From positions 3,162,001 to 3,226,000 of the forward strand of contig NZ_JACCFM010000001.1 in NCBI RefSeq assembly GCF_013410665.1: DNA of 64,000 nucleotides. Reading direction: 5' to 3'. Below the pieces are notes generated by a model. It did no database searches, was not told the DNA's origin, and worked only from the letters and a program-made list of their open reading frames with translations. The position numbers and the translations under genes are program-made. Numbering within the stretch: position 1 is the first letter of the stretch; each line of letters begins with the position of its first letter. This stretch comes from Leifsonia psychrotolerans. GTDB lineage: Bacteria; Actinomycetota; Actinomycetes; Actinomycetales; Microbacteriaceae. Below are positions 1 to 64,000 of this stretch, one piece after another.

Positions 1-90
1 GAGCGATACGCCTGGGAGGGCTGGGTCTCGAGCGACGACGGTTCGACCTGGCTGCTGTGCGAGCGCAACGAGGGTGTGCGCATCTCGTAG
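1..90 (+). CDS. C-terminal end of an unidentified protein (5' truncated by window edge)
   Basis: Frame 1 is open from the first base to a TAG at 88-90, giving 29 residues that start ERYAWEGW and end EGVRIS. It is rich in Trp and acidic residues and has no recognisable motif in this short stretch. The frame is supported by codon choice (GC-rich third positions) and by the convergent palindrome that follows directly at 99-157. The family cannot be named from 29 residues. Confidence 0.55.
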   Translation, partial: ERYAWEGWVSSDDGSTWLLCERNEGVRIS

Positions 91-98
91 TTCTGGCG

Positions 99-157
99 GT
101 GACGTCGCGCAGATGACCCTTCCCGGCACTGCGGAAGGGTCATTCGTGCGACGTCAC
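99..157. repeat. Long imperfect palindrome between convergent genes (copy 1)
   Basis: Arms at 99-123 and 133-157 pair over 25 nt with about three mismatches around a 9-nt loop; the core is ATGACCCTTCC / GGAAGGGTCAT. It lies between the partial gene ending at 90 and the LacI gene ending at 171, so it could terminate both. A second copy with the same core stands at 33453-33511, which makes it a dispersed REP-like element and not just a one-off terminator. Confidence 0.75.
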
Positions 158-170
158 GGGGCCGACTGTC

Positions 171-1208
171 TCACACGCGCGCGGTCGACTCCCTGATCCG
201 CAGGATGTTCGTGATCGACGGTCGCACGTGCTCGGCTGTGGGGGTGTCGCTGAGCAGCTGGAGCAGTTGGGTGACGGCCGCCTTGGCCGTGGATTCCGGC
301 GTCAGGTCGATGGAGGTGATGGGCGGCGTGGCATTCCGGGTCTGCTCCGAATCTGCGCCCGCCACGATCATCACGTCAATTGGAACCCGGTGCCCCTGCT
401 CAACCAGGCGTTTCTGCAACCCGGCCGCGTGGCGGCCCGTCAGACAGTAGATGGCGTCGGGAACCCCGGTCGGGGAGGCGAGCATCAGCTCGGCCACGGC
501 CCGGCCACCGTCCTCCCCGGAGCGTTCGTCTTCGAGGTACACCGCTGCGGGTTGACCGCACTCCGCGGCCCAGTGCCGGTAGGCGGATTCGCTGTCGGCG
601 TTCCAGGAGTTGGCGTCGGTGCCGCGCACGAGGGCGATGCTTCGCGCCCCGTGCGCGCTGAGATGCTCGATCACCGTGCGGGTGTCCTGCGATGTGTCCT
701 CGCCGAGCCAGTCGGTGAATTCCGGCCGATCGATGTCGCGCCCGACGGCCACCAGGGGAATGCCGTGTCGGTTGAGAAGATCGATGACCGGGTCGTTGGC
801 AATGGGATCCGAGATGATGAAGCCGTCCACGGCCAGGGCGATGGCCGGCACACTGTGGGTCGTCGGATCACGCACCAGCATGAGGCCGAAGCCCCGGTCG
901 AGAGCTTCGACGGCCGCCGCCCCCGCAAAGCGCATGAAGTAGTCGACGCCGATCGGCTGATACGAATCCAGTGAGTCGAGCGGGCGGATGACCAGGCCGA
1001 GCACCCCGAGTCGGCTGCTGCGGAGCCCGCGCGCGATGGCATCCGCGCTGTAGCCGAGCTTGGTGGCCACCTCATGAACACGGGCACGGGTCTCTTCGGC
1101 AACGACACCCTTGCCGTTCAGCGAGTGGGACACGGTGGTGATGGACACACCGGCCTGACGCGCGACGTCGTGGATCGTTACTTTGCGCCGTCCGCTCGCT
1201 GTGCTCAT
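171..1208 (-). CDS. LacI-family transcriptional regulator
   Basis: 345 aa with an N-terminal LacI helix-turn-helix (about residues 10-55, VTIHDVARQAGVSITTVSHS) and a periplasmic-binding-protein-like effector domain over the rest. It is divergent from the oligopeptide-type ABC operon starting at 1342. The 133 bp between them hold a perfect 14-bp palindrome, CCAAAACGTTTTGG, and a near copy, the expected targets of this protein. LacI regulators usually sense sugars or sugar derivatives, so control of a peptide-type transporter is slightly unusual. The effector is unknown. The ATG at 1208 sits at the normal distance before the HTH. Confidence 0.93.
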   Translation of the reverse strand: MSTASGRRKVTIHDVARQAGVSITTVSHSLNGKGVVAEETRARVHEVATKLGYSADAIARGLRSSRLGVLGLVIRPLDSLDSYQPIGVDYFMRFAGAAAVEALDRGFGLMLVRDPTTHSVPAIALAVDGFIISDPIANDPVIDLLNRHGIPLVAVGRDIDRPEFTDWLGEDTSQDTRTVIEHLSAHGARSIALVRGTDANSWNADSESAYRHWAAECGQPAAVYLEDERSGEDGGRAVAELMLASPTGVPDAIYCLTGRHAAGLQKRLVEQGHRVPIDVMIVAGADSEQTRNATPPITSIDLTPESTAKAAVTQLLQLLSDTPTAEHVRPSITNILRIRESTARV

Positions 1209-1239
1209 CTGAGCACACTATCGCTGAGATAACGTTTAA

Positions 1240-1277
1240 CAAATCGTTTTGCTAAAAACTCTCCCAAAACGTTTTGG
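1240..1277. promoter_or_regulatory. Pair of LacI-type operators
   Basis: CCAAAACGTTTTGG at 1264-1277 is a perfect palindrome with the central CG typical of LacI-family operators. CAAATCGTTTTG at 1240-1251 matches its inner 12 bases except one. The centres are 25 bp apart, both within the divergent promoter region of the regulator gene and the ABC operon. Binding by the adjacent LacI protein is inferred from position. Confidence 0.75.
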
Positions 1278-1341
1278 TCGGCTATCGTCGCTACCACGCT
1301 CGAACGTGTCCGAGTTCAACAAGATCGTGAGGGGCAATTCA

Positions 1342-2976
1342 ATGAAGAAGAAGTTAGTAGCAGTGACCGGGGCTCTGGCCCTGGCACTTACCGGTTGTGC
1401 CGCAGGCGGAAACGCCACCACCGCGCCGACCCTCAGCACCGACGACCTGCTCGTCACCACCCCCGCCGCAACGGGTGAGCTTGACCGTGCCACCTGGAAC
1501 CTTCCGTTCGGTGAGCCGGCGTCGCTCGACCCGATCAAGGCGTTCAACTACCCGGAGAACACCGTCGTCGCCAACCTGTGCGAAGGATTGATGCAGCTCC
1601 AACCCGACTACAGCATCAAGCCGAACCTGGCCGAGAGCGTCGAGAGCCCGGATGCATCGACCTACGTCTACACCGTGCGCGAGGGCGTGAAGTTCTGGGA
1701 TGGTCAGCCGATGACCGCCGACGACGTGGCGTACAGCCTCGGCCGCCAGCTGGATGCCAATGAGGGCAGCTACTGGGCCGGTGGCGTGGTTGACAACATC
1801 GCGTCGATCGAAAAGACCGGTGACTGGGAAGTCACCGTCAAGCTCAAGCAGCCCGACTCCACCTTCAACTCCTACATGGTCACCCCGATCGGAACCATCG
1901 TTGAGAAGGCGCACCGCGAGGCGACCGGGGCCGACTATGGCAACCCCACCGGCCAGGTCATGTGCACCGGGCCCTACTCAGTTGGGGCGTGGAACCAGGG
2001 GCAGTCGATCTCGCTCATGCGCAACGACAACTACTGGAACGCCGAGAAGAAGGCGAAGACCGCGCAGGTCGACATCAACTTCATCGTGGACTCTGCGGCC
2101 ATCGCGAGTGCATTGACCACCGGCGCGATCGACGGATCGTATGACGTTCCGCTCGGCGCGCTGAGCAGCCTGCAGGACTCCACCCAGGGTTCGCTCTACC
2201 TGGGCCGTTCCCTGCAGCTCGTTGCCATCATCGGCACCGGACAGGGCGCTTTCGCCGACCCGGCCGTGCGCAACGCCCTCATGATGGCCACCGACCGGGA
2301 AGCCATCGCGGCCACGGTCTTCGAGGGAACCGCACAGGCCTCCCGATCGCTGATCCCGAACGAGGGTTGGGCCTACGGCAACAGCGTGTTCGAAAAGGGC
2401 CGCGAGAAGCTCGCCCCGACCACGCTCGACATCGAAGGGGCCAAGGCCGAGCTGAAGAAGGCGAAGGTCGACATCAGCCAGACGATCAAGATCGTCTACC
2501 CGTCGGAGCGCACCTACTACGCCGACATCATTTCCGAGATCTCCAACGGCGCGAAGGCCATCGGCCTGACCGTCGAACCCGAGGGAATCCCGAGCGCACA
2601 GTTCGGGGCATTCTTCTCGGATGCCGAGGCACGCGCCGGTCACGATGCCTTCGTGACCAATAACTACATGGATGTTCCGGACCCGCTGGCCTTCCTGCGC
2701 ACCATCGTCGGAACGGGCGGATCGCAGAACTACAACGAGTTCAGCCAGCCCGACATCGATGCGCTGCTCGACAAGGCAGCAGCGGCCAGCGATGAGAACG
2801 ATCGTGCCGCGCTCGTGAACGAGATTCAGGACAAGGCCATGGCCGACCTCCCGTGGATTCCGATCGTCGACCCGTCGGTGCGCCTGTTCCTCGGCAACCG
2901 TGTGACCGGTGTACCGGCATCCTTCGTCTACCTCTACTACCCGTGGGCGGCCGACCTCGGAGCCTCCGGCAAGTAG
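1342..2976 (+). CDS. ABC transporter substrate-binding lipoprotein, oligopeptide (family 5) type
   Basis: 544 aa. The N-terminus MKKKLVAVTG is followed by a hydrophobic stretch and a lipobox (LALTGC), so the mature protein is a membrane-anchored lipoprotein with Cys near residue 20. The remainder is a family 5 solute-binding fold: an early segment placing LDPIKAFNYPENTVVANLCEGL and a C-terminal VRLFLGNRVTGV typical of Dpp/Opp proteins. The in-frame upstream extension is rejected because it would bury the signal peptide and overlap the operator. The ATG at 1342 has GAGGGG eight bases upstream. It heads an operon with two permeases, two ATPases and a C45 hydrolase; the substrate is probably a peptide or other amide-linked compound. 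Confidence 0.92.
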   Translation: MKKKLVAVTGALALALTGCAAGGNATTAPTLSTDDLLVTTPAATGELDRATWNLPFGEPASLDPIKAFNYPENTVVANLCEGLMQLQPDYSIKPNLAESVESPDASTYVYTVREGVKFWDGQPMTADDVAYSLGRQLDANEGSYWAGGVVDNIASIEKTGDWEVTVKLKQPDSTFNSYMVTPIGTIVEKAHREATGADYGNPTGQVMCTGPYSVGAWNQGQSISLMRNDNYWNAEKKAKTAQVDINFIVDSAAIASALTTGAIDGSYDVPLGALSSLQDSTQGSLYLGRSLQLVAIIGTGQGAFADPAVRNALMMATDREAIAATVFEGTAQASRSLIPNEGWAYGNSVFEKGREKLAPTTLDIEGAKAELKKAKVDISQTIKIVYPSERTYYADIISEISNGAKAIGLTVEPEGIPSAQFGAFFSDAEARAGHDAFVTNNYMDVPDPLAFLRTIVGTGGSQNYNEFSQPDIDALLDKAAAASDENDRAALVNEIQDKAMADLPWIPIVDPSVRLFLGNRVTGVPASFVYLYYPWAADLGASGK

Positions 2977-2990
2977 CGAAGACACCCTCG

Positions 2991-3024
2991 AACGGATCGT
3001 CGACCTCGTCGTCGGCGATCCGTT
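2991..3024 (+). terminator. Intercistronic hairpin after the binding-protein gene
   Basis: AACGGATCG at 2991-2999 pairs perfectly with CGATCCGTT at 3016-3024 and there is no T-run. Such hairpins after a binding-protein gene commonly stabilise its mRNA or cause partial termination so that it outnumbers the permeases. That role is inferred. Confidence 0.5.
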
Positions 3025-3048
3025 CCCGTTCCACCCCGCAGAGGAGTT

Positions 3049-3996
3049 GTGATCCCCGTAATGTTCGTCGTGCGCAGACTACTTGCGTTGATCGGTGTGC
3101 TCGTCGTTTCGAGCTTTCTGGTCTTCGCCGCCATGTATGCCGCCCCCGGTAGTCCCGAGAAGTTCTTGGTGCAGGGGCGCACCGTGAGCCCCGAGGTGCT
3201 GGCCGCCATTCGCAAGCAGTACTCGCTGGACGACCCGTTCCTCGTGCGCTACTGGAATTGGCTCACCAACGTTCTGCAGGGTGACTTCGGCCAATCGCTG
3301 GCGAACCGTCAAGACGTGGGCGACCTGCTCGCCAACCGGCTTCCGACCACGCTGGCCCTGGTTGCGATGGCAGCGATCATCATCGTCGTGCTGGGGATCG
3401 GCCTCGGAATCCTCGCCGGCACCCGCGACGGAGTCGTCGACAAAGTGGTGTTGCTCGCCTCGAACCTCGGCTTCGCCATTCCGACCTTCTTCGCCGCGCT
3501 CATCCTGATGAGCGTCTTCAGCGTGGGGCTCGGCTGGTTTCCCGTCTTCGGATCGGGCACAGGATTCTTCGATCGGATGTGGCACCTCACGCTGCCGGCC
3601 CTGGCTTTGGCCCTGCCGTCGGCTGCGGTCGTGGCCCGCATCACGCGCACCGCGATTCGTGAGGAAAGCGACTCGGAGCATTCGATCATGGCGATCGCTC
3701 GGGGTGTGCCTCGGTCGCTCGTGCTGCGGCGCCACATCATCCGCAATTCAATGCTTCCGGTGAGCACCATCGTCGGCGTGCACATCGCCGGTTTGATCGC
3801 CGGCTCCTTCGTCGTCGAATACGCCTTCACCCTGGACGGCATCGGCACCCTCCTGGTCGGCGCGGTGCAGAAGAAGGACTTCGCCGTTGTGCAAGCCGTC
3901 GCCATCATCCTGGTGGCCGCATTCGGAATCATCAATCTTCTGGTGGATCTGCTGTACGCATCCATCGACCCGCGCGTGAGAGCAGGGCGAGAGTAA
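3049..3996 (+). CDS. ABC transporter permease, DppB type
   Basis: 315 aa with about six membrane segments. The first helix follows FVVRRLLALIGVLVV, and the C-terminal half has the MetI-like inner-membrane domain with the cytoplasmic coupling loop around IMAIARGVPRSLVLRRHI. The C-terminus LLYASIDPRVRAG is the hallmark end of DppB/OppB proteins. The start is ambiguous: GTG at 3049 lies only two bases after GAGGAG, while ATG at 3061 lies 14 after; the GTG is kept. It forms the translocation channel with the next gene, and the stop overlaps that ATG (TAATG). Confidence 0.92.
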   Translation: MIPVMFVVRRLLALIGVLVVSSFLVFAAMYAAPGSPEKFLVQGRTVSPEVLAAIRKQYSLDDPFLVRYWNWLTNVLQGDFGQSLANRQDVGDLLANRLPTTLALVAMAAIIIVVLGIGLGILAGTRDGVVDKVVLLASNLGFAIPTFFAALILMSVFSVGLGWFPVFGSGTGFFDRMWHLTLPALALALPSAAVVARITRTAIREESDSEHSIMAIARGVPRSLVLRRHIIRNSMLPVSTIVGVHIAGLIAGSFVVEYAFTLDGIGTLLVGAVQKKDFAVVQAVAIILVAAFGIINLLVDLLYASIDPRVRAGRE

Positions 3997-4823
3997 TGAA
4001 CAAGTTCTATGAACGGATGGGGCCCATCGGCACCATCGCCGTCGTGATCGTTGCGATTGTGGTCCTGGGGGCCGTCTTCGCGCCCGTGATCGCTCCGTAC
4101 GACCCGACCATCGGATCGGTCACCCAGCGTTATCAAGGGTTCAGCACCACACACCTGTTCGGCACCGATCAGGCCGGCCGGGACATCTTCTCGCGGCTGC
4201 TCTGGGGGGCCCGATCGAGTCTGATCGGTCCGTTGATCGTCGTCGTCATCACTGCGGTGTTCGGCACGACGCTGGCCCTGCTCAGCGTGTGGTGGGGCGG
4301 ATACGTCGATTCCTTCATCAGCCGCGTGCTGGATCTGCTGTTCGCCTTCCCCAACCTGCTGCTGGCCATGCTGGCGATCGCGGTGTTCGGTCCGAGCCTG
4401 ACGACCGCCGCCCTCGCCCTCGCCGTTGCGTACATTCCATACACGGCACGGGTCATCCGCAGCACGGCCATGCGCGAACGCAATCTTCCCTACATTCGTT
4501 CGCCCCAGCTCCAAGGAATCTCCGGCGTCACGATCACGGCCCGGCATCTTCTGCCCAACGTCGCCCCCCTGGTCGTGACCGGTGCCACGATCAACTTCGG
4601 CTTCGCGATGATCGAACTGGCGGCCCTCTCCTTCCTCGGCCTCGGCGTGCAGCCTCCGGCCGCCGATTGGGGTCTGATGGTGTCGAGCGGACAACAGTCG
4701 CTGCTGCAGGGCTACCCGGCCGAGAGCATGCTGTCGGGTCTGTGCATCGTGCTCACCGTGGCATCTCTGGGGTACATCGGTGAACGCCTGGGTGGGCGCG
4801 CCGCGGCAGGAAGGAAAGCCTGA
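3996..4823 (+). CDS. ABC transporter permease, DppC type
   Basis: 275 aa, second membrane subunit. An N-terminal helix is followed by the DppC/OppC marker HLFGTDQAGRDIFSRLLWGARSS (about residues 53-72), then five more helices. The coupling loop is near residues 160-190 and a C-terminal block FLGLGVQPPAADWGLM is typical of the family. Its ATG overlaps the upstream stop and its TGA overlaps the downstream ATG, so translation is probably coupled through the operon. Confidence 0.93.
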   Translation: MNKFYERMGPIGTIAVVIVAIVVLGAVFAPVIAPYDPTIGSVTQRYQGFSTTHLFGTDQAGRDIFSRLLWGARSSLIGPLIVVVITAVFGTTLALLSVWWGGYVDSFISRVLDLLFAFPNLLLAMLAIAVFGPSLTTAALALAVAYIPYTARVIRSTAMRERNLPYIRSPQLQGISGVTITARHLLPNVAPLVVTGATINFGFAMIELAALSFLGLGVQPPAADWGLMVSSGQQSLLQGYPAESMLSGLCIVLTVASLGYIGERLGGRAAAGRKA

Positions 4824-5629
4824 TGCTGACGATTCGTGACCTGACGGTTTCCATCACCGGACGACGGACCGCAGTCGAGATCTTGCACGGCGTCTCGTTC
4901 GACGTCGAGAAGGGCGAAGCGGTCGGCCTCGTCGGCGAATCCGGCAGTGGAAAGTCAATGACGCTGCGTTCGATTCTGCGCACCGAGCCGTCGAACTCCC
5001 GCACAACCGGCCAGATCTTGCTGGACGGAATCGATGTGCATGCGCTGCGCGCCGAACCCCTGCGTCGGATGCGAGCCAACGACGTCTCGATGATCGCTCA
5101 GAACCCGCACGCCGTGCTGAACCCGGTGCTGCCGATCGAACGGTACCTGATCGAGGGAATGCATGACGCGCAGGGCCTTCCCGTGCGCGACGCACGTCGG
5201 CGGGCCGGCGAGTTGCTGGAACAGGTCGGGATCGACGCCGTCGACCGGGTGCTCCGCTCCTACCCACACCAGCTCTCCGGCGGCATGCTTCAGCGCGTCG
5301 TCATCGCCGGTGCGATTGCGGGAAAGCCCAAGCTCATGCTCGCCGATGAGCCGACCACCGCGCTTGACGTGACCACGCAGGCCGAGGTGATGGCGATCCT
5401 CGACGACTGTCGGCGCGACCTGGGAATGACGATGCTTTTCGTCACCCACGACCTCGACCTGGCTGCCGCGGTCTGCGATCGGATCAACGTGATGAAGGAC
5501 GGCGTCATCGTGGAGACCGGGGTGCCGGCGCAGCTGCGGGATGATCCGCAGCATCCGTACACGAAATTGTTGATGGACTCACGCCCGGCGGGGCTGAGCT
5601 GGCCGGCCGGCGGAGGAGAACGAGCATGA
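4823..5629 (+). CDS. ABC transporter ATP-binding protein, DppD type
   Basis: 268 aa nucleotide-binding subunit. Walker A GESGSGKS lies near residue 40, the signature LSGGMLQR near 152, Walker B LMLADEPTTALD near 172 and the switch His in FVTHDLDLAA. The C-terminus is shorter than in most DppD proteins (usually about 320 aa) and ends after HPYTKLLMDSRP, so the C-terminal extension with the iron-sulfur-type Cys motif of some family members is missing. It overlaps the next gene by four bases (ATGA). Confidence 0.92.
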   Translation: MLTIRDLTVSITGRRTAVEILHGVSFDVEKGEAVGLVGESGSGKSMTLRSILRTEPSNSRTTGQILLDGIDVHALRAEPLRRMRANDVSMIAQNPHAVLNPVLPIERYLIEGMHDAQGLPVRDARRRAGELLEQVGIDAVDRVLRSYPHQLSGGMLQRVVIAGAIAGKPKLMLADEPTTALDVTTQAEVMAILDDCRRDLGMTMLFVTHDLDLAAAVCDRINVMKDGVIVETGVPAQLRDDPQHPYTKLLMDSRPAGLSWPAGGGERA

Positions 5630-6456
5630 CAGAGCCCATGATTGTCGTCGACAACCTCTCGAAGACCTTCCACGCCGGGCGGCCCAAGCAAACCGTGACC
5701 GCCCTCGATGCCGTCTCGCTCACCGTCGCGCCGGGCTCGTGCCTGGCCGTCGTCGGCGAGTCCGGCTCGGGCAAGACAACGCTGGCGCGCATCATCGTCG
5801 GGTTGGAGACGGCGGATGCCGGTGTCGTCACGGTGGGCGGGCGCGTTGTCGCCCCACGCGCGAATCGGGCCGAGTTGAAGCGGCGGGCGCGCAGCATCCA
5901 GATGGTGTTCCAAGACCCGCAGAGTTCGCTGAACCGCCGGCTTCCGGTGCGCACCGCGATTGACGAGGTGTTGCAGGCCCACACCCGCCTTGGCCGACGT
6001 GAGCGGGATGCCCGGTGTGCCGAGCTATTCGAGACTGTCGGACTTCTTCCCCAGCACCGTTCGGCACTTCCAAGCGAGCTGTCCGGCGGGCAACGGCAGC
6101 GTGTGGCCATCGCGCGGGCGCTCGCCGCCGACCCGGCAGTGATCGTTCTTGACGAATCGGTCGCAGCCCTCGACGTCACCGTTCAGGCGCAGATTCTGCG
6201 TTTGCTCGACGACCTCCGTGAGACGAAGGGGCTCACCTACCTCTTCATCACACACGACCTGTCGGTTGTGCAGATGGTCGCCGATCAGGTGGTGGTGATG
6301 CGGCGCGGGGCCATTGTCGAGCGGGGGCCGGTGGAGCAGGTTCTGGGCAATCCGCAGCATCCGTATACCCGGCTGCTGCTGGAATGCGCACCGCGTCCCG
6401 GCTGGAAGCCACAACGCGGCGTGATTCGCGCGCTGCGAGAGGAGATCGTTTCATGA
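5626..6456 (+). CDS. ABC transporter ATP-binding protein, DppF type
   Basis: 276 aa, the second nucleotide-binding subunit, pairing with the preceding one. It has Walker A GESGSGKTTLARII, Q-loop MVFQDPQSSLNRR, signature LSGGQRQRVAIARAL, Walker B VIVLDESVAALD and switch His FITHDLSVVQ. In the Walker B segment the usual DEPT is DESV, which keeps the catalytic Glu. The C-terminal HPYTRLLLECAP is usual for oligopeptide ATPases. Its end overlaps the C45 gene by four bases, so the hydrolase is in the same transcript. Confidence 0.93.
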   Translation: MTEPMIVVDNLSKTFHAGRPKQTVTALDAVSLTVAPGSCLAVVGESGSGKTTLARIIVGLETADAGVVTVGGRVVAPRANRAELKRRARSIQMVFQDPQSSLNRRLPVRTAIDEVLQAHTRLGRRERDARCAELFETVGLLPQHRSALPSELSGGQRQRVAIARALAADPAVIVLDESVAALDVTVQAQILRLLDDLRETKGLTYLFITHDLSVVQMVADQVVVMRRGAIVERGPVEQVLGNPQHPYTRLLLECAPRPGWKPQRGVIRALREEIVS

Positions 6457-7520
6457 CCCCGTCTGCACCCCGGATTGTCGACGTCAACGCCGTCGACCCC
6501 TATGAACGCGGCCGCCAGCGCGGCGCGGCGCTTCGCGAATCCCTCGCCGCGGGTATCGAGATCTACCTCACCCTCTTCGCTACCGCCGGTATCACCCGGG
6601 CCCAGGTGCGGGAGTGGGCCGAACTGTCGATCGACGCGGCCGAGGCGTGGAGCCCCGAGCTGGTGGCGGAGATTCGCGGCACCGCAGACGGAGCCGAGCA
6701 GGAAGTCTGGCTCATCGCCGCGCTGAACGCGCGCACCGAGATCCTCTCGCAGGGATCGGGGGCCAAGCCCGGTGAGTGCTCGACGATCGTCAATGCGACC
6801 GCCGCACCGGTCGGCGCCCAGACCTGGGACTGGCACGAGGAGCTCTCCGGGCACTGGCATCTGCAGCAGGTCGCGGGAAATGCACACGCATTCGTGGGGC
6901 TCACCGAGCACGGCATCCTGAGCAAGATCGGCATGAATGACGCCGGCATCGGCATCATGCTCAACATTCTCGGTCACCAGGACGACCGGGTCGGCGGGGT
7001 GCCCGTGCACCTGGTGAGCGCGCGCGTTTTGGCGGAGGCCGGCACGATTGAGGAGGCCGTGGAGATTTTGACCAGCGCGCCGGTGAGCACATCCAGTGCG
7101 ATCACCGTGCTCAGCCCGACCGCAGCGGTCATCGTTGAACTCAGCCCGCGCGGGGCCGTCGTGCTGGAGCCGGTCGACGGAGTGCTTCTGCACACCAACC
7201 ACTTCCTCGACGCGGGGCTCGGCCAGGGGGAGAAGCCCGGACTCTATGACCCCGACTCGCAGCTGCGCCACGGCGTACTCGTCGAGCGGGTCGCGCGGGA
7301 GCCGCTGCCGAGTGTGGCCGCGCAGATCGTGCCGTACCTTCTATCGGCGCCGGGCGATCTTGCCCAACTCTGCTGTGTGCCCGAAGCCGGTGCCGTGCTC
7401 GGCGACCGCTGGGCGACTCTCGCAACGGTTACGCTCGACCCGGCGGCCCGGGTGATGACGGTCAACGCGGGTTCCCCGCGCGACACCGCCGACGCAACAA
7501 CGGTGCGCCTGACCCCGTAG
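6453..7520 (+). CDS. C45-family autoproteolytic acyltransferase/amide hydrolase
   Basis: 355 aa. It has the layout of the acyl-CoA:6-aminopenicillanate acyltransferase family (peptidase C45, Ntn fold): an N-terminal pro-region, then GECSTIVNAT with the Gly-Glu/Cys junction at Cys109, the expected self-cleavage point and nucleophile. TWDWHEE and HTNHFL segments follow, as in the family. No signal peptide is visible, so it should act on cargo after import. The start at 6453 overlaps the ATPase stop; the longer in-frame extension lies inside the ATPase. Members cleave or form amide bonds of acyl-amino compounds, so the transporter may import an N-acylated or beta-lactam-like amide. The exact substrate is unknown. 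Confidence 0.8.
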   Translation: MTPSAPRIVDVNAVDPYERGRQRGAALRESLAAGIEIYLTLFATAGITRAQVREWAELSIDAAEAWSPELVAEIRGTADGAEQEVWLIAALNARTEILSQGSGAKPGECSTIVNATAAPVGAQTWDWHEELSGHWHLQQVAGNAHAFVGLTEHGILSKIGMNDAGIGIMLNILGHQDDRVGGVPVHLVSARVLAEAGTIEEAVEILTSAPVSTSSAITVLSPTAAVIVELSPRGAVVLEPVDGVLLHTNHFLDAGLGQGEKPGLYDPDSQLRHGVLVERVAREPLPSVAAQIVPYLLSAPGDLAQLCCVPEAGAVLGDRWATLATVTLDPAARVMTVNAGSPRDTADATTVRLTP

Positions 7521-7529
7521 GCGGGCCTT

Positions 7530-8463
7530 CGTTGGTCGGGCGCCCTCCGTTGGTCGGGCGCCCTCCGTTGGTCGGGCGCCCACCGTTGGTCGGGCGCCCT
7601 CCGTTGATCGAGCACCCTCCGTTGATCGAGCCTGTCGAGATCTCGTGACCATGTCTCGGGGTCGTCTCGCGGGGTCTGGACAAGCTCGACCGGCGGAAGT
7701 GGACCGTCTCGCGGGGTCTCGACACGCTCGACCGGCGGAAGTGGGTCGTCTCGCGGGGTCTCGACGCGCTCGACCGGCGGAAGTGGGTCGTCTCGCGGGG
7801 TCTCGACGCGCTCGACCGGCGGAAGTGGGTCGTCTCGCGGGGTCTCGACAAGCTCGACCGGCGGAAGTGGGTCGTCTCGCGGGGTCTCGACGCGCTCGAC
7901 CGGCGGAAGTGGGCCGTCTCGCGGGGTCTCGACACGCTCGAACGGCGGGGTTGTCAGCCCACCGTTGATCGAGCGCCCTCCGTTGATCGAGCCTGTCGAG
8001 ATCTCGTGACCATGTCTCGGGGCCGTCTCGCGGGGTCTCGACACGCTCGACCGGCGGAAGTGGGTCGTCTCGCGGGGTCTCGACACGCTCGACCGGCGGA
8101 AGTGGGCCGTCTCGCGGGGTCTCGACAAGCTCGACCGGCGGAAGCGGGTCGTCTCGCGGGGTCTCGACAAGCTCGACCAGCGGAAGTGGACCGTCTCGCG
8201 GGGTCTCGACACGCTCGAACGGCGGGGTTGTCAGCCCACCGTTGATCGAGCGCCCTCCGTTGATCGAGCCTGTCGAGATCTCGTGACCATGTCTCGGGGC
8301 CGTCTCGCGGGGTCTCGACACGCTCGACCGGCGGAAGTGGGTCGTCTCGCGGGGTCTCGACACGCTCGACCGGCGGAAGCGGGTCGTCTCGCGGGGTCTC
8401 GACACGCTCGACCAGCGGAAGTGGACCGTCTCGCGGGGTCTCGACGCGCTCGACCGGCGGAGA
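7530..8463. repeat. Higher-order intergenic repeat array 1
   Basis: No gene lies between 7521 and 8466. From 7530 an 18-bp unit (CGTTGGTCGGGCGCCCTC) repeats about six times. Then a 42-bp unit, whose core is GGTCTCGACACGCTCGACC, occurs in three blocks of 7, 5 and 4 copies, starting at 7665, 8026 and 8303. The blocks are separated by a conserved spacer carrying a second, inverted core (CCGTTGATCGAG..TGTCGAGATC). Because 42 is a multiple of three, several frames are open throughout, which explains the long false ORFs. It lies between convergent genes. Confidence 0.92.
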
Positions 8464-8466
8464 CCG

Positions 8467-9219
8467 CTACTCCGGGCGCAGACGCAGGTTCTGCATGCCG
8501 CCGTCGACCGCGATCGACGCGCCCGTGGTCGAGCCCGAGCGGGGGCTGGCGAGGTAGGCCACGGCATCCGCGACCTCGCTGGCGGCAACCAGGCGGCCGT
8601 GCGGCTGACGCGCGTTCAGCGCGGCACGCTCGGCGATGGGGTCGTCGGCCTTGGCGAGCAGCCCGGTCACCCACGGGGTGTCGGCGGTGCCCGGGTTCAC
8701 GCAATTCACCCGGATGCCCTCGCGCAGGTGATCGGCGGCCATCGCGCGGGTGAGCGACAAGACGGCGCCCTTCGACGCGGTGTACAGCGCACGCTGGGGC
8801 AGGCCGGCGGTCGCGGCGATGGACGACGTGTTCACCACGGCAGCCGACGGGGATTCGCGCAGGTAGGGCAGCGCGGCGCGGGTCACGCGGGCGATGCCGG
8901 TGACGTTGATGTTGAACACGCGCGCCCACTCGTCGTCGTCGTTGTCGGCAATCGACCCGATGGCACCGATACCGGCGTTGTTGATCACGATGTCGATGCG
9001 ACCGAACTTCTCGACCACGGCGGCAATAGCCGCCTCGACCGACGCGGTGTCCGCCACGTTGGCCTGCACGGCGAAGTGTGCGGCATCCGCGCCCTCGGGC
9101 CGCAGATCGAGAACGGCTACTGTCGCGCCGCCCTCATGCAGCCGGGCGGCGATGGCCGCGCCGATTCCAGAGGCTCCACCGGTGACGACGGCGACGAGGT
9201 TGTCGAATTCCTGGCTCAT
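8467..9219 (-). CDS. Short-chain dehydrogenase, probable 2-keto-3-deoxy-L-fuconate dehydrogenase
   Basis: 250 aa classical SDR: NAD-binding TGGASGIG (residues 13-20), Asp38 in LDLRP favouring NAD, NNAGIG at 80-85, and catalytic Ser132/Ser133, Tyr146 and Lys150 (YTASK). It is co-transcribed with the FAH-family gene, which it overlaps by four bases, and divergent from L-fuconate dehydratase. In the known non-phosphorylating fucose route an SDR oxidises 2-keto-3-deoxy-L-fuconate at C4 to the 2,4-diketo acid that an FAH-fold enzyme then cleaves. The specific function rests on this context; an SDR acting as L-fucose 1-dehydrogenase is the alternative. The stop sits against repeat array 1. Confidence 0.82.
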   Translation of the reverse strand: MSQEFDNLVAVVTGGASGIGAAIAARLHEGGATVAVLDLRPEGADAAHFAVQANVADTASVEAAIAAVVEKFGRIDIVINNAGIGAIGSIADNDDDEWARVFNINVTGIARVTRAALPYLRESPSAAVVNTSSIAATAGLPQRALYTASKGAVLSLTRAMAADHLREGIRVNCVNPGTADTPWVTGLLAKADDPIAERAALNARQPHGRLVAASEVADAVAYLASPRSGSTTGASIAVDGGMQNLRLRPE

Positions 9220-10079
9220 TTGCTGCTCTTCTCGTGTGCGATGAAGTTCTGGCGCTGTCGACCGAGGCCCTCGATCTCGATTTCGCAGACGTCGCCGGCT
9301 GCGAGGTACGGGAAGCGACCCGACAGCGCGACGCCCTCGGGGGTTCCGGTGAGCACGAGGTCGCCGGGCTCAAGCGCGAGGTAATGGCTGAGGTGCCAGA
9401 TGACGTGCTTAACGTTGAAAATCTGGTCTGCGGTGTTTGAATCCTGACGGATCTCGCCGTTGACCCAACTCTTCAACTGCAGGTTCTGGTGGTCGACCTC
9501 ATCGGGCGTGACGAGCCACGGGCCGGTCGGGTTGAAACCGGGGGCGCACTTGCCCTTCGACCACTGGCCGCCCGAGACGGCCATCTGGAAGTCGCGCTCC
9601 GAGATGTCGTTTGCGGTGACGAAGCCGGCGATGTGGTCCATGCTCTCGTCCGGCGAGTCCAGGTACGAGGCCCGCTTTCCGATCACGATTCCGAGCTCGA
9701 CCTCCCAGTCGGTCTTCTCGCTGCCCCGGGGAATCTCGACGGTGTCGTTCGGGCCGACCACGGTGTTCGGGGTCTTCAAGAAGATGATCGGGATCTCGGG
9801 CGGCAGCGATCCCGACTCGGCGGCGTGTGCCGCGTAATTCATGCCGATGCAGATCACGGCACTCGGGCGGGCGATCGGGGCGCCGATGCGCAGGGCATCC
9901 GCGTTCTCGAGTACCGGCAGCGAACCGGCTTCGAGGGCGGCCGCGACGGCGGCGGGGCCATTCGAAGAGAGAAAGCGGCCGTCGATGTCGGCGGTGATCG
10001 ACGAAACGTCGTAGTGCGTGTCGTCAACCAGAACCGTGGGGGTCTCCTGGCCAATGGCTCCGAGGCGGGCGAACTTCAT
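9216..10079 (-). CDS. Fumarylacetoacetate-hydrolase-family protein, probable L-2,4-diketo-3-deoxyfuconate hydrolase
   Basis: 287 aa. The FAH fold covers about residues 70-280, with the metal-binding Glu/Glu/Asp set around DWEVELGIVIGKRA and the family block VLTGTPEGVALSGRFPYLAAGD near the C-terminus. An N-terminal segment of about 70 residues is typical of the bacterial ring-cleavage and diketo-acid hydrolases. Next to an SDR, L-fuconate dehydratase, lactonase and aldose dehydrogenase, it most likely splits 2,4-diketo-3-deoxy-L-fuconate into pyruvate and L-lactate. From D-arabinose the same step would give pyruvate and glycolate. Confidence 0.85.
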   Translation of the reverse strand: MKFARLGAIGQETPTVLVDDTHYDVSSITADIDGRFLSSNGPAAVAAALEAGSLPVLENADALRIGAPIARPSAVICIGMNYAAHAAESGSLPPEIPIIFLKTPNTVVGPNDTVEIPRGSEKTDWEVELGIVIGKRASYLDSPDESMDHIAGFVTANDISERDFQMAVSGGQWSKGKCAPGFNPTGPWLVTPDEVDHQNLQLKSWVNGEIRQDSNTADQIFNVKHVIWHLSHYLALEPGDLVLTGTPEGVALSGRFPYLAAGDVCEIEIEGLGRQRQNFIAHEKSSK

Positions 10080-10209
10080 GCGTCAACTCTCTTCTGAGGG
10101 ATTCTTCGTCAATTCGCGCAAGCGAAAAGGCGGAACATCTGAACAATCGTGGCGGGTTCGACCCCCGAATCCGAAGGAAGAGGCCGAGCCGTCACAATTG
10201 ACATTCTAT

Positions 10210-10220
10210 ACATCGGATGT
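10210..10220. promoter_or_regulatory. Candidate FadR/GntR-type operator in the divergent fucose promoter
   Basis: ACATCGGATGT is a perfect 11-bp dyad inside TATACATCGGATGTTT, in the 174 bp between the divergently transcribed FAH-family gene and L-fuconate dehydratase. Its size and shape suit a FadR-subfamily GntR regulator; one such gene is at 30105-30785. The assignment is inferred. Confidence 0.4.
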
Positions 10221-10253
10221 TTAGGCTCGGGGTGCCCAACCAAGGAGATTTCT

Positions 10254-11555
10254 GTGAGTACTGTCATTGCGCTGGAAACCAGCGACGTTCGTTTTCCCAC
10301 ATCCACGTCGCTTGACGGCTCGGATGCCATGAACCTCGACCCCGACTATTCGGTCGCCTACGTGCGTGTCGTCACCGACGATGCCGACGGCCACGAGGGT
10401 CACGGGTTCGTCTTCACGATTGGGCGTGGCAACGACGTGCAGGTCGCGGGGATTGAGGCCCTTGCCGCACACGTCGTCGGCCGCAACGTCGAAGACCTGC
10501 TCGAAAACATGGGCGCCACCTGGCGTGAGTTCGTCTGGGATTCTCAGCTGCGCTGGCTCGGCCCGGAAAAGGGCGTCATGCACATGGCCATCGGTGCCGT
10601 CGTCAACGCGCTCTGGGACTTGAAGGCCAAGCGTGCCAGCCTGCCACTCTGGCAGCTGCTCGGCAGGATGACGCCGGAGCAGATCGTCGAACTCGTCGAC
10701 TTCCGCTATCTCACCGACGCGATGACCCCCGAAGACGCCCTCGACATCCTGCGTCAGGCCGCGCCCGGCAAGGCCGAGCGTGAGGCCGAACTGCTCGCCT
10801 CCGGCTACCCGGCCTACACCACCACGCCCGGCTGGCTCGGCTACAGCGACGAGAAGCTCGTGCGCCTGGCCAAGGAAGCCGTGGCCGACGGCTTCGACAT
10901 GATCAAGCTCAAGGTGGGCGGCAACCTCGAGGACGACATCCGTCGCATGCGTTTGGCCCGTGAGGCGGTCGGACCTGACATTCGCATCGGCACCGACGCC
11001 AACCAGCGCTGGGGCGTCGCAGAGGCGATCGAGTGGATGAGCCACCTGGCCGAGTTTGATGTGGCCTGGATCGAAGAGCCCACGAGCCCCGACGACATTC
11101 TGGCCCACGCGGCGATCGCCCGCGGCGTGCACCCGATTCCGGTGGCGACCGGCGAGCACATGGCCAACCGCATCATGTTCAAGCAGTTCCTGCAGGCCGA
11201 CGCGCTGCAGGTGCTGCAGATCGACGCAACCCGCGTGGGCGGCGTCAATGAGAACATCGCCATCATGCTGATGGCCGCCAAGTTCGGGGTGCCGGTCTGC
11301 CCGCACGCCGGCGGTGTGGGGCTCTGCGAGGCCGTGCAGCACCTTTCAATGTTCGACTTCGTGGCGATCTCCGGCACGACCGAGGGCCGCGTCATCGAGT
11401 TTGTCGACCACCTGCACGAGCACTTCGTCACCCCGGTCGTCATGCGTAACGGTGCCTACCAGGCACCCACGGCACCCGGCGCCGGCACAGAAATGTACGC
11501 CGCGAGTCGCGCAGAGTTTGCCTACCAAGCACAGGCCCGCACCGTCGATGCCTGA
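10254..11555 (+). CDS. fucD: L-fuconate dehydratase (enolase superfamily)
   Basis: 433 aa from the GTG at 10254, which has AAGGAGA six bases upstream; a longer in-frame ORF begins inside the promoter and is rejected. Enolase-superfamily residues are Lys218 and Lys220 (KLK), Asp248 (DAN), Glu274 (EEPTS), Glu301 (GEH), Asp324 and His351 (PHAGG). These numbers coincide with the catalytic and Mg2+ residues I recall for the characterised Xanthomonas campestris enzyme. It dehydrates L-fuconate to 2-keto-3-deoxy-L-fuconate, and the known enzyme also accepts D-arabinonate and L-galactonate. It overlaps the following aldo-keto reductase gene by 8 bases. Confidence 0.94.
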
Positions 11556-12504
11556 TCTGGCATTCGGGCGCATCGGCCTGGGCGCCGCCAACGTCGGAAA
11601 TCTCTACACTGCAATGACGGATGCGGCGGCGCACGACCTGCTGCAGGCCGCGTGGGACGCCGGCGTGCGCTATTTCGACACCGCTCCGCACTATGGCCTC
11701 GGGCTCTCCGAGCGACGGCTGGGCGCGTTCCTGGCGACCAAACCGCGCGATGAGTTCCTGGTCTCAACCAAGGTCGGCCGCCTGTTGCGGCCGAACCCGG
11801 CCGGCGTCGGCACGCTCGACGACGAGAACAGCTTCGTCGTGCCCGCGGACCAGAAGCGGGTGTGGGACGCGTCGGCTGACGGCATCCGGGCCAGCCTGGA
11901 CGAATCGCTCGAACGCCTGGGACTCGACCGGGTGGACATCGTGTTCTTGCACGATCCCGAGCGGTACGACCTGGCCGGCGGTCTCGCGACAGGGCTGCCC
12001 GCGATGGTCGATCTGCGCGAACAAGGCCTTGTCTCGGCCATCGGCGTGGGTTCGATGAGCACCGACGGGCTCCTGGCCGCGGCCAACAGCGGCGCGATCG
12101 ACCTGCTCATGGTGGCGGGTCGCTTCACGCTGGCCGAACAGCCGGCCCTTCTCGACGTGATCCCGGCCTGCCGCACGAACGGCGTCGGCATCGTCAACGC
12201 GTCGATCTTCAACTCGGGCCTGCTCGCCACCGAGAATCCGGGCGCGAATGCCCGGTACGAGTACGGCGCGGTTCCCGCCGCGGTGCTCGCGAAAGTTCAG
12301 GCGATCGCTGCCGTGTGCCGTGAGTTCGGGGTGACGTTGCCCGAGGCGGCGCTGCAGTACACGCTGCGCGAAGACAGCGTGAGCACCGTGATCGTCGGGG
12401 CGAATCGGCCGGCGCAGATCGAGCAGAATGTTGAACGGATGGCGACGACGATTCCCGAGGAGCTCTGGGACCGCCTCACCGAGAAGGGACTGATTCCGGC
12501 ATGA
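11548..12504 (+). CDS. Aldo/keto reductase, probable L-fucose (D-threo-aldose) 1-dehydrogenase
   Basis: 318 aa TIM-barrel AKR of the D-threo-aldose dehydrogenase type. Asp44 and Tyr49 (FDTAPHYG), Lys75 (STKVG) and His135 (FLHDPE) form the catalytic tetrad. The segment [13 protein letters not shown] is characteristic of L-fucose/D-arabinose dehydrogenases. It should oxidise the aldose at C1 to the lactone taken by the next gene. The ATG at 11548 overlaps the dehydratase end, and its own end overlaps the lactonase (ATGA). A paralogue of similar sequence lies at 19048-20010. Confidence 0.88.
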
Positions 12505-13337
12505 TCGATTCCCACCTGCACCTCTGGAAACCAGCGGAGCGTGCCTATAGCTGGATTCCCGCTGGCACTGTGCTGGACGACGAGTTCGGTCCGGAGCGGG
12601 CTCGGCCCGAGTTGCAGGCGGCCGGAGTCGACGGGGCCGTGTTGGTGCAGGCCGCCGACAGCTATGAAGACACCTTCTACATGCTGAGCGTCGCGGCGAA
12701 GCACCCCGAGATCGCCGGGGTCGTCGGCTGGGTTCCGCTCGACCGCCCGGCCGAGGCCGAGGCGGCGCTTGAACTGTTTCGGCACTCCCCGGTGTTCGCG
12801 GGCGTGCGCAACCTCACCCACGACTACGCCGACGAGCTGTGGATCATGCAGCCGGCGGTCACCGAGACGCTCGAGCTGCTCGTGCGCCACAGGCTCACCC
12901 TCGACGTGGTGTGCACCACGCCCCAGCATCTTGACAACGTTGCGGCGCTCGCCATGCGGCATCCGCAGCTCACGATCGTGCTCGACCACCTGGCCAACCC
13001 GGGCATTGCCGATGAGGCATGGGAGCCGTGGGCCGACCAGATGGCGGCCGTGGCGGCGCATCCGAATGTCATCGTGAAGTATTCGGGCGTCACGACGTCG
13101 TTGGCGGGGCGCGTCTGGACGGCGGCCTCCTGGCAGCGTTACCTCGACCACGTGCTGGCCGCCTTCGGTGCCGACCGCATCATGATGGGCAGCGACTGGC
13201 CGGTTTCGCTGCTGGGGGGCGACTATCAGCAGGTCTGGGCGGCGCAGCTCGACGGCCTGGCCGGGCTGACGGATGCCGAACGGCGCGCGATCACGCACGA
13301 CACGGCGGCTCGCACCTACGCGCTCACGCTCGGCTAG
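12501..13337 (+). CDS. Amidohydrolase-family protein, probable L-fucono-1,5-lactonase
   Basis: 278 aa, amidohydrolase-2 fold. It starts [11 protein letters not shown] with the usual HxH metal pair, contains VDGAVLVQAADSYEDT and LTLDVVCTTPQHL strands, and ends with the metal Asp region DRIMMGSDWPVSL. These are features of the COG3618 lactonases acting in L-fucose and L-rhamnose oxidation. It would open L-fuconolactone to L-fuconate. It is the last gene of the three-gene operon with dehydratase and dehydrogenase, overlapping the latter by four bases. Repeat array 2 begins 15 bp after its stop. Confidence 0.88.
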   Translation: MIDSHLHLWKPAERAYSWIPAGTVLDDEFGPERARPELQAAGVDGAVLVQAADSYEDTFYMLSVAAKHPEIAGVVGWVPLDRPAEAEAALELFRHSPVFAGVRNLTHDYADELWIMQPAVTETLELLVRHRLTLDVVCTTPQHLDNVAALAMRHPQLTIVLDHLANPGIADEAWEPWADQMAAVAAHPNVIVKYSGVTTSLAGRVWTAASWQRYLDHVLAAFGADRIMMGSDWPVSLLGGDYQQVWAAQLDGLAGLTDAERRAITHDTAARTYALTLG

Positions 13338-13352
13338 GCGCCCCCGGGGAGC

Positions 13353-14150
13353 ACCCGGTTGGCCGGCCCTGTCGGGACCCTCGTGCATCCCCCCGCTGGC
13401 CGGCCCTGTCGGGACCCTCGTGCATCCCCCGTTGGTCGAGCGTGTCGAGACCCTCGTGCATCCCCCGTTGGTCGAGCGTGTCGAGACCCTCGTTCCCCCG
13501 TTGGTCGAGCTTGTCGAGACCCTCGTTCCCCCGTTGGTCGAGCGTGTCGAGACCCTCGTGCGCCGGTTTCGGGTCGTGGTTGGGGGATCTCGACGGGCTC
13601 GATCAACGGTTTTTGCTCGACCCCGTTGGTCGAGCGTGTCGAGACCCTCGTTCCCCCGTTGGTCGAGCGTGTCGAGACCCTCGTTCCCCCGTTGGTCGAG
13701 CGTGTCGAGACCCTCGTGCGCTGGTTTCGGGTCGTGGTTGGGGGATCTCGACGGGCTCGATCAACGGTTTTTGCTCGACCCCGTTGGTCGAGCGTGTCGA
13801 GACCCTCGTTCCCCCGTTGGTCGAGCGTGTCGAGACCCTCGTTCCCCCGTTGGTCGAGCGTGTCGAGACCCTCGTGCGCTGGTTTCGGGTCGTGGTTGGG
13901 GGATCTCGACGGGCTCGATCAACGGTTTTTGCTCGACCCCGTTGGTCGAGCGTGTCGAGACCCTCGCGTGCCGGTTTCGGGTCGGGGTTGGGGGATCTCG
14001 ACGGGCTCGATCAACGGTTTTTGCTCGATGAACGGTTTTTACTCGACCGGCGGTTTTTACTCGACCGGCGGATTTTTACTCGACCGACGGTTGGTGCTCG
14101 ACCGGCGGGTGTCGCTCGACCGACGGGCGCCGCTCAACCAACAGCGACCC
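13353..14150. repeat. Higher-order intergenic repeat array 2
   Basis: No gene lies between 13338 and 14156. A 33-bp unit with core GGTCGAGCGTGTCGAGACC, the exact reverse complement of the array 1 core, occurs about 13 times including two diverged copies at the left end. From 13621 a 158-bp super-unit, made of three cores, a spacer and GATCTCGACGGGCTCGATCA, repeats at 13621, 13779 and 13937. The right end (14030-14150) decays into short CTCGACCGGCGG-type units. It lies between convergent genes. Open frames here are by-products of the repeat. Confidence 0.92.
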
Positions 14151-14156
14151 GACCCG

Positions 14157-15047
14157 CTAGTGCAGGGAGATCGTTTCCACCGCATGCAGCTGGTCGCGAA
14201 TGAAGCGGTTGGCATGTGCGGCCAGGTCGTCCGAGTCCTGCCAGAGGTTGCGCCAGATGCCGAGCGTGTTGCTCAGCTCGGCGCTGACGACCGACGACGA
14301 GAACGACTCGAACACGACGGGGCCGTCATAGTTGATCCGAGCCAGGCCGCGAAAGAACCCGTCGAAGTCGACGGTTCCGCTGCCGAGGTAGCCGCGGTGG
14401 CTCTCGCCGATGTGTACATAGCCCAGGCGGTCGTTCACGTCCAGCACGGGGGTGAAGAGATCCGACTCCTCGATATTCATGTGGTACGTGTCGAGGTGCA
14501 CCGAGACGTTGGCATGGTCGACCTCGCCCAAAAACTCCAGGGCAGCGCGGCCCGTGTTCATCAGGTTCGTCTCATAGCGGTTGACGACTTCGAGCGAAAG
14601 GTGGATGCCGAGGCCGTCTGCGCGGGAAGCGAGCCGGCCCAGGGCCGCGGCGCTCGAGGCGCGTCCACTGGCCGTCTGCGGCTGCATGTACTTCTTCATC
14701 GCGCTGTACAACACCCCGCACAGATTCCGGCCGCCCATCGTGCTGACGATGTCGAGACACTCGTTCAGCAGGGCCTCGCCAGCGGCGACAATGGCCGGGT
14801 CTGGGCTCGTGAGGTCGGTTGAATCGCTCAAACCGAGCGAGGCCGACACCGCGAGGTCATTCTCTTTCACGAGCCGCGCGGCAAGGTTCCGGTCGAAATT
14901 GGTCGGATCCATCAGCGGAATCTCGATCAGATCGAAGCCGGCCTGCTTCGTCTTTTCGATGGCCAGGGTCAGGCCTTTTTCATCGAAAGTCCCTGTAAAA
15001 ACCAGGGCGTGTGCGCCAATCTGCACGGGGGCCTCATTCCTTGTCAT
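14157..15047 (-). CDS. Ketose 3-epimerase (D-tagatose/D-psicose 3-epimerase family)
   Basis: 296 aa xylose-isomerase-like TIM barrel. The metal and catalytic residues of D-tagatose 3-epimerases are all present: Glu153, Asp186, His189 (HLDTYHMNIEE), His212, Arg218 (GESHRGYLG) and Glu247, each one position later than in the Pseudomonas cichorii enzyme as I remember it. It should interconvert ketoses such as D-tagatose/D-sorbose, D-psicose/D-fructose or L-ribulose/L-xylulose. I chose ATG 15047; a GTG at 15089 would add 14 residues without homology. It is divergent from the ribose-type ABC operon, suggesting that a rare ketose or its aldose is imported. Confidence 0.88.
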   Translation of the reverse strand: MTRNEAPVQIGAHALVFTGTFDEKGLTLAIEKTKQAGFDLIEIPLMDPTNFDRNLAARLVKENDLAVSASLGLSDSTDLTSPDPAIVAAGEALLNECLDIVSTMGGRNLCGVLYSAMKKYMQPQTASGRASSAAALGRLASRADGLGIHLSLEVVNRYETNLMNTGRAALEFLGEVDHANVSVHLDTYHMNIEESDLFTPVLDVNDRLGYVHIGESHRGYLGSGTVDFDGFFRGLARINYDGPVVFESFSSSVVSAELSNTLGIWRNLWQDSDDLAAHANRFIRDQLHAVETISLH

Positions 15048-15110
15048 CGTCTGTGACTGCTCGCCACGCGGGGTGGGACAAATCAACACTAGGTGGATTC
15101 ACCAGAATTA

Positions 15111-15126
15111 GATACATTAGGATACA
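15111..15126. promoter_or_regulatory. Candidate regulator site between epimerase and ABC operon
   Basis: GATACATTAGGATACA lies in the 193-bp divergent promoter region. It contains a direct repeat of GATACA and shares TACATTA..(A/G)TACA with the site at 29246-29261 before the ribokinase and transaldolase genes. Common control, possibly by the FadR-type protein at 30105, is a guess from similarity. Confidence 0.3.
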
Positions 15127-15240
15127 ACTTAGAGAGAGGCCGATTCGTTACTCGCATTGGTCGGATCTTTAGCCGTTCCTGTGGCATGATCGTCAGACAG
15201 GAATTGGATGTACGTTTCCTCCGTCGAAGTAGGTGAAAGT

Positions 15241-16749
15241 GTGAATACCCAACTGCTCAAGGTCAGTGGTATTAGTAAGAGCTTCCCCGGCGTGCAAGCG
15301 CTGAAGGATGTCGAGTTCGAACTGAACCGGGGAGAGGTCCTCGCACTCGTCGGTGAAAACGGCGCCGGCAAGTCCAGCCTCATGAAAATCCTTTCCGGTA
15401 TCTACACCAAGGATTCGGGCACCATCGTCTTCGAGGGCCAGGAAGTCGACATCGACAGCCCGAAGACCGCGCAGGCGCTCGGCATCAGCATCATCCACCA
15501 GGAGATGCACCTGATGCCGCACCTCACGATCGCGCAGAACATCTACATCGGCCGTGAACCCCGCGGCGGAATCTTCCTGCGTGAGCGTGCGCTCAACCGC
15601 AAGGCCGACGAGCTGCTCGGCCGCCTCGGCATCGCGCTGAACCCGCGCGATCTCGTTGAAACCCTCACCGTCGCGAAACAGCAGATGGTCGAAATCGCCA
15701 AGGCGCTCTCATTCGACGCCAAGGTGCTCATCATGGACGAGCCGACCTCGGCTCTGACCGAATCCGAAACCGAAACCCTGTTCACCCTCATCGAGGGGCT
15801 CAAGAAAAACGGCACCGGCATCATTTACATCTCGCACCGCATGGACGAGCTGCGTCGGATCACCGACCGGGTCACGGTGCTGCGCGATGGGCAGTACATC
15901 GGTTCGCTCGAGACCAGCCAAATCGACATCCCGACGATCATCGAGATGATGGTCGGCCGCCACATCGAAGAGGGCGCCCGCCCGGCCCCCCGCGACCACT
16001 CGAACGAGCCCGTCGTGCTGAAGGTCGCCGGCCTGAACACCCGTCACCTGCTGAAAGACGTGGGCTTCGAGCTGCGTCGGGGCGAGATCCTCGGCTTCGC
16101 CGGGCTGATGGGTGCCGGCCGCACCGAGGTCGCCCGCGCCATCATCGGCGCAGACCCGTCCGAGATCGGCACGATGGAGATCAACGGCACAGCCGTCTCG
16201 ATCAAGCAGCCCTCCGACGCAGTGAAGAACGGCATCGGCTACCTCTCGGAAGACCGCAAGGCCTACGGCCTCTTGCTCGAGCAAGACGTCAACACCAACA
16301 TTCTGTTGGCCTCACTGCGTGATTACACGGATGCCCTCGGCTTCGTTCACACGGGCAAGGGCAAGCAGATTTCGCGCGACTACGTCAGTTCGCTGCGCAT
16401 CAAGACTCCGTCGATCACGCAGACGACGAAGAACCTGTCTGGTGGAAACCAGCAGAAAGTTGTGATTGCCAAGTGGCTGGCACGCGACTGCGACATCCTC
16501 ATTTTTGACGAGCCGACCCGCGGCATCGATGTGGGAGCCAAGGAAGAGATCTACCAGCTGTTGAACGAGCTCGTGGCCGAGGGGAAGTCGATCATCATGA
16601 TCTCCTCCGAGCTGCCTGAGGTTCTGCGGCTGTCCCACCGCATTGTCGTCATGGCAAGCGGTCGGATCACCGGCGTTCTCGACAACGTAGACGCGACGCA
16701 GGCGAAGATCATGGACTTTGCAACCCGCATGGGCGACGAGAAAGAGTAA
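15241..16749 (+). CDS. Sugar ABC transporter ATP-binding protein, RbsA type (two NBDs)
   Basis: About 502 aa with two fused nucleotide-binding domains. The first has Walker A GENGAGKS and Walker B VLIMDEPTSALT. The second has a degenerate Walker A region (GLMGAGRTEVARAI), as is normal for RbsA/MglA/XylG, plus signature LSGGNQQKVVIAKWLA and Walker B ILIFDEPTRGID. The start is uncertain: GTG 15241 has AGGTG five bases before it and aligns with the family start, while ATG 15208 would add 11 residues and has AGGAA. It energises uptake of a monosaccharide with the next genes. Confidence 0.92.
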   Translation: MNTQLLKVSGISKSFPGVQALKDVEFELNRGEVLALVGENGAGKSSLMKILSGIYTKDSGTIVFEGQEVDIDSPKTAQALGISIIHQEMHLMPHLTIAQNIYIGREPRGGIFLRERALNRKADELLGRLGIALNPRDLVETLTVAKQQMVEIAKALSFDAKVLIMDEPTSALTESETETLFTLIEGLKKNGTGIIYISHRMDELRRITDRVTVLRDGQYIGSLETSQIDIPTIIEMMVGRHIEEGARPAPRDHSNEPVVLKVAGLNTRHLLKDVGFELRRGEILGFAGLMGAGRTEVARAIIGADPSEIGTMEINGTAVSIKQPSDAVKNGIGYLSEDRKAYGLLLEQDVNTNILLASLRDYTDALGFVHTGKGKQISRDYVSSLRIKTPSITQTTKNLSGGNQQKVVIAKWLARDCDILIFDEPTRGIDVGAKEEIYQLLNELVAEGKSIIMISSELPEVLRLSHRIVVMASGRITGVLDNVDATQAKIMDFATRMGDEKE

Positions 16750-16756
16750 CGACAGC

Positions 16757-17776
16757 ATGAATGCAACCCCTGTTATTGAGAAGACGCCCCAGGCGGAGAA
16801 CAGCTCCAATCAGAAGTTGGGCGCCCAGAGCTTTCTGCGCGCACAGCTGCAGCAGTCGTTGGCCTTTGGCACGCTCGTCGTGCTGCTTGTCTTCTTCTCG
16901 TTCGCCAGCAACAACTTCTTCACCTGGAGCAACATCTCCGGCATCCTGCTCTCGACGGCCGTGATCGGCATTCTGGCGCTCGGAACGACGTTCGTCATCA
17001 TCACCGGCGGCATTGACCTGTCGATCGGTACCGGTATGACGCTGGCCGCCGTGATGACCGGCATCTTCCTCGTGAACCTGCAGCTGCCGTTGATCGTCGG
17101 CGTGATCGGTGGAATCGCGACGGGAGCCCTGATGGGCTTCATCAACGGCTTCAACATCGCCGTGCTGAAACTGCCGCCGTTCATTGCGACGCTGGCCATG
17201 ATGATGATCGCCCAAGGCCTCGCCCTGGTGATCTCCGGCGTGCGCCCGATCTACTTCAGCGGCGTCGAGGGATTCAAGCAGATCGCACTCGGAACGCTGA
17301 TTCCGGGCCTGCCGAACGCCGTTCTGATTCTCTTCCTGCTCGCCATCGTCGCCTACCTGCTGCTGAGCAAGACGATCCTGGGTCGCTACACCTTCGCCAT
17401 TGGCAGCAACGAAGAGGCCACGCGCCTGTCGGGTGTTGACACCCGCAAGTGGAAGATCATCATCTACACGGTCGCCGGTCTCTTCACCGGTGTCGCCGGT
17501 GTCGTCATCGCCGCGCGCCTCGACTCGGCTCAGCCGCAGCTGGGTGTCGGGTACGAGCTGCAGGCGATCGCCGCCGTCATCATCGGTGGCACGTCGCTGC
17601 TCGGTGGACGCGGCTCGATCATGGGAACCGTCATTGGTGCCCTGATCATGAGCGTGCTGATCAACGGCCTGCGCATCATGTCGATCCAGACCGAATGGCA
17701 AAACGTCGTCGTCGGCGCCGTCATCCTCGTCGCGGTCTTCACTGACTCGCTGCGCCAGGGGCGCTCGGCAACCTAG
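16757..17776 (+). CDS. Sugar ABC transporter permease, RbsC type
   Basis: 339 aa with eight to ten membrane helices. Its FVIITGGIDLSIGTGMTLAAVMTGIF segment and the later AVIIGGTSLLGGRGSIMGTVIGALIMSVL block are family markers of RbsC/AraH. The polar N-terminal tail of about 35 residues is unusually long. It starts seven bases after the ATPase stop, in the same operon, and should form a homodimeric channel. The substrate is likely the monosaccharide bound by the two lipoproteins downstream. Confidence 0.94.
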   Translation: MNATPVIEKTPQAENSSNQKLGAQSFLRAQLQQSLAFGTLVVLLVFFSFASNNFFTWSNISGILLSTAVIGILALGTTFVIITGGIDLSIGTGMTLAAVMTGIFLVNLQLPLIVGVIGGIATGALMGFINGFNIAVLKLPPFIATLAMMMIAQGLALVISGVRPIYFSGVEGFKQIALGTLIPGLPNAVLILFLLAIVAYLLLSKTILGRYTFAIGSNEEATRLSGVDTRKWKIIIYTVAGLFTGVAGVVIAARLDSAQPQLGVGYELQAIAAVIIGGTSLLGGRGSIMGTVIGALIMSVLINGLRIMSIQTEWQNVVVGAVILVAVFTDSLRQGRSAT

Positions 17777-17986
17777 CCCATCCCATGAACCCGGCAGGGG
17801 CGGTCTCGTAAGAGGCAGGACCGTCCGTGCTGAACCGATGCACCAATCGGTTATCGCCGCAGAGGTACAGCCCAGACAACGATCCTGTGTCTACCCGTAC
17901 CTCGTGGCCATCGTCGCCTCTTGAGATCAATAGCAGCACCGAGTCAGCCATGGGGCTGGCCACCGACCAAACAACGGAGTTATTCG
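17777..17986 (+). promoter_or_regulatory. Intercistronic region with stem-loops before the first binding protein
   Basis: 210 bp without a gene. AACCGAT (17833-17839) pairs with ATCGGTT (17846-17852), and GGCGGTC near 17800 can pair with GACCGTC near 17820. No T-run follows. Stable structures here could let the binding-protein message accumulate independently of the permease message. No promoter stands out by eye. Confidence 0.35.
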
Positions 17987-18973
17987 ATGAAAACTAGCAA
18001 GAAGGTCACGTTCCTCGCCGCTGCAGCTGCGGTGGCACTCGCTCTCGCGGGCTGCTCGGCCAACGCCAGCACCGACGCAGGCGGCGACGGAGGTAGCGAC
18101 GAGGTGTACATCGCACTCGTCTCGAAGGGATTCCAGCACCAGTTCTGGCAGGCCGTGAAGACGGGCGCCGAGAACAAGGCCAAGGAGCTCGGCGTCAAGG
18201 TCACGTTCGAAGGCCCCGCCTCCGAGACTGAGATCGACAGCCAGCTGCAGATGCTGCAGGCCGCGATCGACAAGAAGCCCGACGCCATCGGCTACGCAGC
18301 CCTCGACCCCGAGGCCTGCATTCCGCTGATGGATGCCGCCAAGGCAGCCAGCATCCCGGTCGTTCAGTTCGACGCCGGGTGCAACAGCGACTACCCGCTG
18401 AGCATCGCAAAGACCGACAGCCTGGGCGCCGGCGCACTCGCTGCCGACAAGATGGCTGAGCTCATCGGTGGCAAGGGTGAGGTCGCAATCGTCGGTCACA
18501 GCCAGATCAACTCCACCGGTGTTGAACGTCGCGACGGCTTCGTCGACCAGATGAAGGCGTCATACCCCGACATCAAGATCGTCGACATCCAGTACGGCGA
18601 TGGCGACCACCTCAAGTCGGCTGACATTGCCAAGGCAATGCTCGCTGCACACCCGAACCTCAAGGGCATCTACGGCACCAACGAAGGCTCCGCCATCGGC
18701 GTCGTCAACGCTGTCGGCGAGCTGGGCCTGAAGGCTGGCGCTGTCACCATCGTCGGCTTCGACTCGGGCCAGGCACAGATCGACGCGATCAACAACGGCA
18801 CCATGGCCGGCGCGATCACGCAGAACCCGATCGGCATCGGCGAGGCAACCGTTCAGGCTGCATTCGACGCCATCAACGGCAAGACCCCGGAGAAGGTCAT
18901 CGACACCGGTTACTACTGGTACGACAAGACCAACATGGAAGACGCCAAGATTGCGGCGGTTCTCTACAAGTAA
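17987..18973 (+). CDS. Sugar ABC transporter substrate-binding lipoprotein 1 (RbsB-like)
   Basis: 328 aa. A signal sequence ends in the lipobox LALAGC (Cys about residue 23), then comes a periplasmic-binding fold type I: YIALVSKGFQHQFW near the N-terminus, FEGPASETEIDSQLQMLQ, and YGTNEGSAIGVVNAVGELG. The ATG at 17987 follows GGAG; the longer ORF start adds a non-signal-like stretch and is rejected. It is very similar over its whole length to the protein at 20159-21142, so the operon carries two receptors for one channel. Confidence 0.93.
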   Translation: MKTSKKVTFLAAAAAVALALAGCSANASTDAGGDGGSDEVYIALVSKGFQHQFWQAVKTGAENKAKELGVKVTFEGPASETEIDSQLQMLQAAIDKKPDAIGYAALDPEACIPLMDAAKAASIPVVQFDAGCNSDYPLSIAKTDSLGAGALAADKMAELIGGKGEVAIVGHSQINSTGVERRDGFVDQMKASYPDIKIVDIQYGDGDHLKSADIAKAMLAAHPNLKGIYGTNEGSAIGVVNAVGELGLKAGAVTIVGFDSGQAQIDAINNGTMAGAITQNPIGIGEATVQAAFDAINGKTPEKVIDTGYYWYDKTNMEDAKIAAVLYK

Positions 18974-18986
18974 GTAATGCATGACT

Positions 18987-19021
18987 GAAGCCCCTCTCCC
19001 AGATACTGGGGGAGGGGCTTC
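18987..19021 (+). terminator. Stem-loop terminator after binding protein 1
   Basis: GAAGCCCCTCTCCC and GGGGGAGGGGCTTC pair with one mismatch around a 7-nt loop. It lies 13 bp after the stop of the binding protein and just before the next aldo/keto reductase gene, so some transcripts probably end here while others read through. Confidence 0.75.
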
Positions 19022-19047
19022 TCCCATCTCGGCGAAAGGAACCATCG

Positions 19048-20010
19048 ATGGCACGCGCAGACGTGAGCTTCTCCAATGCGCACGACACCGACCCGTTCGG
19101 TCGACTCTCCTACGGTGCTGCTGCGCTGGGGAATCTCTTTCAGGCCGTCGACGACGAGACGGCCGCCGAGACGCTGGCGACCGCGTGGGAGCTCGGCATC
19201 CGTTATTTCGACACGGCCCCGCACTACGGGCTGGGACTGTCCGAGCGCCGCGTCGGCGAGTTTCTGCGGGGGAAGCCGCGCGACGAGTTTCAGATCAGCA
19301 CCAAAGTGGGGCGCCTGCTCGAGCCCACGCCCGAGCGCGCCCACCTGAAGGACGACACCTGGTTCGACGTGCCGGCCGCGACCCGGCGGCGATGGGATTA
19401 CTCAGCGGAGGGGATCCGTCGCTCTCTCGAGGACTCTCTCGACCGTCTCGGCCTCGACTCCGTCGATATTCTCTACCTGCACGATCCGGAGCAGTTCGGG
19501 GTTCATGCCGAGATTCCCGGAGCGGTGCAGGCGCTCATCGATCTGCGTGAGGAGGGGCTCGTCGGCCGCGTGGGTGTGGGCACGAGTGACGTTGACATTC
19601 TGCGCAGCATTGTGCGAACGGCCGATATCGACCTCATCATGCTGTCGAACCGCTACACGCTGCTGAACCGGGAGGCCGCCGATGAGTTGCTTCCGGAGTG
19701 CCGAGAGCGCGGCGTCGGCGTGGTCAACGTTGGCGTGTTCAACTCGGGGATTCTGGCGTCGCCGACACCCCGCGACGACGCACACTATGAATATGGTGCG
19801 GTGACGCCGTCGGTGCTCGCTCACGCACGCCGGTTGGCCGACGTGTGTCGCTCGCATGGCGTGGAGTTGCCCGCTGCTGCCCTGCAGTTCAGTCTGCGCG
19901 ACCCGTCGGTGCTTACCGTCGCGGTGGGTGCGGGGCGCGCCGAGCAGTTGCGCCAGAACCGCGCCTGGATGGATGCGCCGATTCCTGAGGCGCTGTGGGG
20001 CGATCTGTAG
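19048..20010 (+). CDS. Aldo/keto reductase, second probable aldose 1-dehydrogenase
   Basis: 320 aa, the same subfamily as the protein at 11548-12504, with tetrad Asp55, Tyr60, Lys86 and His145 and the same [11 protein letters not shown] block. It begins ATG 19048 with AAGGAA eight bases upstream. It sits between two binding-protein genes of the transporter, so it may act on the imported sugar, while its paralogue is locked into the dehydratase operon. Its substrate range may overlap or complement the first (L-fucose, D-arabinose, L-galactose type aldoses). Confidence 0.88.
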   Translation: MARADVSFSNAHDTDPFGRLSYGAAALGNLFQAVDDETAAETLATAWELGIRYFDTAPHYGLGLSERRVGEFLRGKPRDEFQISTKVGRLLEPTPERAHLKDDTWFDVPAATRRRWDYSAEGIRRSLEDSLDRLGLDSVDILYLHDPEQFGVHAEIPGAVQALIDLREEGLVGRVGVGTSDVDILRSIVRTADIDLIMLSNRYTLLNREAADELLPECRERGVGVVNVGVFNSGILASPTPRDDAHYEYGAVTPSVLAHARRLADVCRSHGVELPAAALQFSLRDPSVLTVAVGAGRAEQLRQNRAWMDAPIPEALWGDL

Positions 20011-20158
20011 GCGGCTGCGCAGTTCTTGCTGGGACGGGGGCAAATCCGCTCGTTTGCGCATTATGGTCACAAACCTGTTACTACATGGCCTATCGCGTCG
20101 AGCGCCCGGTAGCGTGTGACAACGGCACAGTTGCCGTTACTACACATTGGAGTGTGAC

Positions 20159-21142
20159 ATGGGGTTTTCCAAACGGGCCATCATCGCGGCGGGGGCTGTA
20201 GCAGCCGCGCTGGTCTTCACCGGCTGTGCAAGCGAGGCATCAGACGCTCCGGCCGCCGGCACTTCAGACCGGCCGTACATCGCCTTGATCTCCAAGGGCT
20301 TCCAGCACGAGTTCTGGCAGGCCGTCAAGCAGGGCGCCGAGAGCAAAGCCAAGGAACTCAACGTGGACATCACGTTCGAGGGTCCGGCATCCGAGACTGA
20401 GATCGACACGCAGCTGCAGATGCTGCAGGCCGCGATCGACAAGAAGCCTGCCGCGATCGGTTTCGCGCCGCTCGACCCCAAGGCGTGTGTTCCGCTCTAT
20501 GACGCCGCGAAGGCCGCCGGTATTCCGATCGTGCAGTTCGACGCGGGCTGCGACAGCGACTACGCACTGAACACGGCCAAGACCGACAGCCTCGCCGCCG
20601 GCGCACTCGCCGCCGACAACATGGCCGAGCTCATCGGCAAGAAGGGGGAGGTCGGCATCGTCGGCCACACCCAGATCAACTCGACCGGCATTGAGCGTCG
20701 CGACGGTTTCGTGAACCAGATGAAGGCCGAGTACCCCGGCATCACGATCGTCGACATCCAGTACGGCGATGGCGACCACCTCAAGTCGGCCGATATCACC
20801 AAGGCCATGATCGCGGCACACCCGAACCTCGTGGGACTTTACGGAACCAACGAGGGTTCGGCCGTTGGCATGGTCAATGCGCTGTCCGAGCTGGGCTTGA
20901 AGCCCGGCCAGATCACCGCGGTGGGCTTTGACTCCGGCCAGGCGCAGATCGATGCGATCAGCAACGACCTGATGGCCGGCGCGATCACGCAGAACCCGAT
21001 CGGCATCGGCGAGGCGCTTGTTCAGGCCGCAGTCGACGCCATCAACGGCAAGACGCTGGAGAAGACGACCGACACTGGCTTCTTCTGGTACGACAAGACC
21101 AACATGGACGACCCGAAGATTGCCCAGGTTCTCTACAAGTAG
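20159..21142 (+). CDS. Sugar ABC transporter substrate-binding lipoprotein 2 (RbsB-like)
   Basis: 327 aa. Signal peptide with lipobox LVFTGC, then an RbsB-type fold with the same landmarks as its paralogue at 17987 (YIALISKGFQHEFW, FEGPASETEID). Differences concentrate in the first 35 residues and in surface positions such as DAGCDSDYALNTAKT versus DAGCNSDYPLSIAKT. ATG 20159 follows GGAG; a TTG at 20147 is less likely. A recent tandem duplication carrying an aldose dehydrogenase between the copies is the simplest history. Confidence 0.92.
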   Translation: MGFSKRAIIAAGAVAAALVFTGCASEASDAPAAGTSDRPYIALISKGFQHEFWQAVKQGAESKAKELNVDITFEGPASETEIDTQLQMLQAAIDKKPAAIGFAPLDPKACVPLYDAAKAAGIPIVQFDAGCDSDYALNTAKTDSLAAGALAADNMAELIGKKGEVGIVGHTQINSTGIERRDGFVNQMKAEYPGITIVDIQYGDGDHLKSADITKAMIAAHPNLVGLYGTNEGSAVGMVNALSELGLKPGQITAVGFDSGQAQIDAISNDLMAGAITQNPIGIGEALVQAAVDAINGKTLEKTTDTGFFWYDKTNMDDPKIAQVLYK

Positions 21143-21156
21143 CGTGCACGTGTGAC

Positions 21157-21192
21157 GAAGGGCCGTCCGCGCATCTGCGCGGGCGGCCCTTC
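21157..21192 (+). terminator. Stem-loop terminator at the end of the sugar transport operon
   Basis: GAAGGGCCGTCCGCGC (21157-21172) pairs with 21177-21192 with one mismatch and a 4-nt loop, followed by T-poor sequence. It begins 15 bp after the second binding-protein stop. Confidence 0.8.
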
Positions 21193-21532
21193 TGCGTTGC
21201 AGTCTCCGTTGCCTTCTGCGTTGCAGTCTCCGTTGCCGTCTGCGTCGGATGCGTCGGATGCGTCGGCGGATGCCCGCTCGCCGAGTTCGCGACTTTCGGT
21301 CGAGTTTCCGTGGTGCGCGGGGTGAACTCGACCGCAAGGCGGAAAGTCGGCGGATACGGGGCGTGAGCCGCGTCGGCCGGCCACGGGCGCGTGGGCGGGG
21401 GCGCGGGGCTTGAGGTTGGCTCGCGGGGTTTCGAGGCTGCGCTCGCAGGGCTCGCTTCGCACCTCAACCAACGGAGTTGGTTTGGGTGGGCGCGACGGGT
21501 GCGACGGGTGCTGCGAACTCGGCGTACGTGGG
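21193..21532. repeat. Intergenic region with short tandem repeat and array relative
   Basis: 340 bp between convergent genes. A 24-bp unit (TTCTGCGTTGCAGTCTCC plus GTTGCC) stands twice at about 21190-21237 and then runs into GTCTGCGTCGGATGCGTCGG repeats. From about 21390 a diverged relative of the array 1/2 arms appears (GGTTTCGAGGCTGCGCTCGCA, then CAACCAACGG). I see no gene here. Confidence 0.6.
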
Positions 21533-22591
21533 TTAGGCGGGCGCCCAGGTGAGGAAGCGCTGCGGGTTCTGCGTGACCAACGCATCGACGACATCCGCGC
21601 CGATGCGGGCTCTCAGCTGCGGCAGGTAGCGCTCGCCCAGGTAGGCGAGGCCCGGCATGCCGCCATAACCGATGTAGCGGGATGCCCGCGCGACGTCGCC
21701 GCCGAGCAGAATCCTGTCGGCCGAGCCACCGACAATGACGGCTTCGGTGAGCGTGAGCAGCTCGGCATCGCTGCGGGTGCGCGGCCGGGCCATGCCGTCG
21801 TAGCCGAGCCAGGCGCCGCGAGCGGCGAGCTCGAGGTGCAGGGCGGGGTTCGGGTCGCGGTCGGCGTGCGCGAGCACGATGCGATCGGCGGGAACGCCGA
21901 GCGATCCGAGCAGGTCGAGCAGTTCGTGGGCGGCCGTGCAGAACTCCAGGTGCACCATGACCGGGGCGCCCGTCGCGACGTGCGCCTGCGCGACGGCCTC
22001 GAGCGTCACGCGCTCGAACGGCGTGATCGACCAGTAGCCAATGCCCGCCTTCAGCAGGCCGGCCCGCACGGGGTGGCCCGCGGCGTCCGTCGCCCGCCCG
22101 TCCACAGCTCGTGCGAGCGCGGTACGAATGTCGCTCGAAGCGGATGCCGTGTTGGCATCCGTCGATCCGGCGGGTGCCGCGCCGGCACGGGCGACGGACC
22201 GTCGGGCACCATCGTCACGCTGCGGCATACCGAGCAGCAGGTCGTCGGTGAACAGTGCGGCGCGCTCATCGACCGTCGTCTGCCGCAGCCAGTGGTCTGG
22301 CCCATAGTGCGCCTCGCGATGCGCTCCGGTGGTCGCGACGATGCGAAGGCCCGTCGCGCGGCTGATGCGCGCCAGACTCTCGGGGTCGCGGCCCACACCG
22401 ATCGGGGTCGCGTCGATCATGGCGTCGAAGCCGCTGCCGCACAGCAGGGCGGCTTCCACGCCCGAGGCGGCCTCGTCGTTCAGTTCGTCGCCGACCAGCA
22501 GCGGGCTCACCTGAAAGAGGTGCTCGTGATAGTTGACGCGGCCGAGCTCGGCGGGCGCCAGATCGCCCGACACCGTGCGCACGAAGGTCAT
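21533..22591 (-). CDS. Phosphotriesterase-family metal hydrolase, possible sugar lactonase
   Basis: 352 aa amidohydrolase-superfamily protein of the PTE/PHP group. It has metal ligands His22 and His24 (NYHEHLF), Lys181 (LLKAGIGYWSI), His214 (MVHLEF), His242 (LAHADRD) and Asp299 (LLGGDVAR). Residues about 125-170 form an Ala/Ser/Thr-rich stretch without family counterpart, probably a surface loop. Relatives in carbohydrate operons are lactonases. It is the last gene of the GntR-controlled operon and overlaps the AroE-like gene by four bases; a ring-opening role for a sugar-acid lactone fits but is unproven. Confidence 0.82.
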   Translation of the reverse strand: MTFVRTVSGDLAPAELGRVNYHEHLFQVSPLLVGDELNDEAASGVEAALLCGSGFDAMIDATPIGVGRDPESLARISRATGLRIVATTGAHREAHYGPDHWLRQTTVDERAALFTDDLLLGMPQRDDGARRSVARAGAAPAGSTDANTASASSDIRTALARAVDGRATDAAGHPVRAGLLKAGIGYWSITPFERVTLEAVAQAHVATGAPVMVHLEFCTAAHELLDLLGSLGVPADRIVLAHADRDPNPALHLELAARGAWLGYDGMARPRTRSDAELLTLTEAVIVGGSADRILLGGDVARASRYIGYGGMPGLAYLGERYLPQLRARIGADVVDALVTQNPQRFLTWAPA

Positions 22592-23502
22592 CGCGCAGCC
22601 AACGCCGCATCGGCCAGGCGTGTCACCGTGGCGTCGTCGAGCGTGAGGTCGAAGACCTCGGCGATCACCTGGCTCCAGCCGTGAATGAAGTAGCGCCAGC
22701 CGTCGACGACGGTGAGAGCGGATGCCTCGGCCTGCTCGCTCGCCTGGGCCAAGAACTCAAGCGAGCCGCGGTAATTGAACTCCCAGACAATTGCCTCGCG
22801 CGGAAATCGGGCGCCGTCGGGCACGGGTGAACCGGGGCGGTCCTTGCCGAGCCCGCTCGCGTTGACCACGAAACTGCCGGCGGGTGCGGCGGCCAGGATG
22901 TCGCGGGTCACGTCGGGGGAGGACGCGAGCACGTAGTCGATCAGGCCGGCCGGGGTGCCGCGGCGGTCGTGCACCGCGCGTAGGTGGTCGAGGCGCGCCT
23001 GGCTGGTGTCGGTCACGATGATGCGGGAGGGGGCATCCGCTCGCTCGGCCAGGTACCAGGTGAGCGCGGTGCCGGCGCCGCCCGCGCCCAGGCACACGGC
23101 GTGGGCGCCGGTGGTCGCGAAGTGGTCGGCGGGCAGAAACTCTTCAGCGGCCAGGCCGACGGTGAGCGGATCCTTGGCGTGGCCGTGCAGGGCGCCGTCG
23201 CGCTTCGAGATGCTCGACACCTCGCCGCAGAGCGTGCTGAAGCGGTCGAGCTCGCCGAACAGGTCGTGGCTGGCTTCGTAGAGACCCATCTTGTGTGTGG
23301 TGACAAGGGCGCCGCGGTGCTCGGGATCGTCACGGATGGCCTCGACCAGCGCCCGATACTGCTCGGGTGTCGCGTCGAGCGGCAGGTCGTGGCCGCGCAG
23401 AGTGCGGGTGGGCAGGTCGAGGATCTCGGCCCAGACCGGGAAGATCGCCATGATCGAGGACTGCGCCGTGCTCACGCCGACAAAGCCCATGTGCCCGCTC
23501 AT
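22588..23502 (-). CDS. Shikimate-dehydrogenase-like oxidoreductase
   Basis: 304 aa from ATG 23502, which overlaps the stop of the aldolase gene; the 43-residue Arg-rich upstream extension is rejected. It has the AroE fold: an N-terminal substrate domain (SSIMAIFPVWAEIL, LVTTHKMGLYEASHD with the Lys of the catalytic Lys-Asp pair) and a Rossmann domain with GAGGAGTALTWYLAE. FVVNASGLGKD replaces the usual NATPLGM. AroE proper makes shikimate, but this one is embedded in a sugar operon without aromatic-pathway neighbours. It more likely oxidises or reduces a polyol or sugar-acid intermediate. Confidence 0.78.
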   Translation of the reverse strand: MSGHMGFVGVSTAQSSIMAIFPVWAEILDLPTRTLRGHDLPLDATPEQYRALVEAIRDDPEHRGALVTTHKMGLYEASHDLFGELDRFSTLCGEVSSISKRDGALHGHAKDPLTVGLAAEEFLPADHFATTGAHAVCLGAGGAGTALTWYLAERADAPSRIIVTDTSQARLDHLRAVHDRRGTPAGLIDYVLASSPDVTRDILAAAPAGSFVVNASGLGKDRPGSPVPDGARFPREAIVWEFNYRGSLEFLAQASEQAEASALTVVDGWRYFIHGWSQVIAEVFDLTLDDATVTRLADAALAAR

Positions 23503-24128
23503 GCTGCGACCGCCAGACCCGAGAACAGGCGCGCCTTGCGCTCCACCTCGTCGTACCGGCCGGCCGCGAGGTCGGCGCCCGAGACGAGGTCTCCGCCCGC
23601 ACCGACCGCGATCGCTCCGGCGGCGAACCACTCGTCGATGTTCTCGGGGGTGACTCCGCCGGTCGGCATCAGAGCCAGCTCGGGGAACGGGCCGCGCAGC
23701 GCCTTCAGGAAGGCCGGGCCGCCAAGGGAGGCGGGGAAGATCTTGACGACATCCGTGCCGTAGTCGAGCGCCGCCATGACCTCGCTCGGAGTGAGCGCAC
23801 CGGTCATCACGGTCAGGCCGGTCGCCTTCATGGCGCGGGTCAGGTCGGGTCGCGTGCCCGGGCTCACCAGGAACGTCGCGCCGGCCGCGTGGGCCTGCTC
23901 GGCCTGCTCGGCCGTGGTGACGGTGCCGGCGCCGAGGTAAATGCTCTCGCCGTAGCGAGCGGCAAGCTCCCGGATGACGGCGGGCGCGTCAGGCGTGGAA
24001 TAGGTGATCTCGAGGCCGGTCACGCCGCCGGCGATGAGGGCGCCGGCCGCGAGAATGGCGCTGTCGGCCGACGGGGCGCGCACGACGGCGAGCACACGGG
24101 TGTTCGAAAGAGTGGTGAGGTCGGTCAT
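23499..24128 (-). CDS. KDPG-aldolase-family protein (2-dehydro-3-deoxy-phosphosugar acid aldolase)
   Basis: 209 aa class I aldolase of the KDPG/KDPGal/KHG family. Catalytic Glu40 (GLEITY) and Schiff-base Lys129 (VVKIFPAS) are present, with GAGTV at 67-70 and MPTGGVTPENIDEW in the phosphate-binding region. It would cleave a 2-keto-3-deoxy-6-phospho-acid to pyruvate and a phosphorylated aldehyde, or run a related reaction. No IlvD-type or enolase-type dehydratase is in this operon, so the source of its substrate is unclear. Three bases separate it from the dehydrogenase upstream. Confidence 0.88.
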   Translation of the reverse strand: MTDLTTLSNTRVLAVVRAPSADSAILAAGALIAGGVTGLEITYSTPDAPAVIRELAARYGESIYLGAGTVTTAEQAEQAHAAGATFLVSPGTRPDLTRAMKATGLTVMTGALTPSEVMAALDYGTDVVKIFPASLGGPAFLKALRGPFPELALMPTGGVTPENIDEWFAAGAIAVGAGGDLVSGADLAAGRYDEVERKARLFSGLAVAA

Positions 24129-24131
24129 CGA

Positions 24132-25088
24132 TCAGGCTTTCGTTCGGACGGGATGGGGAGGGGTGTCGCCGTTCAGCACGGCGAGCAGGTTGGTGACCGC
24201 GATCGAGCCCATGTTGTCGACGGCTTCGACGGTCTGCGCGCCGAAATGCGGCGTGACGATCACACGGGCGGCGAGGTCCTCGGCCAAGAGCGGCGAGGCG
24301 TCACCGCGGGTGTCGCCGGCGAGGGTGTCGGCGGCGAATCCGGCGATCGCACCCTGGCGCAGCGCGGCGGCGAGGGCCTGTTCGTCGACCAGGTCGGGGC
24401 GGGCGGTGTTGATGATGACCAGGCTGGGGGTGGCGGAGGCGAGCCAGTCGGGGGTGACCAGTGTGGTTCCGCCCGGGGCATGCAGGGTGACGATGTCGCA
24501 CTCGGCGGCCATCTGCGTGAAATTCAGGGGCTCGGCGCCGCCGGCCACGATCTGCTCGGTCGTCATCCAGGGGTCGTGGGCGACGACACGGGAGCCGAAG
24601 CCGGTCAGCCGCGCAGCGACGCCCTGTCCGATGCGGCCGAAACCGACGATGCCCACGGTGAGCGAGCCGAGCTCGCGGCCGCGCAGCACCGACCAGTCGC
24701 CGGCACGCACGCGGCGGTCGCCCTCGGGAATGCCGCGCAGTGCCGCGAGCATCAGTCCGACGGCATGGTCGGCCACCGCGCTGCTGTTCGCACCGGGGGT
24801 GTTCGTGACGATGATGCCGCGCGCTTCGGCGGCGGCCAGGTCGACGGCTTCGAAGCCCACACCGTAGCGAGCCACGACGCGCAGGTTCGGCGCGGCGTCG
24901 AGGTGCGCGGCGGTGACGGGGCCGGTGCCGGCCACCCAGGCGACGGCGTCGGCGAGAAGCGGACGCAGCGTGTCAAGGTCGTGGTCGGACGGGCCCATGC
25001 TGACGCTGTGACCGTTCTCGGCCAGGCGGGCGACGAGGTCGACCGATCCCGATCCGAACGACCGACTCGTTGCGAGAATCTGAGACAT
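24132..25088 (-). CDS. D-isomer-specific 2-hydroxyacid dehydrogenase (SerA-like)
   Basis: 318 aa. An N-terminal catalytic half with ARYGVGFEAVDL, then the NAD-binding GxGxxG (Gly149-Gly154), then catalytic Arg230 (INTARPDLVDE) and His281 (VTPHFGAQT). The third catalytic position, normally Glu in the (F/A)xxEP motif, appears as Asp259 (DTLAGDT). ATG 25088 overlaps the kinase stop; the longer start is rejected. It is related to phosphoglycerate dehydrogenase but lacks the regulatory ACT domain, so it is more likely a sugar-acid or phospho-acid dehydrogenase of the operon than serine biosynthesis. Confidence 0.85.
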   Translation of the reverse strand: MSQILATSRSFGSGSVDLVARLAENGHSVSMGPSDHDLDTLRPLLADAVAWVAGTGPVTAAHLDAAPNLRVVARYGVGFEAVDLAAAEARGIIVTNTPGANSSAVADHAVGLMLAALRGIPEGDRRVRAGDWSVLRGRELGSLTVGIVGFGRIGQGVAARLTGFGSRVVAHDPWMTTEQIVAGGAEPLNFTQMAAECDIVTLHAPGGTTLVTPDWLASATPSLVIINTARPDLVDEQALAAALRQGAIAGFAADTLAGDTRGDASPLLAEDLAARVIVTPHFGAQTVEAVDNMGSIAVTNLLAVLNGDTPPHPVRTKA

Positions 25089-26587
25089 CAGTGACCTGCC
25101 CTCTTCGAGTACCACGGCGCCAGGCTGGTGTAGGCGTCGAGAAAAAGCTCATGCCGAGCGGTGTACCCGGCGTGCGCGGCGGCATCCGGAGTGAACTCGG
25201 CGGTCACCTCGGACAGCCCGCGGGCCGCGTCGAAGCCGTCGACGAGGCCGAGGCCCACCGCGGCGGTGACCGCGGCCCCGAGGCTGTTCGCCTCTTCGAC
25301 GATGGTGCGCCGACGCACACTAACGCCCCAGATGTCGGCCATGATCTGCAGCCAGGTGTCGCTGGCCGCGCCGCCGCCGATCGCGTCGATGCTGTCAATC
25401 GTGGCGCCGGCCTCACGGAACGCCTCGATGCAGGTGCGCAGGTTGAACGCGACGCCCTCGAGCACCGCACGCGTCATCTCGGCACGCCCGTGGTGTCGGC
25501 CGATGCCGACGAATGCGCCGGCGGCATCCGGGTTCCAATGCGGCGAGCGTTCGCCCAGCAGATAGGGCAGAAAGTAGAGTCCGCTGGCCGAGCCCTGGGC
25601 GGTGTTGGCGTCGGCGACCAGCTGGGGCAGATTTGCGGATGCCGCGTCGGGGCTGAGCAGCTCGGTCACCCACTGCAGGGCAGCGCCGCCGGCCTGCATG
25701 GTGGCCGTCGGTACATAGCTGCCGGGCACCACGTTGTCGAAGGTCATGGTGCGCATGAGCGGGTCGAGCACCGGCGTGTCGCTCACAAACGAGATCCAGG
25801 CGGAGGTGCCCAGGCAGACGTAGGCGCCGTCGGTGGGGGCAACGATTCCGGCGCCGACCGCGGCGATCGGGCCGTCGCCGCCGCCCATCACCACGCGGGT
25901 TCCGCGGGCCAGGCCGAGCGTGCTCGCCGCGGCATCCGTGAGGGGGCCCACGATGCTCGTCGCATCGAGGATTTCGGGGAACAGTGCGACATCGAGGCCG
26001 GCAGCGGCCAGCATCTCGGCCGACCAGACGCCATTCGTCTGGTCATAGGCGTTGGTCGCCGAGGCGTCGGAGCGGTCGGTCGCCAAGCGGCCGGTGAGAC
26101 GCTGCAGGACGAAATCCTTGGCGATGCAAAAGTGCCGCACGCGGTCGAACACGTCAGGCTCGTTGTCACGCACCCACATGATCTTCTCGAGCGAGTAGGT
26201 GGGGTTGATGCGATGACCGGTCAGGGCGTAGGCGCGCTCCTGACCGATCACGGCTTCAAGCTGCGCGGTTTGGGCGGTGCTTCTGGTGTCGGCCCAGATC
26301 ATCGCGGCACGCACGGGGTTGTAGCTCGCGTCGAGCAGAACGGCGCCCATCATCTGGCCGCTCACGGACAGCCCCGTGACCTGGACGGGGGTGACGCCGG
26401 AGCGGGCGATGAGTGTTCTCGTCGCCTGGACGACGGCATCCCACCAGTCCTCGGGGTTCTGCTCGGCGAGGCCGCCCTCGGCGAAGTGAGCGCCGTAGTT
26501 GACGGTCACCGCGGTGACCAGGCGGCCGTCATCCTCATGCAGCGAGGCCTTGTTGCCCGTCGTCCCGAGGTCGTGCGCGATGATCAT
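25088..26587 (-). CDS. FGGY-family carbohydrate kinase, xylulokinase-like
   Basis: 499 aa with both FGGY domains: N-terminal HDLGTTGNKASLH, SVSGQMMGAVLLD and WADTRS, and C-terminal MGGGDGPIAAVGAGIV followed by CLGTSAWISF. Length and motifs resemble xylulokinases. It should phosphorylate a ketose, polyol or sugar acid with ATP. The operon partners (cupin isomerase, KDPG-type aldolase, two dehydrogenases, lactonase) do not match a pathway I know. D-ribulose from the D-arabinose isomerase at 47551 is one possible substrate. Confidence 0.9.
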   Translation of the reverse strand: MIIAHDLGTTGNKASLHEDDGRLVTAVTVNYGAHFAEGGLAEQNPEDWWDAVVQATRTLIARSGVTPVQVTGLSVSGQMMGAVLLDASYNPVRAAMIWADTRSTAQTAQLEAVIGQERAYALTGHRINPTYSLEKIMWVRDNEPDVFDRVRHFCIAKDFVLQRLTGRLATDRSDASATNAYDQTNGVWSAEMLAAAGLDVALFPEILDATSIVGPLTDAAASTLGLARGTRVVMGGGDGPIAAVGAGIVAPTDGAYVCLGTSAWISFVSDTPVLDPLMRTMTFDNVVPGSYVPTATMQAGGAALQWVTELLSPDAASANLPQLVADANTAQGSASGLYFLPYLLGERSPHWNPDAAGAFVGIGRHHGRAEMTRAVLEGVAFNLRTCIEAFREAGATIDSIDAIGGGAASDTWLQIMADIWGVSVRRRTIVEEANSLGAAVTAAVGLGLVDGFDAARGLSEVTAEFTPDAAAHAGYTARHELFLDAYTSLAPWYSKRAGH

Positions 26588-26593
26588 GAGTGA

Positions 26594-27172
26594 TCAGCCC
26601 TCGACGTAGTTCACGAAGTCGAGCCCGTCGGCGCCGGCCAGCACCCGCTGGCCCATGCCGTGCTCGAGCACCCACCCGTAGTCGTGTCCGGCTCCGCCGG
26701 GGTAGACCGCGAGGAACGAGTAGGGCTCGTCGCCGACATTGATGCTGCGGTGAGCCCAGCCGGGCGGCATGTAGCCGATGGTGCCGGGGGTCATGTCGAC
26801 CCAGCGGGTCTCGGTGCCGTCGAACATCAGGAGTCCGCCGTGACCGGAGATGCAGAGGTAGATCTCGCCCTGGTGGTTGGGGTGCTGGTGGCCCTTGGTC
26901 ATCCACAGCTCCCCGGCGGTGGTGCCGGGCTGGATCGTGGTGATCGACTGGGGCAACTCGCGGTCAATCTCGGGAACGGGCGAGGACACGACCGAGTAGA
27001 CGATCGGGTCGCCGTCGGCGACGGCCGCAGCCCAGGCCTCCGAATCGCGGAACAATCCCTCAAGGTCCGACATGCGTCGGGTCAGGGTCGGTCCCTCGGG
27101 AGAGAGAGTTCCGGCGCCCTGATCGAAGCGGATGCTCATGGGCGGAACGGGAAGGGCGGAGTATTCGGACAC
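26594..27172 (-). CDS. Cupin-type glucose-6-phosphate isomerase family protein
   Basis: 192 aa from GTG 27172, with AGGAGA six bases upstream. A cupin fold of the archaeal phosphoglucose isomerase family with metal ligands His95, His97 (GHQHPN), Glu103 (GEIYL) and His141 (PPGWAHRS), plus GTIGYMPPGWAH. Family members interconvert aldose and ketose 6-phosphates; some relatives serve other sugars. It is the first gene behind the tandem operators at 27223-27255, so this gene leads the transcript to 21533. Confidence 0.87.
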   Translation of the reverse strand: MSEYSALPVPPMSIRFDQGAGTLSPEGPTLTRRMSDLEGLFRDSEAWAAAVADGDPIVYSVVSSPVPEIDRELPQSITTIQPGTTAGELWMTKGHQHPNHQGEIYLCISGHGGLLMFDGTETRWVDMTPGTIGYMPPGWAHRSINVGDEPYSFLAVYPGGAGHDYGWVLEHGMGQRVLAGADGLDFVNYVEG

Positions 27173-27222
27173 GACGGTCTCCTCGAACGGTTCTGCGGCT
27201 GCGGTGCTGCGAATTCAGACTA

Positions 27223-27255
27223 CCTGTAATTACAGGTTACATGTAATTACAGGTG
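27223..27255. promoter_or_regulatory. Tandem palindromic GntR operators
   Basis: ACCTGTAATTACAGGT (27223-27238) is a perfect 16-bp palindrome. ACATGTAATTACAGGT (27240-27255) differs at one base. The centres are 17 bp apart. They lie upstream of the cupin isomerase gene and just after the end of the HutC-type GntR gene. Such paired dyads suit repression of the 27172-21533 operon by that protein. Confidence 0.8.
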
Positions 27256-27337
27256 CGAGGGAGTGAAATTTGTCGACCAGGTACAGTTTCGACCGCGCTG
27301 CGCCTGCGCTGCGCCTGCGCTTCGGCCGAGTTCAGCC

Positions 27338-28162
27338 CTAGTCGAGGCCCGTGTGGCGCAGCGACGCGGTGCTGAGATCGCTGGGTGTGGCCGTGAGCTG
27401 AAACTCGAAGCGGCTGCGATCGCCGCGGTGATAGGCGATGAAGTACTCCATCGGATGGTCGTCGACATCGAACCCGACGCTGCGCAGAACGAGCAGGGCC
27501 TTTCCTTCTCCAACGCGCAGGAGTGCGCCTTGCTCGGCATCGGCGGAGGAGGCCTCGGCCGAGCGCACGCCCCGCACGGCGCGCACATCGTAGGTGGCCA
27601 GCAGTGCGTACAGCGACTGGTCGCGCAGATCGGCGTGTTCGACCAGCACGCCGACCCGCTCAGGCAGATAGGTCGTCGTCCAGGACCACGGCTCTCCATC
27701 GACGAAACGCAGTCGCTCGATCATCAGCACGGGATCGCCGGGAAGCAGCTGCAGGGCGGTGGCGATGTCGTCATCTGCCGGCACGAAGGCCTGCGTGCGC
27801 ACCTCGCTGCGCACCCGTCCGCCGCGTGCCGTGACCTCTTCATAGAGACCGGTCAGCGTGTGCACCAGGCTCTCGGGGGTCTTGGGGTGGGCCACGAACG
27901 TTCCCTTGCCCTTGACCCGGTCGATGATGCCCTGATGCTCAAGCTGAAGCAGCGCCTGGCGCACGACGGTGCGGGAGACACCGAACTGCGCGCAGAGACG
28001 GTGTTCGCCGGGAAGAACGTCGCCGGGCTTCAGGCCCAGCGTGGCGATGTGCTCGATGATGTGCTGCTTGAGCTGGTGGTACATCGGCTGCGGGGAATGA
28101 CGGTCAATGTCGTCGACGGCTCCGAGCGTGGTGCGTTCATCAGCGAGAAGAGGAGCATTCAT
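27338..28162 (-). CDS. GntR-family regulator, HutC subfamily
   Basis: 274 aa. A winged helix-turn-helix is at about residues 22-92 (PMYHQLKQHI, LPGEHRLCAQFGVSRTVVRQAL, GKGTFVAHP). It is followed by a UTRA ligand domain (DDIATALQLLPGDPVLMIERLRFVDGEP). HutC members usually sense sugars, sugar phosphates or amino acids. It lies between the ribokinase-like gene and the operon it probably controls; the two operators are 83 bp beyond its stop. The C-terminal LRHTGLD tail is short. Confidence 0.93.
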   Translation of the reverse strand: MNAPLLADERTTLGAVDDIDRHSPQPMYHQLKQHIIEHIATLGLKPGDVLPGEHRLCAQFGVSRTVVRQALLQLEHQGIIDRVKGKGTFVAHPKTPESLVHTLTGLYEEVTARGGRVRSEVRTQAFVPADDDIATALQLLPGDPVLMIERLRFVDGEPWSWTTTYLPERVGVLVEHADLRDQSLYALLATYDVRAVRGVRSAEASSADAEQGALLRVGEGKALLVLRSVGFDVDDHPMEYFIAYHRGDRSRFEFQLTATPSDLSTASLRHTGLD

Positions 28163-28221
28163 GGTGTCAGCTTCCTAGCGAATCTGGAGTTGCAGGGAGC
28201 GTGAATGGATGACGGGGAGCG

Positions 28222-29178
28222 TCAGGCGTTCACGCTTCGCTCGGCGAGAAAAGCGTCAACCTCGTCGCGGTGGGGGAGGCTCGGCGAGGCGCCGCGCTTC
28301 GTCACGGCGAGGGCGCCCGCGCCGATCGCACGCGAAATTGCGGCGGGAAGCTCGTAGCCGAGTGCGATGGAGGAGCCCAGATACCCGGCGAAGGCATCGC
28401 CTGCGGCGGTCGTGTCGACGGCATCCACCTCGAACGAGTCGAAGTGCAGCGTCGTCTCGGCCGAGACCAGCACCGCGCCGGCTGCTGCCATGGTGATGAG
28501 CGCATAGCGCGCACCGCGGTCGGTGAACCAGCGGCCGGCTTCGATCGCGGAATCGGTGTCGGTCACGGGCACGCCGGTGAGAATGCGCGCTTCGGTCTCA
28601 TTGGGGGTGACGATGTCGACCAGGGGCCAGATCGCGTCGTCGAGAACGGCGGCGGGGGCCGGGTCGAGTATGACGGTGAGGCCGGCCTCGTGACCCTTGC
28701 GGATGGCGTACTGGGTGAGCGCCCACGGGATTTCGAGTTGAGTGAGAAGCACGCGTGAGGTGGCGGCGCGATCCGCGAACGCGGTGTCGATCTGCTCTTC
28801 GCTCAGTGCGGCGTTGGCCAGTGGCACCATCACGATGTCGTTCTCACCGGACGCATCGACGCGGATGTGCGCGATTCCGGTGGGGCCGGGAACCGAGCGC
28901 ACGTGCTCAATGTTCACTCCCGCGCTGCGCAAGCCGTCGGTGACGAGGTTCGAGAACAGATCGGTTCCGACGCAGGCGACCATGTGGGCCTCGCCGCCCG
29001 CGAGACCGGCCGCGACGGCCTGGTTCGCGCCCTTGCCGCCGAGCACAAGTGTGAAGTCCTCGCCCAGGATGGTCTCACCGCGCGCGGGAAGACGTGTGGA
29101 GAATGTGGTGAGATCGGCGGTGATGCTGCCAACGATCAGGACGCCGCCTGTCGGGGCCGACGACTGTGTCTGGCTCAT
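28222..29178 (-). CDS. Ribokinase-like carbohydrate kinase (PfkB family)
   Basis: 318 aa. N-terminal GSITADLTTFSTRLPARGETI and LGGKGANQAVAAGLAGG are ribokinase signatures. NETEARILTG lies in the middle, and the anion-hole/catalytic motif DTTAAGDAFAGYL lies near residue 250. ATG 29178 follows AAAGG; the upstream eight-residue extension is rejected. It phosphorylates a pentose or ketose on the primary hydroxyl. It could serve the ribose-type transporter at 15241-21142 and leads the same-strand run with the GntR gene 59 bp downstream. Confidence 0.9.
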   Translation of the reverse strand: MSQTQSSAPTGGVLIVGSITADLTTFSTRLPARGETILGEDFTLVLGGKGANQAVAAGLAGGEAHMVACVGTDLFSNLVTDGLRSAGVNIEHVRSVPGPTGIAHIRVDASGENDIVMVPLANAALSEEQIDTAFADRAATSRVLLTQLEIPWALTQYAIRKGHEAGLTVILDPAPAAVLDDAIWPLVDIVTPNETEARILTGVPVTDTDSAIEAGRWFTDRGARYALITMAAAGAVLVSAETTLHFDSFEVDAVDTTAAGDAFAGYLGSSIALGYELPAAISRAIGAGALAVTKRGASPSLPHRDEVDAFLAERSVNA

Positions 29179-29245
29179 TTCGTACCTTTCGAGGCGTTCC
29201 ACGCCTATTCACGAGATGCCGGTGTCGACATCCCCACTACCCTTA

Positions 29246-29261
29246 AGTACATTACCGTACA
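29246..29261. promoter_or_regulatory. Candidate operator between ribokinase and transaldolase genes
   Basis: AGTACATTACCGTACA has GTAC at both ends and sits in the divergent promoter region (29179-29348). It resembles the site at 15111-15126. The binding protein is unknown; the FadR-type GntR at 30105 is the nearest candidate. Confidence 0.35.
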
Positions 29262-29348
29262 GGCGCCTTTTTTCGGGGCCGAGGGTTCGGGCTCGGCCTC
29301 GCTTCGACGCGGCGCTGCACCATCATATTTCCGAAGGAGACCATCACC

Positions 29349-30020
29349 ATGCAGCGCGAGCTTCGTTTTTACGTCGACAGTGCCAACGTTGACGACGTCA
29401 GCACACTTTTGACGGATCACCTGGTGCACGGGGTCACCACCAATCCGACCATTCTCGAGCGCTCGAACCGCACGGTTCACGACATTCCTGCACTCTACGC
29501 GCGGTGGGAATCGGAGGGTGCCGAGGAGATCTTTTTCCAGACCTGGGGCAGCACGACCGACGAGATGCTGCAGAACGCAGAGGGCATCCGTGCGCTCGGT
29601 GAGCGCGCCGTGGTGAAGGTTCCGGCCACGCGTGCGGGGTTCGCGGCGGCGTCGACGCTCGTCGCGGCGGGAACGCGCGTACTGGTGACCGCGGTCTATT
29701 CGCAGGGGCAGGCGCTCGCCGCAGCAACTCTGGGTGTGCGCTACATCGCACCGTATCTGGGCAGGCTGAAGGATGCCGGGCGGGACGGCATAGCCGAGAT
29801 CACTGCGATGCAGGCACTTGTTGCCGGCACCGGCACCGACGTGTTGGCGGCGAGCCTGCGCACGCCGCACGACATCGTCGAGCTCGCCGCGAACGGTGTG
29901 CCGTTCTTCACGGCGGCACCGTCGGTGATCCTCGCCGCGCTACAGACCGATGTGAGCGACGCCTCGGCGGCCGAGTTCGACGCGGCGGTGCAGCGGGGCC
30001 TGTCGGACAGGCAGGAATAG
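29349..30020 (+). CDS. Transaldolase / fructose-6-phosphate aldolase family protein
   Basis: 223 aa, the short TalC/FSA-type class I aldolase. It opens FYVDSANVDDV and has VTTNPTIL (residues about 30-37), Schiff-base Lys in VVKVPATRAG (about residue 90), TAVYSQGQALAA and YIAPYLGRLKDAG. It would transfer or cleave a dihydroxyacetone unit of a ketose phosphate, linking this sugar region to glycolysis. ATG 29349 has a good AAGGAGA. It is divergent from the ribokinase-like gene. Confidence 0.9.
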   Translation: MQRELRFYVDSANVDDVSTLLTDHLVHGVTTNPTILERSNRTVHDIPALYARWESEGAEEIFFQTWGSTTDEMLQNAEGIRALGERAVVKVPATRAGFAAASTLVAAGTRVLVTAVYSQGQALAAATLGVRYIAPYLGRLKDAGRDGIAEITAMQALVAGTGTDVLAASLRTPHDIVELAANGVPFFTAAPSVILAALQTDVSDASAAEFDAAVQRGLSDRQE

Positions 30021-30104
30021 CTGTTCCCCCTCGCGGTGCCGAAGTGAGACGGGGCCGCGCTCTTCAACGGTTTCGCTGCTCACTCGCCGCCGGGCCATCC
30101 GCTC

Positions 30105-30785
30105 TTAGGAGGCCGAGGCCGCGTCCCGCAGCCACTGCTCGACGCCCGAGATGTGCACGAGCGTGAGTGCCTGAGCGAGTTCGGCGTCGCCGCGTTCGAG
30201 CGCATCGACGATGGAGGTGTGTTCAGACAGGGTGCGCTCCACCGAGTGCTCCTGGGTGAGGCCGCGCCAAATGCGCGCGCGCACGGTGCCGCTCGAGAGC
30301 GATTCGATCAGGCCGGCCAGGTAGGCGTTCCCCGCCGCGGCCACGATCGCACCATGAAAGGCGAGGTCGTGGGTGACCAGGCCCTCGACACTGGTCGTGC
30401 CATTGACCGACTGGATCTGGCCGCGCAGGTCGTCGATTGTCGGGGCATCCATCTGCGGGCAGGCGAGGGCGACGGCGGCCGGTTCGAGTATGCGGCGCAC
30501 GGCGAAGAGCTCCAGAATCGAGTCGTCGTCGTGCATGTCGAGCACGAACGACATCGCCTCAAGCAGCAGTCGGGGCTCAAGACTCGTCACGTAGGTGCCG
30601 TCGCCGCGGCGCACGTCGAGCACGCGAATGACCTCGAGTGCCTTGACGGCTTCGCGCAGTGAACTGCGGGAGAGCCCCAGGCGTTCGCTGAGTTCCTTCT
30701 CGGGGGGAAGGCGGTCACCGGGGCCGAGTTCTCCCGACGTAATCATCTCTTTGATCTTGAGGATTGCTTCGTCGGTCACGGCCAT
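30105..30785 (-). CDS. GntR-family regulator, FadR subfamily
   Basis: 226 aa. N-terminal winged HTH (residues about 5-70, LPPEKELSERLGLSRSSLREAVKALE, GDGTYV) and an all-helical FCD ligand domain with HDLAFHGAIVAAAGN, which carries metal-binding His residues. FadR-type proteins in sugar regions usually respond to sugar acids or their phosphates. It is convergent with the transaldolase gene. A CAAAG-N7-CTTTG dyad at 30787-30803 adjoins its start and could be autoregulatory. Confidence 0.92.
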   Translation of the reverse strand: MAVTDEAILKIKEMITSGELGPGDRLPPEKELSERLGLSRSSLREAVKALEVIRVLDVRRGDGTYVTSLEPRLLLEAMSFVLDMHDDDSILELFAVRRILEPAAVALACPQMDAPTIDDLRGQIQSVNGTTSVEGLVTHDLAFHGAIVAAAGNAYLAGLIESLSSGTVRARIWRGLTQEHSVERTLSEHTSIVDALERGDAELAQALTLVHISGVEQWLRDAASAS

Positions 30786-30871
30786 GCAAAGATCCTACCT
30801 TTGTCGGCATCCGCTTCTGATGCGTGACGGATGCGCCGGTGCCTGCCCGCGGATTCCACGTGCGGGCGCGG

Positions 30872-32281
30872 CTAGCTGATCGGCTGCTGCTTCGCCTTCA
30901 CCGGCAGGAGCAGGCCCAACCCGATCGTGATGATCAGCACGATGCCCAGGATGCCCCAGTATTGCGCGCCGCCGAGCGTGACGAACAGCGCGAATGCGGT
31001 GGGCGCCAGGAACGTGGCGGCCTTGCCCGTCGTCGCGTAGAGGCCGAACACCTCGCCTTCGCGCCCCGCCGGGATCACCCGGGCCAGGAATGAGCGGCTG
31101 GCCGACTGGGCCGGACCCACAAAAAGGCAGAGGGCCAGGCCAAAGGTCCAGAACACAATCTGGCCGCCGTCGTGCAGCACGAACACGGCCGTGCCGCAGA
31201 TGATCAAGCCGACGAGTGAGGCGACGATCACCGGCTTGGGGCCGATCTTGTCGTCGAGCAGGCCGATCGAGACGGTGGCGACGCCGGCGACGATGTTGGC
31301 GACGATGGCGAAGATGATCACCTCGCCGGCCGAGAAGCCGAACGTGCCGGCCGCCAGGATGCCGCCGAACGCGAAGACACCGACGAGACCGTCACGGAAC
31401 ACCGCGCTGGAGATCAGGAAGAAGACCGTCTGCCGGCTTGTCTTCCAGAGTGCGGCGATGTCGCGACCGAGGCGGGCATACGAGGCGACGAAGCTGACCT
31501 TCGCACGCTTGGCGCTGGCGGGTGCGTGGTATTCCGGGACCGCCAGCAGAACCGGCAGCGCGAACAACCCGAACCAGGCCGCCGAGATCAGCATGGCGAC
31601 GCGCACGGACAGGCCATTGGCATCCGTCACACCGAACAAGCCGACCTCGGGGTGAATGAAGCCGAAATACACGATGAGCAACAGCACGATGCCGCCGAAG
31701 TAGCCCATTGACCAGCCGAAACCGCTCACCTTTCCGATCGAGCGGGGTGTCGAGACGCTGACAAGCATGGCGTTGTAGTTGACCGAGGCGAACTCGAAGA
31801 ACACGGTGCCGACGGCCAGCAGAAGCAGGCCGAGCCAGAGGGAGCCGGGTTCGGGGGTGACGAAGAACATCAAGGCGGTGACCGCGACGACGACGTAGGT
31901 ATTGATGGCCAGCCAGAGTTTGCGGTGTCCTGAGACATCCGAACGCTGCCCAGTGATCGGCGCGAGTAGGGCGACGACGATGCCGGCGACCGCCAGAGTC
32001 CAGCCGAGCTGGGCCGACACGAATGCCTCCCCGCCGAAGGATTTTCCCGTGAGATAGACCGTGAAGACGAAAGTGGTGACGACCGCGTTGAAGGCGGCTC
32101 CGCCCCAATCCCACATGCTCCACGCGAGGATGCGACCCTTGCGGCCGCGCTGCGCCGAAACGGCCTCGACCTGCGCGGTGTCGACGCCGATCGTGGCGGC
32201 CGCGCCATCCGTCTGAGTCAGGTGGGTCGGCGGGAAATTGCGCGGGGAGCCATCACTCGCGGGCTTCGAGTTGTCGGTCAT
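30872..32281 (-). CDS. MFS transporter, UMF1/Atg22-like family
   Basis: 469 aa with about 12 membrane helices. The opening ILAWSMWDWGGAAFNAVVTTFVFTVYL is typical of the Atg22/UMF1 branch of the major facilitator superfamily, and VNYNAMLVSVSTPRSIGKVSGFGWSMGYFGG is its conserved loop. ATG 32281 gives a polar cytoplasmic tail of about 40 residues; a TTG ten codons upstream is less likely. Substrates of bacterial members are mostly unknown; amino-acid or sugar efflux is possible. Confidence 0.88.
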   Translation of the reverse strand: MTDNSKPASDGSPRNFPPTHLTQTDGAAATIGVDTAQVEAVSAQRGRKGRILAWSMWDWGGAAFNAVVTTFVFTVYLTGKSFGGEAFVSAQLGWTLAVAGIVVALLAPITGQRSDVSGHRKLWLAINTYVVVAVTALMFFVTPEPGSLWLGLLLLAVGTVFFEFASVNYNAMLVSVSTPRSIGKVSGFGWSMGYFGGIVLLLIVYFGFIHPEVGLFGVTDANGLSVRVAMLISAAWFGLFALPVLLAVPEYHAPASAKRAKVSFVASYARLGRDIAALWKTSRQTVFFLISSAVFRDGLVGVFAFGGILAAGTFGFSAGEVIIFAIVANIVAGVATVSIGLLDDKIGPKPVIVASLVGLIICGTAVFVLHDGGQIVFWTFGLALCLFVGPAQSASRSFLARVIPAGREGEVFGLYATTGKAATFLAPTAFALFVTLGGAQYWGILGIVLIITIGLGLLLPVKAKQQPIS

Positions 32282-32508
32282 GGGTTCAGGGTAGTGCGCG
32301 GTGGTCAGCAATCGGGGGCAGCGGGGCCGCAGCGGTGACGAGGTCGCTCACCACTCTCATCAGCGAGGCGCCTGTACTGGGAGCCGCCGTGAGACCGGAT
32401 CGGCGGCTGAGGCTCGCACGACGGGTAGGGCTTGCACAGAGGTGGGCCCGACAGTGCTTCTTGGTAGGGTGGGCGCATGTCCCGAGAGCTCGGTATGGTG
32501 ATTGAGCG

Positions 32509-33036
32509 ATGAGGCGGGTGGTGTGTGGGCTTGCTGCAGTGCTTTTTCTTACCGGATGCGGAACTGGTGGGCGTAGCGGCCTGAGCCCGAGCGAAGCGGC
32601 GTCGATGGTCAACGAGATTGATGGTCTCTCCAATGCGGAGGTCATATGCGCTGAAACAGCGCCGCGATTCCTTGATCTTGGAGGAACCGCCTTCTGCCAA
32701 CTCGAGGTCACCGTTGAGGATGGTTATGAAGTGAAGGGTGCCGCAGAGTTGGCGGAGTTCTTTTTGCGCGTCATTTGGGCGTTGGAAACTCGCAACGAAC
32801 CGCCCAAGCTCACCGTTACATTGAACCTCCCGCAGGGCACGAAGTTTGATCCGGTTGCGGCACTGCAAGCGAACGGTTGGGAAACCACTCGTGGCAAGTA
32901 CGTCGGTGAGCTTTGGGGCGTTTTCGCGCACGAGAACGGTTATTTCACGGGGCATACGGAAGCTGCTGAACATTTCGGTTCATGGCCGGGTAAGTCACCG
33001 GCAGCGCCACGCGGCCTGCTCACACCATCTTCCTGA
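32509..33036 (+). CDS. Small lipoprotein of unknown function
   Basis: 175 aa. Signal peptide with a clear lipobox FLTGC (Cys17), then an acidic extracellular domain (CAETAPRFLDLGGTAFCQLEV with two Cys that could form a disulfide, and FAHENGYFTGHTEAAEHFG near the end). I recognise no family. Its DNA is visibly less GC-rich than its neighbours (for example the TTTTTCTTACC run near the start) and it abuts a transposase remnant, so it may be an acquired gene. GTG/ATG choice is simple: ATG 32509 directly precedes the signal peptide. Confidence 0.75.
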   Translation: MRRVVCGLAAVLFLTGCGTGGRSGLSPSEAASMVNEIDGLSNAEVICAETAPRFLDLGGTAFCQLEVTVEDGYEVKGAAELAEFFLRVIWALETRNEPPKLTVTLNLPQGTKFDPVAALQANGWETTRGKYVGELWGVFAHENGYFTGHTEAAEHFGSWPGKSPAAPRGLLTPSS

Positions 33037-33096
33037 GCGCACCTCAATTCCATTCATCGAATGTGCATAACGTAATGGGATCCGTCGAAGCAGAAT

Positions 33097-33300
33097 TTAC
33101 ATGCTGCTGATCCGGATCGGTCGCTGAGACTCGCGCGAAAGGTTGAACGCGATCGTGGTCAGCACGAGCCAGGCCGCGATGGCCATGAACACCCCTGACG
33201 GCAGGTGAGCTAGCGCGCTGTGCTTCAGGTCTGCGTTCATCTGCTCGATGATGGCATGCTGCCGGTGGCCGTCTGGCTGCGGAGGTGTTTCACCGAAGTG
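33097..33300 (-). pseudogene. 3' remnant of an IS1380-family-like transposase
   Basis: Read on the minus strand, the frame ending at a TAA (33097-33099) encodes a tail with HAIIEQMNADLKHSALAHLP, then SGVFMAIAAWLVLTTIAFNL and SRESQRPIRI. This matches the conserved C-terminus of IS1380-type DDE transposases (VEQ..DLK.GPLAHLPSG.F..N.AWLVL...AFNL). The catalytic domain is absent and the match stops near 33300, so it is a dead fragment. I see no terminal inverted repeats. Confidence 0.75.
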
Positions 33301-33452
33301 CCCCGGCAGTTAGCCACGCGTCGGTGAGGTCGCTGAGCCCGGCTTTCACCGCTCAACTCGACCGGTGGATCGAGGCCAGAGCGATGTTCGGGCCCACGGC
33401 GACTCTCGGCGACTCTCGGCGGATCGGCCGGCTCTGTGCCTGCCGCAGGTTC

Positions 33453-33511
33453 GTGAGGTCGCACAGGTGACCGTTCCGCGGGCTGCGGAAGGGTCATCTG
33501 CGAGACCTCAC
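33453..33511. repeat. Long imperfect palindrome (copy 2 of the element at 99-157)
   Basis: Arms 33453-33479 and 33485-33511 (27 nt) pair with four mismatches around a 5-nt loop. Their core GCGGAAGGGTCAT and outer GTGAGGTCGC/ACCTCAC match the first copy closely. It lies in the 707-bp gene-free region 33037-33743, between the transposase remnant and the dnaK promoter. No gene is visible in 33300-33600. Confidence 0.7.
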
Positions 33512-33604
33512 GCGATTTCGCCGGGCCGAACGGGGTGCTGGCCGAGGCGCAACGGATGCCGCTGACGGCGCTTCTGCATGCATCCGGCGGGTGTCTTGCG
33601 CAAA

Positions 33605-33689
33605 GTTGAGCCATTCACACTCAACTTTGAGGTTCGCAGCTTGACATCATTTACACGCTCCTGTCACACTTGAGTCATCGAGGCTCAAG
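33605..33689 (+). promoter_or_regulatory. dnaK promoter with two HAIR (HspR) operators
   Basis: GTTGAGC-N7-ACTCAAC at 33605-33625 and CTTGAGT-N7-GCTCAAG at 33669-33689 match the HspR inverted repeat (CTTGAGT-N7-ACTCAAG). Between them stands a -35 TTGACA (33641-33646), with a -10-like CACACT at 33665-33670 overlapped by the second site. HspR bound here would block RNA polymerase; the repressor gene is the last of this operon (37193). Confidence 0.88.
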
Positions 33690-33743
33690 TCTCGCGAACC
33701 CACAGATTTGATTCACCCGAAATACAAAAGGAGCGCCACGCTT

Positions 33744-35600
33744 ATGGCACGTGCAGTTGGAATTGACCTCGGAACCACGAACTCGGTCGTCGCAGTCCTC
33801 GAAGGTGGCGAGCCCACCGTCATCGCAAACGCAGAAGGCCTGCGCACGACCCCGTCGGTCGTCGCCTTCACCAAAGACGGCGAAGTTCTCGTTGGTGAAA
33901 CCGCCAAGCGCCAGAACGTCACGAACGTCGACCGCACCATTTCCAGCGTCAAGCGCCACATGGGCACCGACTGGAACATCGCCATCGACGACAAGAAGTA
34001 CACCCCGCAGGAGATCTCGGCGCGCATCCTGGCCAAGCTCAAGCGCGACGCCGAGCAGTACCTCGGCGACACGGTGACGGATGCCGTCGTCACGGTTCCC
34101 GCCTACTTCAACGACGCCGAGCGTCAGGCCACCAAGGAAGCCGGTGAGATCGCGGGCCTCAACGTGCTGCGCATCATCAACGAGCCCACCGCTGCGGCTC
34201 TCGCCTACGGCCTCGACAAGGGCAAGGAAGACGAGCTCATCCTGGTCTTCGACCTCGGTGGCGGAACCTTCGACGTCTCGCTGCTCGAAGTGGGTAAGGA
34301 TGACGACTTCTCGACCATCCAGGTGCGCGCCACCTCGGGCGACAACCGCCTCGGTGGAGACGACTGGGACCAGCGCATCGTGGATCACCTGATCAAGAAG
34401 TTCAAGGAAACCACCGGCGTCGACGTCTCGAAGGACAAGATCGCCAAGCAGCGCCTCAAGGAAGCCGCCGAGCAGGCCAAGAAAGAGCTCTCGAGCAGCA
34501 TGTCGACGAGCATCCAGCTGCCCTACCTCTCGCTGACCGAGAACGGCCCGGCCAACCTCGACGAGACGCTGACCCGCGCCCAGTTCGAGCAGATGACCAG
34601 CGACCTGCTCGACCGCACGAAGAAGCCGTTCCAGGACGTTATCCGTGAGGCCGGCGTCAAGGTGGGCGACATCGCTCACGTCGTGCTCGTCGGTGGTTCC
34701 ACCCGGATGCCGGCCGTCTCTGAGCTCGTGAAGCAGGAGACCGGCGGCCAGGAGCCCAACAAGGGCGTCAACCCGGACGAGGTCGTCGCCGTCGGTGCCG
34801 CACTGCAGGCCGGCGTGCTGAAGGGTGAGCGCAAGGACGTTCTGCTCATCGACGTCACCCCCCTGAGCCTCGGTATCGAGACCAAGGGCGGCATCATGAC
34901 CAAGCTGATCGAGCGCAACACGGCCATTCCGACCAAGCGCAGTGAGACCTTCACCACGGCCGACGACAACCAGCCGTCCGTTGCAATCCAGGTCTTCCAG
35001 GGCGAGCGCGAGTTCACCCGCGACAACAAGAACCTGGGCACGTTCGAGCTGACCGGCATCGCGCCGGCTCCGCGTGGCATCCCGCAGGTCGAGGTCACCT
35101 TCGACATCGATGCCAACGGCATCGTGCACGTGTCCGCCAAGGACAAGGGCACCGGCAAGGAGCAGTCGATGACGATCACCGGCGGCTCGTCGCTGGGCAA
35201 GGAAGACATCGAGCGCATGGTGCGTGAGGGTGAAGAGCACGCTGCTGAAGACAAGAAGCGCCGTGAGGCCGCCGAGGTTCGTAACAGCGCCGAGCAGCTC
35301 GCCTACTCGATCGACAAGCTCATCAAGGAAAACGACGACAAGCTGCCCGCCGAGGTCAAGAGCGAGGTTCAGGCTGACGTCGACGCTCTCAAGTCGGCTC
35401 TGGTCGGCGACGACGACGACGCGGTGAAGACCGCATTCGACAAGCTCAACGAGAGCCAGGGCAAGCTCGGCGAAGCAATCTACGCAGCCAGCCAGGCCGA
35501 GGCCGCGACGGCACCTGAGGGCGAGCAGCCGGCTGACGCGTCGAGTGACGAGGACGTGGTTGACGCCGAGGTTGTTGAAGACGAAGACGAGAAGAAGTAA
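33744..35600 (+). CDS. dnaK: Chaperone DnaK (Hsp70)
   Basis: 618 aa. The nucleotide-binding domain (1 to about 360) has [26 protein letters not shown] and [16 protein letters not shown]. The substrate domain (about 365-480) follows the linker region [16 protein letters not shown], and a helical lid ends in an acidic tail, [16 protein letters not shown]. The Gly-X-Gly-rich N-terminus is the Gram-positive type lacking the 24-residue insert of proteobacterial DnaK. ATG 33744 follows AAAGGAG; the longer ORF start would run into the 5' UTR. It is first in the HspR-controlled operon and its stop overlaps the grpE ATG. Confidence 0.98.
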
Positions 35601-36193
35601 TGGCCAAGGACAAGAACTCGGGCGCCAATCCGGCCGATGAGTCGTCCACCGCAGCTGAGGAGGCGCTTGCCGGCGCCGCCTCAGCCGCGGCCGACGCTGA
35701 CGCCGAGGGTATCGAAGAGGACGAGTTGACCGTTCAGGACATCCTGGATGCGGCTGACCTTGAGGCATCCGACCCGTCGGATGAGCACCTCGCCGACCTC
35801 AAGCGCGTCACAGCCGAGTACGCCAACTATCGCAAGCGCACCGAGGCGAACCGTGAGGTGGAGCGCGAGCGCGTCACCGGCGCGGTCGCCGTGTCACTGC
35901 TGCCGGTGCTCGACGACCTCGACCGGGCCGAGAAGCACGGCGACCTGGTTGCCGACTCGCCGTTCGCGACGATCGCAGCCAAACTGCGGTCAACCGTCGA
36001 GCGCATCGGCCTGGTTCCATTCGGTGCGGTCGGTGAGCCGTTCGACCCGAGCATGCACGAGGCGGTCTTCCAGATTCCGACGGCCGAGGTCGAGAGCGAA
36101 ACCATCGCTGACGTCGTCGAGACCGGCTACAACCTGGGTTCGACACTGCTGCGTGCGGCGAAGGTCGTGGTTCAGGTACCGAGCGATGGCTAG
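35600..36193 (+). CDS. grpE: Nucleotide exchange factor GrpE
   Basis: 197 aa. An acidic, disordered N-terminal segment of about 60 residues is followed by a long coiled coil (LADLKRVTAEYANYRKRTEAN) and the C-terminal beta domain with the family motif VGEPFDPSMHEAVFQIP and a closing LLRAAKVVVQVP. It releases ADP from DnaK. It starts within the dnaK stop (TAATG) and overlaps dnaJ by eight bases, so the three chaperones are translationally coupled. Confidence 0.96.
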   Translation: MAKDKNSGANPADESSTAAEEALAGAASAAADADAEGIEEDELTVQDILDAADLEASDPSDEHLADLKRVTAEYANYRKRTEANREVERERVTGAVAVSLLPVLDDLDRAEKHGDLVADSPFATIAAKLRSTVERIGLVPFGAVGEPFDPSMHEAVFQIPTAEVESETIADVVETGYNLGSTLLRAAKVVVQVPSDG

Positions 36194-37190
36194 CCAGGAC
36201 TGGTTCGACAAGGACTTCTACAAGGTTCTCGGTGTCTCGAAAGATGTCACGCCGGCCGAGCTGAAGAAGGCCTATCGCAAGCTGGCGCGTCAGCATCATC
36301 CCGATTCCAATCAGGGCGATGCGGCATCCGAAGCGAAGTTCAAGGAGATCAGCGAGGCCCACTCGGTACTCTCTGACCCCGAGCAGCGCAAGGAATATGA
36401 CGCAGTCCGTGCCATGGGCGGTGGAGCTCGCTTCACCGCCCCGGGCACGGGGGGCCAGCAGGGCGGATTTGACGATGTCTTCGGCGGCATGTTCGGCGGC
36501 GGTGGCGGCCAGCAGAACTACCAGTTCCAGCAGGGCGGGTACGACGACATTCTCGGCGGGCTGTTCGGCCGAGGTGCGGGTGGTGCGGGCGGCCGGTTCG
36601 GTCAGTCAACCGGCGGATATCGGGGAGCCGGCGGGCCGTCCCGTGGCCGCGATGTCACGGCATCGACGACCCTCGACTTCGTCACCGCGGTGCACGGCGA
36701 CCAGATCACCCTGCAAACGCAGGACGGCCGCTCGATCAAGGTGAAGATCCCGGCCGGCGTGTCTGACGGCCAGAAGATCAAGCTGCGCGGCAAGGGTCAG
36801 CCGAGCCCGGATGGGGGTGAGCCCGGTGACATCGTGCTCACCGTCTCGGTGCGGAAGCACCCGGTTTTTGAGCGCGACGGACTCAACCTGCGGGTGACGG
36901 TTCCGATCACGTTTGTCGAAGCCGCCCTCGGGGCGACGATCGAGGTGCCCACGTTGGGCGGCTCGCCGGTGAAGCTGCGGGTGGCTCCCGGAACGCCGAG
37001 TGGGCGCATCCTGCGGGTCAAAGGTCGTGGTGTCGAAACGGCCAAGGGCACCGGTGACTTGCTCGCCGAGGTGCAGGTTGCTGTGCCGTCACACCTGTCG
37101 AAAGAGGCCGAGGCGGCCCTCGAGGCACTCAAGGCTGCTCTGCCCGACGAGAACCCGCGCGACGAGCTTCTGGTGAAGGCGCGCGGATAA
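36186..37190 (+). CDS. DnaJ-type co-chaperone without zinc-finger domain
   Basis: 334 aa. J-domain (about 9-75) with the HPD motif in ARQHHPDSN, then a Gly/Phe-rich region (about 75-150), then directly the two C-terminal beta domains (VKIPAGVSDGQKIKLRGKG, and the final LLAEVQVAVPSHLSKEAEAALE). The four CXXCXGXG repeats of classical DnaJ are absent, making it a type B (CbpA/DnaJ2-like) protein in the operon place normally held by dnaJ. ATG 36186 overlaps grpE; the larger ORF start lies in grpE. Confidence 0.93.
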   Translation: MASQDWFDKDFYKVLGVSKDVTPAELKKAYRKLARQHHPDSNQGDAASEAKFKEISEAHSVLSDPEQRKEYDAVRAMGGGARFTAPGTGGQQGGFDDVFGGMFGGGGGQQNYQFQQGGYDDILGGLFGRGAGGAGGRFGQSTGGYRGAGGPSRGRDVTASTTLDFVTAVHGDQITLQTQDGRSIKVKIPAGVSDGQKIKLRGKGQPSPDGGEPGDIVLTVSVRKHPVFERDGLNLRVTVPITFVEAALGATIEVPTLGGSPVKLRVAPGTPSGRILRVKGRGVETAKGTGDLLAEVQVAVPSHLSKEAEAALEALKAALPDENPRDELLVKARG

Positions 37191-37192
37191 CA

Positions 37193-37615
37193 ATGGACGA
37201 GAACAGCCGGGTCTTCGTGATCTCAACCGCCGCAGAACTTGCGGGCATGCACCCGCAGACACTGCGCCAGTACGACCGCATGGGCTTGGTCAGTCCGGGC
37301 CGCACGCCCGGCAAGTCGCGTCGTTATTCGATGCGGGACGTGGCCAAGCTCCGGGAGATCGCGGAACTCGGTGCCGAGGGCGTGAGCCTGGAAGGCATCC
37401 GTCGCATATTGGCGTTGGAAGATCGGGTGCGCGGGCTCGAGTCTCGTTTGCGCGAGCTCGAGTCTGCGCTGGCCGACGAAATGCTGAGCCGACCGGGCCG
37501 CCGCGTGTTCGCGGCGGGCTCGGCCGGTGACGTTATCTCGATGAAGGCGGGCACACGGATGCGCCGCTCGACTCAGATGGTTATCTGGCGGCCGCTCGAC
37601 CACGGCGACGAGTAA
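37193..37615 (+). CDS. hspR: Heat-shock repressor HspR (MerR family)
   Basis: 140 aa. MerR-type winged HTH at the N-terminus (FVISTAAELAGMHPQTLRQYD, RRYSMRDVAKLREIAEL), then a helical segment and an Arg-rich tail ending VIWRPLDHGDE. In actinobacteria HspR binds HAIR sites and represses dnaK and clpB operons, with DnaK as co-repressor. Here HAIR sites stand before dnaK and before the ClpB-like gene at 62784. It starts two bases after the dnaJ stop. Confidence 0.96.
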   Translation: MDENSRVFVISTAAELAGMHPQTLRQYDRMGLVSPGRTPGKSRRYSMRDVAKLREIAELGAEGVSLEGIRRILALEDRVRGLESRLRELESALADEMLSRPGRRVFAAGSAGDVISMKAGTRMRRSTQMVIWRPLDHGDE

Positions 37616-37701
37616 GCGAAGCCGGAGAAATCTGTCACTGCACTCGTCAGGGGGAGGGCAGCGGCACCTGGCTGAGACCGAGAGCATTCACTCTAGATTT
37701 T

Positions 37702-37713
37702 GAAATCGATTTC
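37702..37713. promoter_or_regulatory. LacI operator, site 1 of 4
   Basis: GAAATCGATTTC, a perfect 12-bp palindrome, lies 30 bp before the ATG of the DUF4185 lipoprotein gene and next to its promoter. Same sequence at 38921 and 44730, one-base variant at 43601. The adjacent LacI protein (43694) is the likely binder. Confidence 0.85.
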
Positions 37714-37742
37714 GCTAAGGTGGGCATGGATCAAGGAGGATC

Positions 37743-38897
37743 ATGCCCGATGAACATTCCCAACGCGCACGTCGTGTCTCCGTCGGAATATCCGCGCTTT
37801 TGGCTCTCGCGCTCTCGGCCTGTTCGGGAGTGTCGAGTGTGAACGTGGACTCGAATCCGGATAAGCCGTTCGTGCTTGACCGGGTGTCGAATCTGACCGA
37901 AATCGCACAGCTAACAGGCCCGGGCGCGATCAATGACACCGCGTCCGTTGCGGTCGCAGGGACCGATCTGGGTTCGATGATCAACGTCGGCGACCGAACC
38001 TACTTTCTGTTCGGCGATACCTTCGGCGAGCGAGACCCCGACTCCATTGGAGGGCAGGGTGGTTTCTGGCGCTCGAATGTCGCCGCATGGACGACAGACG
38101 ATGACCCGAGCGACGGCATTATCTTTGACGGCTGGGTGGAAGATGAGGTCGGGCTTGCCGCTGCGCTCAGCGAAGGCGATCACGACGCTAACGGGGCCGG
38201 CGGTGAAGTCACGAAGATCCCCAGCTATGGATTTGCGATTGGTGACACACTCTACGTCTCGTACATGTCGGTGCGGTTTTGGGGGGAACCTGGTGCCTGG
38301 GATGCGAATCGTTCTGCGTTGATTGTGTCGCGCGACGACGGTCAGACGTGGACGCCGGTTGAGGGTGTGGAGTGGCCGGGTGACTCGAATTTCGTTCAAG
38401 TCGCGACGCTGCCTGTCACCGAGGGCGGCACCGACTACATCTACTTCTGGTCGATCCCGTCTGGCCGGTTTGGCGGTGTGCAGCTCATGCGCGTGCCTGC
38501 CACTGAAAAGGCCGTGGAGCGTCAGGTGTCTTACTCCTACTTCGCAGGGACTGATGGTGAGACCCCGAAGTGGAGCACCAATATCGCCGATGCCGAGGCT
38601 GTCGTCGAAGGCACGATCGGCGAACTTTCGGTGATCTGGTCGACCTACTTGGACCGCTGGATCATGAGCTATTCGGATGCCGGCAGCGCCTATGTTCGAG
38701 AGGGTGTCACGCCCTGGGGGCCGTGGGGTGAGCCGATCGAGTTGGTCTCTGGGGATGACTACCCAGGGCTGTACTCGCCCTACCTGAATCCCCGTTACGT
38801 CTCCGACGATGGGCGCACCATCTTCTTCACGTTGTCGCTCTGGGGGCCCTACAACGTGTTCTGGTTCTCGGCCGACCTTGAGCGTGTCGCATCCTGA
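37743..38897 (+). CDS. DUF4185-domain lipoprotein, candidate GH183 endo-D-arabinanase
   Basis: 384 aa. Signal peptide ending in the lipobox LALSAC (about residue 29), so it is tethered outside the membrane. A DUF4185 beta-propeller covers about residues 50-380, with the hallmark VAGTDLGSMINVGDRTYFLF then GDTFGERD and repeated W/F-rich blades (YIYFWSIPSGRFGG, SPYLNPRYVSDD). DUF4185 proteins have been shown to include endo-D-arabinanases (GH183). It has AAGGAGG before ATG 37743 and operator 1 upstream. Its own transcription unit, with an importer next door, suggests surface cleavage of a D-arabinofuranosyl polymer. The substrate is inferred. Confidence 0.82.
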   Translation: MPDEHSQRARRVSVGISALLALALSACSGVSSVNVDSNPDKPFVLDRVSNLTEIAQLTGPGAINDTASVAVAGTDLGSMINVGDRTYFLFGDTFGERDPDSIGGQGGFWRSNVAAWTTDDDPSDGIIFDGWVEDEVGLAAALSEGDHDANGAGGEVTKIPSYGFAIGDTLYVSYMSVRFWGEPGAWDANRSALIVSRDDGQTWTPVEGVEWPGDSNFVQVATLPVTEGGTDYIYFWSIPSGRFGGVQLMRVPATEKAVERQVSYSYFAGTDGETPKWSTNIADAEAVVEGTIGELSVIWSTYLDRWIMSYSDAGSAYVREGVTPWGPWGEPIELVSGDDYPGLYSPYLNPRYVSDDGRTIFFTLSLWGPYNVFWFSADLERVAS

Positions 38898-38920
38898 AGT
38901 CCGCTGAAATGCTTGCGCAT

Positions 38921-38932
38921 GAAATCGATTTC
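38921..38932. promoter_or_regulatory. LacI operator, site 2 of 4
   Basis: GAAATCGATTTC again, flanked by ATG.. and ..GCAT so the dyad extends imperfectly. It lies 118 bp before the binding-protein start at 39050, in the intergenic promoter region. Confidence 0.85.
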
Positions 38933-39049
38933 GCATAACCTGGCGCTTACCCGGTCACCGAGGATCCACAGGCACGACCGGTGTCCTCCGGCATCAGCCG
39001 GGTACACAGCAGCGACTCGACGACGAGTCGCGTTCCTGAGGAGGAACCC

Positions 39050-40420
39050 ATGAGAAAGAGCACGACACGTATTCGTCGTACAGTCATCGCCGCTCTGAGC
39101 GCACTGACCGTCGGCACGATGCTTGCGGCCTGCGGGTCCGGCACGCCCGGAGAATCCGCGGGTGGTGATGGTGCCGCTGGCGGTGCCTCCACAGTTCAGT
39201 TCTGGCACCGCACTTTCACACCGACCGAGAACGAGTGGTACGCGGACATCGTCAAGAAGTTCAACGCATCACAGGACAAGATCAAAGTGGTCGGCACTGA
39301 GGTTCCTGCGGATGCCTGGGACCAGAAGATGAAGTCCGCGCAGGCCGCCGGAAAGGCCCCTGATGTCTACACGCACTCGGGTCCGATCCAGGATGCGGTC
39401 AACGCTGGCCAACTCCATGAGCTCAACGGAATCGTCCCCGACGACGCACTGGGCGAGATCATCGATTCCGCGCGTGCGGTCTCGGCTATCGGAGACAAGT
39501 TCTACGCCTATCCACTTCTGCTTGAGCCTCAGACCGTGCTGTTCTGGAACAAGGACCTGCTGGATGGCGCGGGTGTTGACTCCACGAATGGCCCGCAGAC
39601 GTGGGACGAGTTGCTCGCTGCGTGCGCAAAGATCAAGCCCACATTGGCCGATGGCCAGTACTGCATCTCGCCGGCCTCTGATGCAGTCACTTTCGCATGG
39701 TCGACCCACGGGCAGCAGTACAACTTCTCCGGCCACACGGCCCTCAACGGCGCTTGGACCAAACCGGACATTAATAATGACGGCTACAAGAACCTCATGC
39801 TTTCGTATAAGAAGCTGTGGGATGAGGGATATATGGCCAAGCAGGCGTTGGGCGCCTACGTTGAAGGCACTGACTTCGGCCAGGAGAAGGTTGCGTTCAA
39901 GGTCTCTGGTTCTTGGATGATGTCTGAGATCGGGTCTGACTTCAAGGAGTTGCTGCCCAAGACCGGCATCGGCGCGTTCCCGAATGCGGCGGACTCTTCT
40001 GGTCGCGGCGCCACCACGCTGGGCAACTTCAAGTGGGTCGTCGACGCGAAGTCCAAAAATGCTCAAGCCGCAGGCGAGTTCCTCGCCTGGGCCATCGCGG
40101 GTGACCCTGCGAACCTGGTGCCATTCTTCGTGAACACGCAGTTCACCAAGGTGCCCGTGCGCATGTCGGTACAGGATGCAGTTGCGGGTGACCAGGCGGC
40201 AGCCGACGCACCCTGGTCGTCAGTCATCACCAATGACATCGCACCCACGGCCATTCCTGAGCCCACCTTCCCGTGGGATGTCTCGCTCGCGGTCGGTACG
40301 GCGATGGAATCCGTGATGAAGGGCGCATCATCCGTCGACGATGCGATAAGCACCGCGGACCAGGCAATCCAGACTGTCATTGATCGCGATGGTCTTCCTG
40401 CCAAGGCACCGAAGAACTAG
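39050..40420 (+). CDS. Oligosaccharide ABC transporter substrate-binding lipoprotein (family 1)
   Basis: 456 aa. Signal peptide with twin-Arg-free charged start (RKSTTRIRR) and lipobox MLAACG (Cys near 28). Family 1 (MalE/UgpB-like) fold: VQFWHRTFTPTENEWYADIV, then AGKAPDVYTHSGPIQDAVNA, FYAYPLLLEPQTVLFWNKDL and GSWMMSEIG. ATG 39050 with GAGGAGGAAC is preferred over the upstream ORF start. It should capture oligosaccharides released by the DUF4185 enzyme and pass them to the two permeases downstream. No ATPase gene is present, so a shared MsiK-like ATPase elsewhere is expected. Confidence 0.92.
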   Translation: MRKSTTRIRRTVIAALSALTVGTMLAACGSGTPGESAGGDGAAGGASTVQFWHRTFTPTENEWYADIVKKFNASQDKIKVVGTEVPADAWDQKMKSAQAAGKAPDVYTHSGPIQDAVNAGQLHELNGIVPDDALGEIIDSARAVSAIGDKFYAYPLLLEPQTVLFWNKDLLDGAGVDSTNGPQTWDELLAACAKIKPTLADGQYCISPASDAVTFAWSTHGQQYNFSGHTALNGAWTKPDINNDGYKNLMLSYKKLWDEGYMAKQALGAYVEGTDFGQEKVAFKVSGSWMMSEIGSDFKELLPKTGIGAFPNAADSSGRGATTLGNFKWVVDAKSKNAQAAGEFLAWAIAGDPANLVPFFVNTQFTKVPVRMSVQDAVAGDQAAADAPWSSVITNDIAPTAIPEPTFPWDVSLAVGTAMESVMKGASSVDDAISTADQAIQTVIDRDGLPAKAPKN

Positions 40421-40434
40421 CAACACTCGCACCG

Positions 40435-40462
40435 TTCGGGGGCTGGTCACCCAGCCCCCGAA
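40435..40462 (+). terminator. Intercistronic stem-loop after the binding-protein gene
   Basis: TTCGGGGGCTGG (40435-40446) pairs perfectly with CCAGCCCCCGAA (40451-40462) around a 4-nt loop. As at 2991-3024 it separates binding-protein and permease genes and probably sets their mRNA ratio. Confidence 0.65.
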
Positions 40463-40495
40463 CCTTCGGTTCAGACCGGAAAGGAACGGGACACA

Positions 40496-41452
40496 TTGTT
40501 GACCATCGACGTAGTGAGTGAACCGAAGGCCCTGCGTGAAAGCGCGACCAAAAAAGAGCAGCGTCAGCGTCGCGATCGCCATCGATTCCGCGATAACAGT
40601 GTTGCGTACTGGTTCTTGTTGCCCGTATTGATCCTGCTCGGCACCTTCGTCATTTGGCCCGCGATCTACGCAATCTTCCTGTCCTTCCAAGACTGGAGTT
40701 TTTACAAAGAACCGGTGTTCGTCGGCTGGAAAAACTTCTCCGATGTGCTGAGCGACCGCCTGTTTTGGCGGGCACTCGGGCGTGGCTTCCAATTCGTCCT
40801 TCTGACGGTGCCTCCGATGCTGCTTCTGGCCTTCTTCTTCGCCAGCCTCGTGGTCAGCGTCGCACGTCGATTTGCAAGCGTTTTGAAGGTCAGCATCTAT
40901 ATTCCGACCATCATCTCTGCCGTTATCACCTCGATCATCTTTGTGCTGATCTACGACTATTCCGGAGGCCTGCTCAACGCGGCACTCGGCGTCTTCGGGA
41001 CCGAGCCGATCGCCTGGCTCGGTGAACCGGCGTGGTCGCTGATTGCAATCGCGGTCCCGGCAATCTGGCTCGGGATGGGACTCACATCGCTCATCATGGT
41101 GGCGGCAATGGTCGACATTCCCACTGAGTTCTACGAGGCTGCTTCCATGGAGGGAGCCAACTGGTGGCAGAAGACGTTCTACATCACGTTGCCCCAGATG
41201 AAGAACATCTTGCTCTACCTGATGATCACCGGGTTCGTTGCCGCCATCCAGCAGTTCGAGCTGCCGCTGGTCATGACAGGCGGTGGCCCGCTGGATTCCA
41301 CGACACTGCCGAACCTGTTCATCTTCAATCACTTCCGCAACGACATGAATGTCGGGTATTCGATCGCAGCGGCGCTGCTGCTCTTCGTCGTGCTGGGCAC
41401 GGTATCGGCCGCCATCTTCAAATTCGTGAACTCCGAAAGGCTGGTCGACTGA
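40496..41452 (+). CDS. Sugar ABC transporter permease, MalF type
   Basis: 318 aa with six membrane helices. A polar N-terminal tail of about 40 residues is followed by NSVAYWFLLPVLILLGTFVIWPAIYAIFLSFQDWSF, the usual opening of MalF/UgpA-type subunits, with the coupling loop EFYEAASMEGANWWQKTFYITLP near residue 210. The start is uncertain: TTG 40496 or 40499, with AAGGAACGGG upstream. Its stop overlaps the next ATG. Confidence 0.9.
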   Translation: MLTIDVVSEPKALRESATKKEQRQRRDRHRFRDNSVAYWFLLPVLILLGTFVIWPAIYAIFLSFQDWSFYKEPVFVGWKNFSDVLSDRLFWRALGRGFQFVLLTVPPMLLLAFFFASLVVSVARRFASVLKVSIYIPTIISAVITSIIFVLIYDYSGGLLNAALGVFGTEPIAWLGEPAWSLIAIAVPAIWLGMGLTSLIMVAAMVDIPTEFYEAASMEGANWWQKTFYITLPQMKNILLYLMITGFVAAIQQFELPLVMTGGGPLDSTTLPNLFIFNHFRNDMNVGYSIAAALLLFVVLGTVSAAIFKFVNSERLVD

Positions 41453-42318
41453 TGGCCACTACACAGGCTCTTCCGACCGCGCAGCACTCCAAGCACGACA
41501 CGGCGTGGTGGCTGTATGCCGCGGGCAAGCTGATCGTCGGTGTCGTCTTCGTGCTCGCGGCCCTGTTCCCGCTCGCCTGGATGATCATCGCCGGGTTCAA
41601 GTCGAAGACCGAAGTTATCTCGACACCGTTTCAGTTCTTCCCTGAGGTCTGGCTGTGGCAGAACTACGCGCAGATCCTCGCGGACCCGGCCTTCGTTCGC
41701 ACCTTCGTGTGGACACTGCTCGGGGCGATTCTGTTCACCCTGCTCGCCCTCGCGATCAACTCGCTCGCGGCTTACGCTTTTGCGCGGTTGGAATTCCGGT
41801 TCAAAGGTGCGCTCTGGGTGATCGTCATCACGACGCTCTTCATTCCGGGCATGACGATCTTGTTGACCAGCTTCATCGTCGTCACGAGACTTCAGATGCT
41901 TGACACTCTTGCGGTCCTGGTGATCCCCGGGGCAGCCAGCGCCGGCATGGTTTTCTTCATCCGGCAGTTCTACCTGAATATCCCGCTATCTCTGGAGGAG
42001 GCGGCGATGCTCGATGGCTGCAACCGCTTCACGATCTTCTGGCGGCTGTTCGTCCCCCTGTCCAAACCGCCGTTCATCGTGATGGGAATCACGGCATTTT
42101 TGGCCTATTGGAACTCGTACGTCTGGCCCATCCTGACAATCACCAGCCCCGAGCGGTTTGTTCTCCAGCAGTACCTGGCGACCTTCCGCTCCGAGCGCAG
42201 CACAGAGCTCGGCCTCCTAATGGCCGGATCCGTGTTGGCAGCGGCGCCCGTCGTGATTATCTTCTTGATCTTTCAGCGTCAGATCATCGGCAACATCAAG
42301 ATGGCGGGGCTTAAGTAG
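41452..42318 (+). CDS. Sugar ABC transporter permease, MalG type
   Basis: 288 aa, partner of the preceding permease. It opens with a short tail and AGKLIVGVVFVLAALFPLAWMIIAGFKS, has SFIVVTRLQMLDTLAVLVIPGAAS and the coupling loop IPLSLEEAAMLDGCNRFTIFWRLFVPL, and ends QRQIIGNIKMAGLK, the usual MalG/UgpE terminus. ATG 41452 overlaps the upstream TGA. Convergent with the GH172 gene. Confidence 0.93.
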   Translation: MATTQALPTAQHSKHDTAWWLYAAGKLIVGVVFVLAALFPLAWMIIAGFKSKTEVISTPFQFFPEVWLWQNYAQILADPAFVRTFVWTLLGAILFTLLALAINSLAAYAFARLEFRFKGALWVIVITTLFIPGMTILLTSFIVVTRLQMLDTLAVLVIPGAASAGMVFFIRQFYLNIPLSLEEAAMLDGCNRFTIFWRLFVPLSKPPFIVMGITAFLAYWNSYVWPILTITSPERFVLQQYLATFRSERSTELGLLMAGSVLAAAPVVIIFLIFQRQIIGNIKMAGLK

Positions 42319-42345
42319 CCTTCCGCTGTGGCGGGACAGGAACAG

Positions 42346-42382
42346 CGACAGCGCCGCGGAGGCATGCCCCGCGGCGCTGTCG
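42346..42382. terminator. Stem-loop between convergent permease and GH172 genes
   Basis: CGACAGCGCCGCGG (42346-42359) and CCGCGGCGCTGTCG (42369-42382) pair perfectly with a 9-nt loop. Both genes end within 30 bp, so it can serve both directions. Confidence 0.75.
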
Positions 42383-42397
42383 TCGTGCATCACATTC

Positions 42398-43531
42398 TCA
42401 GTCCCGCGGAGCCCGCGGCGGAGTGGATCCGATGTCGGGCACCGGGGCGGTTCCTAGGTGTACCTCCATGTCGTCGGCCGACGGTGACTGAGGGCGCCGC
42501 GCGGTCGGCCGGTCGAGATAGAACATTGCGGTCGAGGCGATGTCGTCGCGCAATGGCAGGTATCGCCACCCGCTGCGCCAGCCGAGCGCCTGGATGTCAA
42601 CCTTGGGGATGCCAGTAGTGAAGTGGATTGGGTCGAGCAAATGCCAGCGATACATTCCGAAACGCTGCTGTGAGTCGTACAGCCCATCGGGGCGGATCAC
42701 CTGGGGCATACCCAGATAGGGTGTTGAGAACTCCGTGTAGCCCTGGCCGGGAATATCGAAGTTCCAGGCTCCCCCGAAGTAGTCCTCGGTTCCGGTGCCG
42801 CAGATCGTCGGGAAGTCGGTGTCGTCGTCGAGGTAGAACTTAATCTCGCCTTCGCCCCACCAACCGTTCGAGTTCACGCCCCACGCGATGTAGGTGCCGA
42901 CATACTGCCCGTGCCCCTCGATCCCCTCCAAGATCGTGTGTGGGACGAGGTCTTCGAGCGGGTTCGATCGGCGCCATTGGGCATGGAAATAGGCCTCGTT
43001 GGAGTAGTCTCCGCCGATTTCGTACGTGATTTGGTAGTACACGCGGACATCTACGACAGAGGTGTTCTCGATCGTCAGACGGGCTCCGTCTCGAAACGGC
43101 ATCGGCCAATATGAGTTAAAGCCACCCAGCGGGTTTGCGGCGATCGCTTGAGAGTTGACCTGTGCGAAAACGCCCCAGCCGTTGCAGAAGAAGTCCCCGT
43201 AGGGCACCTCGACTGCTGGCTCTGTGGCGCCATCCCAATAAGCTCTCAGCAGGAGGGTGCGCCAGTTGTCAGTGTGGGTAGTGATCCAAATGTGAGTGAT
43301 CTTGCCTGCACCGGAGATGGAGGCAAGATCGAGGGTCTCCCCGGCTTTGATATCCATGCTTGGAGAAATTTTCCAGCCGGGGCCAAGGTCGCGTGCACAG
43401 GAGGCGCCCGTGCCTTCGGTTGCTCGGCCGCCACCTCCCGCGGAGCCATCAAAATTCTCCGGAGAGATCGATCGTGTTTGCACGGTCCGCAGTGCGGAGA
43501 TCGATGCCAGGTCAGAGGGTGGGGGAGTCAT
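42398..43531 (-). CDS. DUF2961 protein, GH172-family glycosidase (candidate exo-alpha-D-arabinofuranosidase)
   Basis: 377 aa from ATG 43531 (AGGAAA before it); upstream in-frame extension lacks homology. DUF2961 jelly-roll pair: DLASISALRT at the start, ITHIWITTHTDNWRTLLLRA, then WWGEGEIKFYLDDDTDFPT and GTGTEDYFGGAW. Glu227/Glu229 and Glu249 sit in the motifs that hold the two catalytic carboxylates of characterised GH172 enzymes. GH172 comprises alpha-D-fructofuranosidases/difructose-anhydride synthases and alpha-D-arabinofuranosidases. No signal peptide, so it acts on imported oligosaccharides. Operator site 3 is upstream. Specificity for D-Araf is inferred from the DUF4185 neighbour. Confidence 0.88.
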   Translation of the reverse strand: MTPPPSDLASISALRTVQTRSISPENFDGSAGGGGRATEGTGASCARDLGPGWKISPSMDIKAGETLDLASISGAGKITHIWITTHTDNWRTLLLRAYWDGATEPAVEVPYGDFFCNGWGVFAQVNSQAIAANPLGGFNSYWPMPFRDGARLTIENTSVVDVRVYYQITYEIGGDYSNEAYFHAQWRRSNPLEDLVPHTILEGIEGHGQYVGTYIAWGVNSNGWWGEGEIKFYLDDDTDFPTICGTGTEDYFGGAWNFDIPGQGYTEFSTPYLGMPQVIRPDGLYDSQQRFGMYRWHLLDPIHFTTGIPKVDIQALGWRSGWRYLPLRDDIASTAMFYLDRPTARRPQSPSADDMEVHLGTAPVPDIGSTPPRAPRD

Positions 43532-43600
43532 TTTCCTGTTCACATCCTTGTGTAAGCGCAGCCGGCGGCGATTCCACCGCGCGGAGACAGTCTGATCAAT

Positions 43601-43612
43601 GTAATCGATTTC
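43601..43612. promoter_or_regulatory. LacI operator, site 3 of 4 (one mismatch)
   Basis: GTAATCGATTTC differs at one base from the other three sites. It lies between the divergent GH172 gene (start 43531) and the LacI gene (start 43694), so it could serve both repression of the hydrolase and autoregulation. Confidence 0.75.
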
Positions 43613-43693
43613 AGTCCTGATCGCCACAGATTGCTCTGCGCACGCTACTGTTGTTCACGTTCGGCTTGGCCGGACCAGGTAGTAAAGGTGGAC

Positions 43694-44680
43694 ATGGCCA
43701 CGATTTATGACGTCGCAGAGCTCGCCGGAGTGTCTCCCGCGACTGTCTCGCGTGTGTTCAACGGCGCGAGCGTCTCCGCGGCAAAGGTGGTGGCTGTTCG
43801 CGACGCAGCGAAGCAGCTGAAGTTCACCCCGAACCGTACGGCGCGGTCATTGCGGCGGCAGAGCTCCGAGGTTATCGCCCTCGTGATCCCGGACATTGAG
43901 AACCCATACTTCACGGAGATGGCACGCGGGGTAGAGGACGTCGCATCCGAAGCCGGATACTCGGTGGTGCTGTGCAACTCCGACTCGCAGGTCGACAAGG
44001 AGTCGACCTATCTGCAGATTGCGATCGCTGAGAACATGTCCGGGGTGATCATCGCGCCGGCATCCGATCAGACCAGCCTGGATAGCATTCTGTCCACGGG
44101 GCGCCCGGTAGTTGCCGTCGACCGAGGCGTTTCATACGACATCGATGGTGTGGTCATGGAGAACCGCTCCGCCGGAACGTCGGCAACGAAAGACCTGATC
44201 CGGGCTGGGTATAAGCGCATCGCTTACATCGGGGGACCCGAATCAATTGATACCGCAGCCGAGCGCGCGGCTGGGTGGCGCTCCGCCCTGGCCGCAGTTT
44301 TTCCCGCGCTCAACGCCGCCGAGTTGGCCCGTTTCGCCACCTTCCGCGTCGAGGGGGGACGCGAGGCGATGGAAGAGCTGTTGGCGCTTCCCGAGCCGCC
44401 GGATGCCGTCGTAGCCGGCAACAACCTCATCGGGGTCGGCGCGATCCAGGTACTGACCGAGAAGGGGTTGACGCCCCCACGGTTCGGAGTGGCGGTCATT
44501 GGTTCCCTTCCTTTCACCACGCTGTCGCCCACCGCAGTCACCGTGGTGCGCCTGCCGGCGCGGCACATGGGTGTCACGGCGGCACGGATGCTGCTCGAGC
44601 GCATCGGCGGCGACACGCAGCCAGCACGCACGGTGGTGCTGCGCAACGAGATCCAGCCGGCCTCCGCCATTCGCTCCTAA
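43694..44680 (+). CDS. LacI-family regulator of the glycan locus
   Basis: 328 aa. N-terminal LacI HTH (MATIYDVAELAGVSPATVSR, VFNGASVSAAKVV) and hinge SLRRQSSEVIALVIPDIENPYFTEMARGVED, then the sugar-binding-like effector domain. ATG 43694 after AAAGGTGGAC; the longer ORF start is rejected. It stands in the middle of the locus whose four promoters carry GAAATCGATTTC, with the central CG of LacI operators. The inducer is likely a mono- or oligosaccharide from the target glycan. Confidence 0.94.
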   Translation: MATIYDVAELAGVSPATVSRVFNGASVSAAKVVAVRDAAKQLKFTPNRTARSLRRQSSEVIALVIPDIENPYFTEMARGVEDVASEAGYSVVLCNSDSQVDKESTYLQIAIAENMSGVIIAPASDQTSLDSILSTGRPVVAVDRGVSYDIDGVVMENRSAGTSATKDLIRAGYKRIAYIGGPESIDTAAERAAGWRSALAAVFPALNAAELARFATFRVEGGREAMEELLALPEPPDAVVAGNNLIGVGAIQVLTEKGLTPPRFGVAVIGSLPFTTLSPTAVTVVRLPARHMGVTAARMLLERIGGDTQPARTVVLRNEIQPASAIRS

Positions 44681-44998
44681 GCGCCTCCCGTCGAATACGC
44701 GCGCACGTGGGTTTCATTACTTGCCATATGAAATCGATTTCGCGTACAGTGAGCGGAACGGTCGCGGGATCCACGTAATGATCGGGGCGAGTTTCGACGT
44801 CGGGTTCTTCGCCGCCGCCGCTGCCACAGTTCTCGCACCCGTCATAACCGATTGGAATCCAGTGAGCCAGACCGTCGCGCCGAACCCCGCCGCTCTTCAA
44901 GAAGCCGACGATTCGCATATGGATCGCCACGCGTGGCACCAGACTGGGTCGAAAGTGGGCGTCCACGAGCGAGCCGCGAGCCAACGCCGGGGCGACGC
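44681..44998 (+). promoter_or_regulatory. GH116 upstream region with LacI operator site 4
   Basis: GAAATCGATTTC at 44730-44741 marks the promoter. The first well-supported GH116 start is 258 bp further on, an unusually long leader. A short frame from ATG 44778 to a TGA at 45000-45002 (74 codons, Ala-rich then polar) overlaps the GH116 start as ATGA. It has no recognisable motif and could be a leader ORF or chance. In-frame TTG 44852 would add an Arg-rich extension without homology. Confidence 0.6.
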
Positions 44999-47554
44999 AT
45001 GAGCGAGCAGCGCCGCGCCCGCGGCATCCCCCACACTTCCCACGCAGCGGCCTTCCCGCTGGGCGGGATCGGCACCGGAAATGTGTCGCTTGGCGCACGA
45101 GGGGAGCTCCGCGATTGGGAATTCGAGAACCTGCCTGACAAGGGTCGCCGAAACCCCTACTCTTTTTTCGCCATCCACGCGGCTCCCGCTGGAGGGACAG
45201 CGGTGACGCGCGTGCTGGAAGCGAGGCTCACCGGGCGGCACGATGCCGATGCCGGCTACGCCTTTGACCAGTTAGCTGGACTCCCGCGGCTGGACTCAGC
45301 GATGCTTCACGGCGAGTACCCGGTCGTCGACATTGATTTCGCCGATGCTGCTTTGCCGGTCGAAGTCACGCTTCATGGCTTCACTCCGTTCGTACCGCTT
45401 GACCCGGATGCGTCGGGCATTCCGGCGGCAGTGTTGCGGTATCGGGTCACTAACCCCGGTGTGGTTCCGGTCGTCGTCACGATCGCGGGCAGCGTGACCC
45501 ACACCGCCGGGCGGGGCGAGGGGCCGTGGGGAATGCGCGCGATGCAGACCGTGGGCTGGCGGGAGGAGGGAGCTGTGCGCGGCCTCGACTTCGGCATCGA
45601 CCTCCCCCCAGACGATCACGGCTATGGGACGCTCAGCCTGACGACGACCGATACCGCCACTACGGCCAAACCGCAGTGGGTGACCAGCTACTGGCCGGAC
45701 GGCGCGCGCCTGTTCTGGAACGATCTTGCCGCCGACGGACTGCTCGACCCGGAGCCACGGTTGACTTTGGAGGACCGACCCCGCGGACTCTTTGCTGAGC
45801 TCGATGCTGATCCTGACGCCGCGCCGCTGAGTGAGGCAGAGATGATGGCGAAGCTGCCGCGGATCCGTACCGGCTCCCTGGGTATCGTGCACACCGTGGC
45901 ACCCGGGGAAAGTCAGGACTTTGAGTTCGTCCTCGCCTGGAGCTTTCCCAATCGACGCCGAGGGTGGAAGGGTCATATCGTCTTGGCCGACCCGAACGCC
46001 GACGACGTCGTGCAGAACCACTACGCCACTCTCTGGCCGGATGCCTGGGCAGCTGCGACGCACCTGCACACGCACCTTCCGGCGCTCGAGAAAGACACGG
46101 ACGCATTCGTCGAAGCGCTGTACGGAGGTAGCATCGACCCGGTGTTGTCCGAGGCGATCGGCGCGAACGTTGCCGCGGTGCGTTCGACGACGGGATTCGT
46201 TGTCGAGTCGCCCACACCGGAACTGGGCGCTGGCCCCGTTTTCGCGGCCTGGGAAGGCTCGTTCGACCACGGTGGATCCTGCGAGGGCACCTGCACGCAT
46301 GTCTGGTCATACGCTCAGACGCTGGCGTGGCTGTTCCCGAGCCTGGAGCGAAGTGCCCGACGTGCGGAGTTCCTGTTGGAGACCGATGAGACCGGCGCTC
46401 AGAAGTTCCGTGGCAACCGAGTATTCGGCGGCCCGAGCTGGTTCATGGGGCCTGCCGTCGATGGTCAGCTGGGCACGCTGCTGCGTCTGCACCGTGAATG
46501 GCGCTTCTCGGGTGACGAGGGATTCCTCGCGGAACTCTGGCCCGCGGCATCCGCCTCACTCGACTATGCGATCCGCGAGTGGGACCGCGACGGTGACGGG
46601 CTGCTCGACGGCGAACTTCACAATACCTACGACATCGAATTTCATGGCACTGAGCCGCTCGCGAACGGCCTCTTCCTTGCCGCACTTCGAGCGGGTGCAC
46701 GGATGGCCACGCATGTCGGCGAGACGGAGCGCGCGGCGGACTGGAATGGGCGAGCGGATCGCGTCGCCGCGGGTATGGACGAGATCCTCTGGAACGGAGA
46801 ATATTACCGACAGGTTATCGACGACCCCGACGAGCACCGGTACCAGTACGGTGACGGCGTGCTCTCCGACCAGCTCCTCGGTCAGTTCCACGCCTTCGTC
46901 GGCGGCCTCGGCTACCTGCTCCCGAAGAACAACGTCGACTCGGCGCTCGCCTCGATCGTCACGCACAACCACCGCGCTGACCTGTCCCGGCAGGAAAGCA
47001 CCCAGCGTGTCTATGCTCTGAATGATGAGGGTGGACTGCTGCTGGCCTCGTGGCCGACCGGCGGCCGGCCAGCGATCCCGTTTGTCTACTCGGACGAGGT
47101 CTGGACCGGCGTTGAGCATCAGCTTGCCGCATCCCTTCTCTTTGCCGGTCGCGTCGATGATGCGCTGACTATCGAGCGAGCGTTGCGCTCGCGATACGAC
47201 GGCGAGCACCGCAGCCCATGGAATGAGATCGAGTGTGGAAATCACTATGCTCGCTCGCTTGCATCGTGGGGGTTGCTTCTCGGCGTGACTGGCGTGCAGT
47301 GGGATGCGCCAACTCGGGCGCTCTCGTTTGCTCCCGCGGTGAGCGGCCCGTTTCGTAGCTTGTTTACCACGGGCTCCGGCTGGGGCCGCGTCGAGATTGA
47401 CGCGGGCGACCTCACTCTCCACCTCGATGGAGGATCGATTGACATCGACGAACTCCAGCTGTGCGGGGCGAGCCTCGCCCGCGACATCCGCATTCTCGCC
47501 GGGGAATCTCGCACGTTCCGGCACGCTCAGACCCCAACTCAGGAGACACCATGA
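44999..47554 (+). CDS. GH116-family glycosidase (beta-glucosidase/xylosidase type)
   Basis: 851 aa. An N-terminal beta-sandwich (AAFPLGGIGTGNVSLGARGELRDWEFEN) is followed by an (alpha/alpha)6 catalytic domain with GTCTHVWSYAQTLAWLFP, HNTYDIEFHG and SDEVWTGVEHQLAASLLF. Glu547 (DIE) and Asp699 (SDE) are 152 residues apart, the same spacing I recall for the nucleophile Glu441 and acid/base Asp593 of Thermoanaerobacterium TxGH116. No signal peptide is visible, so it is cytoplasmic and acts on imported sugar. GH116 enzymes cleave beta-glucosides, beta-xylosides or related linkages, so the imported oligosaccharide may be mixed. Its end overlaps the isomerase gene (ATGA). Confidence 0.9.
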   Translation: MSEQRRARGIPHTSHAAAFPLGGIGTGNVSLGARGELRDWEFENLPDKGRRNPYSFFAIHAAPAGGTAVTRVLEARLTGRHDADAGYAFDQLAGLPRLDSAMLHGEYPVVDIDFADAALPVEVTLHGFTPFVPLDPDASGIPAAVLRYRVTNPGVVPVVVTIAGSVTHTAGRGEGPWGMRAMQTVGWREEGAVRGLDFGIDLPPDDHGYGTLSLTTTDTATTAKPQWVTSYWPDGARLFWNDLAADGLLDPEPRLTLEDRPRGLFAELDADPDAAPLSEAEMMAKLPRIRTGSLGIVHTVAPGESQDFEFVLAWSFPNRRRGWKGHIVLADPNADDVVQNHYATLWPDAWAAATHLHTHLPALEKDTDAFVEALYGGSIDPVLSEAIGANVAAVRSTTGFVVESPTPELGAGPVFAAWEGSFDHGGSCEGTCTHVWSYAQTLAWLFPSLERSARRAEFLLETDETGAQKFRGNRVFGGPSWFMGPAVDGQLGTLLRLHREWRFSGDEGFLAELWPAASASLDYAIREWDRDGDGLLDGELHNTYDIEFHGTEPLANGLFLAALRAGARMATHVGETERAADWNGRADRVAAGMDEILWNGEYYRQVIDDPDEHRYQYGDGVLSDQLLGQFHAFVGGLGYLLPKNNVDSALASIVTHNHRADLSRQESTQRVYALNDEGGLLLASWPTGGRPAIPFVYSDEVWTGVEHQLAASLLFAGRVDDALTIERALRSRYDGEHRSPWNEIECGNHYARSLASWGLLLGVTGVQWDAPTRALSFAPAVSGPFRSLFTTGSGWGRVEIDAGDLTLHLDGGSIDIDELQLCGASLARDIRILAGESRTFRHAQTPTQETP

Positions 47555-49185
47555 CCACGTACACCCTGCCCACCGCGGCCGTACGGCCGACGAAGGCACC
47601 CCAGACCGCCTACCTGATCGCCTCCGGCGACCTGCGAGAGTCGGCGAACACGGCGGGCTGGCCGACACAGGTCGAACTCGAGGCGGGTGTCACGGGCGTG
47701 CTGAACGGCTTTGGTTGGACGGTCATCCGCGCCAATGGTGTCGATCCGGCCACGGGCCACGGCTTCATTTCCAGCCAGCGAATGGGGCTTGAGGTGTTCA
47801 AGAACATCCCCGTTGATGCGCCCCTCATCGTGGCCGAGGCCGTGTGGCAGTACTCGCATCACGTGCTCGCGGGCCTTCGCACCCACCAGGGCCCGATCCT
47901 CACGGTCGCGAACTTTGCCGGTGACTGGCCCGGGCTCGTCGGCCTGCTCGGGCTCAATGCGGGCCTGACGAAGATGGACAAGCCGTATGCGTCAATCTGG
48001 TCCGTCGACTTCAGCGACGACTGGTTCAAAGCGGGCATTAAAGAGTGGACCGAGACCGGTGCGATCACCCACGATGACTCGCACGTGCGCGCATTGCCGG
48101 AACTACCGGCAAGCCCCGAGCGCGAGCTGGGTGAGGCGCTCGCCGCCGAGTTGCTCGCTGACAAGGCCATCATTGGCGTGTTCGATGAGGGCTGCATGGG
48201 AATGTACAACGCGATCTTCGACGACGAATTACTGAACAAGACCGGCATTTACAAGGAGCGGCTGTCGCAGTCGGCGCTCTACGCCGAAATGCTCACCGTG
48301 ACGGATGCCGAAGCTGACGATGCGTACATGTGGCTCACCGACCGCGGGATGGTCTTCAACTACGGCGAGGATGCGGCCACCGAGCTCACCCGCGATCAGG
48401 TGCAGTGGCAGCTGAAGATGTACATCGCCGCACTCCGCATCGCCGATGATTTCGGGCTTGACGCGGCTGGCATCCAGTACCAGCAGGGCTTGAAAGACCT
48501 CGTTCCGGCCTCCGATCTCGCCGAAGGACTGCTGAACTCGACCGAACGCCCGCCGGTGACCTCGCGCAACGGCGCGCGCGTGCTGCACGAGGGGCGCGCC
48601 TTCCCGCACTTCAACGAGGCCGACGAGGGGGTCGCTGTCGACGCTCTCGTCACCGACCGGGTGTGGACCGCGATGGGCCTCATCCCCGACAACACTCTGC
48701 ATGACGTGCGCTGGGGTGAGGATTACAACGGCCAGTTCGTCTGGGCCTACGAGATCTCTGGCTCCGTTCCCGGATCGCACCTTGGCGGATGGGACAAGGC
48801 CGAGGGATGGCGGCAGGGGCACGTCTTCTTCCCGGCCGGCGGCGCGACAATCAACGGGGTCTCCAAGCCGGGGGAGGTCGTGTTGTCGCGCGTCTTCATC
48901 GCCGACGGGATCCTGCAGGCTGACATTTTTCGGGCATCCGTCGTCGAACTCCCCGCAGAGGAGACGAAGCGCCGCAAGGAGGCCACGAACCCGGAGTGGC
49001 CGATCGCGCACGTCGTGTTGCATGGCATCTCGCGTGACCAATTCATGGCTCGCCACAAGGCGAACCACGTTCAACTCGTTTACGCTCCCACCACCGAGAT
49101 TGCCGACAAAGCACTCGTCGCGAAGGCCGCGATGTTTGCGGGCATGGGCATCGCAGTGCACGTCGTCGGAGACGTGGCGATGTGA
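47551..49185 (+). CDS. L-fucose-isomerase-like protein, candidate D-arabinose isomerase
   Basis: 544 aa, L-fucose/L-arabinose isomerase-like fold (COG2407 type). Landmarks are APLIVAEAVWQYSHHVLAGL, VFDEGCMGMYNAIFDD, DFGLDAAGIQYQQGLKDLVP and the C-terminal GISRDQFMARHKANHVQLVYA with conserved Glu, Asp and His that could ligate metal. L-fucose isomerases also convert D-arabinose to D-ribulose, since the two sugars share stereochemistry at C2-C4. It is translationally coupled to GH116 and under operator site 4, so it likely handles the monosaccharide released in the cytoplasm. ATG 47551 follows AGGAGA. D-arabinose as substrate is an inference. Confidence 0.78.
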   Translation: MTTYTLPTAAVRPTKAPQTAYLIASGDLRESANTAGWPTQVELEAGVTGVLNGFGWTVIRANGVDPATGHGFISSQRMGLEVFKNIPVDAPLIVAEAVWQYSHHVLAGLRTHQGPILTVANFAGDWPGLVGLLGLNAGLTKMDKPYASIWSVDFSDDWFKAGIKEWTETGAITHDDSHVRALPELPASPERELGEALAAELLADKAIIGVFDEGCMGMYNAIFDDELLNKTGIYKERLSQSALYAEMLTVTDAEADDAYMWLTDRGMVFNYGEDAATELTRDQVQWQLKMYIAALRIADDFGLDAAGIQYQQGLKDLVPASDLAEGLLNSTERPPVTSRNGARVLHEGRAFPHFNEADEGVAVDALVTDRVWTAMGLIPDNTLHDVRWGEDYNGQFVWAYEISGSVPGSHLGGWDKAEGWRQGHVFFPAGGATINGVSKPGEVVLSRVFIADGILQADIFRASVVELPAEETKRRKEATNPEWPIAHVVLHGISRDQFMARHKANHVQLVYAPTTEIADKALVAKAAMFAGMGIAVHVVGDVAM

Positions 49186-49198
49186 GCAGCGTCCGGCG

Positions 49199-49513
49199 CT
49201 ACTCGCCTTCGTGCAGGGGCGCCGAGGTGAGGGTCAGAAACTCGAGTACCGAGCCGTCGCCCTCGATGTGCGGCAGCAATGCCTCGTTGAACGGTCCGCC
49301 GGCGGGCGACGCCACGTGCGCGTCGAATGCGGCCTGATCGAGGTACTGCTCGTACACGACGAACGAGTGGTCGTCGTCGACGCGGGTGCTCGGCTCGAAC
49401 AGCACGTTTCCGGGTTCCTCGCGCACGACCTCGGCGAAGGCGTCGATAAGCGCACGGACCTCGTCGCGGTGGCCGGGCTTGGCCTGGAATGTGGCGATCA
49501 ATGTGGTGCTCAT
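49199..49513 (-). CDS. Antibiotic-biosynthesis-monooxygenase (ABM) domain protein
   Basis: 104 aa ferredoxin-like ABM domain: TTLIATFQAKPGHRDEVRALI, then PGNVLFEPSTRVDDDHSFVVYEQYLDQAAFDAH and HIEGDGSVLEFLTL. Small dimeric members include quinol monooxygenases such as YgiN and heme- or stress-related proteins. No cofactor motif is needed in the family. It is convergent with the isomerase gene and divergent from the methyltransferase gene; no functional link to either is evident. Confidence 0.85.
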   Translation of the reverse strand: MSTTLIATFQAKPGHRDEVRALIDAFAEVVREEPGNVLFEPSTRVDDDHSFVVYEQYLDQAAFDAHVASPAGGPFNEALLPHIEGDGSVLEFLTLTSAPLHEGE

Positions 49514-49603
49514 GCGTGGCTCCTCTGAAGCTGATGGTCCGCCACGACAGATGTGGGGAGACGGCCAGGATATCTGACCTCTGGGCGCGGTAGCGTTGAG
49601 CGG

Positions 49604-50752
49604 GTGACTTCAGAATTCTCGTTTGACCGCCTGCGCCGCCGGCCCGACGTCGAGGCCGCGAATCTGTTCGCCGTCGACGCGAGCGACCGGCTGATTCTCG
49701 CCGAGGCGGCCACTGCGCTCGCCGCGGCCGGGCCCGCTGAGGTCGTGGTGATTGAAGACCATTACGGTGCCTTGACGCTCGGTGCTGCCGCTCTGGCCGG
49801 GGCGCGCGGCATCCGAGTGCATCAAGATGCCCTCTCTGGCGAACTCGCGCTTGCCGCGAATGCCGCGGAGGTCGGCCTCGCCGGCGGGTATCGTTCACTC
49901 GATCTGGGCGAGGAGTTGCTCACGAGCGCCCGCGTCGTGCTGCTGCAGCTGCCGCGCAGCCTGTCGGCTCTTGACGAGATCGCCGCCGCCATCGCCCGCT
50001 TCGCGGCCGCCGACGTCACGGTGTTTGCGGGCGGGCGCATCAAGCACATGACCCCGGCAATGAACGAGGTGCTGCGCCGCCACTTCGGTGACGTCACGGC
50101 GTCGCTGGCCGCGCAGAAGTCGCGGGTACTGACCGCGTCGACGCCTCTGACAGCGGACCAGGTGGGCGGGAACGCCGTCGCCTCAGAATGGCCGCACCGC
50201 GCGGTGCACGCCGACCTGGGCCTGACCGTCTGCGCGCACGGCGCTGCATTCGCCGGTACCACCATCGACATCGGCACCCGCTACCTGCTCGAGTTCATCG
50301 ATCGGATGAAGCCGGAGGTGCAGACGGCCATCGATCTCGGCTGCGGCACCGGTGTGCTGGCCAGTGCGCTCGCGCGTGCCCGCCCGGCCCTGCACGTGAC
50401 CGCCAGCGACCAGTCGGCCGCAGCCATCGCATCCGCCCGGGCCACCGCCGTGGCCAACGGCGTGGCAGGGCGCGTCACCGTCGTGCGCGACGACGCGTTG
50501 GCACGCCAGCCGGATGCCTCGGCCGAGCTGATCGTACTCAATCCGCCGTTTCACATCGGCTCGTCGGTGCACGCCGGAATCGCCCTGAAACTGTTCGAGG
50601 ATGCGGCGCGCGTGCTGAAACCCGGTGGCGAACTGTGGACCGTCTGGAACACCCACCTCGGGTACCGCCCCGCGCTGAACCGCCTCGTCGGCCCCACCCA
50701 CCAGGTCGGTCGCAACACCAAATTCACCGTGACTGTCTCGACGCGTCGCTAA
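49604..50752 (+). CDS. RsmC/RlmG-like class I methyltransferase
   Basis: 382 aa from GTG 49604. It has two tandem Rossmann-like halves: an N-terminal cofactor-less domain (residues 1 to about 200, EVVVIEDHYGALTLGA) and a C-terminal catalytic domain with SAM motif AIDLGCGTGVLASALA and the N-methyltransferase motif LNPPFHIG. This layout is that of rRNA guanine-N2 methyltransferases RsmC and RlmG. RNA guanine methylation is the likely role; which rRNA site cannot be told. The stop codon TAA is the first part of the palindromic element at 50750. Confidence 0.88.
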   Translation: MTSEFSFDRLRRRPDVEAANLFAVDASDRLILAEAATALAAAGPAEVVVIEDHYGALTLGAAALAGARGIRVHQDALSGELALAANAAEVGLAGGYRSLDLGEELLTSARVVLLQLPRSLSALDEIAAAIARFAAADVTVFAGGRIKHMTPAMNEVLRRHFGDVTASLAAQKSRVLTASTPLTADQVGGNAVASEWPHRAVHADLGLTVCAHGAAFAGTTIDIGTRYLLEFIDRMKPEVQTAIDLGCGTGVLASALARARPALHVTASDQSAAAIASARATAVANGVAGRVTVVRDDALARQPDASAELIVLNPPFHIGSSVHAGIALKLFEDAARVLKPGGELWTVWNTHLGYRPALNRLVGPTHQVGRNTKFTVTVSTRR

Positions 50753-50824
50753 CTCCTGCAATTTCTTATATTCGGGTCGAAATCGGTCCCTCTGAGTGGC
50801 TTTCGGTCGAAATTGCAGGAGTTA
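50750..50824. repeat. Palindromic intergenic element (AACTCCTGCA family)
   Basis: TAACTCCTGCAATTTC (50750-50765) pairs perfectly with 50809-50824; inner GGTCGAAAT motifs also recur. It begins at the methyltransferase stop codon. The remaining sequence to 50965 holds no gene and contains an A/G-rich GGAAGCGGAAGAGG stretch. Related elements lie at 56087-56147 and 61429-61522. Confidence 0.75.
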
Positions 50825-50965
50825 TGCGATGCGCGCGTGACGCAATGCTGATCCATTTCGAGGCATCCTGTTGAGGCCAACGATCGGTTGTTGCGGAGGA
50901 AGCGGAAGAGGAAGAGAAAGAAGGAGGGGAGGGGAGCCGGGAGTGAGGAGCCGGCGGGCCTGCGG

Positions 50966-52405
50966 TCAGCGCTCCAGCGCCCGCAGCGCCAACCAGGCGG
51001 CCGTGCGGTCGTCGGGGTCCGACATCGACAGGCCCGTGAGCGCCTCGATGCGCTGGATGCGACTGTTCAGCGTCTGGCGGTGCACGCCAAGCTGGGTTGC
51101 GGTCACGCCCCACGAGCCGTGCTCGGCGAGGTAGGTGTGCAATGTCCGGGTGAGCTCGCCGTGCTCGCCCGCGGAATCGCGCAATCCGTCGAGCACATCG
51201 GCGATCTGCGCGGTGGAATCCTGATCGAGCCGGTCGAGCACATAACGCACGGTCGGCAAGGCGCGGTAGCGGGCAATCGAGCGGGCATCAGTCACCGCAA
51301 CCTGGTGGGCCTGGCGGGCCTCCGACGCGCTGCGCGCCAGCGCGTCAAGGCTGGTGCTGGAGCCGATTCCGCAGCGTAGAGACACCTGCACATCGCTCGC
51401 ATAACTCTCGACGCGGGCCGCGATCTCGTCCACTCGATCGTCACGGATGAAGCCGAGTACGCCGCCGTTCACCCCTGTCATCACGTGCATGCAGCCCAAC
51501 TCGTCAAGCCAGCGGGCCACGAGACGTTCCAGATCGACCGACTTCGTGCGTGCGCTGAGTATGAACGCGGTGAGCGAGCTCTCGTGCACGCCCCACCGGC
51601 GCAGCAGTGCTTCGGCCTCGCCCGGTGAGCCGGTGAGCAGGCTCGTGATCATCACTTCGCGGCCCAACCGCTCGGTGGTGGTGTGGTCGTGCGTGCGCAG
51701 AATGAGGTCGAGCAGCGCGGCCGCCTGCGACGCCAAGTCGCGACTGCGACTCATCGACCCCTCATGTGATGCCACCACGAGATACGCAGTGAGGTCTTCG
51801 TTCGAGCCGACGGGGTGCACCTGCAAGCCGGGATGCCGCACCCGCACCGGCCGTCGAAAGGCCACGGCCGTCGCATCCTGCACGTGCAAGGCGCCGGCGC
51901 CGGCAGTCGTGATGGCCTGCCCCTGACTGTCGAGCAACACCGCCCAGCCATCGATGCGATGCGCGAGCTCGGCGATCACGGCCTTCACGCCGCCTCGACG
52001 GGCGACTTGGGTGAGCACCTTCGTGCCGCTCGTGACCAGCCGGTCTTCGGCGGCCTGGTCGTTGGCCAGCAGAGCCTCAAGGCGGGGCAGCAGTGCGGAT
52101 GCCGTCGTGCCGGCACACAGGATGGCCGTCGCTCCGGCACCGCGCACGAGCGCGCTGGTCTCGGGCGAGTGCGCCTCGGTCACGATCACGGCCCGCCGCA
52201 CAATCTCGGCCCGCGGGTGTGCGGGGTGCAGCAGCGCCTGCAGTTCGGTGGGCGTGGCCACCACGAGACTGGCGAAGTTCGGGTGGGCGATCACCATGAA
52301 GTTCTGGGCCGAGACCACGGAATCGACGGGCGTTGCAGGGCTGACCGAGTCGCCGACGAGTGTGCCGGCGAGCACCCGGGCAACGGACAGAACATCGCGA
52401 GCCAT
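50966..52405 (-). CDS. PucR-family transcriptional regulator
   Basis: 479 aa. The central region contains a GGDEF-like/CdaR fold (LTAFILSARTKSVDLERLVARWL) and the C-terminus the PucR HTH_30 domain (LTRTLHTYLAEHGSWGVTATQLGVHRQTLNSRIQRIEALTG, cut here in description at residues about 415-455). The N-terminal PucR ligand domain is short. ATG 52405 is chosen; the longer ORF start adds 25 residues in the promoter. PucR/CdaR proteins are activators for catabolic genes. It is divergent from the alcohol dehydrogenase and APC permease genes, its likely targets. Confidence 0.88.
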   Translation of the reverse strand: MARDVLSVARVLAGTLVGDSVSPATPVDSVVSAQNFMVIAHPNFASLVVATPTELQALLHPAHPRAEIVRRAVIVTEAHSPETSALVRGAGATAILCAGTTASALLPRLEALLANDQAAEDRLVTSGTKVLTQVARRGGVKAVIAELAHRIDGWAVLLDSQGQAITTAGAGALHVQDATAVAFRRPVRVRHPGLQVHPVGSNEDLTAYLVVASHEGSMSRSRDLASQAAALLDLILRTHDHTTTERLGREVMITSLLTGSPGEAEALLRRWGVHESSLTAFILSARTKSVDLERLVARWLDELGCMHVMTGVNGGVLGFIRDDRVDEIAARVESYASDVQVSLRCGIGSSTSLDALARSASEARQAHQVAVTDARSIARYRALPTVRYVLDRLDQDSTAQIADVLDGLRDSAGEHGELTRTLHTYLAEHGSWGVTATQLGVHRQTLNSRIQRIEALTGLSMSDPDDRTAAWLALRALER

Positions 52406-52522
52406 CCCCCTAGTGTACGAAATGTTGAAGAACGCGGGCGCACCCACACTTTTTCTCAGTGAATGCCGCGCGGTGGGCACTTACCATCGGCGTATCCCGA
52501 TTTTCGATCCCAGGAGGATTCC

Positions 52523-53620
52523 ATGAAGGCCGTTGTCTTCCGTGCGCCAGGCCAGCCGCTCGAGTACACCGATGTTGAACTCGCCGCCCCGAAAGCCGGC
52601 GAAGTGCGCGTCAAGATCGCCGCAGCCGGCGTCTGCCACTCCGACCTGCACGTCAAGCGCGGCGAATGGGACGCCCCGGCGCCCATGGTGATGGGCCACG
52701 AAGGGTCCGGCGTCGTCGTCGAACTCGGCGACGGCGTCACCTCGCTCGCGGTCGGCGACCACGTCGTGCTCTCCTGGGTGCCGCCGTGCGGCGAGTGCCG
52801 CTACTGCCGCTCCGGCCATGAAGCCCGCTGCCAGAAGGTCGCGACCGTTGTCGCGCCGCACGGCGTGCTCTTCGACGGCACCTCCCGCCTGTCGCAAAAC
52901 GGCGAGACGGTGCAGCACTACCTCGGCGTCTCGTCGTTTGCCGAAGAGGTCGTCGTTCCGGCATCCGGCGCCGTCAAGGTGCGCGATGACGCGCCGCTCG
53001 ACGTTGTGGCCCTCGTCGGCTGCGCCGTGGCAACGGGCGTCGGTGCCGTGCTCAACACCGCCGCCGTCGAACCCGGTTCGACCGTCGTCGTGATCGGCTG
53101 CGGCGGCGTGGGCCTCAACGTCGTGCAGGGCGCCCGCCTGGCCGGTGCCGAGCGCATCATCGCCATCGACGTGAACGCCGACAAGACAACGCTCGCCGCC
53201 CAGTTCGGCGCTACCGACAGCATCGACGCCTCGCAGGTTGATGCCGTTGCCGCACTCTTCGAGCTGATCCCCGACGGCGTCGACTACGCGTTCGACGCGA
53301 TCGGCCGCACGTCCACCACCGAGCAGGCCATTCAGATGCTCGGCCTCGGCGGGGCGGCCGTCATCGTCGGCCTGCCGCCGACCGGAGCCAAGGCGTCATT
53401 CGAGCCGCTGGTGCTCGCCGAAGCCGACCAGCGCATCCTCGGTTCCAACTATGGCAGTGTGCGTCCGTCGATCGACATCCCCGCACTCGTCGACCGTTAC
53501 ATGGACGGCCAGTTGAAGCTCGATCCGCTCGTGTCGGGACGTCGCCCGCTGTCCGAGGCGGCTGAAGCGTTCGAAGACCTCGAGTTCGGCGGCGCACTGC
53601 GCACCCTGCTCATCCCGTAA
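52523..53620 (+). CDS. Zinc-dependent alcohol dehydrogenase (MDR family)
   Basis: 365 aa medium-chain dehydrogenase. Catalytic zinc ligands are in AGVCHSDLHVKRGEW and the GHEGSG motif. The structural zinc site has four Cys in PCGECRYCRSGHEARC, and the Rossmann motif GCGGVGLNVVQGARL is followed by AIDVNADK favouring NAD. It resembles class III/NDMA-type alcohol dehydrogenases. ATG 52523 has AGGAGG seven bases upstream. With the PucR regulator and APC permease it suggests uptake and oxidation of an amino-alcohol or amine-derived compound; the substrate is unknown. Confidence 0.9.
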   Translation: MKAVVFRAPGQPLEYTDVELAAPKAGEVRVKIAAAGVCHSDLHVKRGEWDAPAPMVMGHEGSGVVVELGDGVTSLAVGDHVVLSWVPPCGECRYCRSGHEARCQKVATVVAPHGVLFDGTSRLSQNGETVQHYLGVSSFAEEVVVPASGAVKVRDDAPLDVVALVGCAVATGVGAVLNTAAVEPGSTVVVIGCGGVGLNVVQGARLAGAERIIAIDVNADKTTLAAQFGATDSIDASQVDAVAALFELIPDGVDYAFDAIGRTSTTEQAIQMLGLGGAAVIVGLPPTGAKASFEPLVLAEADQRILGSNYGSVRPSIDIPALVDRYMDGQLKLDPLVSGRRPLSEAAEAFEDLEFGGALRTLLIP

Positions 53621-53688
53621 CCCGTGCCGCGCGGCGCTCATCGTCGTGCCCGCCCGCATCCCTTCCTACTCATTGGAGAGTTCGTCAC

Positions 53689-55134
53689 ATGTCTACAACC
53701 ACTCGCACTTCGAGAAAGTCCGAGTCGGCACCCACCGACTCCGGTCTGCGCCGCGGCGTCATGACCGGGCCTGAGCTTGCCGCTCAGGCCATCGCCAACA
53801 TCGCCCCGACCGCGGTGATCGCGTTCACCGCCGCAGCAATCTACATCGGCGCCGGCAACGGCACGCTGTATTCGTTCATCCTCGCGACGATCGTCATTCT
53901 CTGCGTCGGCTACTGCGTCGCCACATTCGCCAAGCGTCACGCTTCGGCCGGCTCGCTCTACACCTACGTCTCGAAGGGCCTCGGCCCGTTCGGCGCCTAC
54001 CTGGCCGGTGTGGCCCTGATCATCGGCTGCTGGGGCATCGCCGCCGGTTCGCTGGGCGGTTCGATCTCGTACATGAGCCAGTTCCTCATTCTGCTCGGCA
54101 TTCCCGCCGGCGGCGTGGGCGCTCAGATCGGGCTCGCCATTCTGCTCGGTGGGCTTGCCACGCTGTTCACGATTCGCGGCATCCGGGTCTCGGCCCGCAT
54201 CTCGCTCGTGCTCGAGCTGGTCTCGGTGACCATCGTGATGGTGCTGCTTGTCATGGCGCTGGTCTGGGCCGGCCCCGCCGCCTGGGACCCGTCGCAGTTC
54301 GACCTGACCGGTGTGCCGCTCTCGGGCGTCGCCACGGGGATGGTGCTCGGCATCCTCGGCTTCGTCGGCTTCTCCTCGGCGGATGCCCTGGGTCGCGAAG
54401 CCAAGAACCCCTACACCGCAATTCCCCGCGCCATCATGTGGAGCGCCGTGACCGTCGGCATCCTCTACGTCTTCGCCGCCTACACGCAGGTCGTCGTGCT
54501 CGGTGAGGGACTGGCCGGCAGCGCCAACCCGCTCGAAGATATCTCCACGCAGATCGGCATGCCGAGCTGGTTCCCGCTGCTGATCACGTTCGGTGTCGGC
54601 GCCTCATTCTTCGCCGTCGTCGTCGCGCCGTTGAACGTTGTCGGCCGCATCATCTACGTGATGGGCAAGGAAGGCGTTGTACCCGAGCGCTTCGGCCGCA
54701 CCCACGAGAGCCACCTCACGCCGCACCGCGTGCTGCTCGTCGCCGGCCCCGCCGCGATCGTGCTCGACATCATCCTGCTGAGCTTCGGCACGCACGCCAT
54801 GGACATCACCGTCTGGGTCGACACCTTCGGCACCTACGGCTACATGGTCGCCTACTCGCTCGTCGCCATCGCCTGCGTGATCTACACGCGCCGCGAGAAG
54901 ATGCCGAATGTGCTCGTCTGGATCGCCGCCACCATCGCCGTGCTCAGCATGATCTACGTGTTCATCGCCAACGTCTATCCGATGCCGGCCTACCCGCTGA
55001 ACGTCATCCCGTACATCTTCCTTGTCGTGATGCTCGCGGCAATCGGCTGGTACGTCTACCTGGCGAAGAAGCGCCCCGAGGTCATCATGAACATCGGAAA
55101 CACCGAAACCGACCAGCTCGAGGGCATGGGCTAA
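53689..55134 (+). CDS. APC-family amino acid/amine permease
   Basis: 481 aa with 12 membrane helices, amino acid-polyamine-organocation family. TM1 has TGPELAAQAIANIAPTAVIAFTAAA and the next helices contain FAKRHASAGSLYTYVSKGLGPFGAYLAG, where the AGSLYTY motif is a family hallmark; ILGFVGFSSADALGREAKNPYTAIPRAI marks TM6. It lies 68 bp after the alcohol dehydrogenase in the same orientation, probably one operon, ending at the terminator 55187-55229. Confidence 0.92.
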   Translation: MSTTTRTSRKSESAPTDSGLRRGVMTGPELAAQAIANIAPTAVIAFTAAAIYIGAGNGTLYSFILATIVILCVGYCVATFAKRHASAGSLYTYVSKGLGPFGAYLAGVALIIGCWGIAAGSLGGSISYMSQFLILLGIPAGGVGAQIGLAILLGGLATLFTIRGIRVSARISLVLELVSVTIVMVLLVMALVWAGPAAWDPSQFDLTGVPLSGVATGMVLGILGFVGFSSADALGREAKNPYTAIPRAIMWSAVTVGILYVFAAYTQVVVLGEGLAGSANPLEDISTQIGMPSWFPLLITFGVGASFFAVVVAPLNVVGRIIYVMGKEGVVPERFGRTHESHLTPHRVLLVAGPAAIVLDIILLSFGTHAMDITVWVDTFGTYGYMVAYSLVAIACVIYTRREKMPNVLVWIAATIAVLSMIYVFIANVYPMPAYPLNVIPYIFLVVMLAAIGWYVYLAKKRPEVIMNIGNTETDQLEGMG

Positions 55135-55186
55135 CCGGCTTCGACTCACCGGGCAACTTCCCCGCTCCCGCTCGCGGGTCGAGCGA

Positions 55187-55229
55187 ACGACGCAGCGCCT
55201 TCCCTGATTCAGGGGAGGCGCTGCGTCGT
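55187..55229 (+). terminator. Terminator after the APC permease gene
   Basis: Arms 55187-55205 and 55211-55229 pair over 19 nt with one mismatch around a 5-nt loop, core ACGACGCAGCGCC / GGCGCTGCGTCGT, then a T. The long perfect stem makes this a strong terminator. Confidence 0.82.
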
Positions 55230-55281
55230 TGGCACGGGCGGATGTGGGGCAGATTCACGGTTGTTCAGAAGCATGAATGGT

Positions 55282-55316
55282 CCGGAGGAATACCTCCGGC
55301 CAAATAAAATTAACGG
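55282..55316 (+). promoter_or_regulatory. Hairpin and -10-like box directly before the YqhA-like gene
   Basis: CCGGAGG (55282-55288), AATA, CCTCCGG (55293-55299) is a perfect dyad. TAAAAT at 55305-55310 is a good -10 box only seven bases before ATG 55317, and no ribosome-binding site precedes the ATG. This suggests a leaderless mRNA with a dyad over the -35 zone. Confidence 0.45.
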
Positions 55317-56081
55317 ATGACCGCGCCGACGAACCCGCCGACCACCCGTCACTTCCCGCCCCAGAGCCGCTGGCTGCAAAGCGTCGGCTTTCTGATCTTC
55401 TTCAGCCGATGGCTGCAGGCCCCGCTCTACCTCGGCCTGATCGTGGCCCAGCTCGTCTACGTTGTTGTCTTCATCACCGAACTCGTGCACCTGGCGCAGG
55501 AGGTCTTCAGTGACCTGAGCCACGTCAATGAGTCAGTGATCATGCTCTCGGTGCTCGGCCTGATCGACGTCGTGATGATCGCGAACCTGCTGATCATGGT
55601 GATCATCGGCGGCTACGAGACGTTTGTCTCGAAGATCAAGATCGACGGCCACCCGGACCAGCCCGAGTGGCTCTCGCACGTCAACGCCAACGTGCTCAAG
55701 GTCAAGCTGGCCATGGCCATCATCGGCATCTCATCGATTCATCTGCTCAAGACCTTCATCGAGGTTGGCAACATGCCTCCCCGTGGGCAGGTCGATACCG
55801 GCGAGACTCTCACGGGTGAGCGCTACACCTGGGATGGCGTGCTGTGGCAGGTCATCATCCACATGGTCTTCATCTTCTCGGCTCTCGCCCTGGCCTGGAT
55901 CGACAAGATCTCCCGTGATGTCGATCACCACGAGATTCCCCACGGCGAGCCGCGGGGCGCGCACTGGACCGGCGCTGAGTCGCAGCATGCGGTCTCGCAC
56001 CGCGTGTCTCCGGCCAGCCACGAAGCCTCACTCCAGGCTCCCGCCAAGCAAATGCCGGACTTTTCCCACCCGCTGGTCTAG
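55317..56081 (+). CDS. YqhA/UPF0114 family membrane protein
   Basis: 254 aa with four membrane helices. The UPF0114 core is seen in FFSRWLQAPLYLGLIVAQLVYVVVFI, LIDVVMIANLLIMVIIGGYETFVSKI and KVKLAMAIIGISSIHLLKTFI. E. coli YqhA has about 164 residues, so this one carries a longer N-terminus and a polar C-terminal tail (His/Glu-rich, about 60 residues). Function in the family is unknown. Its stop is followed six bases later by the palindrome at 56087. Confidence 0.9.
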   Translation: MTAPTNPPTTRHFPPQSRWLQSVGFLIFFSRWLQAPLYLGLIVAQLVYVVVFITELVHLAQEVFSDLSHVNESVIMLSVLGLIDVVMIANLLIMVIIGGYETFVSKIKIDGHPDQPEWLSHVNANVLKVKLAMAIIGISSIHLLKTFIEVGNMPPRGQVDTGETLTGERYTWDGVLWQVIIHMVFIFSALALAWIDKISRDVDHHEIPHGEPRGAHWTGAESQHAVSHRVSPASHEASLQAPAKQMPDFSHPLV

Positions 56082-56086
56082 CCGTT

Positions 56087-56147
56087 CGCGAAATCGGAGT
56101 TGTGGTCGTTCTCACGTGTCGAGAACCGCCACAACTCCGATTTCGCG
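56087..56147. repeat. Palindromic intergenic element overlapping the end of the GT87 gene
   Basis: Arms 56087-56105 and 56129-56147 are a perfect 19-bp inverted repeat with core AAATCGGAGTTGTGG, extended inside by TTCTC/GAGAA. It separates convergent genes and includes the stop and last codons of the glycosyltransferase gene (56112). It is related in outline to the elements at 50750 and 61429 (AACTCC at the tip). Confidence 0.8.
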
Positions 56148-57419
56148 CGTGTGAGGGGCGGGCACGGAGACATTCTCCAGCAGCCAGAGGCTGCGCGATG
56201 ACCAGAGCAGCATCAGCACGACCAGGGCGTTGCGCAGAGTGAGCAGCAGCACGGCTGCGGGGTCGCCCGCGATCAGCGGCTGGTACGACACCGGGAAGAC
56301 CAGAGTGGTCAGCAGGCCGATGCCGAGCATGAGGTAGGCCGGAACACGCCAACGCTGCCCGTCGTTGGCGATACCCACGGCCACGATGGGCGCGATCCAG
56401 AGCATGTACTGGGGCGACCCGACCTTGTTGAAGACGACGAGCGCGGTGCTGAGCGCCAGGGCGCCCACCAGCATCAGCTGTGTCACGTCGCGGCTGCGCC
56501 GCTTGGCCCGCAGAATCAGAGTGAAGATTCCGACCACGGCGAGCAGCATGAGTGGGGTCATCGCGGCGGCCGCGGCTGTGGCACCCGGCCCGGCGACCTC
56601 GCGGGTGGCCAGGGTGACGTTTTCGTAGATGAAGCTTCCCGGATGGCCGACCGCGGCCAACCAGACCCAGGGGGTCGAGATCGGCGCTTCGAGCTGGAGC
56701 GCCCGGTCGGACTGCATGGTCACGAAACTGGTGAGCGTGGCGAGGCCTCCCAGCGCCCACACCGTGGTGGCGACGGCCGCCGTGACAACGCTCGCCGTGA
56801 CGATCACGCGCATCCGGTGGCGGCCTGCTGCGATGATGGCCAGCAGAACGGCGACGGGCCAGACCTTGATCCAGGTGGCCACAGTGAGCAGCGCGCTCGC
56901 GACGACCGGGCGGCGGGCGAGCAGAACCAGGCCGGCGATCACCAGTGGCGCGGTCAGCCCTTCGAGGCGCAGCAGGGCGACGGGGCTGAGCACGAGGCTG
57001 ATCAGCAGCCACCACCAGGCGGCGGAGTAGGCACGGCGATTGCGGCCAAAATCGGTCAGCACGGCCAGGGCGCCCGCGTTCAGCACCATGGTCAGCAGAA
57101 ACCAGAGCAGTTGGTAGAAAGCGGGCCCGGCCAGGCCAGCCAGCGTGATGGGTACGAGGGCGCCGATCGGGTACACCCACGGCATCGAGATGCCCGGCCA
57201 GACTCCGCCCTGCAACCCGTTTTCGGCCCAGATTCGATACAGCGGCAGGTCGCCGAGCACCTCCCCGCGAATGATGGTGGGCAGAAGCGCCACGAAGAAG
57301 ATCGCGTACAACGTGAGAAACCCGCCGCAGAGGGTGCGCGGTTGTGAGAGCCAGCGGCGCCGGCGCCGGGTGAGCAGCTGGGAGACCTGGCTGTCGATCT
57401 GGTCGAGAAGAGAAGACAT
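56112..57419 (-). CDS. GT87-type membrane glycosyltransferase (DUF2029)
   Basis: 435 aa with about 10 membrane helices. The first periplasmic loop carries EVLGDLPLYRIWAENGL, the Asp-containing acceptor/catalytic loop of GT-C/GT87 polyprenol-phosphate mannosyltransferases, and WPGISMPWVYPIGALVPI and FNKVGSPQYMLWIAPIV are family-like. Likely adds a sugar from a polyprenyl phosphate donor to an exported glycan or lipid in the membrane. ATG 57419 is preferred over GTG 57434. Its last 12 residues, REIGVVAVLDT, are encoded by the palindromic element. Confidence 0.85.
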   Translation of the reverse strand: MSSLLDQIDSQVSQLLTRRRRRWLSQPRTLCGGFLTLYAIFFVALLPTIIRGEVLGDLPLYRIWAENGLQGGVWPGISMPWVYPIGALVPITLAGLAGPAFYQLLWFLLTMVLNAGALAVLTDFGRNRRAYSAAWWWLLISLVLSPVALLRLEGLTAPLVIAGLVLLARRPVVASALLTVATWIKVWPVAVLLAIIAAGRHRMRVIVTASVVTAAVATTVWALGGLATLTSFVTMQSDRALQLEAPISTPWVWLAAVGHPGSFIYENVTLATREVAGPGATAAAAAMTPLMLLAVVGIFTLILRAKRRSRDVTQLMLVGALALSTALVVFNKVGSPQYMLWIAPIVAVGIANDGQRWRVPAYLMLGIGLLTTLVFPVSYQPLIAGDPAAVLLLTLRNALVVLMLLWSSRSLWLLENVSVPAPHTREIGVVAVLDT

Positions 57420-57582
57420 GTCACCCGATTTCACACACGACGAGCATCCGCACTGTTGTGAATCACAAGGATTCCCGTGAAGTCTAAGAACGTGAGGTGA
57501 ACGCGGGGTTCGCAGAAGCTGGTGAATCGAGGGCGCACTCTGTGAGTGCTCTCAGTGGAGGGAGAGGCTCGCTGCTCCCCAA

Positions 57583-57720
57583 CCATTGGTCGAGCCAGTC
57601 GAGACCGCGTGTGGTGGCCGCATGTGTCGACCGCGAGAGTCGGTCGCGGGATCTCGACGAGCTCGATCAGCGGATTCCCGTTGGTCGAGTCAGTCGAGAC
57701 CGCGTGGGTCGACGTTCAGC
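57583..57720. repeat. Short relative of the arm-pair repeat arrays
   Basis: In the 307-bp gene-free stretch 57420-57726, TTGGTCGAGCCAGTCGAGACC (split as TTGGTCGAG / CAGTCGAGACC) occurs near 57583, an inverted partner GATCTCGACGAGCTCGATCAG near 57650 and a second forward arm near 57680. The order and orientation match array 2. Nothing else is recognised here. Confidence 0.7.
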
Positions 57721-57726
57721 GGATGC

Positions 57727-60700
57727 CTACGCCAGCAGCTCCCGGATGTCTGACGCCGTCAGTCCCGTGGCCTGCACCGCGCCATCCGTCATCACGCTCT
57801 CGAACAAGCGCGCCTTCGTTGCCTTCAGCGCCATCACCTTCTCTTCGATGGTGTCCTTCGAGACCAGCCGGTAGACCATCACGTTCTTGGTTTGGCCGAT
57901 GCGGTGAGCGCGGTCGACGGCCTGCGCCTCGGTCGCCGGGTTCCACCACGGGTCGAGCAGAATGCAGTAGTCGGCCTCGGTCAGGTTCAGGCCGAAGCCA
58001 CCCGCCTTGAGGCTGATCAGGAACACCGAGGCGGTGCCGTCCTTGAAGTCAGCGATCGCCTTGGCCCGGTTCCGGGTCTTGCCGTCGAGGTAGGAATACG
58101 TGATGCCGGCCGCGTCGAGACGTTCGCGCGCCTTACCGAGGTACTGGGTGAACTGGCTGAAGATGAGGGTGCGGTGCCCCTCGGCCACGACATCCTCAAG
58201 CAGTTCGAGCAACGCATCAAGTTTGGTCGACGGGATGTCGGCATATTTTTCGTCGTACAGACTCGCGTCGAGGCTGAGCTGGCGCAGCATGGTGAGCGAG
58301 CGAAAAATCTCGAACCGGTTCTGGTTCATGTCATCGATCAGGCCCAGCACCTTCTGCCGCTCGCGCTGCAGGTGCATCTGATAGACCTTGCGGTGCTTCG
58401 GGTGCAGCTCCAGTTCGAGCACCTGCTCCTGCTTCGCCGGCAGATCGGTGGCCACCTGGTCTTTGGTGCGACGCAGCATGAATGGGCGGATGCGCCGGCG
58501 CAGCTGGCCGAGGCGCTCGGCGTCGGCATCCTTCTCGATCGGTTTTTGGTAATAGTCGGCAAACCGGGACGGGCTTGGGAACAGTCCCGGGGCGGTGATC
58601 GAGGTGAGCGACCAGAACTCCATCAGGTTGTTCTCAAGCGGCGTGCCTGTGATCGCCAGCTTGAACGGAGTTCTCAAGCGTCTCGCGCAAAGGTGCGCAC
58701 GGGACTGATGGTTCTTCACGAACTGGGCCTCATCGAGCAGGAGCCCGGCCCAGGTTTCGGCGTTGTACTCTTCGAAATCGAGACGGAACAGGGTGTACGA
58801 GCTGATGACGATGTCGGCCTCGGCGATGGCCTCGGCCAGGGCGACGCGGCTCTTGGCCGTGGTCTCGGTGATGGTGACGACGGTCAGATCCGGCGCAAAC
58901 TTGCGGCACTCGGCCGCCCAGTTGGGCACAACGCTGGTGGGAGCCACCACGAGAAACGGCGCGCACTCCGCCCCGGTTTCGAGCTGGGTCGCGCGCTGCT
59001 TGTCGCGCGCATAGGCGACCAACGCAATGGTTTGCAGGGTTTTACCCAAGCCCATGTCATCGGCCAGGATGCCGCCGAGCTGGTTGTCGTAAAGGTAGCT
59101 GAGCCAGTCGAATCCGCTCTGCTGATACGTGCGCAGTGTCGCGTGCACCGAGTCGGGAAGTTTCTGGGAAGCGACCTGTGTGGCATCCGTCAGGCCTTCG
59201 ACGGCGTGACGCCAGGCGGCTGCCTGCGCGGCGACGAGACCGAGCTCTTGCAGTTCCGCCCAGAGATCGGTCTGGAAGCGGCTGATGCCGAGCGAATCGG
59301 CGTGCGAATCTTGCAGACCGCGGGCCTCTTCGATGAGGTGGCGCAGCTGCACCAGCTCGGGGCGGTCCAGGCTGAACCAGGTGCCGCTGCCGAGAATGAG
59401 CAGTTCTTGCTCGGTGGCGAGGGCCCGGAACAGGTCATCGAACGGAATCTCTTCGCCCTCGATTGACACCGTGACGGCCAGATCGAACCAGTCGCGATCG
59501 TCGGCGCGCTCGCTCGTGGCCAGGCTGATCACCGGGGCCTCATCGGCTTCGCGGTAGTGGGGGCCGTCGTCGGGAAGCTGCACCACAACGTTGCCGGATG
59601 CCGTCAGCTCGCTCACCGTCGCGTCGAGGAACTCGATCATGCGGGCGCCCGTGAGAGAGGAATGCTCGGCCAGGCGGGTGCGCCCCGCGTGCTGCTCGTG
59701 CAGGGTGTCAAACGGTGCAAGCAGAGGGGCGAGCTCGCGCAGAATCTCGGTCTCGCGGGTGACGTCGCGGTAGTCGGTGCCGGCAGATGCCTCGCGCAGT
59801 GGCAGCCGGGGGCCGACCGACGCCGGGGTGGCCGGGGCGCGGCGGGCGTCGTGGGCGTCCGCCGTGACGTCGGTGTCTGCCGTAAGGTCGGTGCCCGCCT
59901 TGACGTCGGTGCCGGTGGCAAGGTCGGTGCCTGCCGTGACGTCAGTGGCACCGTCGACGACGGCGGGGGGTGCGATGTAGTGCCAGTTCCAGCGCAGGGT
60001 GATGGCAGCATCCGTGCGGTGACGAATGTCGAGCACAAGCTGTGGCTGCGCGGTGGCCGGCAGCTGGAAGGAGCCGTCGCGGCAGGTGAGCGCGACCTGC
60101 CGGCGCAAAAACGGGTAATAGCCCGCGAGAAAGTCACTCTCGTCGGACGTCGGAACCAGGATGGGGTCGGGGGCGGAGAGCAGCCGGCGCAGCGGTGTAT
60201 CGACCTTCTGGGCGAGCGGTGCGAGGGTGAGCTGGGTGCCGGCCTGGGAGCCGAGCCGGGCGTCGGCGTGCCGCCACGAGAAAACACCGTGCGCGGGTTG
60301 GCCGATGAAGCCGAAGGGGGCGTCCAGGAGCGCGTGGTCGGGCAGGTCGAGCGCGGGCGCGATGCACAGGCCGGTGTCGGTGCGGGAGATGTCCATGGCG
60401 ACGGTGGCCGGCTGTGTCGAGAGCACGACCTCACTCTGGTCGCGGGCCGTCGTGATGAAGGGCAGTCCGGCGGCGCGGGCCTCGGCGAGCAGATCCCAGA
60501 GGGCACGATTGCCGAAATCGTCGAGGTGCATCCACTGCTCGATGTGCACGTAGTAACTCTGCCCGGCCGAGAACAAGGCGTAGAGCGAGCCGAGAATTTT
60601 CTGATGTATCGGGTTGAATGAGCCGCGAGCGTAGGCGAGATTGGTCCAGTTGAGGTTTCCGCGAATCCACTTTCCCTGCTTGCCCATGACCATCGGCCGC

Positions 60701-61314
60701 ACGCCCAGATGGTGGGCCGGCCGGCCCGGCAGGAACCGGGTGGAACGCGAGGGCTCGAGCACCTCGAATTGCAGTGCGAGCGGGCTGCCGGTGCTGTGTT
60801 CTACGAGGGCGGGCTGGGCGAGTGGGGCGAGCTGGCGCTGCCAGGCTGGAATGGGTTCCGCCCCGGCTTTCGCCGCACGCGAGGTCGCCGTCTTCGGGCG
60901 GGCGGACGGCAGCGTCGGCGTTGCGGCTACTGATGCGCCTGCCGCGCCGCCGACTCGGCCGGCCACGGGTGCTGCCGTGGTGCCGCTCGAGGTGGTGGTC
61001 GCGCCGTCGGCATCCGTTTCGGGCAGGCTCAAGCTGGCGACCAAGACGGCCGCGACGTGCTTGCAGTTGCCCTTCATCGGGCAGGTGCATACACCGGATG
61101 CGCGTGCCACGGCCCCTGAGGCCGTCATCGAGAACGTGACGGTCACCGAGTACGGCGTGGTGCCACTGCCGGCAACCGTCGCGAAGAGCTGGGTGCCGTC
61201 GCCAAACCATGTGGTTTCGAGAACGTTGCCGTTGCGGGCGTAGCGCTCACCGCGGGAGAACGCTTGGCTTCCGACGAGGCGGGCGATCTCATGAGTGCCG
61301 AGGCGAGGATGCAT
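57727..61314 (-). CDS. SNF2-family helicase with SWIM zinc finger
   Basis: 1195 aa. An N-terminal SWIM zinc finger has Cys76, Cys78, Cys84 and His86 (CTCPMKGNCKHV). A long linker (about 100-660) includes a repetitive stretch of alternating DVTAGTDLATGTDVKAG around residue 480. The SNF2 ATPase follows: ADDMGLGKTLQT (Walker A), LLLDEAQFVKN (DEAQ box), LAITGTPLENNLMEFW, and motif VI with AVDRAHRIGQTKNVMVYRLV. Such proteins remodel nucleoprotein or aid repair and transcription; the exact target is unknown. ATG 61314 is chosen over TTG 61332. Confidence 0.93.
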   Translation of the reverse strand: MHPRLGTHEIARLVGSQAFSRGERYARNGNVLETTWFGDGTQLFATVAGSGTTPYSVTVTFSMTASGAVARASGVCTCPMKGNCKHVAAVLVASLSLPETDADGATTTSSGTTAAPVAGRVGGAAGASVAATPTLPSARPKTATSRAAKAGAEPIPAWQRQLAPLAQPALVEHSTGSPLALQFEVLEPSRSTRFLPGRPAHHLGVRPMVMGKQGKWIRGNLNWTNLAYARGSFNPIHQKILGSLYALFSAGQSYYVHIEQWMHLDDFGNRALWDLLAEARAAGLPFITTARDQSEVVLSTQPATVAMDISRTDTGLCIAPALDLPDHALLDAPFGFIGQPAHGVFSWRHADARLGSQAGTQLTLAPLAQKVDTPLRRLLSAPDPILVPTSDESDFLAGYYPFLRRQVALTCRDGSFQLPATAQPQLVLDIRHRTDAAITLRWNWHYIAPPAVVDGATDVTAGTDLATGTDVKAGTDLTADTDVTADAHDARRAPATPASVGPRLPLREASAGTDYRDVTRETEILRELAPLLAPFDTLHEQHAGRTRLAEHSSLTGARMIEFLDATVSELTASGNVVVQLPDDGPHYREADEAPVISLATSERADDRDWFDLAVTVSIEGEEIPFDDLFRALATEQELLILGSGTWFSLDRPELVQLRHLIEEARGLQDSHADSLGISRFQTDLWAELQELGLVAAQAAAWRHAVEGLTDATQVASQKLPDSVHATLRTYQQSGFDWLSYLYDNQLGGILADDMGLGKTLQTIALVAYARDKQRATQLETGAECAPFLVVAPTSVVPNWAAECRKFAPDLTVVTITETTAKSRVALAEAIAEADIVISSYTLFRLDFEEYNAETWAGLLLDEAQFVKNHQSRAHLCARRLRTPFKLAITGTPLENNLMEFWSLTSITAPGLFPSPSRFADYYQKPIEKDADAERLGQLRRRIRPFMLRRTKDQVATDLPAKQEQVLELELHPKHRKVYQMHLQRERQKVLGLIDDMNQNRFEIFRSLTMLRQLSLDASLYDEKYADIPSTKLDALLELLEDVVAEGHRTLIFSQFTQYLGKARERLDAAGITYSYLDGKTRNRAKAIADFKDGTASVFLISLKAGGFGLNLTEADYCILLDPWWNPATEAQAVDRAHRIGQTKNVMVYRLVSKDTIEEKVMALKATKARLFESVMTDGAVQATGLTASDIRELLA

Positions 61315-61428
61315 AAAGCGGCGGGAGTCCAATCTGGCTCAGGTGGTGACCTTCCATTCTCACACGCGGCGAACGCGGGTGTGCTGGCAGCGGGCGGGGT
61401 CTGCTCCGGGGTTGGGTGGCCCAGATTG

Positions 61429-61522
61429 CCATAACTCCTGCAGATTCGACACGTAGGGGCGGGAGTGGGGCTTGTTTCAGGGGATTACGGGCAACCTCGG
61501 CGGCAGGGAGCAGGAGTTATGG
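61429..61522. repeat. Palindromic intergenic element (AACTCCTGC family)
   Basis: CCATAACTCCTGC (61429-61441) and its perfect complement at 61510-61522 bound a 94-bp GC-rich segment. The rest of 61315-61654 holds no gene I can support. Same tip sequence as the element at 50750-50824. Confidence 0.7.
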
Positions 61523-61654
61523 TCGCGGCTCGCTGCGGAAATTTTGCATTGATGAGCAGTGGCACCGGAAGTGACGTCGACGCCGCGACCAGGCCGCCGG
61601 TCAGGGTTCCGTGCCCGAGCGAGGCATCCGGGGTGCGTTGGTGGCCTTCGAGTC

Positions 61655-62653
61655 TCAGACCTCGTCGGAGGAACGAGTGATGCGGGACACCCCGGTCAGC
61701 CAGGGAGATGCGGGGGTGAGCAACGCGGCCGCGCCGATCAACCAGGGAATGGTGAGGGTCACGACGAACACGAACCAGTTCGGCAGCGGCGGGGCGAACC
61801 GCAGGAGGAGCCAGAGCACGAGCGGGTGCAGAAGCACAACGGCGAACCCGGCGTAGGCCAGCCGGGTTGCGCCGGCGCTGAGCCGCACGTGCAGCGAGGA
61901 GCAGTGCGAGGCCGCGAGACGCGCGAAGAGGCTCTCGGCCACCAGGACCAACCCGAAAGAGATGGCAGAGGCGGTCAGCACGCTCACGCCCGGAGTGCCG
62001 TAGTTTCCTTGCTTGAGATCCAGAGGCGCCGAAATCCCGGTCGCCACGAGTGCCGTGCAGGCCAGAAGGAGCACGAACCCGGTGAGACCGGGCTTGAGGA
62101 TGCGCGGGCGGAGAGCATGGGCGACGGTGCCGAGCATCATGAAGATGAGGCAGGGGAGCGCCGTGCCGATTGCGAGGGGGGTTTGGGCGAGGGTGCCCCC
62201 CACGAGATATCCGCAGAGGGAGCCCCCGATCGCGATGGTCCAGACGAGCACTCGGGGTAGACCCCAGATGATGCGAAGCAGCAGCACCGCGGAGAATAGC
62301 GCAGAAACGAACCAGAACGTCGTGTACGGCATCGCCGAGTTCTCGCCGTTGAAAAGGGGGCCGAGCAGCCGGGCGAACGTGGTCGTCTCACGCGTCGCAT
62401 CCAGCGGGACGAACACGACGGCGATGAGGAGCCACCACGACACGTACGGCCGCGCGAGGGTTCGCGTTCTGGCTCGCAGCTCGACACCGAGCGGTCTCTG
62501 GGTCGACCAGAAGTAGCCCGCCAAAAAGAAGAACAACGGCACATGCCAGCTGTAAACGAGCGGGCGAATGAGAGGGAGGGCCAGGCTGTGTCCCGCGACG
62601 ACGGCCGCAACACCGAGCACGCGCACCGCGTCGATCGCTCCAGACCTCGTCAC
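61655..62653 (-). CDS. Acyltransferase-3 family membrane protein
   Basis: 332 aa with about ten membrane helices. IDAVRVLGVAAVVAGHS in the first helix carries the conserved Arg and His of the AT3 (OafA/YrhL) family, followed by WHVPLFFFLAGYFW and RTRTLARPYVSWW, the usual second-helix and loop motifs. These enzymes move acetyl or other acyl groups onto cell-surface sugars or phospholipid-linked glycans. There is no SGNH domain. It is divergent from the ClpB-like gene and not obviously linked to it. Confidence 0.88.
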   Translation of the reverse strand: MTRSGAIDAVRVLGVAAVVAGHSLALPLIRPLVYSWHVPLFFFLAGYFWSTQRPLGVELRARTRTLARPYVSWWLLIAVVFVPLDATRETTTFARLLGPLFNGENSAMPYTTFWFVSALFSAVLLLRIIWGLPRVLVWTIAIGGSLCGYLVGGTLAQTPLAIGTALPCLIFMMLGTVAHALRPRILKPGLTGFVLLLACTALVATGISAPLDLKQGNYGTPGVSVLTASAISFGLVLVAESLFARLAASHCSSLHVRLSAGATRLAYAGFAVVLLHPLVLWLLLRFAPPLPNWFVFVVTLTIPWLIGAAALLTPASPWLTGVSRITRSSDEV

Positions 62654-62746
62654 GTTCGGCTCACCCGCTCACTGTGATCACGTGTCGTTGTGGAAAGCCT
62701 AGTTCGATGCGCCGGCGGCTGGCGCGCGACCGCAGGTTTCGTTAGA

Positions 62747-62767
62747 CTTGAGCCACCTTGACTCAAC
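62747..62767 (+). promoter_or_regulatory. HAIR (HspR operator) before the ClpB-like gene
   Basis: CTTGAGC-N7-ACTCAAC matches the HspR site at two positions short of consensus. A -10-like TAGACT overlaps its left edge (62743-62748). It is four bases upstream of GGAGGAG of the following gene, so HspR would repress it together with dnaK. Confidence 0.85.
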
Positions 62768-62783
62768 TTCGGAGGAGATCGTG

Positions 62784-64000
62784 ATGCAGGCCGGACAGCA
62801 ACCACCACAAGAAGATGCTAAGACCGCCCTCGAACTGTACGGCGTGAATCTCACCGACATCGCTCGCAGTGGCAAGCTCGACCCCGTGATCGGGCGTGAT
62901 GCCGAGATTCGCCGGGTCAGTCAGGTGCTCACCCGCCGCACCAAAAACAATCCGGTACTGATCGGCGAACCCGGCGTCGGCAAGACAGCCGTCGTCGAAG
63001 GGCTGGCCCAGCGCATCGTCGCCGGCGACGTGGCCGAATCCCTCAAAGACAAGCAGCTCGTCTCGCTCGACCTGGCCGCCCTCGTCGCCGGGGCCAAGTA
63101 CCGCGGCGAGTTCGAGGAACGCCTCAAGGCTGTGCTCAAAGAGATCGACGACGCCGACGGCGAGATCATCACCTTCGTCGACGAGCTGCACACCCTGATG
63201 GGCGCCGGTGGCGGCGAAGGGTCGGTGGCCGCGGCCAACATGCTCAAGCCCATGCTCGCGCGTGGTGAACTGCGCCTGATCGGTGCCACAACCCTCAATG
63301 AGTACCGCGAGTTCATCGAGAAGGATGCTGCGCTTGAGCGCCGCTTCCAGCCCGTATTCGTCGGGGAGCCCACGGTCGAAGACACCGTGGCCATTTTGCG
63401 TGGACTCAAAGAGCGCTACGAGGCACACCACAAGGTTGCGATCGCCGACGCGGCGCTCGTGGCCGCCGCATCCCTGTCGAATCGATACATCACCGCTCGC
63501 CAGCTGCCCGACAAAGCCATCGACCTGATCGACGAGGCGGCGAGCCGGCTGCGCATGGAGATCGACTCGGCCCCGGTCGAGATCGACGAGCTGCGCCGTG
63601 GCGTCGACAGGCTGAAGCTTGAAGAGCTCGCGCTAAAGAAAGAGAAGGACGACGCCTCGAAAGAGCGCCTCGGCAAGTTGCGCGAAGACTTGGCCGAGCG
63701 GCAAGCCAAGCTGGGCGAGTTGCAGGCCCGGTGGGACCTGGAGCGCGCCTCACTCAACCGGGTCGGCGATTTGAAGGGAAAGCTCGACGCTGCCCGCGGC
63801 GCCGCAGATCGCGCGCAGCGCGAGGGCAACCTCGAGAAAGCGTCGAAGCTGCTCTACGGAGAGATTCCGGTGATTGAACGCGAGCTAGCCGAAGCAGAGA
63901 AGGCCGATTCGACCGGGCCGCGCATGGTCAACGACCAGGTCACCAGTGAGGACATCGCCGCCGTGGTCGCGATGTGGACCGGCATCCCGGTGGGCCGCCT
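62784..64000 (+). CDS. ClpB-like AAA+ disaggregase without N-terminal Clp_N domain (3' truncated by window edge)
   Basis: 405 codons are visible, running to the window end. About 18 residues after the start comes [27 protein letters not shown], the linker and start of AAA-1 in ClpB. Walker [12 protein letters not shown], Walker [15 protein letters not shown] and [22 protein letters not shown] follow. Then comes the coiled-coil middle domain ([20 protein letters not shown] and further), which marks it as ClpB and not ClpC. The roughly 145-residue Clp_N domain of full-length ClpB is missing. ATG 62784 follows GGAGGAG; GTG 62781 is an alternative. It works with DnaK to rescue aggregated protein. 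Confidence 0.92.

Follow-up and report, generated by a model that had tools for sequence, protein, structure and literature searches.

Which glycan does the gene set at 37.7-49.2 kb of the window (the whole 64,000-nucleotide stretch analysed here) serve, and how did it come to stand in this host? By Pfam the set comprises a lipoprotein GH183, an importer, a GH172 protein, a LacI-family regulator, a GH116 protein and a fucose-isomerase-like protein. The eight genes of the initial annotation lie where they had been placed, at 37743-49185, and Pfam upholds their families (Table 1). Two features are added here: a kinase remnant at 44778-45002 and another operon of this genome, outside the window, that carries the operator. 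An extracellular GH183, an importer, an intracellular GH172 and GH116, and an isomerase make up the composition of the D-arabinan loci of Microbacterium, and the explanation that we favour, with considerable confidence, is that a Microbacterium-type D-arabinan utilisation locus was transferred into this genome and wired into a resident D-arabinose regulon, its kinase step probably being supplied in trans.

Table 1. Genes, gene remnant and operators of the locus (window coordinates)
Feature	Position	Strand	Evidence or remark
GH183 (DUF4185) lipoprotein, probable endo-D-arabinanase	37743..38897	+	Pfam DUF4185 263.5 bits, cut-off 39.5
Solute-binding lipoprotein, CUT1-type ABC importer	39050..40420	+	Pfam SBP_bac_1 93.6 bits
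ABC permease, UgpA/MalF type	40496..41452	+	Pfam BPD_transp_1; NCBIfam UgpA 79.3 bits, under its cut-off 335
ABC permease, UgpE/MalG type	41452..42318	+	Pfam BPD_transp_1; NCBIfam UgpE 100.4 bits, under its cut-off 297
GH172 (DUF2961), probable intracellular exo-alpha-D-arabinofuranosidase	42398..43531	-	Pfam DUF2961 286.9 bits; PDB 8ic8
LacI-family regulator	43694..44680	+	Pfam LacI + Peripla_BP
FGGY sugar kinase remnant, C-terminal ~70 residues	44778..45002	+	tblastn; short open frame (in ORF 44499-45002) overlaps GH116 start
GH116, probable intracellular exo-beta-D-arabinofuranosidase	44999..47554	+	Pfam Glyco_hydr_116N/DUF608; PDB 8ic6
Fucose/D-arabinose-isomerase-like protein, probable D-arabinose isomerase	47551..49185	+	Pfam Fucose_iso_C 38 bits, cut-off 29.3
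Operator GAAATCGATTTC, exact	37702..37713	.	upstream of GH183
Operator GAAATCGATTTC, exact	38921..38932	.	upstream of SBP gene
Operator GTAATCGATTTC, 1 mismatch to GAAATCGATTTC	43601..43612	.	between divergent GH172 and lacI
Operator GAAATCGATTTC, exact	44730..44741	.	upstream of kinase remnant/GH116

Read by eye, the N-termini of the GH183 protein (LSAC) and of the solute-binding protein (LAAC) carry lipoprotein-type signals, and the GH172, GH116 and isomerase proteins carry no signal sequence, in agreement with the earlier assignment of the DUF4185 enzyme to the outside of the cell and of the three others, as signal-less proteins, to its inside. The importer consists of a binding protein and two permeases, with no ATPase gene alongside. 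The start codon of the GH172 gene is a chosen one (its open frame extends to 43627), and with the start codons so chosen all four operators are intergenic. Beyond the isomerase gene, and before the native methyltransferase gene, lies a gene with an antibiotic-biosynthesis-monooxygenase domain (49199-49513); a search of Microbacterium loci and of an empty site gave no match to it at E <= 1e-8.

The two intracellular glycosidases bear most directly on the substrate. The GH172 protein matches ExoMA1 (PDB 8ic8), the crystallised exo-alpha-D-arabinofuranosidase of Microbacterium arabinogalactanolyticum, at 817 bits, and alphaFFase1 (7v1v), a difructose dianhydride I synthase/hydrolase, at 114 bits; the GH116 protein matches ExoMA2 (PDB 8ic6) at 1472 bits. 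Alignment with ExoMA1 (8ic8) and ExoMA2 (8ic6/8ic7) is nearly full length and the named catalytic and specificity residues are kept; the differences from those two enzymes are ones of sequence. Asn257 of the GH172 protein aligns with Asn253 of ExoMA1 (Gly in alphaFFase1), and among the best 80 of at least 593 related loci this residue is Asn in 75, Asp in four and Gly in one. According to the available part of the published structure comparison, N253 of ExoMA1 blocks fructofuranose (PMC10509167). In the GH116 protein E419, D545, H434 and R471 correspond to E431, D557, H446 and R483 of ExoMA2 (positions in chain 8ic6, counted by hand, equal the paper's numbers plus 4); they are the equivalents of its nucleophile, acid/base, His446 and Arg483 and are kept in the 19 relatives aligned. 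By similarity and specificity residues the two proteins thus fall in the ExoMA1 clade and in GH116 subfamily 4. Such close homology to characterised enzymes, together with the conserved specificity residues, lends good support to the prediction that D-arabinan is the substrate, the call that the initial annotation had made. It had also allowed for a fructofuranosyl glycan. The GH172 family does hold the difructose dianhydride enzyme, but service of a fructofuranosyl or other furanosyl glycan is very improbable here: Asn257 is the residue that blocks fructofuranose in ExoMA1, and GH116 and GH183 partners with a D-arabinose/fucose isomerase do not suit fructose. On these two grounds, Asn257 and the partner enzymes, fructofuranosyl glycans were rejected as the substrate. 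The GH116 protein, for which the initial annotation saw no place in known D-arabinan schemes, does fit one, since ExoMA2 is a GH116 exo-beta-D-arabinofuranosidase that, by the accessible text of PMC10509167, acts on beta-D-Araf ends; its predicted place would be at terminal beta-D-Araf.

The surface enzyme stands further from its characterised relative. It matches EndoMA1 (PDB 8hhv, an endo-alpha-D-arabinanase) at 148.4 bits, and its D75, D92, E294 and R242 correspond to the catalytic Asp33, Asp51 and Glu243 and to Arg198 of EndoMA1, and are invariant in a 29-row GH183 alignment. A quick tree of 29 GH183 proteins has an EndoMA1-like half and a half with the window protein, separated by a branch of 1.23. 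The predicted assignment of the DUF4185 protein to the endo-D-arabinanases has the kept catalytic residues in its favour, but its clade lies apart from that of crystallised EndoMA1. An EndoMA1-type protein (799 bits) is present in the related locus L022, and no other clear GH183 was found in the window's genome. The genome's second DUF4185 protein (L096:8689-9969, C1:~382.2-383.5 kb), a candidate GH183 partner, was left uncounted because its DUF4185 score is marginal (44.2 bits against a cut-off of 39.5) and it also matches DUF5005 (40 bits). The window GH183 gene adjoins the binding-protein gene, which is the place of MIAR_33320 in Mi. arabinogalactanolyticum, and a 383-aa protein of that species (P0075) is 73% identical to the window GH183. 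Four DUF4185 proteins have been published from this species, and P0075 was equated with MIAR_33320, and not with one of the other three, by gene order and not by locus tag; on that basis MIAR_33320 is the probable orthologue. The accessible part of PMC10509167 describes MIAR_33320 as insoluble in E. coli and uncharacterised. Because EndoMA1 is distant and this probable orthologue is uncharacterised, the predicted endo-D-arabinanase activity of the window clade rests on family and residues. The length of the branch to the EndoMA1 clade, the presence of a single GH183 in the window locus and the varied substrates of DUF4185 enzymes (in the published account, as far as available, only a subset act on P. 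aeruginosa pili) would suit a clade that cuts a related D-Araf glycan, such as a short linear D-arabinan of the pilin-glycan kind, and not arabinogalactan (AG) or lipoarabinomannan (LAM), so that the substrate would differ from that of the known locus. We regard this as unlikely, given that the partner enzymes are closely related to those completing the digestion of LAM/AG, that the catalytic residues are those of EndoMA1, and that P0075, a member of the clade, occurs in the AG-degrading species Mi. arabinogalactanolyticum. Beyond the actinobacteria, in Paenibacillus (L046:16845-21047 and L049:16858-21047), a GH183 of the window half (50-53%) is followed directly by a solute-binding protein and two permeases (36-65% identity), a GH183-importer module thus being shared with Bacillota.

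For the isomerase, a single-sequence search against solved structures gave no match at E <= 1. Its relationship to solved L-fucose and D-arabinose isomerases emerged with a 28-row profile, which matched D-arabinose isomerase 3a9r best (3.5e-9), followed by the L-fucose isomerases 4c22 (7.1e-7) and 1fui (1.7e-4). These matches are distant, the C-terminal fucose isomerase domain being common to all, and the window protein differs from all three as a member of a divergent subfamily. Residues E356, D385 and H506 are conserved in the 30 rows examined, and in the profile alignment a His of 3a9r stands opposite H506; the three are candidates for the Glu, Asp and His that bind the metal in these isomerases. 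The protein probably acts on D-arabinose, as far as sequence can tell; D-arabinose, L-fucose or both are possible.

Comparison of the GH172 protein with one genome per species (84,980 species) gave at least 593 matching stretches, the best 80 of which were kept; the top ten among these 80 are all from Microbacterium. In 13 loci (L011-L022 and L030) GH116, LacI, GH172 and isomerase are all present (the isomerase of L016 is cut by a contig end), together with some GH183 in each; the importer is missing only from L018. Eleven of these 13 Microbacterium/Sanguibacter loci have an FGGY kinase gene between lacI and GH116, a place at which the window holds only the remnant: in tblastn the kinase of L014 (7054-8583) matches 44681-44998 with 52% identity over 71 aa, covering kinase residues 430-499 (E 6e-18). 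The kinase is likewise absent from the loci of M. yannicii (L019) and M. psychrotolerans (L020), whose genomes hold no relative of it at E <= 1e-80, so that an in-locus kinase does not strictly define loci of this type. A different arrangement occurs in eight Streptomyces loci (L036, L038, L044, L048, L059, L074, L085, L087): GH172 (60-62%), isomerase (63-66%) and importer permease matches are found in all of them and a kinase in seven (not L087), no GH183 or GH116 match appears within the flanks fetched, and a scan of three of them (L036, L038, L044) found the exact operator in each.

The initial annotation described the gene set as a full route from D-arabinan to central metabolism. The predicted steps from surface enzyme to isomerase stand, but "full" is overstated, because the locus lacks the kinase step. 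Eight FGGY matches occur in the host genome. Among them is a kinase at C1:1877.6 kb that shares 60% identity with the L014 locus kinase. Its operon (C1:1877.6-1880.8 kb), of a type already present in the host genus, also encodes a LacI and another isomerase, which is 66% identical to that of the window; this kinase probably phosphorylates D-ribulose in trans. The proposal is weakened by the genomes of L019 and L020, with no relative of the kinase, and by four genomes of the host genus (G043, G052, G054, G055) whose native operons have the operator and the isomerase and no kinase at the site; other, less similar kinases may therefore serve. An FGGY protein within the window (25130-26593) was rejected as the missing kinase: it passes the NCBIfam xylulokinase model (404.6 over 380.25 bits) and is 29.6% identical to the locus kinase. 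The kinase remnant, like the lower G+C of part of the locus, might instead be the mark of a broken pathway, in a decaying locus that no longer supports growth. Such decay seems distinctly improbable to us: all the remaining genes have intact open frames, the four enzymes keep their conserved active sites, the operators are intact, a paralogous kinase exists under the same operator, and the two kinase-less Microbacterium species keep the rest of the locus.

Regulation provides the link between the locus and the operon at C1:1877.6 kb. The four matching operators reported earlier were recovered, three exact and one with a single mismatch, and the 64 kb hold no further GAAATCGATTTC site at <=1 mismatch. 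At <=2 mismatches there are six sites where 1.82 are expected, which is not striking, since 5 of 100 shuffles reach six. In the 3,820,245 bases of the contig, TGAAATCGATTTC occurs exactly at four sites, three of them in the locus (reversed-pattern control, none), and a single mismatch adds one place outside both loci, C1:3551227-3551239. The fourth exact operator (L095:9605) lies directly before the C1:1877.6 kb kinase, which starts at L095:9632. Between the window LacI and the paralogue there (L095:8571-9536) the N-terminal segment SPATVSRVFNG, which we take to be the recognition helix, is identical, and identity over the first 60 alignment columns is 72%. The exact operator is found one to four times in each of 16 relatives' genomes, and every one of these sites shares a contig with the locus. 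In the host genus 8 of 57 genomes have it, all among the 11 with the isomerase family (G004, G031 and G049 have the isomerase and no exact operator). Each of the seven genomes other than the host's has one site between a LacI gene and a kinase or isomerase gene, and G052 has one more site elsewhere. LacI would be expected to bind these operators and repress the transcription units of the locus. We tentatively suggest, as a possibility that falls somewhat short of an even chance, that the operator wired the locus in at once: donor and recipient, of different genera, would have shared the LacI operator of D-arabinose metabolism, and because the recipient's LacI-kinase-isomerase operon and the newcomer formed one regulon, the newcomer's kinase would have become dispensable and been deleted. 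What is conserved, and determines in which genomes loci of this kind can settle, would then be the operator and not the enzyme set. The operator marks D-arabinose-type regulons cleanly at the genome level and could be used to find such loci and to predict their regulons. Elsewhere in the window (15208-18973) is a CUT2 sugar ABC transporter (RbsA-type ATPase, permease and solute-binding protein); in four other genomes of the genus (L122, L126, L129, L130) the native LacI-isomerase operon adjoins a CUT2 monosaccharide transporter whose ATPase and binding protein are relatives (83-85%) of these, and in the present genome the two are far apart.

The origin of the locus was approached through gene distribution, phylogeny and flanking genes. 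At E <= 1e-100 the GH116 gene is present in 1 of 57 host-genus genomes, the host's own, and was not found in the other 56. In an isomerase tree of 43 rows the window copy is nested among Microbacterium sequences (97/98 for a 6-row set) and the second copy of the host groups with its own genus, and in a four-protein tree of 16 rows the locus nests in Microbacterium (4-row set, 100/99). Trees that keep the window outside a Microbacterium clade are rejected, both with Sanguibacter admitted to that clade (p-AU 0.002) and with Sanguibacter left out (p-AU 0.0035), the clades tested having been picked after the first tree was known; a stricter constraint that also forces Sanguibacter (L021) out of Microbacterium gives p-AU 1.8e-75, a value that overstates the case for transfer. 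The flanking genes are native, as HspR is 82-86% identical to its counterparts in four host-genus genomes and 56-61% identical to those of Microbacterium. DnaK of the host is 92-94% identical to that of four host-genus genomes, 87-89% to that of five Microbacterium and 89% to that of a Cryobacterium MAG (the L023 genome); by this measure the host is not a Microbacterium, and the last value tells against Cryobacterium. In G024 (L142) an hspR match is followed at ~145 bases by a match to the methyltransferase gene flanking the locus in the window, an arrangement that represents an empty site. The best reading is that the locus was transferred from within Microbacterium and sits between a native hspR and a native methyltransferase gene.

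The neighbourhood itself nevertheless leaves room for another history. In Microbacterium L013, L017, L019 and L020 hspR lies ~0.3-1.1 kb from the locus, as in the window (the distance is 7-12 kb in L148 and L149, from M. oxydans and M. aerolatum), so that vertical origin fits this feature as well: the locus would have stood at the dnaK-hspR site in a family ancestor and would since have disappeared from almost the entire genus. We give this history a small weight only, in view of the nesting within Microbacterium and the p-AU values above, the 56 host-genus genomes in which GH116 was not found, the empty hspR-methyltransferase site of G024 and the genus-like flanks. Base composition is a second odd point. 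The G+C of 37743-43531 is 0.595-0.610, against 0.649 and 0.679 in the host flanks and 0.68-0.71 in the Microbacterium loci, and a donor from Microbacterium does not account for so low a value; the G+C of lacI, GH116 and the isomerase gene (0.644-0.653) is close to that of the left flank. In the literature searched we found no paper joining D-arabinan with horizontal gene transfer, none joining D-arabinose isomerase, LacI and Microbacterium, and none joining D-arabinan with Cryobacterium.

On the favoured explanation, the locus would work as follows. At the cell surface the lipoprotein GH183 would cut alpha-D-arabinan from the arabinogalactan or lipoarabinomannan of mycobacteria or corynebacteria, and the oligosaccharides would enter by the binding-protein importer, presumably energised by an ATPase coded elsewhere. 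Inside the cell, GH116 may take off terminal beta-D-Araf and GH172 alpha-D-Araf; the isomerase would convert the released D-arabinose to D-ribulose, to be phosphorylated by a kinase outside the locus, probably the paralogue with the same operator at C1:1877.6 kb. LacI would repress the transcription units through the four operators, and the locus's own kinase gene has been cut down to a scrap. D-arabinan feeders are enzyme sources for dissecting the mycobacterial envelope. This locus shows the D-arabinan module in a genus otherwise without it (57 genomes), and is a natural minimal set, with one GH183; the enzyme of the 2023 paper that probably belongs to the same clade was insoluble, as far as that text is available (PMC10509167).

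The initial annotation implied that such a locus would be new in a non-mycobacterial actinobacterium; one was published in 2023. The accessible parts of Shimokawa et al. 2023 (PMC10509167) report from Mi. arabinogalactanolyticum the same gene set with the same division of labour, including isomerase and kinase, and induction of the glycoside hydrolase and solute-binding protein genes by D-arabinose and by mycobacterial cell wall extract. The kind of locus is thus already known, and what is new here is the separate GH183 clade, the kinase remnant, the operator common to a host operon and the probable Microbacterium origin. As far as the text at hand goes, families and order by locus tags are alike in the published polysaccharide utilisation locus (PUL), MIAR_33170-33320 (GH116 33170, GH172 33200, importer 33290-33310, GH183 33320), and both loci have two intracellular exo-enzymes and an isomerase. 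Unlike that PUL, the window locus has a single GH183 where the published one has four, lacks an EndoMA1-type enzyme, retains a remnant of the kinase gene and belongs to another genus; its host also differs from the published account in that the operator recurs before another operon of the genome, and in the available main text of PMC10509167 the string "laci" has no occurrence. A further parallel is PUL42 of Dysgonomonas gadei (Al-Jourani et al. 2023, PMC10115798), which, by the accessible portion of that paper, likewise combines GH183, GH172 and a predicted fucose isomerase for D-arabinan; it is a PUL of the Bacteroidota, whereas the window locus has an ABC importer and a LacI regulator.
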